DNA from: Flavobacteriales bacterium
GTDB lineage: Bacteria; Bacteroidota; Bacteroidia; Flavobacteriales_G; Salibacteraceae
Assembly (NCBI GenBank): GCA_013204105.1
Contig: JABMOM010000028.1
Coordinates: forward strand, 62,001-126,000
DNA length: 64,000 nt
Direction of reading: 5' to 3'
The position numbers and the translations under genes are program-made. The notes beneath the pieces are model-generated. The model was not told the origin of the DNA. It saw only the letters and a program-made list of their open reading frames with translations, and did no database searches. Shown here one piece after another: positions 1-64,000 of this stretch. Positions within the stretch are counted from its first letter, which is position 1; each line of letters opens with the position of its first letter.

Positions 1-1010
1 TTTTCAAGGAGAACTTACACGCTCCGTTTGAACAGATCTTCCCGCTGATCAATTCAACTTCCTACTACTCGGTTTATCCCACCGTGATCCAAGTGATCAG
101 CGCATTTGGAGCCTTGGCTTCTAACGACCTCTACCTCTCCTCGTTGATCATCAAGCTTCCTCTGCTGTTGGCGGAGATTGCCACCATCTGGATGCTACCC
201 CAAGTGCTTTTGAAATTCAATATAAGTCCAAAGTATAGCGTCCTCTACATGCTGAATCCTTTGCTGATTATAGATGTCTTAGGCAATGCTCATTTTGAGG
301 CTTTGATGATCTTTTTCGTAGTACTCACCTTGCACCAAATCCAGGAGAAAAACTTTGCACTCGCTGGCGGGGCATTGGCGCTGAGCGTAGCAACCAAGTT
401 GTTCCCATTGCTGATGATTCCCTTTCTCTGGAAAGCATTCAAGGGAAAGGATCGTCTCCAATTCTTCGCGGCCTTTATCTGCTCCAGTTTGATCCTCTTC
501 CTCCCGATCTATTACAAATGGGACTACCTCATGCACTTTTTGGAGAGCATCAATCTCTACTTCCTGCAATTCGAATTCAACGCTAGCATCTATTACGTGG
601 TTAGCAGACTTGGCGAGTCACTGGTGGGCTATAATCCTATTACCGTTGTCGGTCCGATGCTGGGAATGCTCACCGCGCTGGTTGGACTCTACCTTTGGTG
701 GCGACAACCGTGGGGAAGGCTATCTGCGGCGCTTCGCTCTACCTTGTGGCTCTCCCTAGCTTACTATTTACTCGGGACCACGGTGCATCCGTGGTATATC
801 TCCTTTTTGATCATCATCGGGATCTTTTCACGACGACCTTTTGCGGTCATCTGGAGCGTCGTTGTTTTCGTGAGCTACAGTGCTTATGAAACGAGCATTT
901 ACGAGGAAAACATGATTCTCATCGCCTTGGAGTACCTCGTATTGGCCTTGGCAATTTTCTATCCCAAATTCACTCGGAAGCTGATCACATCACCGATTCG
1001 AAACCTGTGA
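1..1010 (+). CDS. Membrane glycosyltransferase, GT-C type (5' truncated)
   Basis: The reading frame is open from base 3 to the stop at 1008-1010, so the gene begins outside the window; the GTG at 84 is only the first start-like codon inside it. About 335 residues are visible, forming many hydrophobic helices with short loops. The pattern (a YSVYP segment after an upstream loop, then a late HPWY motif) is typical of polytopic lipid-linked-sugar mannosyl/glucosyltransferases of Bacteroidota (GT87/DUF2029-like or related GT-C families). Such enzymes transfer a sugar from a polyprenyl-phosphate donor on the periplasmic face. The acidic catalytic loop expected near the N-terminus is outside the window, so donor and acceptor cannot be judged. 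It converges with the MoxR gene, with four bases between the stops. Confidence 0.7.
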   Translation, partial: FKENLHAPFEQIFPLINSTSYYSVYPTVIQVISAFGALASNDLYLSSLIIKLPLLLAEIATIWMLPQVLLKFNISPKYSVLYMLNPLLIIDVLGNAHFEALMIFFVVLTLHQIQEKNFALAGGALALSVATKLFPLLMIPFLWKAFKGKDRLQFFAAFICSSLILFLPIYYKWDYLMHFLESINLYFLQFEFNASIYYVVSRLGESLVGYNPITVVGPMLGMLTALVGLYLWWRQPWGRLSAALRSTLWLSLAYYLLGTTVHPWYISFLIIIGIFSRRPFAVIWSVVVFVSYSAYETSIYEENMILIALEYLVLALAIFYPKFTRKLITSPIRNL

Positions 1011-1014
1011 TGCT

Positions 1015-1995
1015 TTAGGCTTGAGCCTGCTTCATCAGTTCTTCGATGATGTGTTCTGTTGCCACTCCTTCTGCTTCCGCTTTGTAATTCCGGACGATTC
1101 GGTGGCGCAATACATTGGTCGCGACCGCGCGCACATCTTCATTGTCTGGCGTATACCGTCCATTCATCAGGGCGTGACATTTCGCACCCAAGACGAGGTA
1201 TTGACTTGCTCGAGGACCTGCTCCCCAATTCACAAATTCATTCGTGATCTGGGGTGAATATTCTTTTCCAGGGCGCGTAGAATTGGCCAGTTTTACGGCA
1301 AAGTCTATTACGCCATCTGGAACAGGCACTTGCCTTACTAAACTTTGAAAAAAGAGTATCTCTTCAGAAGACATGACCTTATTCAATTGCGCCACATGCG
1401 TTCCTGTAGTAGACTTCACAATTTCCACTTCCTCCTCAAACGAGGGGTAGTCCACCCAAATGTTGAACATAAATCGGTCCAGCTGGGCTTCGGGTAAGGG
1501 GTAGGTTCCCTCCTGTTCGATAGGGTTTTGCGTGGCAAGCACAAAAAAGGGTGGTTCAAGTGGATAACGATGTCCGGCCGTAGTTACAACCCGCTCCTGC
1601 ATGGCTTCGAGCAATGCACTTTGGGTTTTAGGAGGCGTACGGTTGATCTCATCTGCTAGGATGATGTTGGCGAAGATGGGGCCTTTGATGAACTTAAAAT
1701 TTCTGTGCTCATCCAAAATCTCAGAACCGATGATGTCTGATGGCATCAAGTCTGGCGTAAATTGGATCCGGCTGAAATCGAGGCCTAAGGCTTCGCTGAT
1801 CGTGCTGACAAGCAATGTCTTGGCAAGTCCTGGAACTCCGACAAGCAGGCAGTGACCATTGCTGAAGATTGAAGTCAACAGTGCATTCAATACATCCTCT
1901 TGTCCAACAATCACCTTGTTCACTTCAGCCTTTAAGGCCTTCACTTTCACTCCAAAATCATCTGCTGCTTCTACTTCGTCCTTGTATTCTTTCAT
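1015..1995 (-). CDS. MoxR-family AAA+ ATPase
   Basis: A 326-residue protein if started at the ATG at 1995. The frame stays open to 2052, but the extra 19 residues are basic and atypical. Walker A is GVPGLAKT (residues 53-60) and Walker B is ILADE (about 112-116), followed by the NRTPPKTQSALLEAMQE region characteristic of MoxR proteins. A lid domain fills the C-terminal third. MoxR ATPases act as chaperones that insert metals or mature partner proteins, usually with VWA-domain and DUF58 partners. Here no such partner is adjacent: the next minus-strand gene upstream is a TPR protein and downstream lies a convergent glycosyltransferase. The family call is firm; the client is unknown. Confidence 0.92.
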   Translation of the reverse strand: MKEYKDEVEAADDFGVKVKALKAEVNKVIVGQEDVLNALLTSIFSNGHCLLVGVPGLAKTLLVSTISEALGLDFSRIQFTPDLMPSDIIGSEILDEHRNFKFIKGPIFANIILADEINRTPPKTQSALLEAMQERVVTTAGHRYPLEPPFFVLATQNPIEQEGTYPLPEAQLDRFMFNIWVDYPSFEEEVEIVKSTTGTHVAQLNKVMSSEEILFFQSLVRQVPVPDGVIDFAVKLANSTRPGKEYSPQITNEFVNWGAGPRASQYLVLGAKCHALMNGRYTPDNEDVRAVATNVLRHRIVRNYKAEAEGVATEHIIEELMKQAQA

Positions 1996-2087
1996 ATCCG
2001 TTTTACGTGAGCGGTAAATGTACTTATTGCGTTGATTCTTCCGAAGACGCATTGAGCGTCTGATTTACGATTTGCAAGGTTTGAAAA

Positions 2088-2987
2088 TCACTTGCGCGCA
2101 TCGATTTGCTCGATCTGTTCCCGTGCAAATGCCGCCTGTTGCACATCTCCTTTCGTTTCTAATTGCTGGTAGTAAAGTTTTGCGCTGTCGGGTTGTTCCA
2201 TCAATAAATAGGCATAGGCGATATTGCTCAATACTACTGCATCGTTCTTCTGCTTTTCATTGGCGGCAAGAAAGAACTGAAGCGCGGATGAAAAGTCCTG
2301 GGTCATCAGTTTACACGCGCCGAGGTTCGAGTAAAACCGCACATCTGCCGGATACAATTGGGTCATCAGCATCGATATCTGCTCCACTCCATCGATCCTT
2401 GGTTCTGCCATATTGAACAAAGCGTAGCAATAGTCTTGCATGGATCCGGTAAACATCTCATTGATGTCTTCGATGGGTTCATTGTTGGCCCATAGCCATT
2501 CATCGTGGTACTTTTCGTGGAGCCGTATCACGCGTAACACGGCATTGATGTGCTCACCAATCTCCCCTTTCTCGCGCAGCACATAAATCTTTCCGAAGTG
2601 CATGTCTAAACGCTTAGGATAAAGCTTTAGCCCTTCCTCGATGGATTGGATTGCAAGACTGAAAATAGAGTCATCGTATACCAATGCACTGTACATATAA
2701 CCCACAGCCTCTCCCGTCATGGTGTCATTGATCACCATGTGTTCCACTTCAGGTTCTTCGGTCGTCATCTGCACCATCTCCTTTCGACACTCATGGAAGA
2801 AGTAGTTGAACTTAGCTACGAACAGTTGTGCATCATTCGGATTTGCTGACTCCCAGCCTTGGAGCAAGGATGGTATTGTCTCCCAATTCCCCTCTTCAGT
2901 GAGCTGATTAAAAATGTTTTGGTAATCCTCTTGCGCCTGGGTTGAAGCCCCGAGCATGAGTAGGAATGAAAGAAGAAATGTTCGCAT
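2088..2987 (-). CDS. Secreted or periplasmic TPR-repeat protein
   Basis: A 299-residue protein when started at the ATG at 2987, which places a clean signal peptide (MRTFLLSFLLMLGASTQAQ) at the N-terminus; the 13-residue upstream extension is unlikely. The rest is alpha-helical with TPR-like periodicity. The clearest repeats are near the C-terminus (about 215-290), where consecutive helices carry the ALQFFLAA and AYAYLLME patterns. No catalytic motif is visible. It lies 92 bases upstream of moxR on the same strand and may be co-transcribed with it. TPR proteins usually mediate protein-protein contacts; its partner is unknown. Confidence 0.75.
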   Translation of the reverse strand: MRTFLLSFLLMLGASTQAQEDYQNIFNQLTEEGNWETIPSLLQGWESANPNDAQLFVAKFNYFFHECRKEMVQMTTEEPEVEHMVINDTMTGEAVGYMYSALVYDDSIFSLAIQSIEEGLKLYPKRLDMHFGKIYVLREKGEIGEHINAVLRVIRLHEKYHDEWLWANNEPIEDINEMFTGSMQDYCYALFNMAEPRIDGVEQISMLMTQLYPADVRFYSNLGACKLMTQDFSSALQFFLAANEKQKNDAVVLSNIAYAYLLMEQPDSAKLYYQQLETKGDVQQAAFAREQIEQIDARK

Positions 2988-3067
2988 GGCGATGAAGGTA
3001 ATAGATTGAAGAGGTATGCGGTGCAACGAAGCAGGTTGCGCAATGATTTTTATGATTTAGTGATCAT

Positions 3068-3075
3068 TAGATTTG
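3068..3075 (+). promoter_or_regulatory. Candidate Bacteroidota -7 element
   Basis: TAGATTTG fits the TAnnTTTG consensus and lies 20 bases upstream of the acetyltransferase ATG at 3095. The nearest TTG at 3036-3038 is too far away to be a good -33 element, so this is only half a promoter. Confidence 0.3.
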
Positions 3076-3094
3076 ATGCAGTAATCACACCCCC

Positions 3095-3646
3095 ATGGTA
3101 AACGAAACAGTCTTCGATCACTTCCCAAAACTGACCACCCGTCGTTTGGTACTGCGCGACATTGAGATTGAAGACGCCGAAGCCATCATGCACATGCGGT
3201 CGAATAAGATGATCAACCGTTTCATTCCCCGGCCCGAAACGATAGAACTAGAGAGCGCCATTCAGTTGGTCGACCGAACACAAAAGGCATTCGAACACAA
3301 GCAAGCCATTGGATTTGCCGGCGTCTTACGCGGTCACCATACGATCATAGGGACCTGTGGCTTGATGAACATCGAGGTCGAGCATCGCCACGCAGAGATC
3401 GGAGGGGAAATGGCGACCGAGTACTGGGGAAAAGGAATCGCACAAGAGGCCTTTGAGGAGATCGTCCGATTTGGCCTAGAGGATTTGCGCTTGCACACGA
3501 TAGAGGCCAAGGTAAACCCAGAGAACCGAGGTGCCGTCCACCTGCTCGAGCAGCGAGGTTTTAAAAGAGAAGGCTACTTCAAAGATCGAGGCTTCTTCAA
3601 TGGAAGGTACCAGGACTTGGCGGTGTACACGCTGTTTGGGGATTAG
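3095..3646 (+). CDS. GNAT-family N-acetyltransferase (RimJ/RimL type)
   Basis: A 183-residue protein of normal length for the family. It starts with the typical LTTRRLVLRDI strand of RimJ/RimL-like acetyltransferases. The acetyl-CoA pyrophosphate-binding segment is EYWGKGIAQEA (about residues 109-119), matching the family Q/RxxGxG/A loop, followed by NPENRGAVHLLEQRGFKREG, the conserved C-terminal signature. These enzymes use acetyl-CoA to acetylate an amine, often a protein N-terminus, antibiotic or small metabolite; the substrate cannot be read from sequence. It is a single gene, divergent from the TPR gene, and is followed by a non-coding repeat region. Confidence 0.9.
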   Translation: MVNETVFDHFPKLTTRRLVLRDIEIEDAEAIMHMRSNKMINRFIPRPETIELESAIQLVDRTQKAFEHKQAIGFAGVLRGHHTIIGTCGLMNIEVEHRHAEIGGEMATEYWGKGIAQEAFEEIVRFGLEDLRLHTIEAKVNPENRGAVHLLEQRGFKREGYFKDRGFFNGRYQDLAVYTLFGD

Positions 3647-3909
3647 CTCACTGAGCTCGGCTTCGCCTCGCTTGGGGAGTAGGGATTAGGGATTAGTGAA
3701 TAAGCATTAGCTCATCAGTTCATTAGCTCATTGTTGTTGCAGTTGAGATTGAAAACTCGCAGCTAGCTTCTGGCTACTGGCGGCTGGCTTGTGCAACGGC
3801 CAGCCCAAGCAATTTTACTGGAAGGACTTTCTAACCATCCGAGATTGCAGTGGCAGTTGAGTTTGAAGTTGCAAGCGAATGAAACGCGTGACTTGTTTAT
3901 CTTTCGCCC
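3647..3909. repeat. Modular intergenic repeat, copy 1
   Basis: Non-coding stretch built from short modules that recur in the same order at 11195-11370. In order they are CTCACTGAGCTCGGCTTCGC, then runs of GGGATTAG/GGGAGTAG, then ATTAGCTCATTAG-like units, then TTGCAGTTG, then AGCTTCTGGC and GCTGGCT. A hairpin (GGCTGGC at 3782-3788 with GCCAGCC at 3799-3805) lies inside. No ORF with coding character was found. It separates the acetyltransferase from the DUF1853 gene. Confidence 0.7.
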
Positions 3910-4731
3910 ATGTTCAGTTCAGAAGAAATCGGGCGGTTGAGTGCTTTGGGATTGTATCAGTGTAGTTCTCTGCTGGCTGAAGCGGAGATTCCGGGGGTTG
4001 CCTTATTCGAGATGGACTTAGACCCCAGCTTTCCTCCTTTTGAAACGATCCTTCCCGAGGGCTTGGTAATCGGCAAATGCGCCGAGGCCTATATGAAGCA
4101 CTATCTCCATTGCCATCCGGACTTTGAATTGATCGCAGACAATGTGCAAGTGGTGGTAGAAGGAGGAACCTTAGGCGAATTTGACTTTTTCTACCGGGAT
4201 CTGAAGCTCGACAAAACGGTGCACTTAGAGATGGCTTGCAAGTGGTACTTACTAGATCCTGATGCGGTACAAGGGGAAGAATGGACAGGCCCGAATCGGC
4301 GAGATTTTTTATCTCAAAAGCTTAAAAAGCTCTACGAACAACAATTCGCGCTGTTGAATGATCCCCGATCCTTACCGCGTTTGAAGGAAATTGGAATTGA
4401 CCCGCGTGCAAGCGAGCAGCGATTGGCACTCCCTGGCTTTGCGTTTGTGCCCTCCGCATATGAAGGAAGCGACCCCTCCATTAGTCCATCGGCCATCGCA
4501 GGAACGTGGTGTCGCATGGAAGAATTCTTAGCTCGGGAGGATGAAGGCAATCAGCATTACTTATGCGAGCGTAAAGAATGGCTCATTGACCCAATGTACA
4601 ACCGAACATGGCACGCACGCCCGAGCATCGTAGATGAACTTACCAAACAGCTGAAGCAGAAGTATTCGCCCATGGTGTGGACACTGCACCCTGATGGCTC
4701 AGTGGAGCGAACCTTTATTGTTTGGTGGTAA
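3910..4731 (+). CDS. DUF1853 family protein
   Basis: A 273-residue protein. The core matches DUF1853: GEFDFFYRD (E90, D92) is followed by HLEMACKWYL (E107, K111) and then a W-x-GPNRRDFLSQK segment. From memory, this family belongs to the PD-(D/E)XK nuclease-like superfamily. The spaced acidic residues and lysine would be the remnant active site, but nuclease activity has not been established for the family as far as I know. No signal peptide, so probably cytoplasmic. It stands alone between a repeat region and the sulfurtransferase gene. The family call is good; the function is unknown. Confidence 0.75.
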   Translation: MFSSEEIGRLSALGLYQCSSLLAEAEIPGVALFEMDLDPSFPPFETILPEGLVIGKCAEAYMKHYLHCHPDFELIADNVQVVVEGGTLGEFDFFYRDLKLDKTVHLEMACKWYLLDPDAVQGEEWTGPNRRDFLSQKLKKLYEQQFALLNDPRSLPRLKEIGIDPRASEQRLALPGFAFVPSAYEGSDPSISPSAIAGTWCRMEEFLAREDEGNQHYLCERKEWLIDPMYNRTWHARPSIVDELTKQLKQKYSPMVWTLHPDGSVERTFIVWW

Positions 4732-4802
4732 TTTGAGTTCGCGACCCGCTGCCTCGGGGAGGAATTTACTTTTAGATATCCGTTTAGTCAAACAGCAATA
4801 CC

Positions 4803-5621
4803 ATGCCTAGCCCCCTACTTTCCGCAGCTGCCTTCCTGTCATTGATCAACGGCCCTGAACTTGTCATCCTAGACGCCACCTTTGGTCCGAATGCACAAGA
4901 GCAATACCTCCAATCGCACATCAAAGGAGCCCACTGGGTAGACCTCAACCGTCAACTTTCTGACATCGGGCCAGACCCAAGCAGAGGAGGCAGACATCCT
5001 CTTCCATCTGCCAGTGACTTTGCCCAGACGCTGGGTAAGTTGGGCATTGACCCTACTTCTAAGGTCGCGATATACGATCGGAACTTCGGTGCACTTGCGG
5101 CGGCGCGTTGCTGGTGGATGCTGCGGTCAATGGGGCACGAAAACGCTTGGGTCATCGACGGCGGATTGCAAGCAATACAGCAAGAGGGTGGAATCATCTC
5201 ATCAAGTCAAGCACCCGAACCCGCTGAAAAGCCACCTTATCCAACTTCAGAATGGCAGCTTCCCCTATTATCTATGCGAGGATTGGAAGAAAGGAAAGGA
5301 GAGGGCTCTGTACTCATCGACGTGCGTGAGGCCGATCGATTCAACGGCATCCATGAACCCATTGATCTCATCGCCGGACATATTCCTGGAGCTCTGAATG
5401 TTCCCTATACCCAAAACCTCAATGAAGATGGCACCTTTAAATCTCCTGAGGCATTGTCAACTTTGTACGGCCCGTTGATTGGAAAAGATGAAGATGTAGC
5501 ATTTTACTGCGGTTCAGGGGTTACCGCTTGCCATGGAATCCTTGCCTTGGCCCATGCAACAGGTCGCATGGCCGCTTTGTATCCAGGGTCTTGGAGTGAG
5601 TGGTCAAGGAATGAACATTGA
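4803..5621 (+). CDS. Sulfurtransferase, 3-mercaptopyruvate type (tandem rhodanese)
   Basis: A 272-residue protein with two rhodanese domains: an inactive N-terminal one (about 5-135) and a catalytic C-terminal one (about 160-270). The active-site loop is CGSGVTA with the nucleophile at C236. The CGSGVTA form, rather than CRKGVTA, is the mark of 3-mercaptopyruvate sulfurtransferases over thiosulfate sulfurtransferases. The reaction moves a sulfane sulfur from mercaptopyruvate to a thiol or cyanide acceptor, giving pyruvate. No signal peptide, so cytoplasmic. It is monocistronic, 141 bases before the fasciclin gene. SseA is the E. coli homologue; I leave the symbol empty because many paralogues exist. 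Confidence 0.88.
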   Translation: MPSPLLSAAAFLSLINGPELVILDATFGPNAQEQYLQSHIKGAHWVDLNRQLSDIGPDPSRGGRHPLPSASDFAQTLGKLGIDPTSKVAIYDRNFGALAAARCWWMLRSMGHENAWVIDGGLQAIQQEGGIISSSQAPEPAEKPPYPTSEWQLPLLSMRGLEERKGEGSVLIDVREADRFNGIHEPIDLIAGHIPGALNVPYTQNLNEDGTFKSPEALSTLYGPLIGKDEDVAFYCGSGVTACHGILALAHATGRMAALYPGSWSEWSRNEH

Positions 5622-5762
5622 AACCAAAGGGTGATGAACAGCTATAAACCCATTCCCTCAAATGTTAACTTTTCAATGTCGATACATTTATTTTAAGCAA
5701 TCGTAAACTTTCTTGAAACGATAGTGTTTAAACTTTCAACTCAAACATTAAACAAAATCGTT

Positions 5763-7736
5763 ATGAACCGAATTATGTTACGCTTTAAAATGAGGATTTT
5801 GGCATTGGCTGGAGCTTTGCTTCTTTCAGGCCTAGCCGTAAACGCACAAACCAACGTATTTGATGACATCATCTCTACGAGTGCCAACCACACGTATTTA
5901 AAAGCTGCTCTCGAGCAGGAAGGATTGGACGCTGCCCTTCAAAATGGCGCTTCCACCTTGACCGTTTTTGCACCGACCAACCAAGCGTTCGAAAACCTTG
6001 CAGATGCTTTGGACACCAACATCGCGGGTCTTTTGGCGTTGGGAAACCTTGACGAAGTGTTATTGTACCACGTACTTGGAACAACCGTTGCTTCTTCAGC
6101 AGTTACAAATGGCGCGATTGTAACGCCTTTGAATACTGTAAACACCATCAAAATGACGAAAACCAGTGCTGGTGCAGTCTACGCAAACCAAGCATTGGTT
6201 AATGCGGCTGATTTAACAGCTGACAATGGTGTTGTTCATTCTGTTGACGCTGTTCTTCTACCCTCTGAAACGGTAGTAGACATCGCGCTTGACAATGGCT
6301 TCTCTACCTTGGCGACTGCAGTAGTTACTGCTGAGCTTCTTCCTGCGCTTACAGCTCCTTTGGCATCCCTTACCGTATTCGCTCCTACCAACGATGCTTT
6401 TGACAACCTCGCTACGGCGCTTAACACAGACATCAATGGACTGTTGGCCTTGACCAACCTTTCAGACATCTTAGTGTACCACGTTTTGGGAGCAGAAGTT
6501 GAAGCAAGCATGATCACCAATGGTGATATCGTGAACCCTTTGAGCGCTACCAACACCTTGAAGTTGACCAAGACGTCTACCGGAGAGGTTTACATCAACC
6601 AAGCGATGGTTTCTACTGCAGATATCGCTGCAGACAATGGAATCGTACATGTATTGGATGCCGTGCTACTTCCATCTGAAACAGTGGTTGACGTAGCATT
6701 GGACAATGGTTTCTCCACATTGGCAACAGCAGTTGTGACAGCAGAATTACTTCCTGCATTGACAGATCCTTTGGCCGGCTTGACGGTATTTGCTCCGACC
6801 AACGAAGCTTTCGATAGCCTCGCATCTAGCTTGAACACCGACATCAATGGCCTTCTTGCTTTGAGCAATTTGGGAGATATCTTGACGTACCACGTGCTCG
6901 GTTCTGAAGTAATGGCCGGTGATATTACAAACGGTGCGGTGGTTTCTCCACTCAGCGCTACCAACACCTTGAAGCTTACCAAGACATCTGGCGGCATGGT
7001 GTACGTAAATCAAGCCATGGTAACTACTGCCGATATCATGGCGGACAACGGTTACGTGCATGTACTTGATCAAGTTGTACTTCCAAACGAAACGGTTGTG
7101 GATGTAGCACTTGACAACGGCTTTTCTACACTGGCCACTGCAGTGATCACCGCTGAATTGTTGCCAGCATTGACAGATCCATTCATGGAGTACACTGTCT
7201 TTGCTCCAACCAATGAGGCATTCGACGCATTGGCTGCAGGTTTGAATACCGACATCGCTGGCCTACTGGCACTTGAGACGCTATCTGACATTCTACTCTA
7301 CCACGTGGTTTCGGGTACGGTACTTTCTACCGAACTCGCAAACGGTGATGTACCAACATTAAATGGCTTGAGTGTGACCATAGACCTTACCAACGGTGTA
7401 ATGGTGAACAGCGCAACCGTTACTTCCGCAGACATTGCAGCTGACAACGGTGTAGTGCACGTCATTGACGGAGTGCTGTTACCTATTCCTGCTGGAGTGA
7501 ATGATGTTACATCTGAAAATGTGAACGTCTTCCCTAATCCAGCAGTAGACGTATTGATGATCAGCAATTTCAACAACGCACGTTACGAAATCATCGACAT
7601 CAAAGGAGCTGTGATCCTTCAAGGTTTCGTTTCTGACAACAACGCCATCGAAGTTTCAACCCTCGACCAAGGTTCGTACTTCGTACGCTTGCAAAAGGAA
7701 GATGCAGTTGCTCAGCGCACCTTCATCAAGCTGTAA
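5763..7736 (+). CDS. Secreted protein with four fasciclin domains and a T9SS type A tail
   Basis: A 657-residue protein from the ATG at 5763; the frame opens earlier at 5724, but the added residues would bury the signal peptide (MRILALAGALLLSGLAVNAQ). Four FAS1 domains follow, each with the H1 block TVFAPTNxAF and the H2 block LxYHVLG. Domains 2-4 repeat with an exact 411-bp (137-residue) period at DNA level. The C-terminus (about 585-657) is a type A sorting domain: NVFPNPAVD, a DIKGAVI strand, then GSYFVRL and TFIKL. FAS1 domains mediate cell or matrix adhesion, so this is probably a surface adhesin exported by T9SS. A terminator follows directly. Confidence 0.93.
   Translation: MNRIMLRFKMRILALAGALLLSGLAVNAQTNVFDDIISTSANHTYLKAALEQEGLDAALQNGASTLTVFAPTNQAFENLADALDTNIAGLLALGNLDEVLLYHVLGTTVASSAVTNGAIVTPLNTVNTIKMTKTSAGAVYANQALVNAADLTADNGVVHSVDAVLLPSETVVDIALDNGFSTLATAVVTAELLPALTAPLASLTVFAPTNDAFDNLATALNTDINGLLALTNLSDILVYHVLGAEVEASMITNGDIVNPLSATNTLKLTKTSTGEVYINQAMVSTADIAADNGIVHVLDAVLLPSETVVDVALDNGFSTLATAVVTAELLPALTDPLAGLTVFAPTNEAFDSLASSLNTDINGLLALSNLGDILTYHVLGSEVMAGDITNGAVVSPLSATNTLKLTKTSGGMVYVNQAMVTTADIMADNGYVHVLDQVVLPNETVVDVALDNGFSTLATAVITAELLPALTDPFMEYTVFAPTNEAFDALAAGLNTDIAGLLALETLSDILLYHVVSGTVLSTELANGDVPTLNGLSVTIDLTNGVMVNSATVTSADIAADNGVVHVIDGVLLPIPAGVNDVTSENVNVFPNPAVDVLMISNFNNARYEIIDIKGAVILQGFVSDNNAIEVSTLDQGSYFVRLQKEDAVAQRTFIKL
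6291..7487 (+). repeat. 411-bp tandem repeat encoding FAS1 domains 2-4
   Basis: The segment encoding DNGFSTLATAV recurs at 6291, 6702 and 7113, exactly 411 bases apart. Each unit also carries matching stretches for AELLPALT, TVFAPTN, NTDIxGLLAL and YHV. The first FAS1 domain of the gene (from about 5865) is more divergent and not in this register. The regular phase indicates internal tandem duplication inside the gene. Confidence 0.85.
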
Positions 7737-7782
7737 ACAGAACCATATAGCATACGGTCGGGATTGCCGGCCGGTCGATAAA

Positions 7783-7809
7783 GAGCTCAGCAACTTGCTG
7801 GGCTCTTTT
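7783..7809 (+). terminator. Intrinsic terminator of the fasciclin gene
   Basis: Inverted repeat GAGCTCAGCAA / TTGCTGGGCTC (one G-T mismatch, tight loop), followed by a short T run, 46 bases after the stop codon. Confidence 0.75.
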
Positions 7810-8061
7810 CATTTTATCCTGTCCAGCCGCCATTATTTCATTGAGGGTATCAAATACAAAACTTTCCGGGCGATGCATGGGCCATTGGAATTGTACATTG
7901 CGCTCATAGAACTAACCCACTCATTCGATGAGGCTCAGCGCAGGGAGATCGCATTGGAAACAGCTCCCTTCCGGTAGGATTTTTCATCCATGGACCTTGA
8001 TTGAATCATTACAAGACTTCACCAAGACTCGCTCGAGCTCAAGGGCTCATGCATACGCCAT
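7810..8061. other. Intergenic region without a supported gene
   Basis: Between the fasciclin terminator and the oxidoreductase start. A frame entering from the fasciclin gene continues to 7977, but it has no convincing start, crosses the terminator and resembles nothing I recognise. The sequence could be decayed coding DNA or simply spacer; no repeat module or RNA element is visible. Confidence 0.5.
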
Positions 8062-9036
8062 ATGAAAGCAGCCATAAGATATCAATACGGTGGTCCAGCA
8101 GTGATCTCCATCGAAGATGTGCCGAAACCTAACCCCAAAAAAGGCGAGGTACTCATTCGCGTACACTCCACCACCATCAATCGCACGGATGGTGGAATTC
8201 TGCGCGGCAAGCCCTACTTGATACGCGCCTTTTCGGGTCTTTCGAGGCCCAGAAAAACGACCCCAGGAACCGACTTCGCTGGAGTCGTGGAATCCATTGG
8301 AGAAGGCGTTACCTCTTGGAAGCCTGGCGATCGCGTCATGGGCTTAAACGACCATGGGAACGCCGCATCTCAGGCGGAGTTCATGGTAACGGATGCCTCC
8401 GTCCACATGATCATAATTCCGGAAGGGATCTCCTATCAAAACGCCGTGGCCTCGCTAGAAGGAGCGCATTATGCATTGAATTTCTTAAACAAGTTTTCAC
8501 TCCAGGCGGGAGATCGGGTCCTCATCAACGGCGGTACCGGTGGCATAGGCTCAGCGGCCATCCAATTGGCGAAGGCTGAGGGTCTGCACGTGACAGCAAC
8601 CAGTAGTACTGCGTACATGGACAAGGTGAAAGCTCTGGGTGCAGATGAGGTGATTGATTACACGAAAGAGGACTTCACCTTGCAGGATAACATTTACGAT
8701 CATGTCTTCGACGAAGTGGGGAAGCGAACGTTCTTCGAATGCAGACGGATCCTCAAACCCGGGGGGATTTACATTTCAACCGAGTTAGGTCCCTACTGGC
8801 AGAACATTTGGTTGGCGCTGATTACTCCCTTAGTCGGTGGTCGGAAAGTGATCTTCCCTGTACCTGTGGACATACCCAGCACCCTTGTATCCATGCGGGA
8901 TCATCTTGAACGCGGCAGCTTCTCCCCGCTGATCGATCGAAGCTATTCGCTTGCCGATATTCGCGAAGGATACACCTATGTGGAGAGCGGTGAGAAAAAG
9001 GGAAACGTCATACTAGAGCTCAACCAAAGTAATTGA
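8062..9036 (+). CDS. Zinc-independent MDR oxidoreductase (quinone reductase-like)
   Basis: A 324-residue medium-chain dehydrogenase/reductase. The N-terminal GroES-like domain (about 1-125) contains TPGTDFAGVVESIGEGV and lacks the Cys/His ligands of the catalytic zinc. The Rossmann domain has the nucleotide-binding motif GGTGGIGSAA (about 158-167) and the ALGADEVIDY segment typical of NAD(P)H:quinone oxidoreductase/zeta-crystallin-like members. It probably reduces quinones or enones with NADPH in the cytoplasm; the substrate is not readable. It is a single gene with a short gap to the next small membrane protein gene. Confidence 0.88.
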   Translation: MKAAIRYQYGGPAVISIEDVPKPNPKKGEVLIRVHSTTINRTDGGILRGKPYLIRAFSGLSRPRKTTPGTDFAGVVESIGEGVTSWKPGDRVMGLNDHGNAASQAEFMVTDASVHMIIIPEGISYQNAVASLEGAHYALNFLNKFSLQAGDRVLINGGTGGIGSAAIQLAKAEGLHVTATSSTAYMDKVKALGADEVIDYTKEDFTLQDNIYDHVFDEVGKRTFFECRRILKPGGIYISTELGPYWQNIWLALITPLVGGRKVIFPVPVDIPSTLVSMRDHLERGSFSPLIDRSYSLADIREGYTYVESGEKKGNVILELNQSN

Positions 9037-9149
9037 ACGCATAAGCCTCGTGGGATGAGAATGACGTTGGCTGAAAAGTGAATGAAAGCCTCATTGCATG
9101 TTCTTCTTTAAAATTATTATACTTTTCATCTTTCCTAAACCTCACGCCT

Positions 9150-9572
9150 ATGCACCCCATTGCCAGAAACATACTCGCCGTCATCCTTGGATGGATCGGT
9201 GGGAGCATCGTCAATATGGCCCTCATTCAATTGGGTAGTTCCGTTTTACCCATTGAAGGAGTAGATCCCAACGACATGGATGCTTTGGCAGAAGTGTTGC
9301 CCAGCTTGGGCGCTAAGTATTTCATTTTTCCTTTTTTGGCCCATGCACTGGGCACGTTGGCTGGAGCGATCCTTGCCGGGTTGATCGCGGCATCGCATAA
9401 GATGACCTTTGCACTTTCTGTAGGTGGAATCTTTCTCCTTGGTGGCATCACGGTAAATTATCTCTTGCCCGGTCCAATTTGGTTTACCGTCGCAGATATC
9501 GGGGTTGCTTATCTACCCATGGCCTGGATCGGAGGGAAAATCGCAATGTATTTCATCAGCAAATCAAAATAG
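9150..9572 (+). CDS. Small membrane protein with about four helices
   Basis: A 140-residue protein from the ATG at 9150 (the frame opens at 9078, but the internal MHPIARN start gives a natural N-terminus leading straight into a helix). Four hydrophobic segments are visible at about 5-30, 50-75, 80-105 and 112-135, with small-residue motifs such as AILAGLIAA. No charged pore or catalytic motif stands out. I do not recognise it beyond a conserved-hypothetical integral membrane protein. It sits between an oxidoreductase and a PLD lipoprotein on the same strand. Confidence 0.7.
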   Translation: MHPIARNILAVILGWIGGSIVNMALIQLGSSVLPIEGVDPNDMDALAEVLPSLGAKYFIFPFLAHALGTLAGAILAGLIAASHKMTFALSVGGIFLLGGITVNYLLPGPIWFTVADIGVAYLPMAWIGGKIAMYFISKSK

Positions 9573-9631
9573 GGTTAGACTAGCAGGTGCATTCTCTATT
9601 TATCAGCTTCTTCTCTGGCTTCCATGTCTTG

Positions 9632-11170
9632 ATGAAACGCATCATTTACTTCTTTTTTATGATCGAGGTGCTTGCGGCATGCGGCGGAGAGGAACAGAAG
9701 GAAATACTGTCTGGCCCCATTGAAACCGACTTTTGCATGAACATCCATAGAGACGATAGCATCACACTTTCTGGGGTTCTACAAGATTTGCAAGACCAAA
9801 TGGCCGACAGCACGGGTGCTTATGTCTTAGAGGATGGTGATGGTGCCATGGTGATTCGGGCGTGGTTGTGTGAATACGCGGAAAAAACCATTGACCTTCA
9901 ATACTTCATCTTCTCCACCGACAATGTTGGTTTGATCGCCTGTGACTACCTCGTTCGCGCCGCAGATCGAGGCGTCAAAGTCCGAATCCTTGTGGACGAC
10001 ATCATGGTCGATGCAAGTTTGGAAGACGTGCTGATCATGGACGCACACCCTAACATCGAAGTGAACATCTACAATCCTGGGGTTAACCTCGGTAAAAACC
10101 TCGTCGAAAAGGCAGGGAAGTTTGCAAGCGATTTTCGAGGAGCGAACCAGCGCATGCACAACAAGACCTTTACGGTGGATGGAAAAGTGGTGATAACCGG
10201 AGGAAGGAATGTGGCGGATGAGTACTTTGATTACAACCACGATTTTAATTTTCGCGACCGTGATGTTCTGTTGATTGGAGGGATTGTGGAAGATGTTTCT
10301 ACTTCATTTGAAGGCTTTTGGAACCACCGCCTCAGCGTTCCAGTGGCACAACTCAGCGATGAGCCGAAGCCAGTCGCCACTGAAACAACCTATGATAGAC
10401 TCCACGCCTACGCCTGTGACCCAAGCAATTTTTGGCCACAGGTGCGCGAGCGCATCGAGCATCTGCCGGAGGCCATTGATAGGATTAAAACCTCAGGAGA
10501 CATCGTCTGGCTCAACGACATTCGCTTTATCGCCGATACAGCAGGCAAGAACAGCGGCGATCAAGGATTGGAAGGTGGAGGTGTGACTACAGACGCGTTG
10601 ATAGCCCTCGTCCAACAAGCCACGTCCAGCATAGAAATTCAAACACCCTACTTGATTACCACCGATCGAAGCCGCGCCCTGTTCAAGTCCGTCATTGATC
10701 GGGGGGTACGTGTACGCATCCTCACCAACAGCTTAGCCTCCACCGACAATGTACAGGCCTTCGGCGCCTACCAAAGCGAGCGCGAAGCCTTACTGGCAAC
10801 GGGGGTGGAGATTTACGAATTGCGACCCGACGCCCAAGTGAGAAAGGATATCATGACGGGAGAATTGCAAAAGGAATTGGATCACCAGCCCATCTTTGGG
10901 CTGCACGCAAAAGGAATGGTGATCGACGGACACACCACGGTGATCGGCACGTTCAACCTAGACCCACGCAGTGCAAACCTCAATACGGAGTGCATTACCA
11001 TCATGCAATCGGATCGCATTGCCGAGCAGGTAGCAAGCCACATGGAAATCGAATTTCAACCCGAGAACGCGTGGAAGATCACCACAGATTTCAATCCAGA
11101 CGACGAGGTAAGCGTGACAAAGCAGTTGAAAACCTGGACCATGAAGGCCCTGCCGAAGGGGATTCTTTAG
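9632..11170 (+). CDS. Phospholipase D-family lipoprotein (cardiolipin synthase-like)
   Basis: A 512-residue protein from the ATG at 9632, which gives a lipoprotein signal ending in LAAC with the lipidated cysteine near residue 17. Two HKD catalytic motifs are present: HNKTFTVDGKVVITGG (H176) and HAKGMVIDGHTTVIGTFN (H425), each with the downstream G-G/S-x-N segment. Both being intact predicts an active phosphatidyl transferase or phospholipase. The layout resembles the ClsC/YmdC-type envelope PLD proteins rather than ClsA, since transmembrane helices are absent. It would act on phospholipids at the periplasmic face of a membrane. It is followed by 450 bases of repeat-rich spacer. Confidence 0.9.
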   Translation: MKRIIYFFFMIEVLAACGGEEQKEILSGPIETDFCMNIHRDDSITLSGVLQDLQDQMADSTGAYVLEDGDGAMVIRAWLCEYAEKTIDLQYFIFSTDNVGLIACDYLVRAADRGVKVRILVDDIMVDASLEDVLIMDAHPNIEVNIYNPGVNLGKNLVEKAGKFASDFRGANQRMHNKTFTVDGKVVITGGRNVADEYFDYNHDFNFRDRDVLLIGGIVEDVSTSFEGFWNHRLSVPVAQLSDEPKPVATETTYDRLHAYACDPSNFWPQVRERIEHLPEAIDRIKTSGDIVWLNDIRFIADTAGKNSGDQGLEGGGVTTDALIALVQQATSSIEIQTPYLITTDRSRALFKSVIDRGVRVRILTNSLASTDNVQAFGAYQSEREALLATGVEIYELRPDAQVRKDIMTGELQKELDHQPIFGLHAKGMVIDGHTTVIGTFNLDPRSANLNTECITIMQSDRIAEQVASHMEIEFQPENAWKITTDFNPDDEVSVTKQLKTWTMKALPKGIL

Positions 11171-11623
11171 TTTGGCCGCTTTGCGGCGGGGAGTAGGGAG
11201 TAGGGATTAGGGATTAGCTCGCTTCGCTCACTGAGCTCGGCTTCGCCTCGGTTAGGGATTAGGGAGTAGTTGATTAGAGGATTAGACCATTAGCTCATTA
11301 GTACATGAGCACATTGAATTTGCAGTTGTTGTTTAGCTTCTGGCCGCTAGCTGCTGGCTTCTGGCTGTTGATTTTGATAACCCAGTACTGATCTTTACTC
11401 TTCCATCTTTCAGCACTCCCCCTGTTCTCGATACATCCACGCCTTTGGCGTGGCCACTCGAACTGACAACTTGAGAAGGAGCTCCCTACTCCACTTTTCA
11501 CTTTTAGTTTTACCTTTTCACTCCCCCTACTCCCCTTTTCACTAACCCCCAAACCAATCACCTGACCACCATCATGTTTATTTCCCATAGCATGGTTCAC
11601 CTTTACCCAAATGAAAATGCATA
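11171..11623. repeat. Modular intergenic repeat, copy 2, with hairpin element
   Basis: A non-coding stretch of 453 bases. Its first half (11195-11370) repeats the module order of 3647-3800: GGGATTAG runs, the CTCACTGAGCTCGGCTTCGC block (about 11227), ATTAGCTCATTAG, TTGCAGTTG, then AGCTTCTGGC and GCTGGCT. Its second half carries GGGAGTAGGG-type motifs on the opposite strand (about 11480-11545), so the region is roughly an inverted pair. No coding frame is supported. Confidence 0.7.
11423..11468. repeat. REP-like hairpin element
   Basis: TGTTCTCGATACA, then a perfect 7-bp hairpin CCACGCC-TTT-GGCGTGG (11437-11453), then CCACTCGAACTGACA. The outer arms (GTTCTCGA and CTCGAAC) are imperfect inverted repeats. 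Hairpins flanked by TATCGAGAAC and GTTCGAGT arms are, from memory, dispersed in many Flavobacteriia genomes. Confidence 0.6.
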
Positions 11624-12457
11624 GTGAAGAAGCTGCTTCTTTCCATGGCAGTCTTGGTGGCGTTCTGCGCAGCGTGCACCCCTCCTATGTATATTCCAAA
11701 CACGACCAACACCCCCAGTTTACGTAGGCAAGGCGACTTAGAAGCCTCGGCGAGCATAGGCACCAATGGAAACGACCTTCAGTTTGGGTATGCGATTACG
11801 GATGAGTGGGGTGTAATACTCAATGGGAGTCAGGGAAAAACTGAAGACAGCGACCAATCAGATCATTTAACGCATTACTTCGGAGAAGTAGGCATTGGTC
11901 ACAATTTCTACCTAGATGGTAAGGATGCGGACATAAGCACTAGGCCTATGTTCAATGCATTCGCCGGTGCGGGCTATGGACATACGGAAGGTGAAGTAAC
12001 ATTTGCGAACATCTTCAATTCGGACTTGGTGTACAGCAACCAATTGCGCGGGAGTTTTGTGCGGGGATTTATCCAACCTTCCATTGGCGTCACCTCCAAA
12101 TACGTGGATTTCTTCTTTACGCCGCGTACTTCATTTGTATACATCACGAGTCTATGGACATCGATGGAGGCAGACTGGCAGCAATCCTATGTGAGTGATG
12201 AAGATTATTTGGAATACTTAGGACTCATGGCTAAGAAGCCTTACAACGTCTTCATTGAGCCTACTTTGACCCTAAAAGGAGGCCCACAATATGTCAAGGC
12301 CATGCTCCAAATAGGGGGAAGTTTTGCTACCATTCCGAATGTCCAGACGACTTTTCGTCAGCGTCCCATCATCTTCATTTTCGGGATTCAAATGGATGTA
12401 AATGTGCTTGGCAAAGGCATCTACCGTAAGCCGTCAGAGATCAAGGATTCACCTTAA
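11624..12457 (+). CDS. Outer-membrane lipoprotein, hypothetical
   Basis: A 277-residue protein started at GTG 11624; no in-frame ATG lies upstream in a sensible place and the GTG begins an exact lipoprotein signal ([17 protein letters not shown]). The mature part is rich in alternating beta-strand pattern and Gly/aromatic residues (for example [12 protein letters not shown]), ending in strands such as [12 protein letters not shown], which suggests a small beta-barrel or beta-sandwich. No family recognised with certainty. Its 3' end overlaps the convergent purT gene by 17 bases, so the two transcripts can pair at their ends. Confidence 0.7.
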
Positions 12458-13610
12458 CCTTCGCCGCGGCCTCAGCTGCCCTTTTTCTCAAATCATCCAT
12501 ATCCCCATCCAATTCATCATAGGCGATGACAACACCCATCCTGCGGTAAGGACGTGTGCTTGGTTTTCCAAAAAGGCGCACGTCGTGCCGGGGATCTTGC
12601 ATGGCTTCTTCTACTCCTTCGAACCTTGGTGGCTCGTTGCTTTGATCGGTGGCTAATATCACTGCGCTTACCCCTGCCCTTTCCAATCGAATGGATGGAA
12701 TCGGTAAACCCAAAATAGTCCGTGCGTGCAACTCAAACTCACTCAAGTTCTGAGACCCAGCGAGTGTAGCCATACCTGTGTCATGCGGACGTGGGGAAAG
12801 CTCGGAGAAATAAACGCCGTCGTCAGCAATGAAGAACTCAACGCCCCAAATACCCGCACCCGTGAGTGCCTCCGTGACCTTACCCGCCATTTCCTGCGCT
12901 TCTTTTAGGTCTGCGGCATCGATCGCGCATGGTTGCCAACTTTCTTGGTAGTCGCCTCGCTCCTGCCTGTGGCCGATTGGAGCGCAAAACAACGTAGGAC
13001 CGTTGTTCTGGGTTACGGTAAGCAGGGTAATCTCCGTATGAAAAGAAACGAAGGCCTCAATGATGACCTCCTTCAAGTCGCCGCGACTCCCTTCCATCGC
13101 ATATTCCCAACTCTTATCGATATCTGCCATGGTTCGAATGACCGACTGCCCTTTGCCCGAAGACGACATCAAGGGTTTTACAACACAGGGCATTCCAACT
13201 TCTGCCACGGCATTCCGGAATCCTGCGAGTTCGGTTGCATAGCGATAATTGGCCGTACGCAGCCCTAAGTCCTTTGCCGCGAGGTCGCGGATCAGCTTTC
13301 GGTTCATGGTGAAGTTCGCTGCCTTCGCACTGGGAACAACCGTATAGCCTTCCTTTTCAAAGGCGTAGAATTTTTCCGTTCGGATGCTCTCAACCTCTGG
13401 CACGATCAGTTTGGGGTCATGCTTTCGCACTGCTGCCTCGAGCGCGTCACCGTCGAGCATATCAAACACCTCAAACTCTTGCGCCACTTGCATGGCGGGT
13501 GCACCTGGGTAGTTATCGCAGGCGACCAAGTGCTGACCTAAACGCTGCAGAGCGATGACCAATTCCTTTCCAAGTTCACCCGAGCCCAGCAATAATATCT
13601 TGTCTGTCAT
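12441..13610 (-). CDS. purT: Formate-dependent phosphoribosylglycinamide formyltransferase
   Basis: A 389-residue ATP-grasp protein, close to the 392 residues of E. coli PurT. The N-terminus [20 protein letters not shown], the [10 protein letters not shown] segment, the [12 protein letters not shown] loop (ATP lid) and GVEFFI / [14 protein letters not shown] near residues 260-290 are all diagnostic. It converts GAR, formate and ATP into formyl-GAR, ADP and phosphate, step 3 of purine synthesis, independent of 10-formyl-THF. No other pur genes are nearby. A 7-bp inverted repeat (CAGATAG at 13623-13629, CTATCTG at 13649-13655) lies just upstream of the start and could be an operator, though this is weak. 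Confidence 0.96.
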
Positions 13611-13707
13611 GTCTTATCGTTTCAGATAGCAACGATAGTAAAAACAAACTATCTGGCAGGGGTTGCGCGCAGATAGAAACTGCCTGTTGACCATATGTGT
13701 TTTGGGC

Positions 13708-13731
13708 AAAAAAAAGCCTCCTTCCGGAGGC
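13708..13731 (-). terminator. Intrinsic terminator of htpG
   Basis: On the minus strand GCCTCC-GGAA-GGAGGC is followed by a run of eight T. It lies about 25 bases past the htpG stop. Confidence 0.9.
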
Positions 13732-13755
13732 TCTTTCTACTCGATGCTGTTTTAC

Positions 13756-15648
13756 TTAATCAATCAGGTTGACGCTGCGCTCAATGAATTGCGTGAGCTT
13801 CTCACCTTTCAGCATTCCTTTTGAAAGGAGTGCGAGGTCGGTTGCCTGTTGCACCATTTTTGAACGCTTTGCCTCATCTTGCTCGACCAGGATCTTAGAG
13901 ACCAAAGGATGGTTGCTGTTCACAACCAAGTTGAATGAATCGGGTAGGTTGCCCATTCCCATCATTCCTCCACCGATCTCCGCTTGCTCTTTCATACGTC
14001 GCATGAATTCGCTCTGGGTAATCATCATGGGCGGATCGTTCTCATCCAAGCTCTCGTATTGAATCGCAAACTTTTGCTTGTCCACAATCCCTTCGATCAC
14101 TGGCGTGAGCGTGTTCTTCTGGTCTTCGGTCAAATTGCTTTCGACCGCGTTCTCTTTTGGAACCAGTTTCTCCAAGGCGTCAGCATCAACGCGCTTAAAA
14201 TTGACCTTTTCCATTTTCATTTCAAACTGCTGCACCAAATGCGCCGTAAGCGGTGTGTTCATCTCCAACACGTCGTAGCCCTTTGCGGTGGCCTTGCTGA
14301 TGATGCTGTGCTGTGCTTCCGCGTCATTGGTATACAAGATCACCAAGTTGCCGTCCTTATCGGTCTGTGCATCCTTGATCACTTCCTTGTATTCGTCAAA
14401 CGTCTTGAACTCGCCTTTTGTGTTCTTCAACAAATAAGTAGGCTGAATGCGCTCATAGAACTTCTCGTCTGTCAATAGACCATAATCCATAAACACCTGC
14501 ATGTCAGGCCACTTTTGCTCAAAATCGGCGCGATCATTCTTGTACATCTCAGCGAGCTTATCGGCCACCTTCTTGGTGATGTGCCCGCTGATCTTCTTTA
14601 CGTTGCTGTCGCTTTGTAAGTAGCTTCGACTTACGTTCAATGGAATGTCAGGAGAATCGATGACTCCGTGGAGTAAGGTCAAGAATTCAGGAACCACATT
14701 CTCTACCGAATCCGTGATGAATACTTGATTGCTGTACAATTGAATCTTGTTCTTCTGCAGCTCCACTTTGTGCTTGGCCAACTTTGGGAAGTAGAGCACG
14801 CCGGTCAAATTGAAGGGGTAGTCTACATTGATGTGGATGTTGAACAAAGGCTCTTCAAACGTCATTGGGTAGAGCTCGCGGTAGAAGGACGAATAATCTT
14901 CTGCCGAAAGCTCGGCAGGTTGCTTCTTCCAAAGCGGGTTCGGGTTGTTGACGATGTTGTCGACCGTCTTCTTCACCTGCTTTACTTCTCCCTTGTCATC
15001 TTTTGCACCTTTCGGGTCATCTATATAGCTGTCCTCTGTTCCGAATTTGATCTCTACGGGAAGGAACTTGCAATACTTTTCAAGGATACCGGCTACGCGA
15101 CCTTCTTCGAGGAACTCTTTGGATTCATCATCGATGTGGAGGATGATTTCTGTTCCGCGCTGGGTCTTCTTTGATTTGGTGATGTTGAATTCAGGGCTGC
15201 CATCGCAGACCCACTTCACTGCCGTTTCGTCTTTCCAGCTTTTTGTGATGACTTCTACCTTTTTCGCGACCATGAAGGCGCTGTAGAAGCCCAACCCAAA
15301 GTGACCGATGATGCCTGCATCGTCTACCTTTCCTTCATATTTCTGGAGAAACTCAGACGCGCCAGAGAATGCCACTTGGTTGAGGTACTTTTCTACTTCT
15401 TCTTCTGTCATGCCGATGCCTCGGTCGATGACGCTTAGTGTTCCTTTCTTCTCATCGAGTTTTACCTCGATCATGGAGCTGCCCACGTCATCTTTGATCT
15501 CGCCCATTCTGCTCAAAGCTTTGAGCTTCGACGTTGCGTCTACCGCATTCGATACGAGTTCGCGCAAGAAGATCTCGTGATCCGAGTAGAGGAACTTCTT
15601 GATGATGGGGAAGATATTCTCCGCTTGTACGTTGATCGTTCCTTTCAT
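13756..15648 (-). CDS. htpG: Hsp90-family chaperone HtpG
   Basis: A 630-residue protein of normal HtpG length. The N-terminal GHKL ATPase domain shows RELVSNAVDATSKL (E30, N34, D37), DRGIGMT and GHFGLGFYSAFMV. The middle domain has the PLFNIHINVDYPFNLTGVLY stretch and the conserved LNVSRSYLQ arginine loop. The dimerisation domain is C-terminal. It is a cytosolic ATP-dependent foldase acting with DnaK. A dedicated terminator follows and 202 bases separate its start from the divergent protease gene. No CIRCE-type element was found upstream. Confidence 0.97.
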   Translation of the reverse strand: MKGTINVQAENIFPIIKKFLYSDHEIFLRELVSNAVDATSKLKALSRMGEIKDDVGSSMIEVKLDEKKGTLSVIDRGIGMTEEEVEKYLNQVAFSGASEFLQKYEGKVDDAGIIGHFGLGFYSAFMVAKKVEVITKSWKDETAVKWVCDGSPEFNITKSKKTQRGTEIILHIDDESKEFLEEGRVAGILEKYCKFLPVEIKFGTEDSYIDDPKGAKDDKGEVKQVKKTVDNIVNNPNPLWKKQPAELSAEDYSSFYRELYPMTFEEPLFNIHINVDYPFNLTGVLYFPKLAKHKVELQKNKIQLYSNQVFITDSVENVVPEFLTLLHGVIDSPDIPLNVSRSYLQSDSNVKKISGHITKKVADKLAEMYKNDRADFEQKWPDMQVFMDYGLLTDEKFYERIQPTYLLKNTKGEFKTFDEYKEVIKDAQTDKDGNLVILYTNDAEAQHSIISKATAKGYDVLEMNTPLTAHLVQQFEMKMEKVNFKRVDADALEKLVPKENAVESNLTEDQKNTLTPVIEGIVDKQKFAIQYESLDENDPPMMITQSEFMRRMKEQAEIGGGMMGMGNLPDSFNLVVNSNHPLVSKILVEQDEAKRSKMVQQATDLALLSKGMLKGEKLTQFIERSVNLID

Positions 15649-15850
15649 GGTTCTTCGCTATTACTTATTTATCCTGATTTGTTCGCAGCCCCAAGGTCAA
15701 AGCCTATGCCATCGCCCAGAAGCTGACACAATGTCAATTCGAACGCGTTAAGCCAGATGCACTTCTGTCATTATTGACTATTTTATCTAAATTGCCAAGA
15801 ATAACCCACGAGCCTGTTCTAATAAAACCTAAGCCTACAAACCCCACCCT

Positions 15851-18800
15851 ATGAAAACGAAGTTACTCCTGGCAGTGATGCTGCTGTGCGCTAGCCTATT
15901 CAGTACCGCCGAAGAAATCTTACAAGGCCATCAAGCCTATCAAACCCTTAGAGGAACTGAGCTCCTCCGACTAGAGGATCACACCTCGATTCCAACCTTC
16001 ATTAAATTCAGAGAAAGCGATCGCATCAGCGTCAATAACTGGCAAAGCTGGATGAAAATGCATTTCTTCAAAGAGTCGAAAGGCGTTGGGTTTGACCTGA
16101 TCGGTGAGCAATCTGACAAAATGGGCATGACCCATTACCGCTACCAGCAAACCGTAAGTGGTGTGCCCATGTCCTTTGCCATTTGGATTGTCCACACATT
16201 GAACGGCGAGGTCGTCAGCATGAACGGTGAGTTGTTTGAGAATATCCCGAGCACTCAGCCATCGCTCACTGAGCAAGCTGCGCTACAAGCGGCCTTGGAT
16301 CACATGGACGCCAGTACCTACATGTGGGAAGTACCCGCCGAAGAGGAAATGCTGAAAATGATGCAAAACGACCCGACGGCAACCTATTTGCCCAACGGAT
16401 CCTTAGAAGTGTTTACAAGCGGATTAGATGGGAAGACCATAGAGCACCATCTTGCCTGGAAATTTGACATCTACGCCCACACTCCCCACGCTCGAAAGGA
16501 ATTGTACTTCGACGCTTCTAATGGAAGCCTCTTATTTGAAAATGAGCGCATCCATCATGCAGACAGTGCCATTACCGCTCAAACCATGTACTCAGGTGAG
16601 CAAACCCTCATAGCCGATCATGACAACGGCAACTTCTGCTTGCATGAGACAGGACGAGGCAACGGTATCCACACTTGGAACCTGAATTATGGAACAGACT
16701 TCTCGGCAGCCGTCGATTTTTGTGATTCTACCAATGTATGGGACGACACCTTGAATTTCGATCAGTACAGCACCGACGCTCATTTTGGGACGGAGATGTA
16801 CTACGACTACCTCATGGATCGATTCAATCGCAACAGCATCGACGACAATGGTTTTGCCTTGCACAGTTATGTGCACTACAGTACAAACCTCGTCAACGCT
16901 GGATGGGATGGAGCGCGTATGATTTATGGCGACGGCAATGGCGGCGCAGTTACCCCTCTAACCTCCTTGGATGTTTGCGGTCACGAAGTGACACATGGCC
17001 TCAACACATTTACCGCCAACGAGGTATACTGGAAGGAAGCAGGGGCGCTGAATGAGAGTTTTTCGGACATATTTGGTTCTGCGTTGGAATTCTATGTGGA
17101 TCCAACATCCGCTGACTGGACGATGGGTGAAGACTTCGGGCTTATCATTCGCTCAATGTCCAATCCGAATCTATATGGACAGCCAGATACATACTTAGGA
17201 GGGTCATGGCAAACGACCGCCGGAGACAATTATGGCGTTCACACGAACAGTGGTGTTCAGAACTATTGGTTTTACCTCATCTCTGAAGGTGGTTCTGGCA
17301 CGAACGACAACGGAGACGCCTTCTCTGTGGACAGCATTGGCGTGATGGACGCAGAGGCAATTGCTTTCCGCAACTTGACCGTATATATGACGCGATTCAG
17401 CAATTATGCCGACGCTCGCTTCTATTCTATCCAAGCAGCCGTAGATCTTTTTGGCGCTTGCTCTCAACAAGTAGAAAGTACTTGGTCTGGATGGTATGCA
17501 GTAGGCGTTGGACCTGATTTTTCTTCGAATAGCGTTTCTTCGGACTTTGTCGCCAACCTAACCTCCAATTGTTCTGCGCCACTAGCTGTCCAATTCTACA
17601 ACCAGAGCTACCAGGGAAACACCTTCTTATGGAACTTCGGTGACGGAAACACTAGCACAGCATTTGAGCCAACCCACACCTATACTTCGGCTGGAGACTA
17701 CACAGTTTCTCTGCATACATCGTCTTCTTGCGGTGCTGATTCCATCACCAAGGTGGACTACATGCGCGTTGGCTCGAGTGATACCTGCCACGTGCTTTTA
17801 GCGAGCAATGGGACGGCCGTTACTCAAACCAATTGCGAGGGAATCGTTTACGATGACGGCGGCCCTATGTATGGCTACAGCCCCAACAGCGACGCGATGA
17901 TTACGATTGCACCGACGGGTGCCCAAAGCGTAACGCTGACCTTCTTGCAGTGGGTAATTGTGTGCGACGGCGCAGACTACCTGTATGTATATGATGGGAG
18001 CGACAGCCTAGCACCTCTCTTGGGTCTGTATTGTGAAGACTCTCCGCCTCCAGCTAGCATTACGTCGTCAGGATCAGCGATCACCTTGGTCTTCCGATCC
18101 AATGAAGAATGGTTAGAAGACGAGGGATTTGCCGTGGCTTGGGCGTGCAACACCCCTGAAGAAGCTCCCATTGCAGGTTTTTCAGTAGACAGAACTTACA
18201 GCTGCGGTGGCACCGCCAATTTTACTGACCAATCTGCACTCGGTCCTAATACAGCAACTTCATGGTTCTGGGATTTCGGCGATGGAAATACCAGCACGCT
18301 TCAGAACCCGAGCCATACCTACCAAAACGAAGGTGTATACACGGTCAAATGCGCTGCCATCAACCCGTTTGGAACAGACACCATGACCATCGTAAACTTG
18401 ATCGAAAAAGCCCTTCCGATGACTCCAACTGGACCGGATGTAGAGGTTTGCCCGGGAGATCAAGCCACTTTGATTGCTTACAGTACTGGAACCAATACTT
18501 GGTATGACTCCGATACTGGATCCACCGTATTGACGGTAGGTGACACCTTCGTTACTCCGATCGTGAATCAGTCTACCCCGTTCTACGTAGAGAACTATGG
18601 AGCAGTGACTACGGACACAACGGGGGCACCCAACAAACTCATCGGAACTGGAGCCAATACAAGCCTGGATCAGGGACTGTACTTCGATGCGCTATCTGAC
18701 TTCCGATTGCATGCTGTAACGGTCTACACCCTTTTGCCTGGAGATCGACATATCTTTATTGAGCATCCTACCAACGGGGTCGTCCACGACACCACGATTA

Positions 18801-19327
18801 ACATTGCCACGGGGGAAGTCACCTTGTTACTCGATTTTGATATCGAAGCGGGACAGGATTACCTGTTTAAGGTAGACAATACCCAGATGAATGGTCTCTG
18901 GAGAAACAATGGTGGGGTGGATTACCCCTATGAAATTCCTGGCATGGTGAGCATCTATGGAAGCACCGCGGGTCCAGGCTTTTACTATTGGTTCTACAAC
19001 TGGCAAGTTCAAGAGCTGTGCACGTCAGAGCGCGAAATGATCTCGGCCAGCACGGGAGTATGCACTGGTGTTTCCGAAATTGCAGAAGAAGCTTACCAGC
19101 TCTTCCCGAACCCAACCGATCGCATGATGACCGTAAAATGGTCAAGTACCGAGCGTCCTCAGGGCATGCAACTCTATTCGGCATCCGGAGCATTGGCACG
19201 AACAATACCTGTACCGCACTCCGTAGGTCAAGTAGAACTCGATCTCGGTGGTTTGAGTCAGGGTGTATATTTTCTTCAGATCAATGAAGGAGCCAACGTT
19301 ATTACCAAACGAGTGGTGACTCAGTAG
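15851..19327 (+). CDS. M4 metalloprotease with PKD/CUB/Ig modules and T9SS tail (paralogue 1)
   Basis: A 1158-residue secreted protease. Order: signal peptide (1-20), FTP/propeptide region (about 25-230), thermolysin-like catalytic domain with HEVTH (378-382), third zinc ligand E402 in GALNESFSD, and the transition-state histidine H464 in GVHTNSGVQN. Next come a PKD domain with WNFGDG (594), a CUB-like domain (about 665-765), a second PKD with WDFGDG, an Ig-like CPGDQATL module, a unique beta domain (about 915-1055) and a type A sorting tail (FPNPTDR ... GVYFLQI). All catalytic residues are intact. It is the first of three head-to-tail paralogues and uniquely has Cys just before HEVTH (VCGHE) where the others have Ala. 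Confidence 0.95.
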   Translation: MKTKLLLAVMLLCASLFSTAEEILQGHQAYQTLRGTELLRLEDHTSIPTFIKFRESDRISVNNWQSWMKMHFFKESKGVGFDLIGEQSDKMGMTHYRYQQTVSGVPMSFAIWIVHTLNGEVVSMNGELFENIPSTQPSLTEQAALQAALDHMDASTYMWEVPAEEEMLKMMQNDPTATYLPNGSLEVFTSGLDGKTIEHHLAWKFDIYAHTPHARKELYFDASNGSLLFENERIHHADSAITAQTMYSGEQTLIADHDNGNFCLHETGRGNGIHTWNLNYGTDFSAAVDFCDSTNVWDDTLNFDQYSTDAHFGTEMYYDYLMDRFNRNSIDDNGFALHSYVHYSTNLVNAGWDGARMIYGDGNGGAVTPLTSLDVCGHEVTHGLNTFTANEVYWKEAGALNESFSDIFGSALEFYVDPTSADWTMGEDFGLIIRSMSNPNLYGQPDTYLGGSWQTTAGDNYGVHTNSGVQNYWFYLISEGGSGTNDNGDAFSVDSIGVMDAEAIAFRNLTVYMTRFSNYADARFYSIQAAVDLFGACSQQVESTWSGWYAVGVGPDFSSNSVSSDFVANLTSNCSAPLAVQFYNQSYQGNTFLWNFGDGNTSTAFEPTHTYTSAGDYTVSLHTSSSCGADSITKVDYMRVGSSDTCHVLLASNGTAVTQTNCEGIVYDDGGPMYGYSPNSDAMITIAPTGAQSVTLTFLQWVIVCDGADYLYVYDGSDSLAPLLGLYCEDSPPPASITSSGSAITLVFRSNEEWLEDEGFAVAWACNTPEEAPIAGFSVDRTYSCGGTANFTDQSALGPNTATSWFWDFGDGNTSTLQNPSHTYQNEGVYTVKCAAINPFGTDTMTIVNLIEKALPMTPTGPDVEVCPGDQATLIAYSTGTNTWYDSDTGSTVLTVGDTFVTPIVNQSTPFYVENYGAVTTDTTGAPNKLIGTGANTSLDQGLYFDALSDFRLHAVTVYTLLPGDRHIFIEHPTNGVVHDTTINIATGEVTLLLDFDIEAGQDYLFKVDNTQMNGLWRNNGGVDYPYEIPGMVSIYGSTAGPGFYYWFYNWQVQELCTSEREMISASTGVCTGVSEIAEEAYQLFPNPTDRMMTVKWSSTERPQGMQLYSASGALARTIPVPHSVGQVELDLGGLSQGVYFLQINEGANVITKRVVTQ

Positions 19328-19355
19328 GAGACTCAGCATAGGACTTATATTACAC

Positions 19356-19387
19356 AAGCTCCGGCACACCAACGCCGGAGCTTTTTT
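19356..19387 (+). terminator. Intrinsic terminator of M4 protease 1
   Basis: Perfect 10-bp stem AAGCTCCGGC / GCCGGAGCTT with an 8-base loop, followed by T6. It separates the transcript from the second protease gene. Confidence 0.95.
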
Positions 19388-19484
19388 ATGCTCGAAATGT
19401 TCCTGTCGCCCGAGCCATTTTTATGTGCATTTAGCAATCCTAGGTTGATCGAATCCACCCGACTCACTTGTGGTTTCGGAGGAG

Positions 19485-19492
19485 TATATTTG
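19485..19492 (+). promoter_or_regulatory. Candidate -7 element of M4 protease 2
   Basis: TATATTTG matches TAnnTTTG, 20 bases before the ATG at 19513 and after the terminator of the preceding gene. The nearest TTG (19468-19470) is only 14 bases upstream, shorter than usual for a -33 box. Confidence 0.35.
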
Positions 19493-19512
19493 GGGAACCT
19501 AACTAAATTTCC

Positions 19513-22500
19513 ATGAAGCAATTTGTACTCTCTCTGATCGTACTCACCACCCTCTCCTTTACTACCAACGCCGAACAAGTCCTCACCGGAAGAGCAGCCA
19601 ACGAAGCTGTGAAAGGTGCAGAAATGGTTCGGTACAAGGAATCTTCTAGCATTCCGGCATTCATCAAATTCCGAGAAAGCGCCCGCATTGAATACGCCGA
19701 TTGGCAGCAATGGATGAAAACGCGCTATTTCAAGGAATCCAAGCACGTGGGCTTTGAGTTGATCGGCGACGAGGTCGACCGTTTGGGTATGGTGCACTAC
19801 CGCTTTCAGCAAACCGCCGGAGGCAATCCCGTCACCTTTGGTGTTTGGATCGTACACACCTTGAATGACAAGGTGATCAGCATGAACGGAATGCTCTTCG
19901 ATGAGGTGCCTGTGAGCACTGCAGCCCTGGCTGAAAAAGCGGCACTTTCACACGCATTAGCGCACGTGGGTGCGGAGACCTACAAGTGGGAGATTCCTGC
20001 AGAAGAAAACGACATCAAGGAAATTAGCAACGATCCGAATGCTAGCTATTTCCCAAAAGGCGCCCTCGAAATCATCAATCCTGATGCTTCACTTCGCTCG
20101 ATCGATCTTAAACTGGCATGGAGGTTCAACATCTATGCCCACGCTCCAATGTCTAGGCAAGATGTATTTGTTGATGCTTTGACAGGAGCGATCCTTTTCG
20201 AAAACAATCTTATCCATGAGGTCGATAGCAGCATCATCGCCGTCACTGGTTACTTGGATACGCAGAACATTATCGCGGATTACAACGGAAGTAATTTTCG
20301 CTTGCGAGAATCTGGAAGAGGAAATGGCATCTTCACTACGGACATGAACAATGGCACCACGGGTGCAGGCGTTGATTTCACACATGGGGACAATGTGTGG
20401 GATGACAATACAGTAAGTCGATTCGCAACTGACGCGCATTTTGGAGCTGAGATGACCTTTGATTTCTTCCTTGCACATTTCAACCGAAACAGCATTGATA
20501 ACAACGGCTTCGCGCTTCGAAGTCGAGTGCATTACGGCAACAATTTCGCGAATGCATTTTGGGATGGCTCGTACATGACTTACGGTGATGGAAGCACTGG
20601 GAATTTTCCCTTTACAGCATTGGATGTCGCGGGCCACGAGATTACACATGGCCTAACAAGCTTTACCGCCAACTTGATTTACCAAGCCGAATCTGGTGCC
20701 TTAAACGAAAGCTTCTCAGACGTTTTCGCTGCTGCCATTGAAAGAGATGCGCTGGGTGAAAACAGCGGGGAATGGCTGATTGGTGAAGACCTAAACTTTC
20801 TCATTCGGAACATGAGCAACCCGAATGCCTTGGGTGATCCCGACACCTATTTCGGAACCTATTGGGCTTCCTTGACAGGTGGTGACAACGGCGGCGTGCA
20901 TACCAACAGCGGTGTGCAGAATTTTTGGTTCTACTTGCTATCAGAAGGCGGAAGTGGCACCAACGACAACAATGACAACTACTCTGTTACGGGAATCGGT
21001 ATTGAAGATGCGGCTGCGGTTGCTTTTCGCAATTTAACTGTTTACCTAACCGTTTCTAGCGATTACTCAGATGCTCGTTTCTATGGAATCCAAGCTGCTG
21101 TAGATTTGTTTGGTCCGTGCTCCCAAGAAACCGAGAGTACGTGGACTGCATGGTACGCGGTTGGGCTTGGTGATGTGTATACAGGTGAAATAGTCGTGGA
21201 TTTTGTACCCGACATAGATGAGCACTGTCAAGCACCTGCAACCGTACAATTCTCGAACTTGACCACACTAGGATCAACCTACATTTGGGATTTTGGAGAT
21301 GGAAACACAAGCAACGCATTTGAACCATCTCACACGTATACTAGTGATGGTGTCTATACGGTTTCTTTGGTCGCAAGCTCGAACTGTGATGCGGACAGTA
21401 CCATCTTCGTTGACCTCATTAAAGTAGGCCCAAATTACCCGTGTAATATTATTCTTCCATCTTCTGGCGGATTGGCTACAACACAAACCAGTTGTGAAGG
21501 AGTCCTCTACGATGATGGAGGCCCCTTGGGTACGTACAGTGCAAACTACAACTCTACCATTACGATTGCTCCGACCAATGCGGTAGGTGTATCCCTTGAG
21601 TTCATCGAGTTCAACGTAGAAACCGATCCAAATTGTCAATACGACTACCTCACCGTCTACGATGGTCCGAATACCGGCTCCACTGTGATTGGAACGTATT
21701 GCGATGGCAATCCTCCCCCCGCCTTTGTCAACTCCACTGGACCGAGCATTACGATGCAGTTTAGCACAGATGTGGCGCTGGAAGAAGATGGATTCAAGAT
21801 TGGATGGGAATGCAGCATTCCAACGGAAGCACCCTTGGCCGATTTTGAGGCCGATTTGGTGGAAACCTGCAAAGGCGACATCAACTTTACCGATATTTCA
21901 AGCTTAGGCTCAAACATTCCAACAGGGTGGTATTGGGAATTTGGCGACGGCGACACTTCGAACCTTCAGAACCCGAGTCATTCTTACGCCTCTAGCGGAC
22001 TCTATACCGTAATGATGGTGGCTTCGAATTCATTTGGTTCAGATACCGTAATCAAGACGAATTACATCGATGTGGATAAACCTGCTGCCCCAGAAGGCGA
22101 AGACGTAGAAGTCTGTCCAGGCGATCAAGCGGATCTTATCGCGAGCAGCGCGGGCATTCACTATTGGTATGACACTCCATCTGGAGGATCTCCAATCGCT
22201 GTGGGTGACACGTTCACTACCCCTATTGTGCAGCAATCTACTCCATTCTATGTAGAAGCAGAAGTAGCGGGTCCGGCCCAGTCAACTGGCGCTCCCGACA
22301 ATAACATTGGCACTGGAGCCTACTTCAACTTCTTGCAATCCATCTATTTCGATGTGTTCAGTCCTTTCAGGTTGAAGAGCGTGACCGTATATACTGCGTT
22401 GCCAGGCGATCGAGAGATCATCGTCTTGGACCAAGCACAAAACGTGGTAAAGGACACCATCATCAACATAGCGACAGGTGAGCAAACCTTGGAACTGAAC

Positions 22501-23004
22501 TGGGATTTTCAACCTGGGACAGACTACCAAATGACCCTTGACGCAAACAGCACCATCGGCCTTTATCGAAACAACGGTGGCGTGAATTACCCTTATGAAA
22601 TTCCTGGCGTAGTGAGCATCCATAAGTCAAGTGCGCAAGGTGATCCGTATTCGTATTACTACTTCTTCTACAACTGGCAAGTACAAGACATCTGCGTGAG
22701 TGATCGTGCCATGATCTCTGCCAGCACTGGCGTTTGTACAGGTGTAGAGGAACGAGACAATACATCTCAGTATTCCATCTTCCCGAACCCAACACAGGGC
22801 AAGGTGAACATCACCTGGGAAGGAAATGCACACCCAGGCAGCATCTCCATCTACGATGCGGCCGGAAGCCTCATCGATCGGGTTGCTGTTCCTGCTCAAG
22901 CTAACTTCATCGACCTGAATTTAGGTTCGTTGAGCAGCGGCATTTACCTGCTCAAAGGAAGCAATGACATGCAGCCTTTGATGGAGCGTGTGATTGTAGA
23001 ATAA
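19513..23004 (+). CDS. M4 metalloprotease with PKD/CUB/Ig modules and T9SS tail (paralogue 2)
   Basis: A 1163-residue protein with the same architecture as its upstream neighbour and aligning along its full length. Signal peptide (1-20), propeptide region, catalytic domain with HEITH (375-379) and E399 in GALNESFSD, GVHTNSGVQN histidine, PKD with WDFGDG, CUB-like module with YDDGGP and YDYLTVYDG, second PKD with WEFGDG, Ig-like CPGDQADL, the unique beta domain with RNNGGVNYPYEIPG, then the type A tail (SIFPNPTQGK ... GIYLLKG). Catalytic residues intact, so presumably active. It has its own upstream -7-like box and downstream terminator, so it can be expressed separately from the other two. 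Confidence 0.95.
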   Translation: MKQFVLSLIVLTTLSFTTNAEQVLTGRAANEAVKGAEMVRYKESSSIPAFIKFRESARIEYADWQQWMKTRYFKESKHVGFELIGDEVDRLGMVHYRFQQTAGGNPVTFGVWIVHTLNDKVISMNGMLFDEVPVSTAALAEKAALSHALAHVGAETYKWEIPAEENDIKEISNDPNASYFPKGALEIINPDASLRSIDLKLAWRFNIYAHAPMSRQDVFVDALTGAILFENNLIHEVDSSIIAVTGYLDTQNIIADYNGSNFRLRESGRGNGIFTTDMNNGTTGAGVDFTHGDNVWDDNTVSRFATDAHFGAEMTFDFFLAHFNRNSIDNNGFALRSRVHYGNNFANAFWDGSYMTYGDGSTGNFPFTALDVAGHEITHGLTSFTANLIYQAESGALNESFSDVFAAAIERDALGENSGEWLIGEDLNFLIRNMSNPNALGDPDTYFGTYWASLTGGDNGGVHTNSGVQNFWFYLLSEGGSGTNDNNDNYSVTGIGIEDAAAVAFRNLTVYLTVSSDYSDARFYGIQAAVDLFGPCSQETESTWTAWYAVGLGDVYTGEIVVDFVPDIDEHCQAPATVQFSNLTTLGSTYIWDFGDGNTSNAFEPSHTYTSDGVYTVSLVASSNCDADSTIFVDLIKVGPNYPCNIILPSSGGLATTQTSCEGVLYDDGGPLGTYSANYNSTITIAPTNAVGVSLEFIEFNVETDPNCQYDYLTVYDGPNTGSTVIGTYCDGNPPPAFVNSTGPSITMQFSTDVALEEDGFKIGWECSIPTEAPLADFEADLVETCKGDINFTDISSLGSNIPTGWYWEFGDGDTSNLQNPSHSYASSGLYTVMMVASNSFGSDTVIKTNYIDVDKPAAPEGEDVEVCPGDQADLIASSAGIHYWYDTPSGGSPIAVGDTFTTPIVQQSTPFYVEAEVAGPAQSTGAPDNNIGTGAYFNFLQSIYFDVFSPFRLKSVTVYTALPGDREIIVLDQAQNVVKDTIINIATGEQTLELNWDFQPGTDYQMTLDANSTIGLYRNNGGVNYPYEIPGVVSIHKSSAQGDPYSYYYFFYNWQVQDICVSDRAMISASTGVCTGVEERDNTSQYSIFPNPTQGKVNITWEGNAHPGSISIYDAAGSLIDRVAVPAQANFIDLNLGSLSSGIYLLKGSNDMQPLMERVIVE

Positions 23005-23015
23005 AGTACATTATC

Positions 23016-23063
23016 AATAGGTTCAATTCCGGGCACCATCGCCTTGGATTGAACCTATTTTTC
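23016..23063 (+). terminator. Intrinsic terminator of M4 protease 2
   Basis: Perfect 12-bp stem AATAGGTTCAAT / ATTGAACCTATT with a 20-base loop, followed by T-rich sequence, 12 bases past the stop. Confidence 0.85.
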
Positions 23064-23106
23064 GTTCAAACGTCTTTTAATAGAACCTCTCTAAACAGCA
23101 TCATCC

Positions 23107-26100
23107 ATGTTGAAGCGATTCTTGTTCCTCCTTGCCATTCTCAGCCTAACAAACGTCCATGCCGAAGAGATCCTCAGAGGTCGAGACGCGCATCAAGTCA
23201 TTCCAGGCGCCGAAGTGATTCGATACCGAGAATACTCGGAGATCCCAGTATTCATCAAATTCAGGGAAAATGCCCAGATCGATTACTCCGACTGGGAGGA
23301 ATGGATGAAAGAGCGCTACTTCAATAATGCGCATGAAGTAAGCTTTGAGTTGAAACGTGATGAATATGACCGCTTAGGCGTGCGTCATCAAGGGTTCATT
23401 CAAAAGATTGGTGGCACCCCAATAGCGATGAGTATTTGGGCTATTCACGTCATGGATGGAAAGGTGGTGAGCATGAGTGGTCGTCTATTCGATCCTTCAG
23501 AATTGTCCAAAGCAACTCTATCTGAATCTCAAGCGATGTCCATTGCACTGGAATATATTGGTGCAACTACCTATATGTGGGAGGTTGAGTTAGAAGAACA
23601 AGGTCTGCAATCAATAGAAAATGATTCCACAGCGACCTATTATCCGGAAGGATCTTTAGCCTACATGGTAAACGACCCGTATGCGTCTTCCGAATTGCTG
23701 AGGCTGACGTGGAAGTTCAACATTTACGCGAGTGAACCCATGTCGCGTCGTGAGATCTACATCGATGCGGAAAATGGAAACCTGGTTTTTGAAAACAACT
23801 TGATCCACCACGTGGATAGCAACAGCGGCGCGGTGACAGGATACAGCGGCCAGCGAGACATCGTTTCAGACTATACCGGACAATACTTCCGTTTACGAGA
23901 AAGCGGCAGGGGAAACGGCATCTTTACGTATGACATGAACAATGGAACCGGAGGACTGGGAACAGACTTCATCCACAGTGATCACATCTGGGATACGACA
24001 ACGATTGAGCGTTTCGGAACCGATGCGCATTGGGGATCGGAGATGACCTACGACTACTTCATGAACCACTTCAATCGAAACAGCATTAACAATGCTGGAT
24101 TCGCGCTCGTAAGCCGGGTTCACTATGGCACCAATTACGCCAATGCCTTTTGGAATGGTTCGGTAATGACCTATGGCGATGGGGGCAGTGGAAATGCTCC
24201 ATTTACAGCCTTGGATATCGCAGGACATGAAATTACCCACGGATTGACAACCTTCACTGCTGGACTCATCTATGAAAAGGAATCAGGGGCTTTGAATGAA
24301 AGCTTCTCCGATATTTTCGGTGCTGCCATTGAATTTGATGCCTTGGGCTTTGCAAACGGGGACTGGCTTATAGGAGAAGACCTCGGTTTCATCATCCGGT
24401 CTATGTCTAACCCAAATTCACAAGGAGACCCTGACACATACAAGGGGACCAACTGGCATTACAGCGCCTCTGACAATTATGGCGTGCACACCAACAGTGG
24501 TGTTCAGAATTATTGGTTCTACCTGCTTACTGTTGGAGGCACAGGCACCAACGATATAGGAGACGACTACGACGTAACGGGCATTGGTGTTGATGACGCT
24601 GGAGCAATTGCATATCGAAGCTTAACTACGGCAGGTTATCTCAACCCAACGAGCGACTACTTGGATGCAAGGTTCTGGGCCATTGAATCTGCCATGGATC
24701 TCTTCGGTCCATGCAGTCAGCAACTCATCAGCACTGGTAATGCTTGGTATGCGGTCGGCGTTGGCACTCCTTATGCGGATGATGTTACGGCTGACTTTGT
24801 TCCTAGCTCAACCGGTGATTGTTCAGTGCCACTCACCGTCCAGTTCTCGAATGTGAGCTCAAATGCAACCTCTCAGTTTTGGACCTTCGGCGATGGAGGC
24901 TCCACTCAACTATTGAATCCTAGTCATACTTATACCTCAGCGGGAACGTACACTGTGACCTTGGCGGTTTCTTCTACTTGTGGAACAGACACGTTGGTCA
25001 TGACCGATTTAATCGAGATTGGCCCCGGCGCTCCTTGTGAGGTGACCATGCCGGGCAACGGTCAGTTCTCTTCTTCAGACGATTGTGCTGGAACCCTGGT
25101 GGACGATGGAGGTACGACACAAAACTATTCCGACGACAACGACAGCTACTTTGTCATCTCGGCCCAAGGTGCGGCCACCATTACCCTGACATTCAATGAA
25201 TTCAACGTCCAACCGGGAGGCGGCAATAACTGCATCTACGACTTTCTGGAAGTGTACGATGGGGCTGGCTTAAACACACCGTTGATCGGTCGCTACTGCA
25301 ACTCTAACCCTCCTCCCTCTACCCTCACCAATACAGGAGACAAACTAACGATCCGCTTTGTATCCAACGGAGGCGTGAACTGGGACGGTTTTCGCATCGC
25401 GTGGGAATGCAACGCACCCACTACCCCACCCTTGGCCGACTTTGAGGCGGACGTGGTTCAAACTTGCGACGGCGTGGTGCACTTTACGGACCTCTCTCAA
25501 AACGGAGCCGACAGCTGGACGTGGGACTTTGGAGATGGAAATAGTGCTACTACCCAAAACCCCGCACATACCTACGCTGCAAGTGGTGACTATACCGTAG
25601 AACTGACCACCGGTAATGTGATAGGGAATGACACTGAAACCAAGACCAGCTATATCACCGTCGCATTTCCTGATGCACCTGAAGGGGAAGACGCTCAGGT
25701 CTGTCCAGGTGATCAAGGAACGTTGATTGCCAGTGGGGTTGGCGAACTACGCTGGTATGCCTCTTCCTTTGGCGGAGACGTAATCCATATTGGAGACACA
25801 TTCGTCACACCCATTGTGCTGCAGTCAACCCCATATTATGTGGAATCTGTTGTCCAAAGCTCTGCGAAGACCGCGGGTCCTATCAACAATGGCTTCGGAC
25901 AAGGGGGTTACCTTGGTAGTCCTGCATCGCTATATTTTGACGCGCTTTCTGATCTGAACCTGCACAGCCTTAGGGTCTATGCCAATGCAGGTGGTCAACG
26001 CAACTTCATCCTGAAAGACGACCAAGGATTTGTAGTGGCGGACACGACGCTCCCCGTTCCGAATGGAGAGCAAGTGGTCGTGTTGGATTTTCAAATCGAG

Positions 26101-26574
26101 GCAGGCAACGACTACGAACTGACCTTAGGGGCTAACAACGCCATCAACCTATTCCGCAATACGACCGGTGTTAACTTTCCGTACACCCTTGACGGTATGG
26201 TGAGAATCACCTCGTCCAGTGAGAACGGCGCCTACTTCTATTTCTATGATTGGCAAGTGGAAGAGATCTGCATCAGTGAAAGAGCTGAGATCGCTGCCAG
26301 CACAGGAGTCTGCACGGGGATCAATGAAATCGGTAACGCTCAGGTCTCCATCTATCCGAATCCTTCCAATGGAAACTTCCAAGTTGCATGGGAAGGCATG
26401 GCGGTAGATCGCATTCAAATAATCAATGTACACGGTCAGGTCATTGCTCAGCGTTCTGTCAACAAGGGAACGGATAACACCTCCATCAACTTGAGCGGAC
26501 AATCTGCTGGGATCTACCTCATCGAGTTAATCGGTGAGGGTGTTCGAGAGCGGCGAAGATTAATAGTGGAATAA
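23107..26574 (+). CDS. M4 metalloprotease with PKD/CUB/Ig modules and T9SS tail (paralogue 3)
   Basis: A 1155-residue third copy of the tandem family. Signal peptide about 1-19; HEITH at 374-378 with E398; GVHTNSGVQN histidine present. The first PKD carries WTFGDGGS, slightly degenerate relative to the WxFGDGNTS of the others; then a CUB-like domain (YDFLEVYDG), a second PKD (WDFGDGNS), Ig-like CPGDQGTL, the unique beta domain (RNTTGVNFPYTLDG) and the type A tail (SIYPNPSNGN ... GIYLIEL). It ends five bases before the stop of the convergent PD40 gene with no visible terminator between them. As with its paralogues, activation probably needs removal of the propeptide after export. Confidence 0.95.
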   Translation: MLKRFLFLLAILSLTNVHAEEILRGRDAHQVIPGAEVIRYREYSEIPVFIKFRENAQIDYSDWEEWMKERYFNNAHEVSFELKRDEYDRLGVRHQGFIQKIGGTPIAMSIWAIHVMDGKVVSMSGRLFDPSELSKATLSESQAMSIALEYIGATTYMWEVELEEQGLQSIENDSTATYYPEGSLAYMVNDPYASSELLRLTWKFNIYASEPMSRREIYIDAENGNLVFENNLIHHVDSNSGAVTGYSGQRDIVSDYTGQYFRLRESGRGNGIFTYDMNNGTGGLGTDFIHSDHIWDTTTIERFGTDAHWGSEMTYDYFMNHFNRNSINNAGFALVSRVHYGTNYANAFWNGSVMTYGDGGSGNAPFTALDIAGHEITHGLTTFTAGLIYEKESGALNESFSDIFGAAIEFDALGFANGDWLIGEDLGFIIRSMSNPNSQGDPDTYKGTNWHYSASDNYGVHTNSGVQNYWFYLLTVGGTGTNDIGDDYDVTGIGVDDAGAIAYRSLTTAGYLNPTSDYLDARFWAIESAMDLFGPCSQQLISTGNAWYAVGVGTPYADDVTADFVPSSTGDCSVPLTVQFSNVSSNATSQFWTFGDGGSTQLLNPSHTYTSAGTYTVTLAVSSTCGTDTLVMTDLIEIGPGAPCEVTMPGNGQFSSSDDCAGTLVDDGGTTQNYSDDNDSYFVISAQGAATITLTFNEFNVQPGGGNNCIYDFLEVYDGAGLNTPLIGRYCNSNPPPSTLTNTGDKLTIRFVSNGGVNWDGFRIAWECNAPTTPPLADFEADVVQTCDGVVHFTDLSQNGADSWTWDFGDGNSATTQNPAHTYAASGDYTVELTTGNVIGNDTETKTSYITVAFPDAPEGEDAQVCPGDQGTLIASGVGELRWYASSFGGDVIHIGDTFVTPIVLQSTPYYVESVVQSSAKTAGPINNGFGQGGYLGSPASLYFDALSDLNLHSLRVYANAGGQRNFILKDDQGFVVADTTLPVPNGEQVVVLDFQIEAGNDYELTLGANNAINLFRNTTGVNFPYTLDGMVRITSSSENGAYFYFYDWQVEEICISERAEIAASTGVCTGINEIGNAQVSIYPNPSNGNFQVAWEGMAVDRIQIINVHGQVIAQRSVNKGTDNTSINLSGQSAGIYLIELIGEGVRERRRLIVE

Positions 26575-26579
26575 ACGGC

Positions 26580-29270
26580 CTACTCGGCTGCTGCTGGTTG
26601 GATGACGATGATTGCTTGATCGCTATTGGACAAGCGCACTTCGATGTTCTTACGGTCGATCGCATGTCCTTCCAAGTGCTTGACCATCGGCTCGATGTCC
26701 TTCTCACTCAATGTGCGAAGGGCTACGTCTTTGTCTTTCGGAGCATCCTCTAATTCAACGTAAACGCGTATTACGATCTGATAATCGTTGCGCGCTTCAG
26801 AAATCACTTGATCCAAGGGTTCGAAATCCAATGCCTTGAGCATGTCGAGGTCGAATTCATGGTAGGCACGATCTACGCTGATGTTGGTCCTTGCTCCATC
26901 GCCAATTGCGGTATTTCCTTGCGGCATGCCGTCGTCCTTTTCAAACGCTTCCGTCAATACCACATCCTGAGAAGGCAATACTTTGAAGGAGAAGACAAAC
27001 TTGTTCGTACGGTTGACCAAGACATTCTTATTCTGTCCAGAGATGTAGATTTCATAGATGTCAGAAAGTCCTTCCCCATCGGCTGAAATGAAATAGTTCT
27101 TATCGGTAGTAAATTGATCAAACTCAAAGCTCCCATCTTTCTGCACTTCAATTTGCTGTACCACATTCTCGTCCTCGTCGAGCAGGGTGAGCATGACGCC
27201 ATTCTTTGGCAGCTTCTTGTACTGGAATTTACCTTTCAGTGAAGTGCCCTCATTCACCACCGCGCCACCTTCTGCCTCCTTGCGGAGCGAATACAGGGTC
27301 ATGGGCTTGCTGCGGGCCAATTTCTTGAATGCAAAGACACCTGCACGATCATCGTTCATGTAAAACAGCACATCGTCAGGATTTTTCGCCAGGTAGATTT
27401 CACTGCTCGCAAGCATATCCTGCTGTTCTTTGGTCAACCTAAGTTCGTATTCCCCCTCATCAATTGGAGTGTCGAATTGGAAGTATCCATCTTGTCCCGT
27501 TTTAACCGTACCCACGACGTCTTCATTCTCATCCAACAATTCGATCTCAGCATCGATCAAAGGCAGCGCCCCGCGCTTCAGATAACCGGACAACTCGCTG
27601 TTATTGGCGTGCACCAATCCATAGGTTTCAAACACGCGTTCAGGAATGCCGTAGTCGCGCTCGTCCATCAACTTGATCGGACTGTTGCCTGCATTGAGCA
27701 ATGAACTGAACTCAAACAAGTGTTTGTCGGTCTTGGTCACTACAATGTCTTCTTCTGGATTGTCGTTGGTGAGGTACACTTCATATACATCTACCAAACC
27801 CGTACGGTCTTTGTCAATGCTCAGGAAATAGCGTTTTTCCATGACATCCGTACTGAAGGTGAAGAAGCCTTCATGATCCGTCTCCACGGTCTTTACAAGG
27901 TTGTTGTGCTCATCAACGATGTTCAAGGTCAATGCATCCTGGATGGTTCCAAAAGAGGTCACTTTACCAGATATGGTGGTAGGCTTATCCACGACCTTTC
28001 CTTTACGGGCCATGTCCTCGAATTCATCGATGCCAGCCATGGTATTTCCAGAGATCACCTTGAAGGCGAACATGCCGAGTTCCTCCTCGTTCATGAATAC
28101 CATCTTTTCACCCAAATCATTTGCCAGAAAAATTTCTGCATCCCCGATCTGGTTTTTCATTTCATCAGCAAAGGCCAGTTTGTAGTCGCGGTTGGGGAGG
28201 AATGATTGAAGGTTGAAGTAGCCATCTTCATTGGTAGTGATGGACTGAATCACCTGATCGTTGTTGTCCATCAGGTTGAGCTTAATCTGCATAGGCGTGA
28301 GGTGATTGAACTTGATGAATCCACTCGCCATCTGATGGGGCGACATGTTTTCCGTCCGAGGATCAATCGAATGAGGAATACGATACAAGCGGCCATTGCC
28401 ATCCACACGGTCCGAAAAGAAGTAGGCCTCGTTGAGTGTTTCGTTCAGGCAGAAATACGCTTCAAAACCGGGGGTATTGATGTTAGGTCCAAGATTGATC
28501 GGCTTGGACCAGTTTTGCCATGTATCGTCCAATCGGGTCGAAACAAAGATGTCGCCTTTGCCATAGCTGCGGTGCCCTTCACTCGAAAAGAACAAGTGTC
28601 TTCCATCGCTGGAAACAAAGGGAGACATTTCAAAACCTGCCGTATTGATCCGAGCCCCCATGTGAATCGGCTTGGTCCAAGCACCCTCTCTGTTGAGGCT
28701 GATATAGAGGTCCTCTTTTCCAAAGGTGAACTCTCCCTTCATGGAAATAATGATGAACGACTCATCACGCGATACATAAAATCCGAAGTAGGACCCGGAA
28801 ATGTTCAGCTCAGGAAGCTCAATCACATGATCGTGCTCGTAGACTCCATCGATGCGCTTAAAGGCATTGATAGAAGTAAGTTCCTTGTTGGAATTCTGAT
28901 TGTACCGCAAGATGTACACCAACGTATTTTCAGATTGACCGACAACCAGGTCATTTTTCTTTGTGTTGAGGCCCACGAAATCGTTGCTGGGTTCAGACCA
29001 TCTTCCGTCATTGTATTGCATGAACCAGATGTCTTGATCGTTCTCACCGCCGGTATTGTTCGGATGTCCCGTCCGCGTAAACCAAAGGTCTAAGCCATTG
29101 TCGCCGATGACCGGATTGAAATTCGCCGAACCATCATTTACAAGTGAGAAAGGTTGGGGTTGAGATGCGTAGTCGTCACTCGTGAATTGAGCTACCACAC
29201 CCGTCGCAAGGACGGTGCATAAGACAACGGCCATCATTGTCTTCAAACGAATAGATCCAAGGTTTTGCAT
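26580..29270 (-). CDS. PD40 propeller protein with four beta-sandwich repeats and a degenerate OmpA-like tail
   Basis: An 896-residue protein from the ATG at 29270 (frame opens at 29315). Signal peptide ends at VVAQ and there is no lipobox. Residues about 30-310 hold PD40/WD40-like blades (VSSDGRHLFFSSEG, KGDIFVSTR, NEAYFFSDR). Four repeats of about 110 residues follow, each with a carboxypeptidase-regulatory-like pattern (DEDENVV ... DGxFxF) and ending in an AFKV/FSFKV strand. The last 90 residues have an OmpA_C-like pattern (TLSEKDIEPMVKHLEG ... NIEVRLS) but lack the Asp and Arg that bind peptidoglycan. The order propeller, CRD, OmpA-like resembles PorE of the T9SS without its TPRs. An envelope scaffold role is an inference. 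Confidence 0.8.
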   Translation of the reverse strand: MQNLGSIRLKTMMAVVLCTVLATGVVAQFTSDDYASQPQPFSLVNDGSANFNPVIGDNGLDLWFTRTGHPNNTGGENDQDIWFMQYNDGRWSEPSNDFVGLNTKKNDLVVGQSENTLVYILRYNQNSNKELTSINAFKRIDGVYEHDHVIELPELNISGSYFGFYVSRDESFIIISMKGEFTFGKEDLYISLNREGAWTKPIHMGARINTAGFEMSPFVSSDGRHLFFSSEGHRSYGKGDIFVSTRLDDTWQNWSKPINLGPNINTPGFEAYFCLNETLNEAYFFSDRVDGNGRLYRIPHSIDPRTENMSPHQMASGFIKFNHLTPMQIKLNLMDNNDQVIQSITTNEDGYFNLQSFLPNRDYKLAFADEMKNQIGDAEIFLANDLGEKMVFMNEEELGMFAFKVISGNTMAGIDEFEDMARKGKVVDKPTTISGKVTSFGTIQDALTLNIVDEHNNLVKTVETDHEGFFTFSTDVMEKRYFLSIDKDRTGLVDVYEVYLTNDNPEEDIVVTKTDKHLFEFSSLLNAGNSPIKLMDERDYGIPERVFETYGLVHANNSELSGYLKRGALPLIDAEIELLDENEDVVGTVKTGQDGYFQFDTPIDEGEYELRLTKEQQDMLASSEIYLAKNPDDVLFYMNDDRAGVFAFKKLARSKPMTLYSLRKEAEGGAVVNEGTSLKGKFQYKKLPKNGVMLTLLDEDENVVQQIEVQKDGSFEFDQFTTDKNYFISADGEGLSDIYEIYISGQNKNVLVNRTNKFVFSFKVLPSQDVVLTEAFEKDDGMPQGNTAIGDGARTNISVDRAYHEFDLDMLKALDFEPLDQVISEARNDYQIVIRVYVELEDAPKDKDVALRTLSEKDIEPMVKHLEGHAIDRKNIEVRLSNSDQAIIVIQPAAAE

Positions 29271-29323
29271 CGGAGGGTGCAAAAGTAGCCTTTCCAACGG
29301 GCTAGCGGCATGCATGTCACGGC

Positions 29324-29352
29324 AAAAAAAAAGCCCTACCGAAGCAGGGCTT
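29324..29352 (-). terminator. Intrinsic terminator of the TPR-SPOR gene
   Basis: On the minus strand AAGCCCT and AGGGCTT pair around an 8-base loop and a T9 run follows. It lies between the TPR-SPOR stop and the start of the PD40 gene. Confidence 0.9.
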
Positions 29353-29473
29353 TTCTGACGTTACCTATCAAACTTACCTTTGCGTGAAAGCAATACCGAA
29401 ATACGTTCAAAGTTGGATTTAATCCTAGTTCAAATGCTTACACGGTAGCTTCTCACGAGAATACGGCAACCGA

Positions 29474-30778
29474 TCAGAAATCAGCCCGTTTCTTTTTCTT
29501 CGCTCCAGGTCTTTCATGCGACTTTGCTTGCACCTCTGGGTTCTCGGTAGCGTAATCAATGGCTTCTTTCAATGGTATCTTATTGCCAAGGTTAAACGAG
29601 ACAACAAAGGCATCTTCAATGCCCAATGATTTCAATTCTTCTCGGTAGCGTGCCGCTTCGTCGTACTGCGCGAAGTTGCCCACGGTCATGATGACCAAGT
29701 CGTTTTGTTGGTTCTCACGAATGCCATCCACATCCAAGTATTTCTCCGCAACGGCGCTTGGCACTATCGTTCTGAAAGCACCTATCTGGACACGGAAATC
29801 AACGCTTCCATTGATGTGCCAGTTGATGTTCTCCGTACCTACGCCCAAGACTTCCTGTTCGTAGGTAGGTCGATTGACATCTACGATGAATGCGTCGGTA
29901 TATCCTCGTTCCCGAATCTTCTCCAAAAGCGACTCAGCTTGCTTGTGATAGGAGAAGCGTCCGATTACGTAGCGGAAGATGCCGTTCTCATCCACGTATA
30001 CTTCAACGTTGTTCAGGTTGTCAAATTCCCGTGTTGGCTTCAAGTCAATCAAAGCCGCGATCTGCACACCATAAAGCGAAGACATGGTGGTGTAGTCTAT
30101 CTCCCGCGTTCTCAACTCATCCCAATCGTCAAATGGAACCAAGCGCTCTTTGATTTTCGGTTCGGTGCGTTCTTCCTGGATCTCTTGGGCAATGTCTTGC
30201 CTGAACTCCTCCTCTGCTTGTTCTTCTGAAATCGGGGAGCTTTCCTCTACCACAGCAACTGGCTCCTCTAATGGTTCCTCAACCACCGCCACTTCCTCTT
30301 CCACTTCTTCTTTGTCTTTGAGGTTGCATTCACGGACCCACTTCTGTCCATCTACGAGGTAGTATTCGTCGTTATAGGTATAGACCTGATAGAATTTATT
30401 CAATGCCCGCAAGGCTTCCTCGCATTGTCCATTTTTAGAATAGGCGATGGTCAAGTAGTAATACACGTACTCAGGGGCTCGCCGTTCTTGTGAAGATCCC
30501 GACGCGTATTCTGAAGTGTAGATTTCTGAAGCTGTCTCTAGGAGCTCCACCGACTTTCGGATTTGATGGTCTTCTTTCACGTAGCACAAGCCTAGCAAGT
30601 AATTTAAGTTGGCGTTCTTCGGGTCCTTAGCCCAGAGTCCTTCAAGGATCGGAATCGCCCTGTCTAACTTATGGTTGGCAAGATGCAGCTTGGCTTGGTT
30701 AAAATTGGATGCCGTTTCCTGCGCAATTCCAGAGGATGCAATCAGTACGGTCAGGGTCAGGAACAATAGGCGTTTCAT
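29474..30778 (-). CDS. TPR and double SPOR-domain periplasmic protein
   Basis: A 434-residue protein from the ATG at 30778, which gives the signal peptide MKRLLFLTLTVLIASSGIAQ; the frame opens 16 codons earlier. TPR-like helices span about 22-150, then a Glu-rich linker (about 156-215). Two SPOR-like units follow: YGVQIAAL ... RYVIGRF (about 236-302) and FRVQIGAF ... VGNFAQYDEAARYREEL (about 326-405). A basic KKKKR tail ends it. SPOR domains bind denuded peptidoglycan at septa or the envelope. It has its own terminator, then the PD40 gene follows on the same strand; the pair may form an envelope-associated unit. Confidence 0.85.
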   Translation of the reverse strand: MKRLLFLTLTVLIASSGIAQETASNFNQAKLHLANHKLDRAIPILEGLWAKDPKNANLNYLLGLCYVKEDHQIRKSVELLETASEIYTSEYASGSSQERRAPEYVYYYLTIAYSKNGQCEEALRALNKFYQVYTYNDEYYLVDGQKWVRECNLKDKEEVEEEVAVVEEPLEEPVAVVEESSPISEEQAEEEFRQDIAQEIQEERTEPKIKERLVPFDDWDELRTREIDYTTMSSLYGVQIAALIDLKPTREFDNLNNVEVYVDENGIFRYVIGRFSYHKQAESLLEKIRERGYTDAFIVDVNRPTYEQEVLGVGTENINWHINGSVDFRVQIGAFRTIVPSAVAEKYLDVDGIRENQQNDLVIMTVGNFAQYDEAARYREELKSLGIEDAFVVSFNLGNKIPLKEAIDYATENPEVQAKSHERPGAKKKKRADF

Positions 30779-30870
30779 GTGTACTCGGGCTTTGCACCCA
30801 AACTTACCGCGTAATGAAGCCCCCATTTTGTCGAAAACCTAGAGTTTTCGACACGGCAGTGTAGATTCGA

Positions 30871-31848
30871 TCAAATCGCCAGGGTAGCGAGGAGGCCGTA
30901 GTGGTCTGAAGGAAAATCCGTCAGTCGCTCAAAGGCAATTGGGCGCATGCGTTTGCGCGTAAAAATGTAATCGAGCCGAGTAGGTACATAAGCATGCGTA
31001 GGAAGCAATCCCATGCCATAAGCGCGTTGAACATCCCGCCATTTATTGGCAATCGTTTCATAGTAGATGGAACCTACGCTGGCATTCAAGTCACCTACTA
31101 CGATGTCTGCCTTGTGTTGCACCAATATCCTGACTTGACTTCCTCTCCGTGAGAGGGTCTCCACCAAGTCATCAGAATTGGATTCACTGCTCTTCCCCAT
31201 CAGGTTATAGCTCTGCAAATGCATATTCGTCAGACTGAGCTCTTGTCCGTGCACATCAAACACATAGGACTTGGCCTCGTTGGTGGCGGACAACATATTG
31301 AAAATCGTATCGGAAGAAAGGATGGGATAGCGCGAAAAGACCGCCGTCCCAAATATATTTCCAGGATACGGCGTGAAATCATAATAGGCCAGTCCCGTCC
31401 GCTCCGAAAAGTCTTTGGCCACCGATGCTACGTCGGGCCATTCGTAATAAAGTCCAAACTCTTGAAGGCAAAGGATGTCAGGATGATGCAGGTTGATCTC
31501 TTGGATGGTAGTGTTTACTGCGGCAGTGTCGTTGTTAAACTGCCCTACGTTTAAGCACAGGATAGTAACATTTTCATGGGAGTCATCTTCAAATTCGGGT
31601 AGGCTGCCGTAGCCGCGCCATACCAGCAGCGCTGTAGCCAACAGAAAGGTGAACGCCGGAAGGACAGGGCTGCGTTTGCGCAGGCTCGTGACAACCAATA
31701 AGGCCAGGGCTCCTAGCCAGAATACGACGTCAAACGAAGGGAGAATCTGAAAATAAGGCAGGAAGGCAGAATGGGTAAACGGCACAATCGCAGATGCGAG
31801 GATCAGTAATACCAAAGCCCATAGAAATACCGTTATTATTGCCTTCAA
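30871..31848 (-). CDS. Membrane-anchored endonuclease/exonuclease/phosphatase family protein
   Basis: About 325 residues. No ATG exists near the 5' end: the candidates are TTG codons at 31869, 31860 and 31848. I chose 31848 because it leads directly into the first helix (KAIITVFLWALVLLI). Three hydrophobic helices (about 1-85) precede an EEP domain with NVTILCLNVGQFN, DILCLQEFG, AVFSRYPIL, VVGDLNAS and a final FPSDHYGLLA. These are the catalytic Asn, Glu, Asp/Asn and His positions of the DNase I-like fold, all present. The catalytic domain probably faces the periplasm. The substrate (nucleic acid, phospholipid or phosphoester) is unknown. Its start is back-to-back with the thioredoxin-like gene. 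Confidence 0.85.
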   Translation of the reverse strand: MKAIITVFLWALVLLILASAIVPFTHSAFLPYFQILPSFDVVFWLGALALLVVTSLRKRSPVLPAFTFLLATALLVWRGYGSLPEFEDDSHENVTILCLNVGQFNNDTAAVNTTIQEINLHHPDILCLQEFGLYYEWPDVASVAKDFSERTGLAYYDFTPYPGNIFGTAVFSRYPILSSDTIFNMLSATNEAKSYVFDVHGQELSLTNMHLQSYNLMGKSSESNSDDLVETLSRRGSQVRILVQHKADIVVGDLNASVGSIYYETIANKWRDVQRAYGMGLLPTHAYVPTRLDYIFTRKRMRPIAFERLTDFPSDHYGLLATLAI

Positions 31849-31871
31849 TCGTACGTTCAAACTATACAAAT

Positions 31872-32405
31872 ATGTCTTTCTTATTGAAAATGAGCATCAT
31901 AGTTGCGATCACCCTCACAACTTTATCTGTTTCTGCACAACGCTTCCCCGCTATAAGCACAGAAGCGCCTGACAGGAGCGAGGTAAATCTCCCTTCAGAC
32001 CTTTCTGGAAAGAAGAGCATTCTATTTTTAGCGTTTACGAAAGAAGCGGAAGAAATGTTGGAAAATTGGTACGCACCTGTGTACACCATGTTCATCGATA
32101 AGAGTGGATTCAACGCCATGGCCTACGACTGCCACGTGAAGTTAGTCATGATGTTCACTGGACTAGGGCAATCTGTTTCAGAAAACATCATGGATAAGAT
32201 CCGCTCGAACGTGGATGAAGAAATGAATAATTACTTACTCTTCTACCAAGGTGACTTCAAAGAGCACATGCAGGACCTCGACTTAAAAAAGAAGGACGAT
32301 GCTTATGTGTTCGTATTGGACGAGGAAGGAAAAATCATCTTTCACGATTCCGGGAGGTACTCCGAATCCAAGCTTGAAAAGATTGCAGATCTGGTAGAGC
32401 TCTAA
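31872..32405 (+). CDS. Exported thioredoxin-like protein without CXXC
   Basis: A 177-residue protein from ATG 31872, with signal peptide ending at VSAQ. The pattern SILFLAFTKEAEEM (first strand/helix), then QGDFKEHMQDLDL and DAYVFVLDEEGKIIFHDSGRY (strands 3-4 and the Gly-rich turn), is that of a thioredoxin-like fold. Only one cysteine is present in the mature part (AYDCHVK), so it is not a classic thiol-disulfide oxidoreductase. The function is unknown. Its start codon lies 2-24 bases from the start of the divergent EEP gene, and its last four bases overlap the convergent yggS-like gene. Confidence 0.7.
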   Translation: MSFLLKMSIIVAITLTTLSVSAQRFPAISTEAPDRSEVNLPSDLSGKKSILFLAFTKEAEEMLENWYAPVYTMFIDKSGFNAMAYDCHVKLVMMFTGLGQSVSENIMDKIRSNVDEEMNNYLLFYQGDFKEHMQDLDLKKKDDAYVFVLDEEGKIIFHDSGRYSESKLEKIADLVEL

Positions 32406-33076
32406 GCGTAATCTCGCGCACCAAAGATGGAGCTGCCCACGCGTACCATGTTGCTCCCCTCTTCTATCGCCAACTCAAAGTCGCCGCTCATGCCCATCGA
32501 CAGCACCTCGGGTTGCCAGCGTTCATCGGCCTCGAACTTCAGTTTCAACCGTTCGTAGAGTGCTTTGAGTGATGCAAATTCTCTCTTCACTTGGGACTGA
32601 TCCTCCGTAAATGTTGCCATTCCCATCAGTCCCTTGATCCGGATGTTATTCATCTCCCAAAAGACAGGATTCGCAAGCAACAACTCTACCTCGCCTTCAT
32701 CCAAACCAAACTTGGTATCCTCCTCGGCGATGTGGACCTGCAGCAGACAGTCGATGACGCGTTCAGCACCCGAAGCTCGCTTGTTGATCTCCTTCAACAG
32801 CTTCAAACTATCTACGGAATGGATCATGTGGACCAATTGAGCGATGTACTTCACCTTGTTGCTCTGCAAGTGACCGATCAAATGCCAGCGAACATCGCCG
32901 GGCATGGCGGAGGCCTTGGCCGTCAACTCTTGCACCTTGTTCTCACCGAAATTACGCTGACCCGCTTCGTAGGCTTTTAGGATATGCTCTACGGGGTGCG
33001 TTTTCGACACGGCGACCAAGGTCACATGGGCAGGAATACGGTCTTGGACTTGCTTCAATTGTTCGGCTACGCTCAT
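32402..33076 (-). CDS. YggS-family PLP homeostasis protein
   Basis: A 224-residue protein from ATG 33076 (frame opens at 33097). Family hallmarks are VTLVAVSKTHP with the PLP lysine at K25, FGENKVQEL, WHLIGHLQSNKVK, GLMGMATF and LSMGMSGDFELAI ending in VRVGSSIFG, the phosphate-binding region. It is a single-domain TIM-barrel protein that binds pyridoxal phosphate without known catalysis and buffers B6 and amino-acid pools. E. coli YggS and human PLPBP are homologues. It is often near cell division genes, but not here. It overlaps its convergent neighbour by four bases. Confidence 0.95.
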   Translation of the reverse strand: MSVAEQLKQVQDRIPAHVTLVAVSKTHPVEHILKAYEAGQRNFGENKVQELTAKASAMPGDVRWHLIGHLQSNKVKYIAQLVHMIHSVDSLKLLKEINKRASGAERVIDCLLQVHIAEEDTKFGLDEGEVELLLANPVFWEMNNIRIKGLMGMATFTEDQSQVKREFASLKALYERLKLKFEADERWQPEVLSMGMSGDFELAIEEGSNMVRVGSSIFGARDYA

Positions 33077-33230
33077 GGTGCAAATATCTTGTTTCAATCA
33101 CGAAAACCCTAAGGGATTGGATGGTTCATTGCTACACAGTGCGACGTCAACAAAATTGCGTTAACAAATGCACGGCGGGTGAATGTATCGCAGATGAGAC
33201 GGGCGTAAATTGCCCCTGTTTAAAAAGCAC

Positions 33231-34022
33231 ATGGCATCAGCATACGGCATCAGTACCTTGAGTGTGATCCCCGGACGGGCAGAACCAGCTGACGCCTCGG
33301 AACAGGTGACCCAACTCCTCTTTGGTGAACACTATGAAGTGAAAGAGAAACGCAAGAAATGGATGCGCGTCCGTTTTGCGTTGGACAAATACGAATGCTG
33401 GATCGACCTTAAACAGCACACGGCCATTGATGCCAAGTTCTTCGAACGACTTGAAAAACAAAAATTCATTCCTGTCAGCCTAGAAATGGCGGGTATCGTA
33501 GTCCGCACTTCTGATCAACGCATGACACCGATCCTCCAAGGGAGCTCACTCCCTTTCTTCAAAGAAGGGGCGTTCAAAATCGGAAAAGAAGAATACACCT
33601 TCGACGGGCATGTACAAGAGAAGGCCGAAAAGAAGAACACCACACTCCTCGTTCAGAACGCCATGGTCTATTTGAAAGCTCCGTACCTCTGGGGAGGTCG
33701 ACATCCCTTTGGAATCGACTGTTCGGGTTTGGTGCAGGTCTGTTATAAGTCCATCGGCGTCAAAATGCCGCGTGATGCTTATCAACAAGCCGACATGGGG
33801 CATTCGCTCAGCTTTATTGAGGAATCACACCCGGGAGACTTGGCCTTTTTTGACGATAAAGACGGCCGTATTATCCACGTGGGCATTCTGTTGCAAGACA
33901 ACTACATCATCCACGCTTCTGGTCACGTCCGCATCGACCGCATCGATCACCAAGGCATCTATAACACTGACCACCGGGACTACTCCCACCGATTGCGCAT
34001 CATCAAGCGCATCATCGATTAG
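33231..34022 (+). CDS. NlpC/P60 peptidase with bacterial SH3-like N-terminus
   Basis: A 263-residue protein from ATG 33231. The first half (about 5-125) contains two SH3-like segments, including TLSVIPGRAEP and SEQVTQLLFGE, then a linker. The catalytic NlpC/P60 (C40) domain has GIDCSGLVQ with nucleophile C164, the HPGDLAFF block, IIHVGI (H216) and IIHASG (H228). This is the Cys-His-His triad, so it should cleave peptidoglycan stem peptides, probably gamma-D-Glu-diamino acid bonds. No obvious signal peptide is seen, as in many Bacteroidota members of this family, so its location is uncertain. It directly precedes the FBA-like T9SS gene. Confidence 0.9.
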   Translation: MASAYGISTLSVIPGRAEPADASEQVTQLLFGEHYEVKEKRKKWMRVRFALDKYECWIDLKQHTAIDAKFFERLEKQKFIPVSLEMAGIVVRTSDQRMTPILQGSSLPFFKEGAFKIGKEEYTFDGHVQEKAEKKNTTLLVQNAMVYLKAPYLWGGRHPFGIDCSGLVQVCYKSIGVKMPRDAYQQADMGHSLSFIEESHPGDLAFFDDKDGRIIHVGILLQDNYIIHASGHVRIDRIDHQGIYNTDHRDYSHRLRIIKRIID

Positions 34023-34053
34023 GTGCATGGAGTAACGCGGATTTATTTTTCGA

Positions 34054-34088
34054 TTGTTCCTCCTTCCCATCGCCCTTTTCTAACTTTG
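34054..34088 (+). promoter_or_regulatory. Candidate promoter of the FBA-like T9SS cargo gene
   Basis: A -7 box TAACTTTG (34081-34088) fits TAnnTTTG and lies 18 bases before the ATG at 34107. A TTG at 34054-34056 is 24 bases further up, slightly longer than the usual spacer. Confidence 0.4.
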
Positions 34089-34106
34089 GGGCATAATCTA
34101 TTCACT

Positions 34107-35900
34107 ATGCGATTCCTTTATGTACTTCCCTTGGCACTTATGTCGGTATTTAGCATCCATGCCTTTGGGCAGTGCAACAATGTATTGACCAATGGCGATG
34201 CCTCTTCGGGTTTAGCGGCTTGGAACTTTTCGTCTGGAACGGGAACCACCTGGACTATTCAAAACAACACCTACGGTCCTGCATTTGTCGCTTCGTATAA
34301 TTGGACCACCATGAACCAAACCGTGGACCTCTGGGCGAATGGCTACAGTGCCTCCTACCTCGACAACCTTGAGCCTGAGATCTCTTATATGCAGATGTAC
34401 AGGGGGCATACTGTCAATTATGCGGACAAATACTATTACAAAGTCGAACTGAGAAGCACAACGAATCAAGTCATTGCCAGTTACAGCCTCGGATCACAAT
34501 CCAGCGCCATTACAACTACCTCGGCATGGGATACGGTTGCAGGGAGTTTCACCAATTACGGTTCCGGTGTTCGGTATGTACGGGTAGAATGCGGGGGCGA
34601 TGATGCAGAATTCTGGGCTGGCAACTACGGCACGATCGTAGACAACAGCGTCGTGAGTGTTGCCAACATCATCAATGCCAATATTTGTTCTGGCACCTAC
34701 CTCTTCAACGGACAAGTCCTCAGCACCTCTGGGCAATACACGGGTAATTTTACAGGGCAGTACGGATGCGACTCCAACGTCATACTCAACTTACAAGTAG
34801 GCCCGTACAACATCAGCGACACCTTCGAACTCTGCAATGGTGACACCTTCTACTTCGACGGCTCATCGTATACCAGCACTTCTACCCTATCCGGTAATTT
34901 TTCTTCTACCGCTGGATGCGATTCAAACGTCAATTACCAAGTAAACTTCCGCGACACCTACAACGATAGCATCAATGCGGGCATTTGCCCAGGAGAAGGC
35001 TATGACTTTGATGGGCAGATGCTTTTCATACCTGGTAATTACTCCGGAGCTTTTACCAGCCAATACGGATGTGACTCCTTGGTGGAATTGGCATTGGTTT
35101 TCAATCCTGTGGATTTTTTACAGATCACCGATTACCTCTGCCCTGGGGAGACCTATGACTTTGGAGGAACGCCGATCACGGCTGCCGGAACCTATACCGG
35201 CCAGTTCACCAACGGCTATGGCTGCGACTCTACCGTGATGCTGACCCTCCTTCAAGATCAGGAGTACGATATCGAAGAGCAAGTGGTCTTGTGCGAGGGG
35301 GAAAGCATATTCTTAGGCACTCAGACGATCACCGAGGCTGGAACGTATTCGGAAACGTTTGCCACCAGCGGCGGAGGCTGTGATTCTATTGTCACTCTGG
35401 AAGTTTCTGTGATGGACATCAACACTGGGGTAACGATTGGAGAGACCTTCTTATCATCCAAAGATGGGCAAGCAGGAAGCACCTATCGATGGCTCAATTG
35501 CAATCAGGAAAAGACGGTTATCGCGGGAGCTGCCAGTCAGTCCTACAATCCGCCCCTCGGTGGATCCTACGCTGTAGAGGTAACCAATGGAGATTGTGTG
35601 GATACCTCGGCGTGTAAGAAGTTCACGCCCGTTGGATTGGAAGAGCTCAATCGCACTTCTCTTTCCGTTTATCCAAATCCTGCCAATGACATGATTCAAG
35701 TCGTTGCAAATGAACAGTTGCGCATAACGGCTTTGCAGCTCACAGATATGCAAGGGCGTATTGTATTGCAAAAGCGCATGGCGGCAGGCCAAGGTAAATT
35801 TGACCTTGACATCAGCGGTGTAGCCGTTGGTTCCTATGTGTTGTCGGTTCAATCCGTTGACGGAGATTGGTTCCAACACATACTTTCTGTGGTGCGCTAA
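34107..35900 (+). CDS. T9SS cargo with FBA-like glycan-binding N-terminus and five GCDS repeats
   Basis: A 597-residue protein from ATG 34107; signal peptide about 1-22. Residues 23-182 closely follow the F-box-associated (FBA) domain of eukaryotic FBXO2/Fbs1: N-terminal VLTNGDASSGLAAW, FVASYNWTTMNQTVDLWANG, LDNLEPEISYMQMYRG, a KYYYKVEL strand, and SFTNYGSGVRYVRVECGG with DDAEFWAG. The Trp (W170) matches a key sugar-binding Trp of Fbs1; the preceding Tyr is Phe here. Five repeats of about 65 residues follow, each with C-x-GE/GD-x-Y/F-F-x-G and GCDS (about 190-455). An Ig-like domain with WLNC and a type A sorting tail (VYPNPAND ... GSYVLSVQ) end it. Probably a secreted glycan-binding surface protein; binding is inferred. 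Confidence 0.85.
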   Translation: MRFLYVLPLALMSVFSIHAFGQCNNVLTNGDASSGLAAWNFSSGTGTTWTIQNNTYGPAFVASYNWTTMNQTVDLWANGYSASYLDNLEPEISYMQMYRGHTVNYADKYYYKVELRSTTNQVIASYSLGSQSSAITTTSAWDTVAGSFTNYGSGVRYVRVECGGDDAEFWAGNYGTIVDNSVVSVANIINANICSGTYLFNGQVLSTSGQYTGNFTGQYGCDSNVILNLQVGPYNISDTFELCNGDTFYFDGSSYTSTSTLSGNFSSTAGCDSNVNYQVNFRDTYNDSINAGICPGEGYDFDGQMLFIPGNYSGAFTSQYGCDSLVELALVFNPVDFLQITDYLCPGETYDFGGTPITAAGTYTGQFTNGYGCDSTVMLTLLQDQEYDIEEQVVLCEGESIFLGTQTITEAGTYSETFATSGGGCDSIVTLEVSVMDINTGVTIGETFLSSKDGQAGSTYRWLNCNQEKTVIAGAASQSYNPPLGGSYAVEVTNGDCVDTSACKKFTPVGLEELNRTSLSVYPNPANDMIQVVANEQLRITALQLTDMQGRIVLQKRMAAGQGKFDLDISGVAVGSYVLSVQSVDGDWFQHILSVVR

Positions 35901-35956
35901 GATTTCTTTTGAAGCCTCTCGGAGGTCAGGATACTAGTCCGTACATTCGCATTTGA

Positions 35957-36059
35957 CTTATCAAGAAAGACCGAGGGATTAGGCCCTTTGACGTCTTAGC
36001 AACCTCCGAGCTTCGGAAAGGTGCTAAATCCGACTCCACCGCCGGTGGGGAAAGATGAG
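35957..36059 (+). ncRNA. SAM-I (S-box) riboswitch
   Basis: The leader of metH shows P1 (CTTATC 35957-35962 with GATGAG 36054-36059), the P2/k-turn region (GAGGGATTAGGCCC), the conserved TTAGCAACC, P3 (CCGAGCTTCGG), AAGGTGCTAAATCCGAC and P4 (CCACC-GCC-GGTGG). These are the hallmarks of the SAM-I aptamer. It should sense S-adenosylmethionine and turn down metH/metF expression when SAM is high. No terminator with a T run is obvious between 36059 and the ATG at 36108, and no Shine-Dalgarno is present, so the expression platform is unclear. Confidence 0.93.
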
Positions 36060-36107
36060 TTCAAGATAGATACCCTCTATTTCTTGACAGGTCACAGATA
36101 CACGACA

Positions 36108-37106
36108 ATGACGCTATACGACCTGGCACAACATAAGATCCTCATCCTCGACGGAGCGATGGGAACGATGATTCAACGGCATTCCTTGGATGAAGATGAC
36201 TTTCGCAATGCAGCGTTGAAGGACCATCCGAATTCCTTGAAGGGCAACAACGACTTGCTGTCGCTCACGCGACCCGACATTATTTTAGACATCCACCGGA
36301 AGTACTTTGAAGCGGGATGTGATATCGTTGAGACCAACACTTTCAGCAGCACGACCATCGCCCAAGCCGACTATGCGCTCGAGCATCTCGCCTACCCTTT
36401 GAATTTAGCTTCTGCACAATTGGCGCGGCAAGCAGCAGACGAGCACAGCACCCCCGATCGACCGCGCTTTGTGGCCGGATCGATGGGGCCGACCAACCGA
36501 ACCGCTTCCATGAGTCCTGATGTGAACCGCCCTGGATTCCGAGCCATCACCTTTCACGCGCTTGTAGACGCCTATGTGGAACAAACCAGGGGTTTGATGG
36601 ACGGAGGAGTAGATATCCTGATGGTCGAGACCGTGTTTGACACACTCAACGCGAAAGCGGCTGTGTTCGCCATACAATCTGTATTCGATGAGCGTGGGAC
36701 GACCCTGCCGATCATGGTGTCTGGCACGATCACCGATGCGAGTGGGAGGACGCTCAGCGGACAGACCGCGCACGCCTTCTTGATTTCGCTTTCGCATGTT
36801 CCCATGTTTTCCATTGGCCTGAATTGCGCACTCGGGGCAGATCAGCTCATGCCGTACATCGATACCTTGAGTCAGCACGCAGACGTATTGATCTCAGCCC
36901 ATCCCAATGCTGGACTCCCCAACGCCATGGGCGCCTATGATCAAGACCCTGAAGAATTTGCTGCGTTGCTCAAGGAATACTTCAAACGTAACCTGATCAA
37001 CATTGCCGGTGGTTGCTGCGGCACTACACCCGATCACATCAAGGTCATGGCCGAAGTCGCGGCGGATTTCGCTCCTCGTCCCATCTCAACACGCACAACG
37101 GCATGA
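36108..37106 (+). CDS. metH: Methionine synthase part 1: homocysteine S-methyltransferase domain
   Basis: A 332-residue protein from ATG 36108; the longer frame starting at 36021 begins inside the riboswitch and is discarded. It contains only the homocysteine-binding barrel: [11 protein letters not shown] at the start, ETNTFSST, and zinc ligands C240 (GLNC) and C303/C304 (GGCCGTTP). In one-chain MetH this is the first of five modules. Here the gene stops after it and the next gene supplies the rest. The stop and the next start overlap as ATGA, indicating translational coupling. The pair must assemble to transfer the methyl group from methyl-THF to homocysteine via cobalamin. Confidence 0.95.
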
Positions 37107-39772
37107 GCGATCGATCGGACATAGTACTTGAGCTTTCTGGCTTGGAACCCTTGGTAGTGCGCAAGGATTCAAACTTCGTCAACGTGGGTGAGCGCACCAA
37201 TGTAGCCGGCTCCAAGAAGTTCCTTCGACTCATCAATGAAGGCGACTTCGACGAAGCACTTTCCATCGCCAGAGACCAGGTCGAAGGCGGAGCACAGATC
37301 TTGGACGTGAACATGGATGATGGTCTGATCGATGGCAAGGAAGCCATGGTCAACTTCCTTAACCTCATCGCTGCTGAACCAGATATTGCACGGATTCCAA
37401 TCATGATCGACTCCTCCAAGTGGGAAATCATCGAGGCAGGTTTACAAGTGGTGCAAGGAAAGGCAGTCGTCAACAGTATCAGCCTCAAAGAAGGCGAGGA
37501 AAGCTTTATACAACAAGCCAAGGCAGTACAGCGCTACGGTGCTGCAGTCATCGTCATGGCCTTCGATGAAGAGGGTCAAGCCGACAGCTATGCCCGGCGC
37601 ATCGGAATTTGCGAGCGCGCCTATCGCCTACTCGTCGACCGCGTCGGCTTTCACCCGAAGGACATCATCTTCGATCCGAACATCTTTCCCGTGGCGACTG
37701 GCATGGAAGAGCACCGCCAGAACGCCTTGGATTTCTTCCGGGCCACTACTTGGATCAAAGAACACCTTCCCCACGCCCACGTGAGTGGTGGGGTGAGCAA
37801 TGTCTCCTTCTCCTTTCGAGGAAACAACAAGGTGCGGGAAGCCATGCATTCGGCCTTTCTCTACCATGGGATCAAAGCCGGTATGGACATGGGCATCGTC
37901 AACCCAACGATGCTGGAGGTGTACGATGACATTCCCAAAGACCTGCTAGAGCGCGTAGAAGATGTACTGCTCGACCGACGCGACGATGCTACGGAGCGCC
38001 TGATGGCATTCGCGGAGAACGTAAAACAAGATGTAAGGACCGAAAACGGGACGCCAGAGTGGAGGACTTGGGACGTTAGGAAACGCATGGAATATGCTTT
38101 GGTAAAGGGCATTGCGGACTTTATCGTTGAAGACACGGAAGAAGCGCGTCAGCTGTTGGAGCGACCCTTGCACGTTATTGAAGGGCCGCTGATGGACGGC
38201 ATGAACGTGGTCGGTGATCTCTTTGGATCCGGAAAGATGTTTTTGCCGCAGGTGGTGAAGAGTGCACGGGTCATGAAAAAGGCCGTTGCCTACCTCACCC
38301 CCTACTTGGAAGCTGAAAAATCTGACGGTGCGAAGACCGCAGGAAGGATCTTGTTGGCCACGGTGAAGGGCGACGTACACGACATCGGCAAAAACATAGT
38401 TGGGGTGGTGCTCGCATGCAACAACTATGAGGTGATCGATCTTGGAGTGATGGTTCCGGCAGATAAGATCTTGCGCGAGGCGATTGCACAGGAAGTAGAC
38501 ATCATCGGATTGAGCGGACTGATTACACCATCGCTGGATGAAATGATTCATGTAGCGGAAGAAATGGAGCGCCAAGGCATGACCTTGCCGCTACTTATCG
38601 GAGGAGCCACCACTTCAAGGGTGCATACGGCCATCAAGATCGAGCAAGCCTACCCACACGGCGTGGTGCATGTAAACGATGCCTCTCGCGCAGTTCCCGT
38701 GGCTGGAAAATTGAATTCCGAAGCACGCGACAACTTTCTTCAATCCATAAAAGAAGAATACGTCACCGTGCGAGAAAACTACGCGTTGTCTCAAGGTAGG
38801 AAGTCCTATTTGCCGCTGGAGGACGCCCGCAACAAAAAAGAATCCGTCGATTGGAGCGCGTACAATCCAACTGTCCCAAAACGACTGGGCGTAACCAGCA
38901 TAGAAGCAAGCGTCGAGGACTTGAGGCCTTTCATCGATTGGACACCCTTCTTTCACACTTGGGAGATCAAGGGTAAATTCCCAGAGGTCTTTGAGCGTGG
39001 CGGCATAGGTGAGCAAGCGCGTTCCATCTACGACGATGCTAATGCCCTGCTCGACCAGCTCGCAAACAGCCGCCAACTCGGAATCAAAGGAGTGGTTGGA
39101 TTGTTCCCCGCAAACAGCGTTGGAGACGACATTGAGGTCTACGCAAACGAAGATCGAACCGAGTGCCAAGACGTCTTCCGAACCCTTCGCCAACAGCAAA
39201 AAAAGACGGCATCCGAACCGAATTTAGCGATGGCTGACTTCATTGGCCCAAAGGGAATCAACGATTACATCGGAGCTTTTGCGGTTACGACTGGATTGAA
39301 CATAGAACCCTTGATCGCCGAACGCGAAGCAGACCATGACGACTATGGTTCGATCATGGTGAAGGCTGTGGCCGATCGCCTTGCCGAGGCATTTGCGGAA
39401 TTTCTGCATCAAAAAGTACGGCGAGAATTTTGGGGATATGCCAGCGATGAAGCATTGGGCAACGACGACTTGATCAAGGAGAAATACAGTGGCATACGTC
39501 CAGCACCTGGCTATCCGGGCTGCCCGGACCATCTTGAGAAGCTGGCGATATGGCGATTACTCGACGTAGAAAAGCACACGGGAATCACCCTAACCGAGTC
39601 ATTGGCAATGCAGCCGGCGGCTTCTGTGTGTGGCTACTATATCGCACATCCCCAATCGCGCTACTATGGTTTGGGTAAGATCCTGGATGATCAAGTGGAA
39701 GACCTCGCTCAACGCAAGGGCATGGATAAAGAAGAACTAAAGAAATGGTTGAGGCCCGTCCTCGCCGAATGA
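37103..39772 (+). CDS. metH: Methionine synthase part 2: pterin, cobalamin and activation domains
   Basis: An 889-residue protein from ATG 37103, overlapping the preceding stop. Domain order: methyl-THF (pterin) binding ([14 protein letters not shown] at the start, [14 protein letters not shown]), B12 cap, cobalamin-binding Rossmann domain with the lower axial ligand H426 in VHDIGKN plus [13 protein letters not shown], and the C-terminal reactivation domain with [12 protein letters not shown], which binds SAM. All parts of MetH except the homocysteine module are present, so the two genes together equal one complete B12-dependent methionine synthase. Division of metH at this point is known in Bacteroidota. 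Transcription is presumably controlled by the upstream SAM riboswitch. Confidence 0.96.
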
Positions 39773-39784
39773 CGAACGATTGAA

Positions 39785-40744
39785 ATGAAAGTAACCGAAC
39801 ACATCAAGCGCGCCGAGAAAACCCTGTTCTCGATAGAAGTACTGCCTCCCCTCAAAGGGCAAACCATCCATTCGATCTACGAGACCATGGATAAGTTGAT
39901 GCCTTACGACCCTGCCTTTGTAGACGTGACCTATCACCGCCAAGAGGTCGTTTACAGGGAAGTGGAGAAAGGACTGATGAAAAGGCATGCTGTGCGAAAG
40001 CGTCCTGGAACGGTCGGAATCTGCGCGTCCTTGATGAACAAGTACAACATCGACACGGTGCCCCACATCATTTGTGGGGGCTTTTCTAAGGATGAAACGG
40101 AAGATGCCTTGATCGACTTGAACTTTTTAGGTATTGAGAATGTATTGGTTTTGCGAGGCGATCCCATAAAGTCTGAAGGTATTTTCAAACCCGAGCCGGA
40201 CGGACACGCCTATGCCAGTGATTTGCTCCAACAAGTAGTGCAAATGAACGAAGGTGAATACTTGGATGAAGAATTGAGGAACAGCTCCAAGACCAATTTT
40301 TGCATTGGTGTGGCAGGATACCCCGAAAAACATTTTGAAGCTCCGAATTTCAAGAGTGACATGAAGTTCTTAAAGAAGAAGGTTGATCTCGGGGCAGAAT
40401 ACATTGTCACCCAGTTGTTCTACGACAACAAGATGTATTTCGACTTCGTGAAAAAATGCAGGGCGGCGGGCATAGAGGTACCGATCATTCCGGGACTGAA
40501 ACCCATCACGTCCAGGAAGCAGTTGAACATTGTCCCTCACTTCTTTCACGTCAACTTACCCGAAGCGTTGGTAGACGGCATCGAAGACGCCAAGACAGAC
40601 GAACAAGTGCGGCAAAAGGGGGTGAAATGGTGCATCCAGCAATCCGAAGAATTGATCGATGCTGGGGTTCCCGTTATGCACTACTACACCATGGGAAAGG
40701 CCAAGAGTATACAAGAGGTGGCCGAGGCCGTGTTTGGGAAATAA
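39785..40744 (+). CDS. metF: Methylenetetrahydrofolate reductase
   Basis: A 319-residue protein matching MetF: SIEVLPPLKG at the start (catalytic Glu in the FSIEVLPP strand), VDVTYHRQE, HIICGGFSKDE, NVLVLRGDP and GAEYIVTQLFYDN, then IPIIPGLKPI. It reduces methylene-THF to methyl-THF with NAD(P)H and FAD, supplying the methyl donor used by the adjacent MetH pair. It begins 12 bases after the metH part 2 stop, so it is the last gene of the SAM-responsive operon. It converges with the small membrane protein gene downstream. Confidence 0.97.
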   Translation: MKVTEHIKRAEKTLFSIEVLPPLKGQTIHSIYETMDKLMPYDPAFVDVTYHRQEVVYREVEKGLMKRHAVRKRPGTVGICASLMNKYNIDTVPHIICGGFSKDETEDALIDLNFLGIENVLVLRGDPIKSEGIFKPEPDGHAYASDLLQQVVQMNEGEYLDEELRNSSKTNFCIGVAGYPEKHFEAPNFKSDMKFLKKKVDLGAEYIVTQLFYDNKMYFDFVKKCRAAGIEVPIIPGLKPITSRKQLNIVPHFFHVNLPEALVDGIEDAKTDEQVRQKGVKWCIQQSEELIDAGVPVMHYYTMGKAKSIQEVAEAVFGK

Positions 40745-40799
40745 GCCGCGAAACCTCTACCGCTTAAATGACCTGGCTACACCGGACAAGACAGAACGA

Positions 40800-41084
40800 C
40801 TAATGCCCTGCGAAAGGTGTTCCGAAGATCCCAACCGCAAGTTCTGCCCAAACCAGCAGCAGCATGGCCAATATGGCTATTGAGAGGAGTACTCGCATTT
40901 GCGTAGCCTTCACCTTGCGGAATACCAAATCGATTGCATATCCCGTACCTATAAAAAGTACGGCTGCCACCATGAAGTCAGAGATGGACCAGTTTACTTC
41001 ATCCGTGAATTGCATAGCGATGAGTGGGATAAGCAATAAAGCGAGGGAAATCGATGCAATGATGTTCAGTCTATTTTTCTTCAC
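40800..41084 (-). CDS. Small membrane protein, three helices
   Basis: A 94-residue protein with hydrophobic segments at about 7-25, 35-55 and 65-90 joined by short charged loops (the FRKVKATQMR loop is basic). It has no recognised domain or motif. Size and layout match small conserved-hypothetical membrane proteins common in Flavobacteriia. It is monocistronic, convergent to metF, and 125 bases downstream of the AlgX-like gene's stop on the same strand. Confidence 0.65.
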   Translation of the reverse strand: MKKNRLNIIASISLALLLIPLIAMQFTDEVNWSISDFMVAAVLFIGTGYAIDLVFRKVKATQMRVLLSIAILAMLLLVWAELAVGIFGTPFAGH

Positions 41085-41208
41085 GACGTTGAATGTTTAG
41101 AACGTTTCCAGCATAACGCCCTTCATGGGCCCTCATTGTTTTGGCGCTCACCAAAATACGTTATAAAAGACTTTTACTGAATCTACTAGAATATGAAGAA
41201 GGCTTCAA

Positions 41209-42339
41209 TCAATACACCAGATTAAAAATTCCAAACCCAAATCGCGCGAGCGACGGTTCACCCATCACCAGTAATACCGCGTCGGCATTTTCAATGGCCT
41301 GTCTCCTCAGCTCATCGGTCAGTGGGATACGCTCATCCGTTTCCGTCATCACCAAGGATTGGTTGTAGTAGAAGAACTTGCTCTCGGGAGCGAAGAGACC
41401 TTGATGAATGCCCAAGTAATAGTAGGTCCAATAGTAGCTATCCCCGATCACCACGACATTGGGTCGTTCGCCTTCTGAAAAGGCGAGTTTCGGGTAGGCC
41501 AATTCTTCATTATCTGGGCCCATCATGATGTTAAGCAGATCGTGTAAATCCTTATCGGTATAGCGAGGTTCGTCTGATAGTTCAAGATCACTGAACGAGA
41601 CTTTGGGCAGTCGAATGCCTTCTTCCGCAAAGGCAAAGCGCAGGTAATCCACTGAAATTGCCGCCCCAAAGACGCTCCAATGCGTTCCTTGTTTGCTGTG
41701 CAATGGGTGTGCTGGACCCTGTTCATAGTCGTACTGAAATAAATCAATGGCATCATAGACCGCATAACCTCGGTTTCTCAGTCGTGGGATCAAGGCTTCG
41801 TAGTTGGTCAGTTTGGGTTTGCAATCAAGAACCACTTTCTCACGAAGCGTCCGCCATTTATTAGGTGCCACCAGAATGACCAAGCCCTTACCCTTTGCGA
41901 TAAGGGCATTTCTGAAGTGATCCACTGACGTGATCGTTTCTTCGATGGCCTCTTCCCCCATGAAATCCTCACCGCATATGCTGGATTGATACGCCGTTTC
42001 GAAGAGGGTTCCATCTTCACCATAGGTGATCTGGGCATTGTGCTCATCAAAAAGGGAGTAACGCAATTGATTCACCAAGCGCACCAAAGCTGGGCGAAAA
42101 CCGAATTGCTTGACGCTTTGTTGTTCGCAGTTGTCTTGCCACTGACCTGTAGACCAACTCTGCCATGTCAAAGGCTTGCTGGATGAAACATGCTCCGCAC
42201 CCGCTAGTGGCGTCTGAGGTAAAATATGAAAGAGGGACTGCACGCATAGCACAGCCAGAAACGCCAAAGCAAGTAAGTAGAGGGTCCGATCAGAATTCTT
42301 TCTTTCGATTGCGGATCTGTTTGGTAAAAAAGTACCCAA
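41209..42339 (-). CDS. AlgX/AlgJ-like SGNH acetyltransferase-type protein
   Basis: About 376 residues if started at TTG 42339; no in-frame ATG is available, and the first 50 bases overlap the barrel gene upstream. One N-terminal anchor helix (about 18-38) leads to an SGNH-like domain: VVIGDSYYW (GDS 299-301) supplies the nucleophilic Ser, and GTHWSVFGA (218-226) the His block. In AlgX/AlgJ the His block is D-x-H; here Gly replaces the Asp. Members O-acetylate exported polysaccharides with an MBOAT partner, but none is near. The activity and glycan are therefore uncertain. Confidence 0.75.
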   Translation of the reverse strand: MGTFLPNRSAIERKNSDRTLYLLALAFLAVLCVQSLFHILPQTPLAGAEHVSSSKPLTWQSWSTGQWQDNCEQQSVKQFGFRPALVRLVNQLRYSLFDEHNAQITYGEDGTLFETAYQSSICGEDFMGEEAIEETITSVDHFRNALIAKGKGLVILVAPNKWRTLREKVVLDCKPKLTNYEALIPRLRNRGYAVYDAIDLFQYDYEQGPAHPLHSKQGTHWSVFGAAISVDYLRFAFAEEGIRLPKVSFSDLELSDEPRYTDKDLHDLLNIMMGPDNEELAYPKLAFSEGERPNVVVIGDSYYWTYYYLGIHQGLFAPESKFFYYNQSLVMTETDERIPLTDELRRQAIENADAVLLVMGEPSLARFGFGIFNLVY

Positions 42340-43057
42340 TCTTCAGGTCAATTCCAAAACTATTCATCCTCACCGAAAAAGGGTCACTCGATGAGAAGGC
42401 TCCAAAATAGTCGCGGGCATTGTTGATCTGCCACTTGTACATGGGCTGAATCACCATTACAATGCGGCTTTTGACGTAGGCGGATATACCCACCCCGAAA
42501 TGCGCTCCGATGTAGTAGTCCTTGAATAAGTTCACGGACGTGGCTCCCGGCGAATTGTCGAAAAAGCCTTGTTGTGGCGTGTCTTCTCCGGAGTAATAAT
42601 TATTGCGTACGCGCTCAGCGAAGAGCCATCCGCCTGCAAGACCAGCGGTATAGATCATTTCCACCTTCCTTTTCAGGCGGTGGTGAATGTTGATGTACAA
42701 GGGGACCGCCGCGATGTGCATGCTCGCCAAGGTGACGCCTATTTGTCCTTCGTTTCCGCTAGAATTGGTAGTTGGATCCTCGAGTATCTCGTTTCGAAAT
42801 CCCTTGTTCATGTACATAAGACCCGTGCTCAAACTCAGCGAGGGGTCGAAGAAACGCTTGTACTCAAATCCGAAATTGTAGCTGAGTTTGGTGCCCCATA
42901 AATTATTGTAAAGCGGAGCATTGATGCTCTGTCCAAACCGCACCCATTCGGCAGTGGGGGAAAGCAATAATGTCAATTGAAACTTCTCATCGCCCGCTCG
43001 GAGAGAGGGTAAGAAGAGCAAAACAAGGCAGATAAAGGCAAATGCCCTCCGCATCAC
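42290..43057 (-). CDS. PorT-like outer-membrane beta-barrel protein
   Basis: A 255-residue protein with signal peptide ending at LRAG. The mature part shows eight or so amphipathic strands with Gly/aromatic turns: WGTKLSYNFGFEYKRFF, SLSTGLMYMNKGF, VPLYINIHHRL, IYTAGLAGGWLF, GAHFGVGISAYV, and a C-terminal FGIDLKIGYFF strand. This is the pattern of the PorT/outer-membrane-barrel (OMP_b-brl_2) group. It overlaps the E1 dehydrogenase stop by four bases upstream and the SGNH gene by 50 bases downstream, so the three form one transcript. No substrate can be named. Confidence 0.75.
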   Translation of the reverse strand: MMRRAFAFICLVLLFLPSLRAGDEKFQLTLLLSPTAEWVRFGQSINAPLYNNLWGTKLSYNFGFEYKRFFDPSLSLSTGLMYMNKGFRNEILEDPTTNSSGNEGQIGVTLASMHIAAVPLYINIHHRLKRKVEMIYTAGLAGGWLFAERVRNNYYSGEDTPQQGFFDNSPGATSVNLFKDYYIGAHFGVGISAYVKSRIVMVIQPMYKWQINNARDYFGAFSSSDPFSVRMNSFGIDLKIGYFFTKQIRNRKKEF

Positions 43058-45471
43058 GAATAGAGTTCAGGGAACTTCTGAGGGTCGGCTTCGTGCATGA
43101 TGGCGTAGACCTTCTCAAAGATGTCCTCATTGGATGGCTTGGAGAAATAGTCTCCGTCAGAAGCGTAAGCCGGTCGATGCGCATTCGCCGTCAGGGTGCC
43201 CGGCGCAGCATCGAGGAATCGATACCCACCTTGTTCTTCCAGCACTTGTTGCAACATGAATGCCGACGCTCCGCCTGGCACATCTTCATCTACGAAGAGT
43301 ATGCGGCTGGTCTTTTGGATGCTCCCCAAAATATCGCCGTTCAAGTCGAATGGCAACAAGGTCTGCACGTCGATTACCTCGGCGGAAATGCCCACCTCCC
43401 GCAACTGCTTGGCAACTTCAACACACATCCGCACCGTGGACCCGTAAGTCACAAGGGTGATGTCTTCTCCTTCGGCAACGGTTTCTACCTTTCCCAATTC
43501 CACCTTGTACTCACCCAAGTTGGTCGGTAGCTTTTCCTTCAATCGATATCCATTGAGCGACTCGATCACCAAGGCGGGATCGTCCCCCGCCATGAGTGTA
43601 TTGTACATTCCGGCCGCTTGGGTCATGTTTCTTGGCACACAGATGTGCATGCCGCGCAGGGCGTGAATGATCATCCCCATGGGTGATCCGCTGTGCCAAA
43701 TGCCTTCTAGTCGGTGGCCGCGTGTTCGGATAATGACTGGGGCTTTTTGCCCTCCTTTGGTTCGGTATTGAATGGTGGCCAAATCGTCGCTCATGATCTG
43801 AAGCGCGTACAAGACGTAATCCAGGTATTGAATCTCGGCGATAGGTCGCAAACCGCGCATGGCCATACCGATGCCTTGACCGAGGATGGTGCATTCGCGG
43901 ATGCCGGTATCAAATACGCGGTGTACGCCGAATTTAGCCTGCAGGCCTTCCAGACCTTGGTTCACCCCACCGATCTTGCCGGAGTCTTCGCCGAAGATGA
44001 TCAATTCAGGGTGCTTGGATAACAAAGCGTCAAAGTTCTCGCGTAAGACTTCACGACCGTCAACGAGGTTTTCGCCTTCGTAGGTCGCGGGTAGCTCGTT
44101 GATCAGTAAAGGAGATTGATCAGACTGTGAATGCAGGTGGGAGGAGTAGCGATCAGCGTTCTCTTCCATTTTGGCGTTCAACCAATTGATCAGCTTTGTT
44201 TTGCTTGCCAGTTGCTCATTGCGCGCATAGCGCAGCGCCTTCCGAGCCGTTTCATAAATCTCCTTGCGGAAAGGATCCGTGGCCGATGCCAAGTCATCCT
44301 TGAGCTTGTTGATGAAGACTGCGTTCTTACTTTCAGCTCCGAAGTTGGTCAGAAGCTCAACCATCTGCTTATGCTCCTCTTTGATCGGCTCCAAGAAGGC
44401 CTTCCACGCATTGTTTTTAGCATCGCGTGCTTCCTTCTTCGCATCCTTCTCGATTTCTGTCAGTTCTTCTTCATTGGCGATCCCCTTGCTGAGGATCCAC
44501 TCCTTCATTTTGGCAATGGGATCAAAATCCTTTTCCCACTGCAGGCGCTCTTTAGACTTATAGCGCTCATGCGAACCACTGGTAGAGTGTCCTTGCGGCT
44601 GGGTCACTTCTTCTACGTGCACTAGAACGGGCACATGCTCTTCCCGAGCGATTTTCGAGGCTTTTTCGTAGGTCAAGACCAAATGCGGGTAGTCCCAGCC
44701 TTTCGTCTTCAAGATCTCAAAGCCCTTTTTCTCTTTGGTGCGTTGAAAACCTGAAAGTGCTTCTGAAATACTCTCCTTGATCGTTTGAAATTCTTTTGGC
44801 ACAGAGATGCCGTGGCCATCGTCCCAAATGGACATGATGATGGGAACTTGCAAGACACCTGCTGCATTCATCGCTTCCCAAAACATTCCTTCACTGGTAG
44901 ATGCATCTCCAATGGTTCCGAATGCGATCTCGTTCCCTTGGTCGCTGAACTGCTTGTGGTTTTGTAGCTCGGGGTTTTCTCGGAAGAACTTACTCGCCAA
45001 GCCCAATCCCAATAAACGGGGCATTTGACCTGCCGTTGGAGAAATATCTGCCGATGAATTGATTTGCCCTGAAAGATTCAGCCAGTTGCCATTCGAGTCC
45101 AATGAACGCGTAGCATAATGTCCGTTCATCATGCGGCCTGCAGAGGCAGGTTCGCGCCCTACATCCGCATCTGCATACAGCTGCGCAAAGAATTGTTCTC
45201 CGGTCAGCACTCCGGCAGCCATCATCATCGTTTGATCACGGTAATATCCAGAGCGCCAATCCCCCGGCATCCATTGCTTGGCCAGCGCGATCTGAGCAAT
45301 CTCTTTCCCATCTCCGAGGATGCCGAACTTGGCCTTGCCTGTCAGCACTTCCCTCCGCCCCATCAGGCTGATCTCGCGGCTGTAGTTGGCCATGCGATAA
45401 TCGTTCAGTACTTCCTGCTTGAGTTCGTCTTTGGTGATCTCTTTTTCTGATGCGGTAGCCGTCTCTGCCAT
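43054..45471 (-). CDS. 2-oxoacid dehydrogenase E1, fused alpha and beta subunits
   Basis: An 805-residue protein combining E1-alpha (about 25-400) and E1-beta (about 455-800) in one chain. The TPP site shows GDASTSEGMFWEAMN (188-202) and DDGHGISVP; the beta half begins with VLRENFDALLSK and has FGEDSGKIGG, MAMRGLRPIAEIQYLDY and the C-terminal transketolase domain (LVTYGSTVRM ... DVQTLLPFD). Such fusions are common in Bacteroidota and serve pyruvate, 2-oxoglutarate-like or branched-chain complexes; the substrate is not certain, with branched-chain the likeliest. It decarboxylates the oxoacid and acylates lipoyl-E2. No E2/E3 genes are adjacent. It heads an overlapping minus-strand chain. Confidence 0.9.
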   Translation of the reverse strand: MAETATASEKEITKDELKQEVLNDYRMANYSREISLMGRREVLTGKAKFGILGDGKEIAQIALAKQWMPGDWRSGYYRDQTMMMAAGVLTGEQFFAQLYADADVGREPASAGRMMNGHYATRSLDSNGNWLNLSGQINSSADISPTAGQMPRLLGLGLASKFFRENPELQNHKQFSDQGNEIAFGTIGDASTSEGMFWEAMNAAGVLQVPIIMSIWDDGHGISVPKEFQTIKESISEALSGFQRTKEKKGFEILKTKGWDYPHLVLTYEKASKIAREEHVPVLVHVEEVTQPQGHSTSGSHERYKSKERLQWEKDFDPIAKMKEWILSKGIANEEELTEIEKDAKKEARDAKNNAWKAFLEPIKEEHKQMVELLTNFGAESKNAVFINKLKDDLASATDPFRKEIYETARKALRYARNEQLASKTKLINWLNAKMEENADRYSSHLHSQSDQSPLLINELPATYEGENLVDGREVLRENFDALLSKHPELIIFGEDSGKIGGVNQGLEGLQAKFGVHRVFDTGIRECTILGQGIGMAMRGLRPIAEIQYLDYVLYALQIMSDDLATIQYRTKGGQKAPVIIRTRGHRLEGIWHSGSPMGMIIHALRGMHICVPRNMTQAAGMYNTLMAGDDPALVIESLNGYRLKEKLPTNLGEYKVELGKVETVAEGEDITLVTYGSTVRMCVEVAKQLREVGISAEVIDVQTLLPFDLNGDILGSIQKTSRILFVDEDVPGGASAFMLQQVLEEQGGYRFLDAAPGTLTANAHRPAYASDGDYFSKPSNEDIFEKVYAIMHEADPQKFPELYS

Positions 45472-45546
45472 AGGGATGTTTTTACGATGAAAAGGAGCGC
45501 TTTTGGGGCCGGCAAAGGTAGGAAATGAACGTGGGAATTTCCACTA

Positions 45547-45576
45547 CAAAAAAGTCCCGGCGTGATGCCGGGACTT
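45547..45576 (-). terminator. Intrinsic terminator of the padR-pspC operon
   Basis: Minus-strand stem AAGTCCCGGC / GCCGGGACTT with a 5-base loop, followed by T6, 36 bases beyond the PspC gene stop. Confidence 0.93.
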
Positions 45577-45611
45577 GAACCTAACTAAACAGAGAGATGA
45601 AAAGAACGATC

Positions 45612-47288
45612 TTAATTCTCTGAAATGTTGATGTCTACTTTGACTTCGCCGTCTTCGCTAACGCCTTCAAACTTCATTTTTGACGTGCTTTTAGACTCTT
45701 CACAATCAAGGCAATTAAGGCCTTCATCGGTCATTTGCCAATAGTGATCGACCATCTTTGGATCGTACATATTTTGCACGTTGTCGATGTCGTCAATGAT
45801 TCGCTTCATGCCCTTGGATAGGTACACCGTCTTCCCTACTGGGAGACGAAGGACCAATTCGACATCCTGTCCACGAAGCAATTGGGCCTCTGGGTAGGTG
45901 AAGAAAGGTGCGAAACTGATTTCATTGGAATCGACTTGGAAGGAATACTTGATGGCGTCAGCACGCATTGTGGCTTGTTCGTAGGATTCCGCCATTGCGC
46001 TGCGATTCATTTCCACGGAAGCTTCATCGTTCTTGGAAGCTCGGATGTCAAAAGACACGTTGCCCACCATGATGTTACCTTCTTCAACGCGCATCATGAA
46101 ATCATTGTGGGCATAGTATGCACGGCTCTCTGATATTTTGAACGGATCGTCACCGACATCGAGTAAGAGCGTATCCGAGGCGAGTCCGAACTCGTCTAAG
46201 GGCACCACTTCGGTCAAGGTCTCTTCTTTCGAGAATTCCCTGGCCACACTGAATCCAGTGATGATAGAAAGGATGACTCCGATGAACCACAATCCTGCGA
46301 AACTCGCACCCAAATAAGGAACGCGCACTTTAGGAAAGAGCAGTACAATACCTCCATAGGCAAGGGCCAGGAAGGGTATACCGATCATCAGGAAGAATCC
46401 AACCATCGCCATGAAGAACCATTCGCCTGAGTTGAATACCAGGTCGCCGATCTCATAGACAGAATAACTGGAATCCCATCCGTGCGAATTCAAATGAACG
46501 AGGTCCGCTACACCAATGATCCCGGTAAGGAGAACGACGATGGTGAACACGCCGATCAAGATGAACAAGCCACCCAGAACCTTACCGAGTACGGTAAAAA
46601 AACCGCGAAAGATCTCAGATAAAAAACTGAAGAATCGATTAATACCCCGCTCGATCTTGCGACCGTTGCCGTCGGTAAAGCGCTTTCCGCCCTCTGAGAA
46701 TCGATCCCCTAGGTTGTTGAGCTCTTCCTCTACGGTCTTGCCGATACTGTCGATGTTGACGGGTTCGCCACGCATGCTAAGCTTATCGGCACTGGTCTTT
46801 GCTACAGGAATGATGATCCACAATATGACATAGAACAAGATGCCTGTTCCAAAGAAGATCAGTGCAATGGCAAAGGCCAATCGGATCCAAAGTGGATCGA
46901 TGCCGAAATAGTAGCCGATACCAGAGCACACACCACCGATGAGCGGGCTGTCTGGATCGCGGAACAGTCTTTTTGGACCTGTATAGCTTCGCGATGAATA
47001 GCTGGGTTCATCGACGTCGATTTCGTCGTCTTCAAAATCTTCGGGATTTCCCATGATTTCAGTAACGGCTTCTACGTCGGCGATGGATACAACGGCATTC
47101 TCATCACCTTTTCGTTCGAGCAAGAGCTCGGCGATGCGAAGTTCGATATCGGAAAGGATCTCATCCTTTCCAGCGCTTCGTTCATAAAGTCCGCCTATCC
47201 TTTTGAGATAGCCCGACAGTAAGTCGTAAGCGTCGTCGTCAAGCGTAAACACTTGACCACTCAGATTGACTTGAACGGTCTTTTTCAT
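45612..47288 (-). CDS. PspC-domain envelope-stress membrane protein
   Basis: A 558-residue protein. The N-terminal 90 residues form a soluble region (VNLSGQVFTLDDDAYDLLSGY). The PspC domain (about 105-165) carries KRLFRDPDSPLIGGVCSGIGYYFGIDPLWIR split over the helix-turn, then a TM helix ending VILWIIIPV. Two or three further helices lie at about 230-350. The C-terminal 200 residues are a beta-rich, probably periplasmic, domain (LLLDVGDDPFKISE ... VELVLRLPVGKTVYL), resembling the toast-rack type found with PspC proteins. It starts four bases before the padR stop, so it is co-translated with the regulator and presumably responds to membrane stress. Confidence 0.9.
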   Translation of the reverse strand: MKKTVQVNLSGQVFTLDDDAYDLLSGYLKRIGGLYERSAGKDEILSDIELRIAELLLERKGDENAVVSIADVEAVTEIMGNPEDFEDDEIDVDEPSYSSRSYTGPKRLFRDPDSPLIGGVCSGIGYYFGIDPLWIRLAFAIALIFFGTGILFYVILWIIIPVAKTSADKLSMRGEPVNIDSIGKTVEEELNNLGDRFSEGGKRFTDGNGRKIERGINRFFSFLSEIFRGFFTVLGKVLGGLFILIGVFTIVVLLTGIIGVADLVHLNSHGWDSSYSVYEIGDLVFNSGEWFFMAMVGFFLMIGIPFLALAYGGIVLLFPKVRVPYLGASFAGLWFIGVILSIITGFSVAREFSKEETLTEVVPLDEFGLASDTLLLDVGDDPFKISESRAYYAHNDFMMRVEEGNIMVGNVSFDIRASKNDEASVEMNRSAMAESYEQATMRADAIKYSFQVDSNEISFAPFFTYPEAQLLRGQDVELVLRLPVGKTVYLSKGMKRIIDDIDNVQNMYDPKMVDHYWQMTDEGLNCLDCEESKSTSKMKFEGVSEDGEVKVDINISEN

Positions 47289-47632
47289 TTTTCCTTGGGG
47301 GATTTATTGTCTATAATAATTTGGTCTACGGCGTTCCTGAGTTCCTCCCAGGAGGTCGCCAACTCTTTATAAAAAGTCTTTCCTTGTTCTGTCAGGCTGT
47401 AGTACTTACGGGGTGGTCCAGATTTGGACTCTTCCCATCGGTACGTCAGCAGACCCGCATTCTTGAGTCGATTGAGCAGCGGGTACAATGTACCTTCTAC
47501 CACGATCAACTCTGCTTCCTTCAACGATCCGAGCACATCCGAAGGATATGCCTCTTCTTTTTGAAGCAACGCGAGTACACAGAATTCTAGAATTCCTTTT
47601 CGTAACTGAGCTTTTGAGTTTTCAATATTCAT
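47285..47632 (-). CDS. PadR-family transcriptional regulator
   Basis: A 115-residue winged-helix regulator. It starts MNIENSKAQLRKGILEFCVLALL, passes through the recognition region YPSDVLGSLKEAELIVVEGTLYPLLNRLKN and ends in SGPPRKYYSLTEQGKTFY, the wing and C-terminal helix of PadR. Such proteins are usually self-regulating repressors. It lies four bases overlapping pspC and directly behind a promoter carrying palindromes at 47645-47690, which fits autoregulation. The signal sensed is unknown. Confidence 0.93.
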   Translation of the reverse strand: MNIENSKAQLRKGILEFCVLALLQKEEAYPSDVLGSLKEAELIVVEGTLYPLLNRLKNAGLLTYRWEESKSGPPRKYYSLTEQGKTFYKELATSWEELRNAVDQIIIDNKSPKEK

Positions 47633-47649
47633 GATCTGTTATTGCTATA

Positions 47650-47681
47650 CAAATATATAGGTATAGGACTTTACTATGCAA
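47650..47681 (-). promoter_or_regulatory. padR-pspC promoter
   Basis: On the minus strand a -33 TTG (47679-47681) and a -7 TATATTTG (47650-47657, consensus TAnnTTTG) are separated by 21 bases, within the Flavobacteria range. Transcription would start about 10 bases before the padR ATG. Confidence 0.7.
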
Positions 47682-47690
47682 TACATAGTA
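47672..47690. promoter_or_regulatory. Candidate PadR operator palindrome
   Basis: TACTATG-CAATA-CATAGTA is a perfect inverted repeat with 7-bp arms and a 5-base centre that contains the -33 TTG of the padR promoter. A second repeat, CTATAC (47645-47650) and GTATAG (47661-47666), frames the -7 box. Binding would block RNA polymerase. Confidence 0.65.
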
Positions 47691-47841
47691 CTATATATTT
47701 TAAGATATAACACCTAACTAACTGTTTATCAACTCAATTAATTTCAACTCACCTCCATACATTTTATCGCAACCCCTTGGTTATTTAACGGATTTTTTCA
47801 TTTCATCCTCCGATATTTGCGCCTCACAAAGCAATTCAAAC

Positions 47842-48672
47842 ATGAAGCATCTCCTTACCCTCCTCATCGCATCCATCCTTTTGACAGGATGTGTATCCCA
47901 GAAAAAATATACAGAACTCCAAGCCGAGAATGACCGTCTTTCTGCCATGGCTCCAGCCACGGATGCGAAAGCCAAGTTGGAAGCTTCGGAAGTAAAGAAG
48001 CAAATGGACCAGATCCAACAATTGCGCACTCAATTGGAAACGCTCGAGCAAAACGAAAAGCAGTTTCGCATGATGATGGAGGCCGGCGAAATGGAGCAAC
48101 CTACCTCTGAGCAAATGCGCATGTATGAATTGCAGCACATGGAAGAACTTCAGAAATCCGCAGGTCCAGGCAACGATCCCATGATGAATGAGCGCTCTGA
48201 GTTTCAAAATCAGTTTGAACAAGGTGAATTCCAAAATCGATTGGTAGTAGAAGCGCTCAAGGCAACGCTAGCAGAATACAATCAGAATCAAGTGAGCTAT
48301 GATTTTGGCGGTGGCCGTTCGGTCATTTGTATCAACAATGATGAACTCTTTGACGCGGGCAAGGCTGAATTGAGCGAAATGGGGAGAGGCCTCGTAGCTC
48401 GATTAGCGGTTGCGCTTCAAGGGAACGCTCCGCTCTTCTACCACATTAACGCAGTGACTACTGGAGACATGAACCAAGCTGCGGATCGAGCGGGTGCTAT
48501 CTACTCACAGCTTTCAAAAGAAAAAGGTAGCGTACGTATGCCGCTGACCTTTGGGTCATCTGCCTGTGACAATGCAGCTGGTGTTACCAAAATGCCGTGT
48601 GAGCGCATCGAGATTTCACTCGAGCAGAACTATGAGCTGATCATGGGGCAGGTGCGTGAAGTGATCCGTTGA
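47842..48672 (+). CDS. OmpA-like coiled-coil lipoprotein
   Basis: A 276-residue protein with lipobox LTGC (lipidated Cys about residue 17). Residues about 25-90 form a heptad-rich coiled coil (SEVKKQMDQIQQLRTQLETL). The C-terminal region (about 150-276) follows an OmpA_C-like pattern: INNDELFDAGKAELSEMG, then AVALQG and GAIYSQLSKEKG, though the NxxLSxxRA motif is poor (NQAADRAGAIYSQL). It is probably an envelope protein that tethers to peptidoglycan. It is convergent with the type B array and does not encode a PorP/SprF-like barrel. Confidence 0.75.
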   Translation: MKHLLTLLIASILLTGCVSQKKYTELQAENDRLSAMAPATDAKAKLEASEVKKQMDQIQQLRTQLETLEQNEKQFRMMMEAGEMEQPTSEQMRMYELQHMEELQKSAGPGNDPMMNERSEFQNQFEQGEFQNRLVVEALKATLAEYNQNQVSYDFGGGRSVICINNDELFDAGKAELSEMGRGLVARLAVALQGNAPLFYHINAVTTGDMNQAADRAGAIYSQLSKEKGSVRMPLTFGSSACDNAAGVTKMPCERIEISLEQNYELIMGQVREVIR

Positions 48673-48673
48673 T

Positions 48674-51199
48674 TTACCGGATCAAACTAAAACTTCCTCG
48701 CGTATAGAACCGGTCGGAATTGACGACCACATAGTCTTTGTACTGGACCGTGAAGAAGTAGGTTCCTACTGCTGCAGGCTCCCCATTGATGTAGCCATCC
48801 CAACCATAGGCCACATTGGAACTCTCATGCACCAACTGTCCCCATCGGTTAAAGATGGACATAGAGAACTTAAAGATGTCGCAATCCGAATCAATGCGGA
48901 AGCGATCGTTCCACCCATCTCCGTTTGGCGTGAATACATTGCCGTAGCGCAGCGTGCAATCGATCTCAGGGCACGCTGTGTCAGTTGACACCACTTCCCT
49001 TGACTCAACCGATTGACAATCTCGCAATGTGATGGTTACAATGTAGTTCTTGCTCTCGCCTACTGGAGTTACAATAGTGTCGGTCGTGTCTCCGGTATTC
49101 CAGAGGTAAGTTCCAAGCGAATCGGTGCCGAAGAGTTGAATGCTATCCTCATCACAAATCACCGTGTCTTCTCCCAATTCGGTCTTGATCTCTCCATTGA
49201 AGATTGCCGTGAACGTGTCGACGTTTATACCACACTCATTGAACGCGGCCAACCAAATGGTCATCGTAGTGTCAATCTTAAAAATCTCCTCACTGCTCGA
49301 GTCACTCCAGATATAGGTCACCGTGTCATTGATAGGGCGGGCAAGGAAGATCGAGTTGTCAAAACAATTCAGTGTATCTGAAGGTAGCAATGCGCTGTCA
49401 GGAAGCGGTGTGATAAACACCTCCACGGTGTCCGATACATTCCCGCAAACGTTTTCAGCTACCAAAATATACTGCCCCGATTGGGTTACCAGAAGCAGGT
49501 CCGTCGAATCAATCGTGTCACCCGTATTCCAATATGCCAGGGCACCTACGTTTAGTCCGGGATTCAAAACGATGGTATTCGGCTCGCAGAAAGTAGTGTC
49601 CGGTCCTAAGTCAAACGTCGCCAACGTATCAAAATCAACTCGAATCGTATCGCTCAGCGTATCACATACCCCGAAGAGGGTTACGTACACCAATGAATCT
49701 CTGTAGATAGCAAATGAATCGGCCGTTGAGCTGTCGCTCCACAGATACGTAGAATACAAGTCATAGGCGTCCAGCAAGAGGGTATCACCAAAGCAAAGCG
49801 TGGTGTCGGGCCCCAAATCCAAAGTCTGGCGCGGATAAATGTAAATGGTCAGCTGAAGCGTGTCAAAAACCGTGTCCGACTGAGCGATCAGCTGGACCGT
49901 GTAGCTTCCTGTGTCGGTATAGTAGTGGCTTGGAAAGAAGGCAGTGGAAGTATTCAATCCACCCGAACCCGGATCCCCAAAATTCCACCACATGCTATCC
50001 ACCTCAGCGGTATCTGGGATGAAATGCACCGTATCAAACAGACACACGTTCTCTACTTCGAAGGTCACATTGAAGATGGAAGACAAAAAAGGAGGCAAGC
50101 CCATGGTCGCTCTTCTTCCCTCGAGATACACCGCAAACGGCTCCCAGTTGCAACCTACTCCGAGCACGTTCGGTTCATTGACCCGATGTAAAAAAGAGTC
50201 CAATCCAGTGCCTTGACCGAACGCAGTCGTCAAGTAAATCCGCTCATCAGGACCCAATTGGACCTGACCGAACGACACTGTGTCCGCTACGAGGTATTCA
50301 GAGGTGACAATCGGAATCGAATCGAAGGAAGAAATGTCATATTGAACCAAGGCTCTCAACTGTCCTCCCCAACCATCAGAGATATACATGACGTCGCTGT
50401 TTGGACTGAACTCAACGCCGTAGGGTCCGGTCACGAATGGACTTGACCACATGATGTGATCGACCACTTGACCGGTGTTGTTGTTGAACTTCATCAAGGA
50501 GATGCGCCCAGACGGAAAGGTGAAGCCAAAGGTCTGCTTTGCCAGTCCAATGTATTTTGAATTTGGGGAGGCCTTGATGCACCCCACAAACGCCTCAATG
50601 CTATCGCCAGTAGTCGAGATAACCGGCGTCGTGTTGACTCCAGCACCCGTGATCTCAAATGCCTTGATGGTGTCTGAGTAGCGGATGTGCGAAGCCACCC
50701 AATACCCATTGCCACTGCCATGCGCTAGTGCACACACATTCTCCCCCGTATTCAAGGTCAAGAGGATGTTCTTTTCAGTGGTATCAACGTCTCCCAAGCC
50801 TCCTTCTAGGTCCAAATCGACTAGAGAATAACGCATCCCTATCGTACCGGATACGGGAACGGTGAAGATGTAATAGTTGCTCGGCACGCCAGGGCGCGGA
50901 ACGATGATGGCCGATTGACTCGAAGAAGCATTTCCAAGCAGTCCAGTGCCGTTGGGCATGATCTGATGGATGCTATTCCATACGGTAGATCCATCTGTGT
51001 AGAAGAGCAGGTTTCCATCGTTGTCCGAAATGCTCGTGCATCCCTCAAATGTGTAGGTCTGCCCATTCGTGTCGGCCACTGGACCGGTCGCTTCGAAGTG
51101 CACGCCAGCACCTTGACCAAAGTACCACCAGTCGGCAGGCGACTGTGCCACCGATTGCTGTCCCAAAAGCAAAAGAAGTCCAAGTAAAATCCGTCTCAC
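48674..51199 (-). CDS. T9SS type B surface protein, tandem array member 1 (distal)
   Basis: An 841-residue protein. Signal peptide about 1-18; N-terminal propeller-like domain (about 20-370) opening with ADWWYFGQGAGVHFEATGPV and NGNLLFYTDGSTVWNS; a PKD-like module with WWNFGDPGSGG (about 400); three or four Ig-like modules (LGPDTTLCFGDTLLLDA; LWNTGDTTDTI); and a type B (CHU_C/gliding-motility) sorting tail with NVFTPNGDGWNDRFRID, then FNRWGQLVHES and GTYFFTVQYKD. It is the most distal gene of a four-copy array, 16 bases after member 2 and two bases from the convergent lipoprotein's stop. It is likely a cell-surface adhesin. Confidence 0.9.
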   Translation of the reverse strand: MRRILLGLLLLLGQQSVAQSPADWWYFGQGAGVHFEATGPVADTNGQTYTFEGCTSISDNDGNLLFYTDGSTVWNSIHQIMPNGTGLLGNASSSQSAIIVPRPGVPSNYYIFTVPVSGTIGMRYSLVDLDLEGGLGDVDTTEKNILLTLNTGENVCALAHGSGNGYWVASHIRYSDTIKAFEITGAGVNTTPVISTTGDSIEAFVGCIKASPNSKYIGLAKQTFGFTFPSGRISLMKFNNNTGQVVDHIMWSSPFVTGPYGVEFSPNSDVMYISDGWGGQLRALVQYDISSFDSIPIVTSEYLVADTVSFGQVQLGPDERIYLTTAFGQGTGLDSFLHRVNEPNVLGVGCNWEPFAVYLEGRRATMGLPPFLSSIFNVTFEVENVCLFDTVHFIPDTAEVDSMWWNFGDPGSGGLNTSTAFFPSHYYTDTGSYTVQLIAQSDTVFDTLQLTIYIYPRQTLDLGPDTTLCFGDTLLLDAYDLYSTYLWSDSSTADSFAIYRDSLVYVTLFGVCDTLSDTIRVDFDTLATFDLGPDTTFCEPNTIVLNPGLNVGALAYWNTGDTIDSTDLLLVTQSGQYILVAENVCGNVSDTVEVFITPLPDSALLPSDTLNCFDNSIFLARPINDTVTYIWSDSSSEEIFKIDTTMTIWLAAFNECGINVDTFTAIFNGEIKTELGEDTVICDEDSIQLFGTDSLGTYLWNTGDTTDTIVTPVGESKNYIVTITLRDCQSVESREVVSTDTACPEIDCTLRYGNVFTPNGDGWNDRFRIDSDCDIFKFSMSIFNRWGQLVHESSNVAYGWDGYINGEPAAVGTYFFTVQYKDYVVVNSDRFYTRGSFSLIR

Positions 51200-51215
51200 G
51201 GTGCAAAAGTAACCG

Positions 51216-53693
51216 CTATCGCAGTAGGGAGAACGTTCCTTGCGTTACAAATCGATCGGCGTTCACCACAACGAAGTCCTTGTACTCCACCGTGAAGAAA
51301 TAGGTTCCGGGTGAAGCAGGCTCTCCATTCACATAACCATCCCAGCCGTAGGCGACGTTTGAACTTTCGTGCACCAATTGGCCCCAGCGGTTGTAGATCG
51401 ACATGGAGAACTTGAAGATGTCGCAATCCGAATCGATGCGGAAGCGGTCGTTCCAGCCATCTCCATTGGGAGTGAAAACATTGCCATAGCGCAAGTCGCA
51501 GTCGATGTCCGGACAGGCCGTATCGCTAGCAACGACTTCCTTCGACTCGATTGCTCGGCAATCTCGCAGGGTGATGGTGACGATGTAGTTCTTGCTCTCG
51601 CCAGCCGGCACTATGATCGTGTCAGCAGTATCTCCGGTATTCCAGAGATACGTCGCGAGTGAATCGGTTCCGAACAAGCGGATGCTATCCTCGTCACATA
51701 TCACGGTGTCTTCCCTCAGTTCTGTTTGGATCTCTCCGTTAAATACGGCCGTGAAGGTATCCACCAAAAATCCGCATTCGTTGAAGGCTGCTAGCCAAAT
51801 CGTCATCGTAGTGTCCACCTCAAACACTTTCACATCCGTGCTATCCGACCAAAGCCAAGTAATGGTGTCATTTTCCGGACGGGTCAAAAAGATGGGGGCA
51901 TCAAAGCAGTTCAGCGTATCCGGTGGCAACAAGGCTGAGTCTGGGTTTGGGATTACTTCTATCGCTATACTGTCACTCACTTCACCACAGCCATTGAAGG
52001 CTATCAATTCGTACAGTCCGGTTTGACTCACGACAATCGCGTCGGAGGAATCTCCCGTGTTCCACCCATAGGTAGCTTCGACCTGAATATTGGCATCGAG
52101 GAGTAGGCTCTGCCCCTCGCAAAACGTCGTATCAGGGCCCAGCTCAAATTGGATCGAATCGTCGAATTGAAATTGAACGGTATCGCTGATTGTGTCGCAA
52201 ATGCCTAACACTGTTGCCCAAACAGTCTCATCGTCCGTGATCACGTACATGGGCAATGTACTGGAGTCACTCCATATAAAGGAGGCATATGGCTGGTCAA
52301 TATTGAGATGTACCGTATCACCAAAGCACAGCAAAGAATCAGGCCCCAAATCAAGCGACTGTCTTGGATAAATGAAAATGTTCGTTTGAGCGGTATCGAT
52401 CAATGTGTCTCGGTATGCGATCACAGTAATCGTGTAAGAACCGGTGTCTCCATAAAAGTGCGCTGGAAAGAACAATGCTGAGGTATTCAACACACCGGAT
52501 CCTGGGTCACCAAAGTTCCATACGATGCTATCCAGTCCAACGGTATCTAAGGTGAAATAAGTGCTGTCTCCAAAACAAAAATTGGAAGCAAGGACCACAC
52601 CAATATTGAATACCCCTGCCCCCACATGATTGGGAAGCCCAATCCTGCATATACGTCCATCCAAGCTCACAGCTGAATCCTGAAAATTGCACCCCACGCC
52701 AACTACATCGGGGTCATTGATCCGGGCGAGATATGGGGTTTGGTAGCGCGCCGCATAGATTTTCTCATCCGGCCCCTCGGCCAGCGCCCACGTTTGACCT
52801 TGAAACACAGTGTATTCAGAGGCTTGAATGTTAGCCGCAGTTAGATCGTATTGGTTGATGCCGGCACTTCCGGATAAATAGACCAGTTCATCATTGGGAG
52901 AAAAATGAACGCCGTAGGTCCCGCCGGTTGAGACATAAATAGAATCCGGGTCGTACAGCACGCCTGATCCTTGATCAAAATGAAAGACAAGGTTTGGGTT
53001 AGCCGCACCGTAGGTAGCATCTACTAGGCGATCTCCTGAGTGATTAGCAAGCATATAGCCGACACATAACCCAGGGACACTAATGTTAGAGATCACTTCC
53101 TGTGTCACCCCAGTACTCGTGAGTCGAAAAGCATGGTACCTAGCAGAATCCTGCATACGACCAATCAACCAAAGGTCTGATCCATTAGCATGGGACACTA
53201 CTGTGCATTTCTCCGAGACAGAATCCATCAAGATGATGTTTTTCTGAGCAAGGATTACATCGCCCAATCCACTATTCAAAGTCATATCTACCACCGAATA
53301 AGCAAAATAGTACCCAGATTGACCCGTAGTACTGCCGCCAGTGCATCCGCGTACGGTGACGATCGCATATTTACTTGAGCTCCCAGGATAAGGAACGATG
53401 ACGGACGATTGAGTAGAGCTTAGATTCCCCAGCAGACTGTCTCCGTTGGGCATAACGGTATGCGTCGCATCCCACACATCCGTTCCATCGGTATAGAAAA
53501 GCAGGTCTCCATCTGAGCTTGATACTGAAGCACAACCTTCTTGGGTAGTCATTACCCCGTCAAGCACTGCAACAGGGCCGGTCGTTGTGAAATGCACCCC
53601 TGCCTCTGCTCCAAAGTACCACCAATCCGAGGGTGATTGAGCATGGAGGCCCAAGCATAGAATGGAGAATAATAATGTCAACAGGGGTTTCAC
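51216..53693 (-). CDS. T9SS type B surface protein, tandem array member 2
   Basis: An 825-residue paralogue with the same layout as member 1. The signal peptide ends at LHAQ, then SDWWYFGAEAGVHFTTTGPV, propeller repeats with LAEGPDEKIYAARY, PKD with VWNFGDPGSGVLNTS, Ig-like modules including LGPDTTFCEGQSLLLDA, and the type B tail. The tail is nearly identical to the others (NVFTPNGDGWND, NRWGQLVHESSN) while the propeller has diverged in loops; for example it has a longer RGCTGGSTTGQSG insertion and no conserved PRPG block. The gap to the next member is 16 bases, consistent with one transcript. Confidence 0.9.
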   Translation of the reverse strand: MKPLLTLLFSILCLGLHAQSPSDWWYFGAEAGVHFTTTGPVAVLDGVMTTQEGCASVSSSDGDLLFYTDGTDVWDATHTVMPNGDSLLGNLSSTQSSVIVPYPGSSSKYAIVTVRGCTGGSTTGQSGYYFAYSVVDMTLNSGLGDVILAQKNIILMDSVSEKCTVVSHANGSDLWLIGRMQDSARYHAFRLTSTGVTQEVISNISVPGLCVGYMLANHSGDRLVDATYGAANPNLVFHFDQGSGVLYDPDSIYVSTGGTYGVHFSPNDELVYLSGSAGINQYDLTAANIQASEYTVFQGQTWALAEGPDEKIYAARYQTPYLARINDPDVVGVGCNFQDSAVSLDGRICRIGLPNHVGAGVFNIGVVLASNFCFGDSTYFTLDTVGLDSIVWNFGDPGSGVLNTSALFFPAHFYGDTGSYTITVIAYRDTLIDTAQTNIFIYPRQSLDLGPDSLLCFGDTVHLNIDQPYASFIWSDSSTLPMYVITDDETVWATVLGICDTISDTVQFQFDDSIQFELGPDTTFCEGQSLLLDANIQVEATYGWNTGDSSDAIVVSQTGLYELIAFNGCGEVSDSIAIEVIPNPDSALLPPDTLNCFDAPIFLTRPENDTITWLWSDSTDVKVFEVDTTMTIWLAAFNECGFLVDTFTAVFNGEIQTELREDTVICDEDSIRLFGTDSLATYLWNTGDTADTIIVPAGESKNYIVTITLRDCRAIESKEVVASDTACPDIDCDLRYGNVFTPNGDGWNDRFRIDSDCDIFKFSMSIYNRWGQLVHESSNVAYGWDGYVNGEPASPGTYFFTVEYKDFVVVNADRFVTQGTFSLLR

Positions 53694-53709
53694 CCCGCTA
53701 ATTTACACC

Positions 53710-56187
53710 TTATCGAAGTAGAGAGAAAGATCCGTTTGTAAGGAAACGATCGGCATTGACCACAACGAAATCCTTATACCGAACAGTAAAGAAATACGTG
53801 CCCGCTGAAGCAGGCTCTCCGTTCACATAACCATCCCAGCCGTAGGCCACGTTTGAGCTCTCATGCACCAACTGTCCCCAGCGGTTGTAGATGGACATGG
53901 AGAACTTAAAAATGTCGCAATCCGAATCGATGCGGAAGCGGTCGTTCCAGCCATCACCGTTGGGTGTGAATACATTCCCATAACGCAAGTCGCAGTCGAT
54001 GTCTGGACAGGCGGTATCGCTCGAAACCACTTCTCTTGACTCGATCGCTTGGCAATCGCGGAGGGTGATGGTGACGATGTAGTTCTTGCTCGCTGCTACC
54101 GGTGTGGTAATGGTGTCGGTTGTATCTCCTGTATTCCAGAGATATGTGGCGAGTGAGTCGGTTCCGAACAGGCGGATGCTGTCTTCGTCGCAGATCACCG
54201 TATCCTCTCCAAGCTCGGTCTTGATCTCTCCGTTGAAGATGATGCGCATGGTGTCGCTGCTGAAGCCGCATTCGTTGAAGGCGGCTAGCCAAACCGTCAT
54301 CGTAGTATCCACAAAGAACCGCTCGTCTGAACTGGAATCGGACCAGATGAAAATGACCGTATCGTTCAGCGGGCGTTGGATGAAGAAACCTTCATCAAAG
54401 CAATGCAATGAATCTGCTGGGAGTAGATTGGTATCTGCGCTAGGAAGCGGTATCACTTCAATCTCTACTGTATCTGCAAACGTTCCACACACGTTCGTCG
54501 CTTCAAAAATGTAGGTTCCCGTCTGGCTTGCTGCGATCGTCTCCGTAGAATCACCGGTATTCCAAGACCAAGCAGCCTCCACATTGAGTCCTGCATTCAA
54601 GGAAAGCGACAGGCCTTCACAAAAGGTGCTGTCAGGACCCAAGTTTAGATTCGGCACAAACTGGAATTGAATGGAAATGCTATCGCGCAACGTATCGCAA
54701 ACACCATTGAGCTGCACCCATACCGTCGTGTCTGAAGTCACCAAAAAGGAGTCAGCCGTCGAGCTGTCACTCCAGAGGAAACTCGAAAACGCCTGGCTCA
54801 CATCCAGCACTACTGTATCTGGACCGCAGAGCGTGGTATCTGGACCTAGGTTCAAGGTTTGGCGCGGGTAAACAAACAGCGTTGAATACGCCGTGTCTAT
54901 CAGTGTATCTGATTTCGCGATCAGCATGACCGTAAATGAACCCGTATCGGTAAACGTATGGCTCGGGAAGTATGCATATGAAGTATCGTTCGTGCCGGAG
55001 GTAGGATCACCGAAATTCCAGAAGATAGAATCTACCCCAACCGTATCGATCACAAACTGATAGTCCACCCCTAAACAGTGGTCGTTTGCAGCGAATGAGA
55101 TGTTAAAAAACGCTTGTAAAAATGTCGGTAAACCGATCTGGGAACTCCTTCCCATAAGGTCAACCGCCGTGTCTTGCCAATTGCAAAGTGCACCAGGTTG
55201 ATCGGGATCATTTATCCGAGAAAGAAAGGTTCGATTCCACCGTGCATTGTAAATCTTATTATCGGGCCCAAGCTGAATCGTGCCCCCTCCAGCTCCACCT
55301 GAACTAATCAGGGTCTCGGAAGCGCTGATCGCCGCGGCCGTCCCAAGGGTAAGGTCGTACTGCACGGTATTGGCTGTGCTATAACTGGACGCGTACAAAT
55401 AATCACCACTAGGAGAGAACTCCACGCCGTAACCCGATGTAATAGACGTTGTCAATTGCATGGCATTTGAAGCGACCCCGGTATTGGCGTCGAAATCATA
55501 CAAGAACACTCCCGGAATTTGATAATGGATCGCCGCCAGGCGGTCTCCTTGCAGGTTTGGCTTTAGGTAACCGAGGAAGTTTCCAGTAGCTAGCGTAAAT
55601 CCTGCGCTACTGGTAACAGGGGTCAAATTCACTCCTGCACTCGTCACTTCATAGGCATATACCGTATCTCCTGGGAGCTTCAAGGTGATCACCCAAAAGC
55701 CGTTTGGTTTTGGTATGGCTGAGACTTTCTCGGCAGTCGGAGTTACCAAGGGAATGTTCTTTTCGTTGATGTCAATGTCTCCCATCCCTGCGTTCAATGT
55801 CATGTCGACCCGCGAGTACTGCATGCCTTGTGAGAGTGCGTTGTTCTGAACAGTGAAAATGTAGTAATCCGTCGTACTTCCCGGACGTTTCAAGATGATC
55901 GCAGACTGGGTAGAAGAACTGTTGCCATTAAGCCCTGTTCCATTTGGCATGATGTCGTGGTTCGCATCCCAAACTGTACTGCCATCCGAGTAAAACAGCA
56001 GATCACCGCTGGAACTGGAAATCGTGGCGACTCCTTCCAAGGTTGTCAGCTGACCATTGGTATCGGCAACGGGGCCCGTTGGTGTGAAATGAATGCCCGC
56101 GTATTGTCCAAAATACCACCAATCCGCGGGCGTTTGGGCCAGCAGCAAGGAGGGCAAGAGAAAAATGAACAGTGCGATTTTTTTCAC
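53710..56187 (-). CDS. T9SS type B surface protein, tandem array member 3
   Basis: An 825-residue paralogue. The signal peptide ends at LLAQ; the propeller region starts ADWWYFGQYAGIHFTPTGPV; a PKD module has FWNFGDPTSGTNDTS; Ig-like modules carry LGPDTTLCGPDTVVLD and LGPDSTFCEGLSLSLNA; the type B tail is again almost invariant. It shares with member 4 the GxGGGxxQLGP-type blade and the SGTNDTS wording of the PKD, suggesting these two are closest in the middle region. Gap to member 4 is 12 bases. Confidence 0.9.
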   Translation of the reverse strand: MKKIALFIFLLPSLLLAQTPADWWYFGQYAGIHFTPTGPVADTNGQLTTLEGVATISSSSGDLLFYSDGSTVWDANHDIMPNGTGLNGNSSSTQSAIILKRPGSTTDYYIFTVQNNALSQGMQYSRVDMTLNAGMGDIDINEKNIPLVTPTAEKVSAIPKPNGFWVITLKLPGDTVYAYEVTSAGVNLTPVTSSAGFTLATGNFLGYLKPNLQGDRLAAIHYQIPGVFLYDFDANTGVASNAMQLTTSITSGYGVEFSPSGDYLYASSYSTANTVQYDLTLGTAAAISASETLISSGGAGGGTIQLGPDNKIYNARWNRTFLSRINDPDQPGALCNWQDTAVDLMGRSSQIGLPTFLQAFFNISFAANDHCLGVDYQFVIDTVGVDSIFWNFGDPTSGTNDTSYAYFPSHTFTDTGSFTVMLIAKSDTLIDTAYSTLFVYPRQTLNLGPDTTLCGPDTVVLDVSQAFSSFLWSDSSTADSFLVTSDTTVWVQLNGVCDTLRDSISIQFQFVPNLNLGPDSTFCEGLSLSLNAGLNVEAAWSWNTGDSTETIAASQTGTYIFEATNVCGTFADTVEIEVIPLPSADTNLLPADSLHCFDEGFFIQRPLNDTVIFIWSDSSSDERFFVDTTMTVWLAAFNECGFSSDTMRIIFNGEIKTELGEDTVICDEDSIRLFGTDSLATYLWNTGDTTDTITTPVAASKNYIVTITLRDCQAIESREVVSSDTACPDIDCDLRYGNVFTPNGDGWNDRFRIDSDCDIFKFSMSIYNRWGQLVHESSNVAYGWDGYVNGEPASAGTYFFTVRYKDFVVVNADRFLTNGSFSLLR

Positions 56188-56199
56188 GGTACTAAGGTA

Positions 56200-58677
56200 T
56201 CATTCACGGAACAACATAAAGCTGCCCTGGGTGAGGAATCGATCTCCATCGACCACTACAAAATCCTTGTACAAAACCGTGAAATAGTAGGTGCCTTGTG
56301 AGGCCAGCTCTCCATTGATGTAGCCGTCCCAACCATAGGCAACGTTGGAACTTTCATGCACCAGCTGTCCCCAACGATTAAAGATCGCCATGGAGAACTT
56401 GTAGAGGTCGCAATCTGAATCAATGCGGAAACGATCGTTCCATCCATCACCGTTAGGCGTGAAGACATTTCCGTAGCGCAAGTCGCAATCAATGTCAGGA
56501 CAAGCCGTATCGCTTGCAAACACCCTACGTGATTCTACCACTTCACATTCGCGCAACTTGATGGTTACGATGTAGTTTTCCGTTTCACCAGGGACCGACC
56601 ATATTGAATCTGTAGTCTCTCCAGTATTCCAGAGATAGGTGGCCAAGGAATCCGTTCCAAAGAGGCGGATGCTGTCTTCGTCACAGATGATGGTATCCTC
56701 TCCTAATTCCGTTTTGATCTCGCCGTTGAAAACAGCTGTGAAGGTATCGATCAAGAATCCGCATTCGTTGAAGGCTGCCAACCATACTGTCATGGTCGTA
56801 TCCACTTCGAATATCTCCACGTCACTGCTGTCTGACCAGACCCATTGGATGGTATCGTTGATGGGCCGCGTCAAGTAGATCGGAGCATCGAAACAATTCA
56901 AGGTATCAGGCGGCAACAGGGCGCTATCAGGACGCGGTATGATGGTCACATTCAGGGAATCGGTCACCAATCCACAAATATTCACCGCACTCATCTGATA
57001 GAGTCCAGACTGGGTTACCGTAATGTTGTCCAAGCTATCACCTGTATTCCAGAAGACATCCGCTGTCACTTGTATGTTTGCGTCGACAAAGAGAACATTG
57101 CCCTCGCAAAAGGTCGTGTCCTCCGGTAGGTCGAATACGGCAAGCGTATCGAAGTGTACGAACATCGTGTCGCTCAGAGTGTCACAGACGCCAAACAAGG
57201 TTACATACACCAATGAATCACTGTAAACATTGAACGAATCGGCCGTACTGCTGTCTTGCCAGAGGTAGGTAGAATAGGCTTGCGCGGCATACAAGGTGAT
57301 CGTATCGCCGAAGCACATTCCGGTATCGGCCGGACCGATGTTTAACGTCTGACGAGGGTATACAAAAATGGTCGAGTAGGCTGTATCTACCAAAGTATCT
57401 CCCCATGCAATCAAGGTGACCGTATAAGTGCCCGTGTCAGAATAGGTGTGCGTCGGGAAATAGACGGTAGAAGTATCATTCGTTCCAGAGGCTGGATCGC
57501 CGAAGTTCCAGAGAAGTGAATCCACTCCTAGGGTATCTAGGCCAAATGCATATGGGTCGCCGAAGCAGTGATCTTCTGCGGTAAAACCAACGTTGAAGAA
57601 GGATTGGATAAAGGTGGGGAGTCCCCATCTTGCCGTAAAGGTGAGCACCACCGCAGTATCTTCCCAGTTACAACCAACGCCTAGCACATCCGGATCGTTG
57701 ATCCTTGAAAGGAATAAATTTCCGTAGCGCGAGCAATAGATGAAGCCATCGGGGCCCGTCTGCAACTGCCCTCCTCCTGTTCCCGCTCCAATGATGCTTT
57801 CGGAAGCACTTACCGCAGCTGAAGAACCCAATGTGAGATCAAATTGCCGTACATCGCCGTTCGCGTAGGCTTGCATGTACAGGATCTCACCGCTAGGAGA
57901 GAATTCCAAACCATACATCAATCCCTGGCTCATCGAAGATCCAATCTTGTAATTCTCCGTGACCAATCCACTCGAAGCGTCAAAATTGTATAAGTGAATA
58001 CTGTCCGTGGCGAAATAGACCGAAGCGATTTGTTGTCCATCTGAAGATGCCGTGATACCGTATCCAAAACCCGATGTAGCCCAAGCTGTATTCGATACAA
58101 CCGGGGTCGTATTCACACCAGATGCAATTATCTCGTAGGCCTGATAGGTGCTAGTATTGGCCAAGTGGGTGATGACCCAGTAACCGTTGGACTTCTTCAC
58201 AGCAGCAATCTTCTCACTGGTATCGTCCACCAGAAAAACGTTTTTTTCTGTCGTGACCACATCGCCATCGCCCGAATTTAATGTCATGTCTACCAATGAA
58301 TAGTACATGCCCTCGCCTGAGGCTCCGCCATCGTCAACGGTAAAAATGTAGTAGTCGGTTTGACTTCCTGGCCGAGGAATGATAACGGCCGAATGGGTAG
58401 AGGAAGAATTCCCCAACAATCCGGTTCCGTTGGGCATCACGTTATGGTTCTTGTCGTAGACGGTGATGCCATCTGTGTAGAACAACAGGTTTCCTGCTTG
58501 ATCTGCAATGGAAGCACAGCCCTCTGAGGTGCTGAGCTGGCCATTGCTTACGGCTACGGGACCAGACGCCTCAAAATGGACGCCAGCATTGGATCCAAAA
58601 TACCACCAATCGGCTTGGCCTTGGCCAAAAGCAAGAAGGGGTAACAAGAACAGGGTAATCAGTAAACTGCGAAGCAT
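56200..58677 (-). CDS. T9SS type B surface protein, tandem array member 4 (promoter-proximal)
   Basis: An 825-residue paralogue and the first gene of the array in transcription order. The signal peptide ends at AFGQ; propeller begins ADWWYFGSNAGVHFEASGPV; PKD with LWNFGDPASGTNDTS; Ig-like modules; type B tail ending GSFMLFRE. The N-terminal block GLLGNSSSTHSAVIIPRPG is close to members 1 and 3. It lies 75 bases downstream of the ABC-F stop on the same strand with no clear terminator, so readthrough from that gene is possible. No PorP/SprF-like partner follows the array. Confidence 0.9.
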   Translation of the reverse strand: MLRSLLITLFLLPLLAFGQGQADWWYFGSNAGVHFEASGPVAVSNGQLSTSEGCASIADQAGNLLFYTDGITVYDKNHNVMPNGTGLLGNSSSTHSAVIIPRPGSQTDYYIFTVDDGGASGEGMYYSLVDMTLNSGDGDVVTTEKNVFLVDDTSEKIAAVKKSNGYWVITHLANTSTYQAYEIIASGVNTTPVVSNTAWATSGFGYGITASSDGQQIASVYFATDSIHLYNFDASSGLVTENYKIGSSMSQGLMYGLEFSPSGEILYMQAYANGDVRQFDLTLGSSAAVSASESIIGAGTGGGQLQTGPDGFIYCSRYGNLFLSRINDPDVLGVGCNWEDTAVVLTFTARWGLPTFIQSFFNVGFTAEDHCFGDPYAFGLDTLGVDSLLWNFGDPASGTNDTSTVYFPTHTYSDTGTYTVTLIAWGDTLVDTAYSTIFVYPRQTLNIGPADTGMCFGDTITLYAAQAYSTYLWQDSSTADSFNVYSDSLVYVTLFGVCDTLSDTMFVHFDTLAVFDLPEDTTFCEGNVLFVDANIQVTADVFWNTGDSLDNITVTQSGLYQMSAVNICGLVTDSLNVTIIPRPDSALLPPDTLNCFDAPIYLTRPINDTIQWVWSDSSDVEIFEVDTTMTVWLAAFNECGFLIDTFTAVFNGEIKTELGEDTIICDEDSIRLFGTDSLATYLWNTGETTDSIWSVPGETENYIVTIKLRECEVVESRRVFASDTACPDIDCDLRYGNVFTPNGDGWNDRFRIDSDCDLYKFSMAIFNRWGQLVHESSNVAYGWDGYINGELASQGTYYFTVLYKDFVVVDGDRFLTQGSFMLFRE

Positions 58678-58752
58678 ATTACAAAAGACGTGAGAAAACG
58701 GAAAAAGTCGCCTGGGGTATACGACGAACTTTCAAGATATGTTCGGTGAAAA

Positions 58753-60729
58753 CTATCGGTCGAGCAATTGTGACAGGACACTGAACTCTTCGCCGGCATG
58801 TTCCCAGCGTTTCATATGGTCATCCAATTGCCGCTGAATTTCTGCATGCTGAAAGAAAATATCCTGGCTATCCTTTGCTGCCGTGGGATTCGCCATTTTT
58901 TCCTCGAGCTGGCGCATCTCCTTTTCTTGCAACTCAATTTTTTGTTCCAGGTTCGAAAGTTGGTTCTTCAATCGCTTCCACTCCTTCTCCTTTTCCTTGC
59001 GCTGCTGGTTGGTTAATCCGTTATTTTGAGCTGGTTTTGAGCTGGTCACTTCCATTTTAGGCTCCACCGCCTTCGGTTTTGGCTTGGCTTTCGCCCCTTC
59101 AAACTCCCTAAAGCTCTGCACTTTGTAATTGGAAAGGAAGTCATCGATGGTACCCAAGTGTTCCTTCACCCTTCCATCCTTGAACTCAAAGGTCCGATCG
59201 GTCAAGCCTTGGAGGAACTCTCTGTCGTGACTCACCAAAATGAGCGTTCCCTTGAAGTCTTGCAGTGCTTCTTTCAACACTTCCTTCGCGCCAATATCCA
59301 AGTGGTTGGTAGGCTCATCCAGGATCAATAGGTTGCATTGCTTCAAGAGCATTTTAGCCAAGGCCAGCCGCGATTTTTCCCCTCCTGAAAGCACCTTCAC
59401 CTTCTTTCCATAGTCATCTGGCCCGAAGAGGAAGGCACCCAACAAGCCCCTAACCCGATGGATCTTCGCATCGTCTCCGGTAGCTTCATGCTGAATGATC
59501 TCTTCGATGGTCGCATCCTGATTGAGCGTCTTTTCCTGGATCTGGGCGTAGTATCCCACTTCAACGTTGTGCCCGAGTTTCAATTCACCCACGCCACTCT
59601 CATCCCCAACGATGAGCTTGACCAAGGTAGATTTACCCTGTCCGTTCCTTCCCACAAAGGCTACGCGTTCTCCTCGGAAGATGTCGAAGGCAGCATCAGA
59701 GAACACCGTGTGGTCTCCATAGGTTTTGGAAAGGTCACGTGCCTTGAGCACGACATCGCCTGACCGCTGAGCGGCTGGAAAGTGGAAGCGAATGCGCGAA
59801 TCATCTGTCTCGTCAATGTGCACCCGATCCAGCTTCTCGAGTTGCTTCATTTTACTCTGCGCCTGCTTTGCCTTGGTATTCTTAGCCTTAAACCGTTCAA
59901 TGAACCGCTCTTGTTGTGAGATGTATTTCTGCTGATTGTCGTAGGCTGCCTTTTGCTGATCGATGCGCTCTTGCCGCAGTTGGAAGAACTTAGAATAGCT
60001 TACCGAATAGTCGTAGATCTTACCCTTGATGATCTCTACCGTGCGGTTGGTAATGTTGTCTAAGAACATCCGGTCGTGGGAGATCATCATGATCGCACCT
60101 GGATATTCTTGAAAGAACTGCTCCAACCAAAGGATGGAGTCAATGTCGAGGTGGTTGGTCGGCTCGTCGAGCAACAAGAGGTCGGGTCGCATCAAGATCA
60201 GCTTCGCGAGCTCCACGCGCATCTGCCATCCACCGCTGAATTCTGACATTTTGCGCTGAAAATCTTCCCGTGGAAAACCCAAGCCCAATAATACCTGCTC
60301 TGTCTTTTGTTCGGATTTACCGTCGTCGATCAGTTCAAGCCGCATGTGAAGGTTGCCCAGTTCATCGATGATCTTCTGGTAAAAATCGCTCTCGTAATCG
60401 GTGCGCTCGGTGAGTTCTACTTGGATCTCGGCATCTCGTTTTTTCAGGGAGTTGATCTCTGCGTAGGCTTTGAGTGTTTCTGTCCACACCGTTTCCTTGC
60501 CCTCGAAATGCATTTCCTGCGGCAAGTAGCCAACGGTACGGCCGTCAGGAATGACCACTACCCCTCCATCGGGCTGTTGCAAGCCCAAGATGATCTTAAG
60601 TAGAGTACTCTTCCCTACACCGTTCTTACCAACAAGACCAATGCGGTCGCGCTCGTTGATGACGAGGGAAACTTCTTTGAAAAGGTCATTCCCGCTAAAG
60701 GAGACCGATATGTTGTTAATGCTGATCAT
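58753..60729 (-). CDS. ABC-F family ATPase
   Basis: A 658-residue protein from ATG 60729 (frame opens at 60765). It has two nucleotide-binding domains and no membrane segment: Walker A GKNGVGKST (34-42) and GRNGQGKST, signature FSGGW and LSGGEKSRL, Walker B LLLDEPTNHLD and LILDEPTNHLD. A linker with basic and glutamine-rich residues (the ABC-F P-site tRNA interaction motif region) lies between them, and a coiled-coil tail (RKEKEKEWKRLKNQLSNLEQ) is C-terminal as in Uup/YheS. ABC-F proteins act on the ribosome, in translation rescue or antibiotic protection. Which subtype it is cannot be decided here. Confidence 0.93.
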   Translation of the reverse strand: MISINNISVSFSGNDLFKEVSLVINERDRIGLVGKNGVGKSTLLKIILGLQQPDGGVVVIPDGRTVGYLPQEMHFEGKETVWTETLKAYAEINSLKKRDAEIQVELTERTDYESDFYQKIIDELGNLHMRLELIDDGKSEQKTEQVLLGLGFPREDFQRKMSEFSGGWQMRVELAKLILMRPDLLLLDEPTNHLDIDSILWLEQFFQEYPGAIMMISHDRMFLDNITNRTVEIIKGKIYDYSVSYSKFFQLRQERIDQQKAAYDNQQKYISQQERFIERFKAKNTKAKQAQSKMKQLEKLDRVHIDETDDSRIRFHFPAAQRSGDVVLKARDLSKTYGDHTVFSDAAFDIFRGERVAFVGRNGQGKSTLVKLIVGDESGVGELKLGHNVEVGYYAQIQEKTLNQDATIEEIIQHEATGDDAKIHRVRGLLGAFLFGPDDYGKKVKVLSGGEKSRLALAKMLLKQCNLLILDEPTNHLDIGAKEVLKEALQDFKGTLILVSHDREFLQGLTDRTFEFKDGRVKEHLGTIDDFLSNYKVQSFREFEGAKAKPKPKAVEPKMEVTSSKPAQNNGLTNQQRKEKEKEWKRLKNQLSNLEQKIELQEKEMRQLEEKMANPTAAKDSQDIFFQHAEIQRQLDDHMKRWEHAGEEFSVLSQLLDR

Positions 60730-60818
60730 TTCGGGCGTGCAAAGGTAGAAGCTTAAACCACCCAAAGGCAGGTCAACCTGCTCTTTCTGCAGAGCCCCTT
60801 CGGAGAGGTCGCTTGCGG

Positions 60819-62714
60819 CTACTGTTTGATGAACTTCTCGGTGAAATGAACGCCTTCGTCGCTCTTCACTAGCACGACATAGGTTCCGGCCGCAAGGGAA
60901 GAAACGTCGAACCCGAGTTGATTCGCTCCCGACTTGATCATTCCTTTGCCGATGGTGGCTACATAACGGCCCTGTAGGTCGCGGATCTCAATGACGCCAT
61001 CCACACTTCCCGCTAGGTCAAACTGAAATTGAACCCATTCCATGGTTGGGTTCGGATAGATCGAAATGCCCGCCTGCTCACCTTCCTCTTCTACACTGGT
61101 AGGACCATGCTTGGGACTCTGAAGTTGGCTGATGTAAATACCGGGCCGCTGGGAGGCAAAACCCCAATATCCGGCTACCCACACTTCTGCGGTCTCGTTG
61201 AATTTGCGCTGCAAACCAGTGTAATCACCCCATCGTTCATCCGCCCATGGCAGCCCGTCTACGTAGGTCTCGCCCTTCGCTACGGTTTGCACGGGACCAT
61301 AGTTCCCATCGTGGTCTATGTAGATCGCAGAATTACCTGGGTGGATCGTTTCACCCGTGTGGTTGGCGAAAATCACGACGTCACGATCGGTAGACGTTAC
61401 TCCGATGAAGTCCAAATTGGGGAAGCCCAGTTCTTTCACTGGATCTGAGATGATCGTGCCCACGACCGTCGGCGCATCTGCATCTGCTATTTTTCCGTGG
61501 TAGATGGTCGCCCTCCCTGAATTGAAGTCGACGGTATTGCCCGTAATGTGGATCTCATTTCCCATGCGCACTGCTCCCAACACACGGGCATCGTTCGTCC
61601 AGAATTCTTGGTTTCCGCCCGACTGTTTCGCGTACGGTGGATGTCCATATTGAAGGCCTCCTGAGGTCATTTTAACGTCGACAGCATTGCTCGGATCATC
61701 GGTATCGCCCTCCACCCGCACGATGAAGAACGTGTCGTTGGTCTCCACAAAAGGTCGGTTCGCAACAAGGTACATGGAGTCTCCTTGTGGTCCCATGTGG
61801 GTTTTAACGGGGTGCAAGTAGCGGATGTTCTTTCCTTCATAGGTGAAGCCGGTCCAGAGCTTGGTCGTCACCGATTCTGCTCCTGCAAAGGCTTCGTCCA
61901 GGTCCATTTGCCAAAGCAAGGTTTCCGCGAAACCTTCAACCCAACCCGAATCGGGATAAAGCTGATTCAACGTCAAGTAAAAACTGTTCTCATTGATGGC
62001 GATTTGAGGGTAGTCGCTCCAAGTATCGTAGTTCAAAGGATTGCCCGGCAATCGGTAGGCGTGCCAAAGGTCTTTTGGGTCTGTAGAGGTGGAGAAGCAG
62101 ACGATTGTGGCGCTGTTACTCGGATCGCGACCCGTCATGAAGAGCATGATGAAACGCTCGCGTATCGGATCGTAGAGGAGTTTGGGGTCGAAAGGGAAAT
62201 ATAGGCTGAATGCCGTGTCGTTGTAAATGTTCAGGAATTGATTGAAGCTGGGGTGCATGTTCGGATAGGCAAACAAGTAGGTATCCGCCACGATATCATA
62301 GGCCCACAGTTGCGAATTCCATGAAGAGATCAATTTTCCATCGTCGGAGATCGCAAGGGTGTTGTCGTTCGGCGTTCCCCCGCCAATCGGTGCTTGGTTC
62401 AAAAAGAAGTCGGCAGGAAAGCTCTGGCCCACGGTCAACGTATCGGTAGATCGGTCGCCTCTGTCTGAGATCACTGGTGTAGTGCGCGGATACAATTCAT
62501 TCATTCGACGTTTGAGCGCCCGCATCTCCTCTCGGTCCAGATCACCCCCAGGCAACGGCGCTTCGATGTTCTTCAATTCAACGCTAAAGTCTTCTTGGAA
62601 AGCGCGTGGATCGACCGTCCAATGATCAGAGATCTGCATGTGCTTCACAGTGAGACTCTGTTGAGCGAGTCCGATCATGGGAAGCAGCGTGAGTAGAAGT
62701 ACAATTCGTCGCAT
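60819..62714 (-). CDS. Secreted protein with T9SS type A tail, unknown function
   Basis: A 631-residue protein with signal peptide MRRIVLLLTLLPMIGLAQQ. The central region (about 95-530) is beta-rich with repeating short strands separated by Gly-Asp turns, for example GGTPNDNTLAISDDGKLISS, FPFDPKLLYDPIRERFIML, and QIAINENSFYLTLNQLYPD, suggesting a propeller of five to seven blades. The last 80 residues are a type A sorting domain (IYPNPTMEWVQ ... GTYVVLVKSDEG). No enzyme motif recognised. It lies 18 bases downstream of the Nramp-like gene's stop on the same strand, and may be in its transcript. Confidence 0.8.
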   Translation of the reverse strand: MRRIVLLLTLLPMIGLAQQSLTVKHMQISDHWTVDPRAFQEDFSVELKNIEAPLPGGDLDREEMRALKRRMNELYPRTTPVISDRGDRSTDTLTVGQSFPADFFLNQAPIGGGTPNDNTLAISDDGKLISSWNSQLWAYDIVADTYLFAYPNMHPSFNQFLNIYNDTAFSLYFPFDPKLLYDPIRERFIMLFMTGRDPSNSATIVCFSTSTDPKDLWHAYRLPGNPLNYDTWSDYPQIAINENSFYLTLNQLYPDSGWVEGFAETLLWQMDLDEAFAGAESVTTKLWTGFTYEGKNIRYLHPVKTHMGPQGDSMYLVANRPFVETNDTFFIVRVEGDTDDPSNAVDVKMTSGGLQYGHPPYAKQSGGNQEFWTNDARVLGAVRMGNEIHITGNTVDFNSGRATIYHGKIADADAPTVVGTIISDPVKELGFPNLDFIGVTSTDRDVVIFANHTGETIHPGNSAIYIDHDGNYGPVQTVAKGETYVDGLPWADERWGDYTGLQRKFNETAEVWVAGYWGFASQRPGIYISQLQSPKHGPTSVEEEGEQAGISIYPNPTMEWVQFQFDLAGSVDGVIEIRDLQGRYVATIGKGMIKSGANQLGFDVSSLAAGTYVVLVKSDEGVHFTEKFIKQ

Positions 62715-62732
62715 AGGAATGTCTTTAAAGAA

Positions 62733-63974
62733 TCAATAGAGTAAATACCAAATGCTGAACCCAGAGAGCAGCGCGATGGATGCGATATTAAAACGTTTCA
62801 TCCAAACGGAAGGTTTGGATTCGGCAGGAACATCTTTGTGGTACATGGCCACAAAATTGAGGATGGCAAACACGGGCGCGATGACAAAGGACAAGGTCGT
62901 AGCCAAGTCTACCAAAGCGCGCATGTCTCGGAAGAAGAAAAGCAGGATGACCGTTGTACCCACGGCCGTCAGGATCAACCAGAACCAATACAAGCCGCTG
63001 TGGTATTTTTTGTCTTCGAAGCGATGAACGACCAGTTTCGTGGATCTGCGCAAGGTGCGCGGAAAGGCATCGAGGCAAGTGAGCAAGGTGCTGAACATGG
63101 TAGTGAAGGCGGCCAAAGCAATGAAGGGAAATGCCCACTGGCCTAAATTGGCCGTGTACATTCGGATCAGCTGTTCGGCGAATGCCACACTTCCCGTAGC
63201 GGGCGATTCAGAAGTTCCGTACATGATCACCGCCCCGAGCCCAACAAAGCAAATCGCCAAAAAGGTTGTTCCCCAGTACCCCACCTTGAAATCGATCAGG
63301 GCCTGCCGCATGGGAATGCGCCTGCCCTGCTCTTTGTTCTTAGAAACCGACCAGACCGAATGCCAGATCGCAATGTCAATGGGTGCAGGCATCCAGCCAA
63401 TCAAGGCGACCAAAAAGAGCACGTCTTTGCGCTCTCCGAGGTCAAAGATGTGCATCAACTCCTCGGAGCGAATCGTCGGCTCGATCCACGAAAAGGATAG
63501 CGCCAATACTGTGGAAAAGGTCAGAAGAATGATGATGAACTTCATCACGCGATCTAGCGTAGAATAGTGCCCCCATCCCAAGATAAACACCGAGATGGTG
63601 AGGAGGATTACTGCCACAAAAGGCGCTTCCATGTCGAGGCCTGTGAGTTGGGCAAACAATCCCGCCGTTACGATCGAGATCGCCCCCATGATGATGAACA
63701 TGGTGAGCACGCTCATCGCTACATAGATCCAAACGGCCCAATTGCCGATGCGCTGATAGCCATCTAACAAGGACTTCCCCGTAGCGGCCGCATAGCGAGG
63801 TCCGCTCTCGAAGATGGGGTACTTGATGACATTGACCAGGATGATGACCGCCAATAGCTGGAGTCCAAATTCGGCCCCTGCCCGTGTGCTCTGCACCAAA
63901 TGGGATACCCCAACGGCTGCTCCCGCATAGAGCAGTCCGGGTCCAAATTGCGCTAAGCGGTCACGCAGTGTCAT
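62733..63974 (-). CDS. Nramp-family transporter with non-canonical metal site
   Basis: A 413-residue polytopic protein with about 11 helices, of normal Nramp length. The fold is recognisable from FGPGLLYAGAAVG in TM1, the long hydrophobic spacing and the GWMPAPIDIAIWHS segment in TM6. In canonical Nramp TM1 carries DPGN and TM6 MPH, which bind the metal. Here TM1 reads GVSHL (22-26), and TM6 keeps the Met-Pro but has Ala-Pro instead of His. Substrate may therefore not be Mn or Fe. This is an observed difference; any altered substrate is inference. The gene starts four bases from the stop of an incoming gene. Confidence 0.82.
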   Translation of the reverse strand: MTLRDRLAQFGPGLLYAGAAVGVSHLVQSTRAGAEFGLQLLAVIILVNVIKYPIFESGPRYAAATGKSLLDGYQRIGNWAVWIYVAMSVLTMFIIMGAISIVTAGLFAQLTGLDMEAPFVAVILLTISVFILGWGHYSTLDRVMKFIIILLTFSTVLALSFSWIEPTIRSEELMHIFDLGERKDVLFLVALIGWMPAPIDIAIWHSVWSVSKNKEQGRRIPMRQALIDFKVGYWGTTFLAICFVGLGAVIMYGTSESPATGSVAFAEQLIRMYTANLGQWAFPFIALAAFTTMFSTLLTCLDAFPRTLRRSTKLVVHRFEDKKYHSGLYWFWLILTAVGTTVILLFFFRDMRALVDLATTLSFVIAPVFAILNFVAMYHKDVPAESKPSVWMKRFNIASIALLSGFSIWYLLY

Positions 63975-63977
63975 GCA

Positions 63978-64000
63978 TTAGGCGTTTCCTTTCTCGTAGT
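63978..64000 (-). CDS. Tail of an upstream gene (truncated by the window)
   Basis: Only seven codons are visible on the minus strand, ending YEKGNA and stop TAA (63978-63980), four bases before the Nramp-like start. It could be the end of the preceding gene in the same transcript, but the fragment is too short to identify or to be sure it is coding. Confidence 0.25.

Follow-up and report, generated by a model that had tools for sequence, protein, structure and literature searches.

Composite non-coding repeats of ordered short tandem tracts and palindromes, dispersed through the genome of a Flavobacteriales species

What kind of element are two intergenic intervals that carry the same short modules in the same order, and how did they come to resemble each other? 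Both lie in the window, the 64,000-nucleotide stretch of a Flavobacteriales contig analysed here, and are referred to as copy 1 and copy 2. The original prediction took them for members of a family of intergenic elements growing by slippage, perhaps non-autonomous and perhaps active in transcript processing or nucleoid organisation. The modules lie at the places and in the order that it gave, in both copies, with exact strings in common: CTCACTGAGCTCGGCTTCGC at 3647 and 11227, TTGCAGTTG at 3737 and 11320, GCTTCTGGC at 3766 in copy 1 and at 11336 and 11357 in copy 2, and runs of GGGATTAG. One shared module matches less closely than claimed, ATTAGCTCATTAG being exact in copy 2 only; the corresponding string of copy 1 is ATTAGCTCATCAG. 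The opposite-strand motifs of copy 2 are present (11482–11492 and 11520–11535), not as separate motifs but as units of the same element. Both intervals belong to one family of composite, non-coding repeats dispersed through the genome of a Flavobacteriales species.

At its fullest the composite reads A-B-C-B-D-E-F-H-G-K-b-I, and a fuller member spans ~200–400 nt. Its parts are tandem tracts of 7-, 8- and 6-nt units together with the palindromic inserts A, C and G. A is a 5' hairpin; B consists of G-rich heptamer tracts interrupted by C; D is an octamer tract and E a hexamer tract; F, H, K and I are further tracts; G is a REP-like palindrome; and b denotes B units in reverse complement, close to the 3' end. 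Copy 2 extends over ~11175–11535. Copy 1 starts at 3638, within the preceding GNAT-like ORF (3095–3646), the TAG stop of which (3644–3646) comes from the first B unit, and continues to an E-like stretch ending at ~3874. An order F–linker–E like that of copy 1 is seen, by eye, at locus L021 and at one locus of the sister genome G009.

Table 1. Modules of the two copies, by position in the window
Copy	Feature	Positions	Strand
1	B tract (GGGGATTAG, after C insert GGGGAGTAGGGATTAGGGATTAG)	3638..3696	+
1	Palindromic insert C, short variant, 29 nt, inside B	3645..3673	+
1	D tract, 8-nt words AGCATTAG-CTCATCAG-TTCATTAG-CTCATTG	3703..3733	+
1	E tract, contains TTGTTGCAGTTGAGATTGAA	3734..3757	+
1	F tract, contains GCAGCTAGCTTCTGGCTACTGGCGGCTGGCT	3758..3800	+
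1	Second E-like stretch	3842..3874	+
2	Hairpin A (GCCGC-TTT-GCGGC)	11175..11187	+
2	B tract, 7-nt units	11188..11217	+
2	Palindromic insert C, 38 nt; removal restores the heptamer array	11216..11253	+
2	B tract, resumed	11254..11269	+
2	D tract, words TTG-AGG-ACC-CTC-TAC-CAC	11270..11316	+
2	E tract, shorter than the E search pattern requires	11317..11334	+
2	F tract	11335..11367	+
2	H module, ends ATCTTTACTCTTCCATCTTTC	11368..11411	+
2	G module, REP-like palindrome (TTCTCGATAC...GAACTGACA)	11424..11468	+
2	b, reverse-complement B unit near the 3' end	11482..11492	-
2	I tract (CACTTTTCACTTTTAG...)	11492..11521	+
2	b, second reverse-complement B unit	11520..11535	-

The predicted family of intergenic, non-coding elements is real: the window's own genome (G000, 3.1 Mb) holds ~34 loci of it, both copies included, and it is also found in the sister species G009, with placement largely intergenic and non-coding. 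The locus count merges 29 of 60 rows from one search with 35 of 38 rows from another, leaving out 31 and 3 weaker rows; C17:57213 (E 8.6e-4) would make a 35th locus. Among 13 genomes of the genus, the composite is present only in these two. In wider samples it was scored in 3 of the 41 genomes spanning genus to class and in 3 of the 42 from the order; these are one set of three, all of one genus, in which the third (G005) is counted by an F-like stretch only. For some genomes (G015 and G032) part of the first-look candidates was scored. GC skew in a sampled repeat-rich region gave no clear sign change as a hint of a terminus or origin. No description of this composite was found among the matches listed from open-licence PubMed Central papers, where three module strings and one near-string matched one unrelated paper. 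Elements also stand at the ends of several contigs of the window's genome, and may therefore hide gene-content differences in metagenome assemblies.

Members of the family keep a preferred module order. The module counts are not unbiased, because patterns and order were written after the copies here had been seen; pairs in that order outnumber the reverse by 359:43 in G000 (shuffle mean 200.6, maximum 254, 5000 shuffles) and by 149:33 in G009 (mean 91.0, maximum 124). Strand agreement between modules is 70:0 and 38:2, against random-strand expectations of 50.8/70 and 29.8/40. These order and strand counts omit one of the 25 G000 clusters, C46:131936, which has E and F on opposite strands and hence no strand majority. 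The 8-nt words within D also stand mostly in one order in copies that are not linked (TTG before CTC 12:0, AGG before CTC 8:0), while the late words TGC and CTC recur in an order of 8:7. The tracts are thus copied text from which units have been lost or to which they have been added, rather than the product of fresh slippage, and the original prediction's growth by slippage is mostly not borne out; slippage would be secondary at most. It is very improbable that the tracts are independent microsatellites, grown in place and alike through low complexity only. Units of 7, 8 and 6 nt, in numbers that differ between copies, are what such an origin would give, but the preferred order at both the module and the word level rules out slippage as the source. 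Moreover, a 270-nt alignment at 80% identity joins elements on two contigs and includes their non-repetitive palindromes, and clusters with at least three module types number 25 in a real 606-kb sample versus none in three first-order Markov copies.

Comparison with G009 separates the history of the sites from that of their content. Sites are mostly shared: an element is found at the sister site for eight of the nine G000 elements with two-sided orthologs (of 25 elements) and for all ten such G009 elements (of 16). Content is divergent. In chained alignments no sister element matches better than the ortholog in three of nine pairs, that of copy 2 included; an own paralog is closer than the ortholog in six of the nine. 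The comparison favours the other elements, since each ortholog is set against the best of 15 sister and 24 own elements. Single best alignments, which penalise indels, put the ortholog best in two of nine. The pairing of C38:162441, one of these nine, relies on a single flank and on position only. The site of copy 2 differs from its sister site by module-sized presences and absences: G is absent at the orthologous site, and the 19 nt of a second hairpin, P, are cleanly present at one site and absent at the other. Copy 1 is not among the nine; its sister site lacks the element, but the neighbouring gene differs there too. Gene-size indels are only modestly enriched (5/14 vs 13/130, p 0.017). 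The divergent content could also reflect fast decay of low-complexity DNA, not exchange.

Each of the small palindromes C and P appears to insert as a discrete piece into short tandem arrays. Exact copies of P number five in G009; the 12 remaining genomes of the genus, G000 among them, have none. In other Bacteroidota, C adjoins unrelated 6–8-nt arrays in 11 of 20 stretches. Its best-fit insert lengths recur at 30, 38 or 42 nt at 16 of 28 sites (three of 31 having been dropped for a short right flank). Excision of C restores the arrays, with a score at least equal to the best shifted-end score at 6 of 28 sites; this control did not discriminate and is uninformative, because periodic flanks absorb the shift.

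Could the whole element instead be a classical MITE, with B and b as terminal inverted repeats and a transposase acting in trans? The elements are dispersed and mostly intergenic, B precedes b in every pair (17:0 in G000, 10:0 in G009), the two are reverse complements, and the 5' end is often hairpin A plus B; folding is somewhat better than for shuffled sequences in the 11 members that have both ends (median z −1.9 and −2.6 by strand). Such an origin is nevertheless unlikely: unit number and exact ends vary, neither constant ends nor a whole-element target duplication was seen, and the nine two-sided G000 sites include no clean whole-element empty site, clean differences being confined to the inner pieces P and G. 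The sole Y1 transposase of each carrier, from the only transposase family searched, is flanked by an unrelated repeat. G000 and G009 each have one Y1_Tnp gene, and the flanks inspected (~240 and 1,390 nt in G000; ~1,470 and 1,390 nt in G009) carry a CCCCGTAGGGGCGACA-type repeat and no modules except a lone GGGGAGTAG; a RAYT was rejected as the mover. A reverse transcriptase was likewise rejected as the maker, with no RVT_1 match in either draft genome at E 1e-3. Carriage by phage or plasmid was also rejected, there being no phage match, no viral contig with an exact C core and two weak plasmid matches to an E/F stretch only. These last results count equally against remnants of a prophage or plasmid. 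The chance that the copies are such remnants or decayed genes is close to negligible: a mechanical 100-aa ORF (11298–11600, minus strand) overlaps copy 2 and is taken for chance, but the periods of B and D, 7 and 8, are not multiples of 3. Of the outcomes that would have refuted the original prediction, a lack of further copies or an origin in decayed genes, neither was observed.

A role in RNA, as a terminator-like 3' element, G-quadruplex or binding array for regulation or processing, is quite improbable. Copy 2 folds better than its shuffles (z −3.57, 0 of 100; z −2.4 with 30 shuffles), and its B tract is where the window's only G3+N1-7 four-tract quadruplex motif begins. Copy 1, however, folds no better than shuffled sequence (z −0.48); across 33 elements neither strand is consistently favoured and single elements differ; and the four-tract motif occurs on the element strand of 6 of 41 elements and on the other strand of 7. 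Folding being neither general nor tied to one strand, RNA structure was rejected as a common function. Nor is there a preference in gene orientation (6 co-directional, 3 divergent and 3 convergent of 12 module-bearing regions, versus 17, 7 and 7 of 31 others), and the suggested part in transcript processing finds no support in folding or in gene orientation. Rfam covariance models at the gathering score had no match at either copy; they place a SAM riboswitch elsewhere in the window.

The family is best described, with fair but not high probability, as a non-autonomous composite repeat that spread by copying in an ancestor and now turns over by recombination or template switching. The composite would have spread in the ancestor of both species, and its members would now swap modules, or acquire and shed them, by short-homology recombination or by template switching during replication; order would be kept because exchange occurs at matching modules. 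The predicted non-autonomy is consistent with this; no enzyme or intermediate was found, the enzyme searches covering Y1_Tnp and RVT_1, and the mechanism of copying is what we infer.

Descriptions of bacterial intergenic repeats usually present a single palindrome, a single tandem unit or a MITE; BOX elements have a modular build, boxA-boxB-boxC. The composite is likened to BOX by description, not sequence, its modules being short tandem tracts with nested palindromes. As far as the available text of each source goes, several known systems share some of its traits. Like the composite, pneumococcal BOX is a small interspersed repeat of one species with a lower density in a close relative; BOX was judged parasitic, with slow new insertion (Croucher et al. 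2011, PMC3049150). The GGGGA(C/T)T and GGGNATC heptamer repeats of Nostoc and Xanthomonas (Rehm et al. 2015, PMC4692102) include the heptamers of module B (GGGGATT, GGGGACT), and are likewise tandem, dispersed and mostly intergenic, some right after or overlapping a stop codon; there, however, the array is itself the element studied, whereas the composite includes it as one of several ordered modules and shows no clear gene-orientation bias. The TAACTGA heptamers (MacGregor 2015, PMC4679880), found in some Bacteroidetes among others, are also intergenic, and close relatives that lack the arrays can have shorter regions between genes. They consist, however, of a single word, which in the main organism mostly sits just upstream of start codons, and the available text describes no ordered module set. 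BrickBuilt, a MITE of Porphyromonas gingivalis (Klein et al. 2015, PMC4596501), is an intergenic element of a Bacteroidota host with a tandem array between leader and tail and inverted-repeat ends; it has one 23-nt unit rather than several 6–8-nt tracts in a preferred order. C and P resemble cyanobacterial SDR5 (Elhai et al. 2008), which inserts precisely within HIP1 (per PMC4390886), in that they look like very small pieces set precisely inside another repeat, although host phylum and target differ and the likeness is one of description, not sequence. As in REP/REPIN–RAYT systems (PMC3116915, PMC3733652), A, C, G and P are short palindromes between genes and each carrier has one Y1 transposase; unlike there, modules do not flank that gene in the flanks fetched, the lone match aside.

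Most simply, the composite is parasitic or neutral DNA, and it may help to make some sites variable. A bolder view, possible though rather unlikely, is that the intergenic short tandem arrays of Bacteroidota are a habitat into which palindromes such as C and P insert precisely; arrays and palindromes would fuse into an ordered composite recombining module by module, and sites would persist across species as exchange points at which neighbouring genes also come and go, integron-like without an integrase. Because other Bacteroidota also carry C next to unrelated short arrays, strain comparison could test whether small palindromes target tandem arrays. Modules and words hold their order even though shared sites have diverged in content, so that comparing two species can reveal how copies have exchanged material over time.

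The two copies belong to a dispersed composite repeat. Its parts are of known kinds (G-rich heptamers and small palindromes); searches of open-licence PubMed Central papers turned up no description of their ordered arrangement. The repeat's ten module patterns, composed from copies inspected by eye, comprise palindromes or hairpins (A, C and G), heptamer, octamer and hexamer tracts (B, D and E respectively) and further tracts (F, H, K and I); a reverse-complement B unit, b, lies near the 3′ end. Reading the sequence confirmed the originally described modules in both intervals. Copy 1 starts within the final codons of a GNAT-like ORF, whose TAG stop forms part of the first GGGGATTAG unit, while copy 2 lies 3′ of the stop of a phospholipase-D-like ORF and occupies most of the gap up to the next plus-strand ORF. 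The opposite-strand motifs reported beside copy 2 at 11480–11545 are present, and belong to the element's own 3′ part. In a congener (G012:C160, L068–L070) the phospholipase-D-like gene is in three overlapping pieces, two with internal stop codons.

Positions of the copies and of other features, in window coordinates unless a contig is named
Feature	Position	Strand	Remarks
GNAT-like ORF	3095-3646		named by eye from translation
Copy 1	~3638-3874
Fasciclin-like ORF	5724-7736		named by eye; repeated stretches at 411-nt spacing
Phospholipase-D-like ORF	9587-11170		named by eye from translation
Copy 2	~11175-11535
Next ORF	11624	+
Direct repeats	17200-26400		~3.6 kb spacing; first inside ORF 15851-19327 (PKD-like stretches by eye)
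SAM riboswitch RF00162	35955-36061	+	Rfam, 88.3 bits
Long direct repeats	48651-58626		mostly four copies, ~2.5 kb spacing
Site of copy 1 in the sister species	G009:C3:603449-604241		holds a different ORF, CPBP-protease-like by eye
Y1 transposase gene, own genome	G000:C19:32099-32443		L114; flanked by CCCCGTAGGGGCGACA-type repeats
Y1 transposase gene, sister species	G009:C3:346522-346866		L115; flanked by CCCCGTAGGGGCGACA-type repeats

That the copies are members of a larger family was borne out in the window's own genome, G000 (3.1 Mb, 46 contigs). A search with the 5′ half of copy 2 produced 60 matches (E up to 10), and one with the 3′ half 38 (E up to 0.01); merging 29 and 35 of these, respectively, yielded 34 loci, with both halves in 15. 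Placement is mostly intergenic, in line with the original proposal: between-gene DNA makes up only 6–10% of the sampled sequence, yet module C was intergenic in 7/7 cases and D in 22/29 across five sampled pieces of G000 and the sister species G009, with single B octamers, mostly inside genes, treated as background. Several G000 contigs end in elements (C25 end, C37 end, both ends of C38, C3 start, C17 start), so that copy number is probably underestimated; two of these ends fall directly after module C. On the 753-kb contig C3 of the sister species, where all eight matches listed lie in the final 214 kb (539000–752000), elements may be regionally clustered; scoring covered 20 of the 29 candidates from this genome.

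Module order was scored wherever three or more module types clustered in 606 kb of G000, a sample chosen in part for its matches; three Markov copies of this sample contained no such cluster. Against the reference order A B C D E F H G K b/I, 359 module pairs in 24 clusters were concordant and 43 discordant (5000 shuffles: mean 200.6, maximum 254 concordant), and all 70 directional modules lay on the majority strand, against a random expectation of 50.8. One further cluster, the 25th, whose E and F lie on opposing strands, had no majority strand and was excluded from both counts. The order was fixed after viewing G000, so the sister species is the fairer test, though some of its sites are orthologous; there the ratio was 149:33 (shuffle mean 91.0, maximum 124), with 38:2 on the majority strand. 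B lay 5′ of b in 17:0 and 10:0 pairs in the two genomes, respectively.

Order extends to the words of module D, a run of 8-nt words each ending in ATTAG or a variant. Its usual text, a tendency rather than a fixed sequence, is TTG-AGG-ACC-CTC-TGC-CTC followed by AAGTTGCAGTTG. In counts that take in every array matching the pattern, including chance arrays in genes, TTG preceded CTC 12:0 and AGG preceded CTC 8:0, while late words recur (TGC versus CTC 8:7, CTC versus CAC 6:4). Growth by slippage, as originally proposed, would not by itself produce such a word order. Copies therefore have inherited text in common, from which units were lost or to which units were added.

Module C appears to be a discrete insert. 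Its removal restored the array period with a recurrent best-fit length at 16/28 scored sites, namely 30 nt at eight sites and 38 or 42 nt at four each; best-fit lengths at the other 12 were scattered from 23 to 55 nt. TT stands just before the left edge in 14 of the 16 sites of recurrent length, the exceptions being one sister-species site and an unrelated Hyphomicrobiales coding match. Because the right edge was set by the search string, and a control with shifted ends failed to discriminate (mean scores 0.78 for the excision and 0.74 for the control; the excision scored at least as high as the best shifted end in 6/28), defined ends for C are suggested only.

Elements largely occupy the same sites in the two species. 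Both flanks of nine of the 25 G000 clusters were found in the sister-species sample, with modules at eight, and G000 carries modules at all ten of the 16 sister-species elements that have two-sided orthologs. At the remaining site, that of copy 1, the sister species has no element: the outer genes are shared, and between them the copy and the GNAT-like ORF are both replaced by a different ORF, whose reading frame is interrupted by a stop after 124 codons. Content is less constant than position. The DNA around orthologous elements aligns at 77–92% despite differing element content, and in chained alignments, which set each ortholog against the best of 15 other sister-species and 24 other G000 elements, the ortholog was the best sister-species match for 3/9 G000 elements, and another G000 element was nearer than the ortholog in 6/9. 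Copy 2 retains its ortholog as best sister-species match, and the differences come as discrete pieces: a 19-nt palindrome, P, is found in the sister species only, and a B–D piece, most of F, and G in G000 only. P has five exact copies in the sister species and none among 12 other genomes of the genus.

Modules edge 12/23 alignment gaps between the two genomes, in one or the other, and G000-side modules accompany 5/14 length differences of at least 500 nt versus 13/130 other intergenic regions (Fisher p 0.017). This lends modest support to elements as markers of gene gain and loss; module divergence by itself also makes gaps. Most of the fasciclin-like ORF lies within a 1.8-kb G000 stretch represented by 127 nt in the sister species. 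The direct repeats at 17200–26400 have the appearance of tandem paralogs.

Copy 2 folds better than shuffled sequence (z −3.57; −2.4 with fewer shuffles), copy 1 does not (z −0.48), and 33 elements (30 shuffles each) had no consistently favoured strand. Median z was −1.9 and −2.6 on the two strands for the 11 elements with B and b, and −1.1 and −0.8 for the 22 others, a pattern that fits inverted DNA ends better than a selected RNA. Rfam gave no match at either copy, and genes around module-bearing regions had no orientation preference. RVT_1 searches of both carriers found none, phage searches gave no match to the element, and a plasmid search returned only two weak matches. Among transposases the search covered the Y1 family: the sole Y1 gene of each carrier is an unlikely mover, having its own, different flanking repeats; tandem copies of these are far more numerous in G000.

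The composite query matched 3/41 genomes, sampled from genus to class, at E 1e-3, all of one genus, and the same three among 42 genomes of the order at 1e-6; for a few genomes at most ~20 candidates were scored. The third, G005, has an F-like stretch only. By eye this genome (L032, L034) carries short arrays of its own (CTAATAC, TTTGTCT, GCTGGCT), and a hairpin is nested in the first of them; the impression is of a separate array 'dialect' in every species. Public genomes contain the exact 21-nt core of C in 23 stretches, three of which are the sister species itself. A 6–8-nt periodic flank accompanies the core on at least one side in 11 of the remaining 20 (p ≤0.01, 300 shuffles, uncorrected for two sides); nine, including the Hyphomicrobiales coding match and a Wenzhouxiangella record, have no significant one. 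All 11 are Bacteroidota records, five from a single metagenome bin, two of which (L044, L058) have a left flank in common. The words flanking C elsewhere differ from those of the family (for example CAAAGTTT, CGGATTT and CTTTTTA).

Within the family, the combination of retained order and changing content is, we infer, best explained by exchange between copies.

Follow-up and report, generated by a model that had tools for sequence, protein, structure and literature searches.

A full-length F-box-associated domain in a putatively secreted protein of a Flavobacteriales bacterium and its candidate glycan-binding aromatic cluster

The F-box-associated (FBA) domain is known from F-box ubiquitin ligases of vertebrates, for example FBXO2 (Fbs1), in which it recognises sugars. 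Bacterial matches to its Pfam family, PF04300, are probably already present in sequence databases through automatic annotation. The residues of Fbs1 against which GlcNAc-GlcNAc is stacked are Phe177, Tyr279, and Trp280 (PMC4603797). FBXO44 (FBG3) possesses similar aromatic residues together with an alanine after the tryptophan, yet its sugar binding was undetected (PMC4603797). Fbs proteins have been described in a review as existing only in vertebrate genomes (PMC6389600). Fbs1 has also been engineered as an N-glycan capture reagent, and the binding of complex N-glycans was improved in a human variant that combines a Phe-to-Tyr change at the position of F177 with E174R (PMC5457524). In this comparison human F173 was regarded as mouse F177, which was deduced from the equivalence of Ser155 and Asn159 in the same paper. 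No description of bacterial FBA domains was found in the open-licence PMC literature. The family is a known one, and its bacterial secreted members seem to be undescribed in the open literature searched.

The window analysed here is a stretch of 64,000 nucleotides from a Flavobacteriales bacterium, and one of its genes codes for a protein with an FBA domain in the front part (Table 1). The frame was read from an ATG, and an in-frame GTG is also present upstream at 34023. The nearest relative (G414) carries an intact orthologue at the corresponding place. The signal peptide was recognised by a basic start, a hydrophobic stretch, and a closing Q-C, and the orthologues have xAQCNN at the position matching its end. 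Repeats similar to the five Cys-containing ones are found elsewhere in the window's genome with identities of 27–39%. The type IX secretion system (T9SS) sorting tail claimed by the initial annotation was recovered with two profiles, and the TIGR04183 match is above the family cut-off. The tail supports the accompanying proposal that the protein would probably be displayed outside the cell. The search of the 597-residue protein gave no F-box family match even at an E value of 10, and no glycoside hydrolase domain was found in it by Pfam search. The tail itself is most similar to that of the T9SS M36 family (NF038113). Another frame of the window (23107-26574, +) was read by eye as a large M36-like metallopeptidase that has PKD-like domains and carries a T9SS-like tail.

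Table 1. Position and basis of the features of the FBA protein gene in the window.
Feature	Position	Strand	Basis
597-aa secreted FBA-repeat-T9SS tail protein (ATG to stop)	34107..35900	+	open frame, profile matches, G414 orthologue
Signal peptide, residues 1-21, MRFLYVLPLALMSVFSIHAFG	34107..34169	+	by eye
FBA domain, residues 25-185	34179..34661	+	PF04300, PDB matches, fold Z 12.5-14.2
Tyr64, equivalent to Fbs1 Phe177 (GlcNAc-stacking)	34296..34298	+	alignment; F177 role PMC4603797
Phe169-Trp170, equivalent to Fbs1 Tyr279-Trp280	34611..34616	+	alignment
Five Cys-containing repeats, ~50 residues each	34674..35429	+	pattern C.G..Y.F.G..L...G.Y.G.F....GCDS.V.L.L.V
Linker or Ig-like region preceding the tail	35439..35651	+	position only; no Pfam match
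T9SS type A C-terminal sorting domain	35667..35897	+	PF18962 E 8.8e-11, TIGR04183 E 1.2e-7

The PF04300 profile was aligned with the domain from position 9 to 175 of its 175 positions, with an E value of 4.6e-30 and a score of 105 bits against the curated cut-off of 32.4 bits. The initial annotation had proposed an FBA domain in its whole length at residues 23-182. The full-length domain is indeed there, but its bounds have to be moved because the actual match runs from residue 25 to 185. The motifs quoted at that time are well aligned with those of Fbs1 (FVASYNW with FASSFEW, VDLWANGY with IDLQAEGY, and SFTNYGSGVRYVRV with TFIDYGPGVRFVRF). In the phmmer search against the PDB, significant matches were obtained only with Fbs1/FBXO2 (2rj2, E 5.5e-19), FBXO6 (E 4.5e-16), and FBXO44 (E 2.5e-15), and the next entry appeared at E 0.28. 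A profile of the bacterial FBA domains found Fbs1 at E 1.7e-31, with unrelated nanobodies appearing from 7e-5. Judged from its sequence, the front part of the protein is a genuine member of the FBA family. For the fold, two template-free AlphaFold models were built from 6 and 9 sequences, and their confidence was low with mean pLDDT values of 56 and 58. In the first model, nine FBA entries came on top with Z scores of 9.8–10.7, followed by 7.7 for the next entry. In the second one, the nine FBA entries listed were again on top with Z scores of 12.5–14.2 over 132–139 aligned residues, and the next entry was at 8.4. Foldseek agreed with an E value of 1e-6 and a probability of 1.00, although the TM score of the first model was only 0.45, and all ten of its matches with E values below 0.001 were FBA structures. 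FBXO44 ranked alongside Fbs1 in the fold comparison. The domain is therefore predicted to have the FBA beta-sandwich fold seen in Fbs1. The loop with the Phe-Trp pair showed pLDDT values below 50 in the second model, and because it was so poorly predicted the exposure of the pair could not be judged.

The FBA domain is scarce among bacteria. Within the window's genus, PF04300 matched 5 of 13 genomes, and it matched none of the 22 other genomes in the family and none of seven more in the order. Three of 345 Spirochaetota genomes were also positive, all from one order of 30 genomes. A weak match in another Bacteroidota genome (G237, E 8.5e-4, under the cut-off, with one internal stop) looked spurious and was rejected. 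For the phyla besides Bacteroidota and Spirochaetota, coverage came solely from two short peptide patterns run over 84,980 species genomes. These patterns detected the four remaining carriers of the genus and a single Spirochaetales MAG, and a scan of this kind undercounts. The spirochaete domains are accompanied by LamG, by He_PIG and PKD, or stand alone behind a lipoprotein-like start. The LamG-FBA protein of the Spirochaetales MAG (L021) is encoded on a 1.07-Mb contig among ordinary bacterial genes. No match to the FBA domain was found on plasmids. A hypothetical protein of Microcystis phage Mel-JY01 (L008, 2884-3516) gave a weak tblastn match to the FBA domain (29.8%, E 7e-3) and had no Pfam match. 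Long Thr-rich proteins with a distant FBA relative were observed on phage-type contigs (L014, 4875-7034; L015, 3654-6932; L016, 1-1626; and L045). The probability of this phage-contig domain against FBA by hhalign was 95.7, and PF04300 found no match in L014 or L015. Glycosyltransferase-like genes, read by eye, adjoin the Thr-rich protein in L014.

The FBA gene is flanked on one side by an NlpC/P60-like gene, recognised by eye, and on the other by a SAM riboswitch with metH. The riboswitch (RF00162, 35955-36061, +, 88.3 bits) is directly before metH, which is found in two frames (36021-37106 and 37103-39772) and is followed by an MTHFR-like gene. This gene order is shared with the closest sister genome (G414) only. 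The sister species G408 (L033) lacks the FBA gene at this site, where about 220 bases separate the NlpC-like gene from the metH that follows it. The three other carriers have the gene at different sites, and carriers and non-carriers are interleaved in a comparison of the NlpC-like gene. Considering the empty site, the varied locations, and the interleaved carriers, the FBA gene seems to be an accessory gene moved or lost as a unit. A transposase-like frame is found just upstream of the gene in G413 (L005, 62-1231, −) and is a possible vehicle for movement. On another contig (L012), two further stretches near its FBA gene (1322-2068 and 16032-16352) have 27–29% identity to the FBA protein and probably represent repeats, or else sorting tails, that belong to different secreted proteins.

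Compared with three divergent orthologues, identity amounts to 62, 71, and 75% over the FBA part and to 26, 51, and 47% over the remaining protein. The dN is approximately 0.2–0.4 in the FBA part versus 0.5–1.0 in the rest. In the comparison with the closest sister, both parts show 92% identity and dN/dS is 0.07. These values indicate that the FBA domain is what selection chiefly preserves. L020, one of the orthologues, retains the FBA domain while SprB and HYR modules take the place of part of the modules behind it.

The sugar site was compared with that of Fbs1 residue by residue. The initial annotation had matched the Phe-Trp pair with the sugar-binding pair of Fbs1, and FWA (169-171) is in fact aligned with Tyr279-Trp280-Lys281. 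The third stacking aromatic, Phe177 in Fbs1 and Tyr64 here, had been unmentioned. All three positions are thus aromatic with two conservative changes. Tyr64 is compatible with binding because the Fbs1 variant with improved binding of complex N-glycans has Tyr here in addition to E174R. Among the eight bacterial copies, the tryptophan at position 280 is invariant and only Tyr or Phe occurs at position 177. At position 279, the genus copies have Phe, Phe, Tyr, Phe, and Asn, and the spirochaetes have Ser, Ser, and Phe (Phe/Tyr in 5/8). On the other hand, the Phe-Trp pair alone proves nothing, since FBXO44 keeps like residues with no detected sugar binding. In the distantly related phage family (GGDDxEFWAGNYGP), a tryptophan likewise precedes a small residue and Gly, and therefore the tryptophan may be structural. 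As for the polar contacts of Fbs1, D216 is replaced by Val and K281 by Ala. The mannose-facing beta2-beta3 loop with N159 carries a deletion and is approximately 14 residues shorter. The loss of this loop and of the polar contacts makes an intact high-mannose N-glycan core an improbable ligand and speaks against the earlier suggestion of N-glycan binding. From these alignments, sugar binding by the bacterial FBA domain is plausible, and specificity for the N-glycan core is not supported.

The N-terminal start of the type NLLxNGDxxxGLxGW is common in secreted carbohydrate-binding modules. This point would count for the idea that an ordinary galactose-binding-like module resembles FBA by chance or through its composition. 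The sequence-level comparison already refutes this idea. An HMM made of the five genus sequences alone detected Fbs1 at E 4e-22 and gave E values from 1e-23 to 8e-19 for the three spirochaete domains, and the best E value among 10,000 shuffled copies was 0.28. The shuffled copies score so far below the real domains that a chance likeness is excluded. PF04300 is also specific: although secreted beta-sandwich modules are abundant in Bacteroidota, the window's genome is the single one above the cut-off among 395 from this phylum, and none of 14 control genomes matched. The fold match to FBA far exceeds that to CBM16 and other modules. The probability of mere chance is thus next to nil. A recent horizontal transfer, by which the bacterium would have acquired a gene fragment of FBXO2 type from an animal, would fit with the patchy occurrence within the genus, the empty site in the sister species, and the vertebrate-only description of Fbs proteins (PMC6389600). 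However, the window copy is 31% identical to Fbs1, which is no higher than its identity to the spirochaete copies (29–34%), and the nearest spirochaete copy is closer to Fbs1 with 42%. The GC content of the domain (0.50) is that of the window (0.49), and the five genus copies are already up to 39% different from each other. Such a transfer was rejected as the leading idea because of the identity to Fbs1 and the native base composition, and it is considered very improbable. Likewise, the term eukaryote-type used by the initial annotation is not supported as a statement of origin, since Spirochaetota carry the domain and one of their copies is nearer to Fbs1 than the window's. In the opposite direction, FBA could have been a carbohydrate-recognition module of secreted bacterial proteins since ancient times, and gene transfer could have brought it to an animal ancestor, where it was joined to an F-box. 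We regard this only as a tentative and rather doubtful proposal. A tree of nine sequences is useless for the direction because it has long branches and a single animal sequence.

For the function, the reading that we prefer, with a probability of about 0.6, is a surface-displayed or released glycan-binding adhesin-like protein with the aromatic cluster Y64/F169/W170, encoded by an accessory gene of the genus. The protein would be exported by Sec, as the signal peptide read by eye suggests, and would pass through the type IX secretion system. The FBA domain would then be at the free end, held out on the repeat stalk. With less certainty, carbohydrate may be contacted in the Fbs1-like loop region through the three aromatics. 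The ligand would probably be a GlcNAc-containing or other extracellular glycan rather than the intact high-mannose N-glycan core. The adhesin-like reading is favoured by the extracellular-type architectures of the other bacterial FBA copies, which have LamG or He_PIG/PKD. Carbohydrate binding is common among extracellular galactose-binding-like domains. This background, along with the conservation of the FBA domain far beyond the rest and of the aromatic loop in 4/5 genus copies, weighs against a true FBA fold that binds no sugar and either mediates contacts between proteins or caps the repeat stalk structurally. That alternative is nevertheless conceivable, if unlikely, considering that the pattern of Tyr, aromatic, Trp, and Ala is like that of non-binding FBXO44, that the polar sugar contacts are lost, and that FBXO44 ranks with Fbs1 by fold. 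A module for harvesting chitin or N-glycans, in which the bacterium would feed on GlcNAc polymers or host N-glycans, could explain the partly retained GlcNAc-stacking aromatics. Against it, the protein has no glycoside hydrolase domain, the neighbours are metH and the NlpC/P60-like gene rather than a polysaccharide locus, and GH18 gave no match in the window's genome or in three of the four other carriers. The harvesting role is thus improbable, and feeding on chitin is left with no support because the window's genome has no GH18 match.

The bacterial FBA proteins may form a class of bacterial surface lectins. The presence of the full-length secreted domain in two bacterial phyla provides outgroups for the origin of the vertebrate lectin, and if the proposal of a bacterial source were true, a vertebrate lectin of glycoprotein quality control would be bacterial in origin. 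Since Fbs1 has been engineered as a capture reagent for N-glycans, the natural variants of its sugar pocket can be useful. Among the known systems, CBM16-type galactose-binding-like modules are alike in the general beta-sandwich fold and the secreted setting, but their fold Z is approximately 7.6 versus 14.2 for FBA and their sequence match is not significant. The spirochaete proteins (L021 from the Spirochaetales MAG, and L023 and L024 from the same order) resemble the window protein in scoring above the PF04300 cut-off, in the extracellular-type architecture, and in the kept tryptophan. They differ in that they share 28–35% identity with the genus copies, have different partner domains, and lack a T9SS tail. 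FBXO44/FBG3 shares Tyr at the F177 position and Ala following Trp with the window protein, but it is a cytosolic F-box protein with Tyr-Trp instead of Phe-Trp. Finally, Fbs1/FBXO2 is alike in full-length homology, predicted fold, and the aromatic cluster, which is Tyr, Phe, and Trp in the window protein. Apart from the changes in the sugar site, the difference is in the setting: Fbs1 works in the cytosol with an F-box/Skp1-binding part, whereas the window protein is devoid of this part and would present the same domain as a secreted protein.
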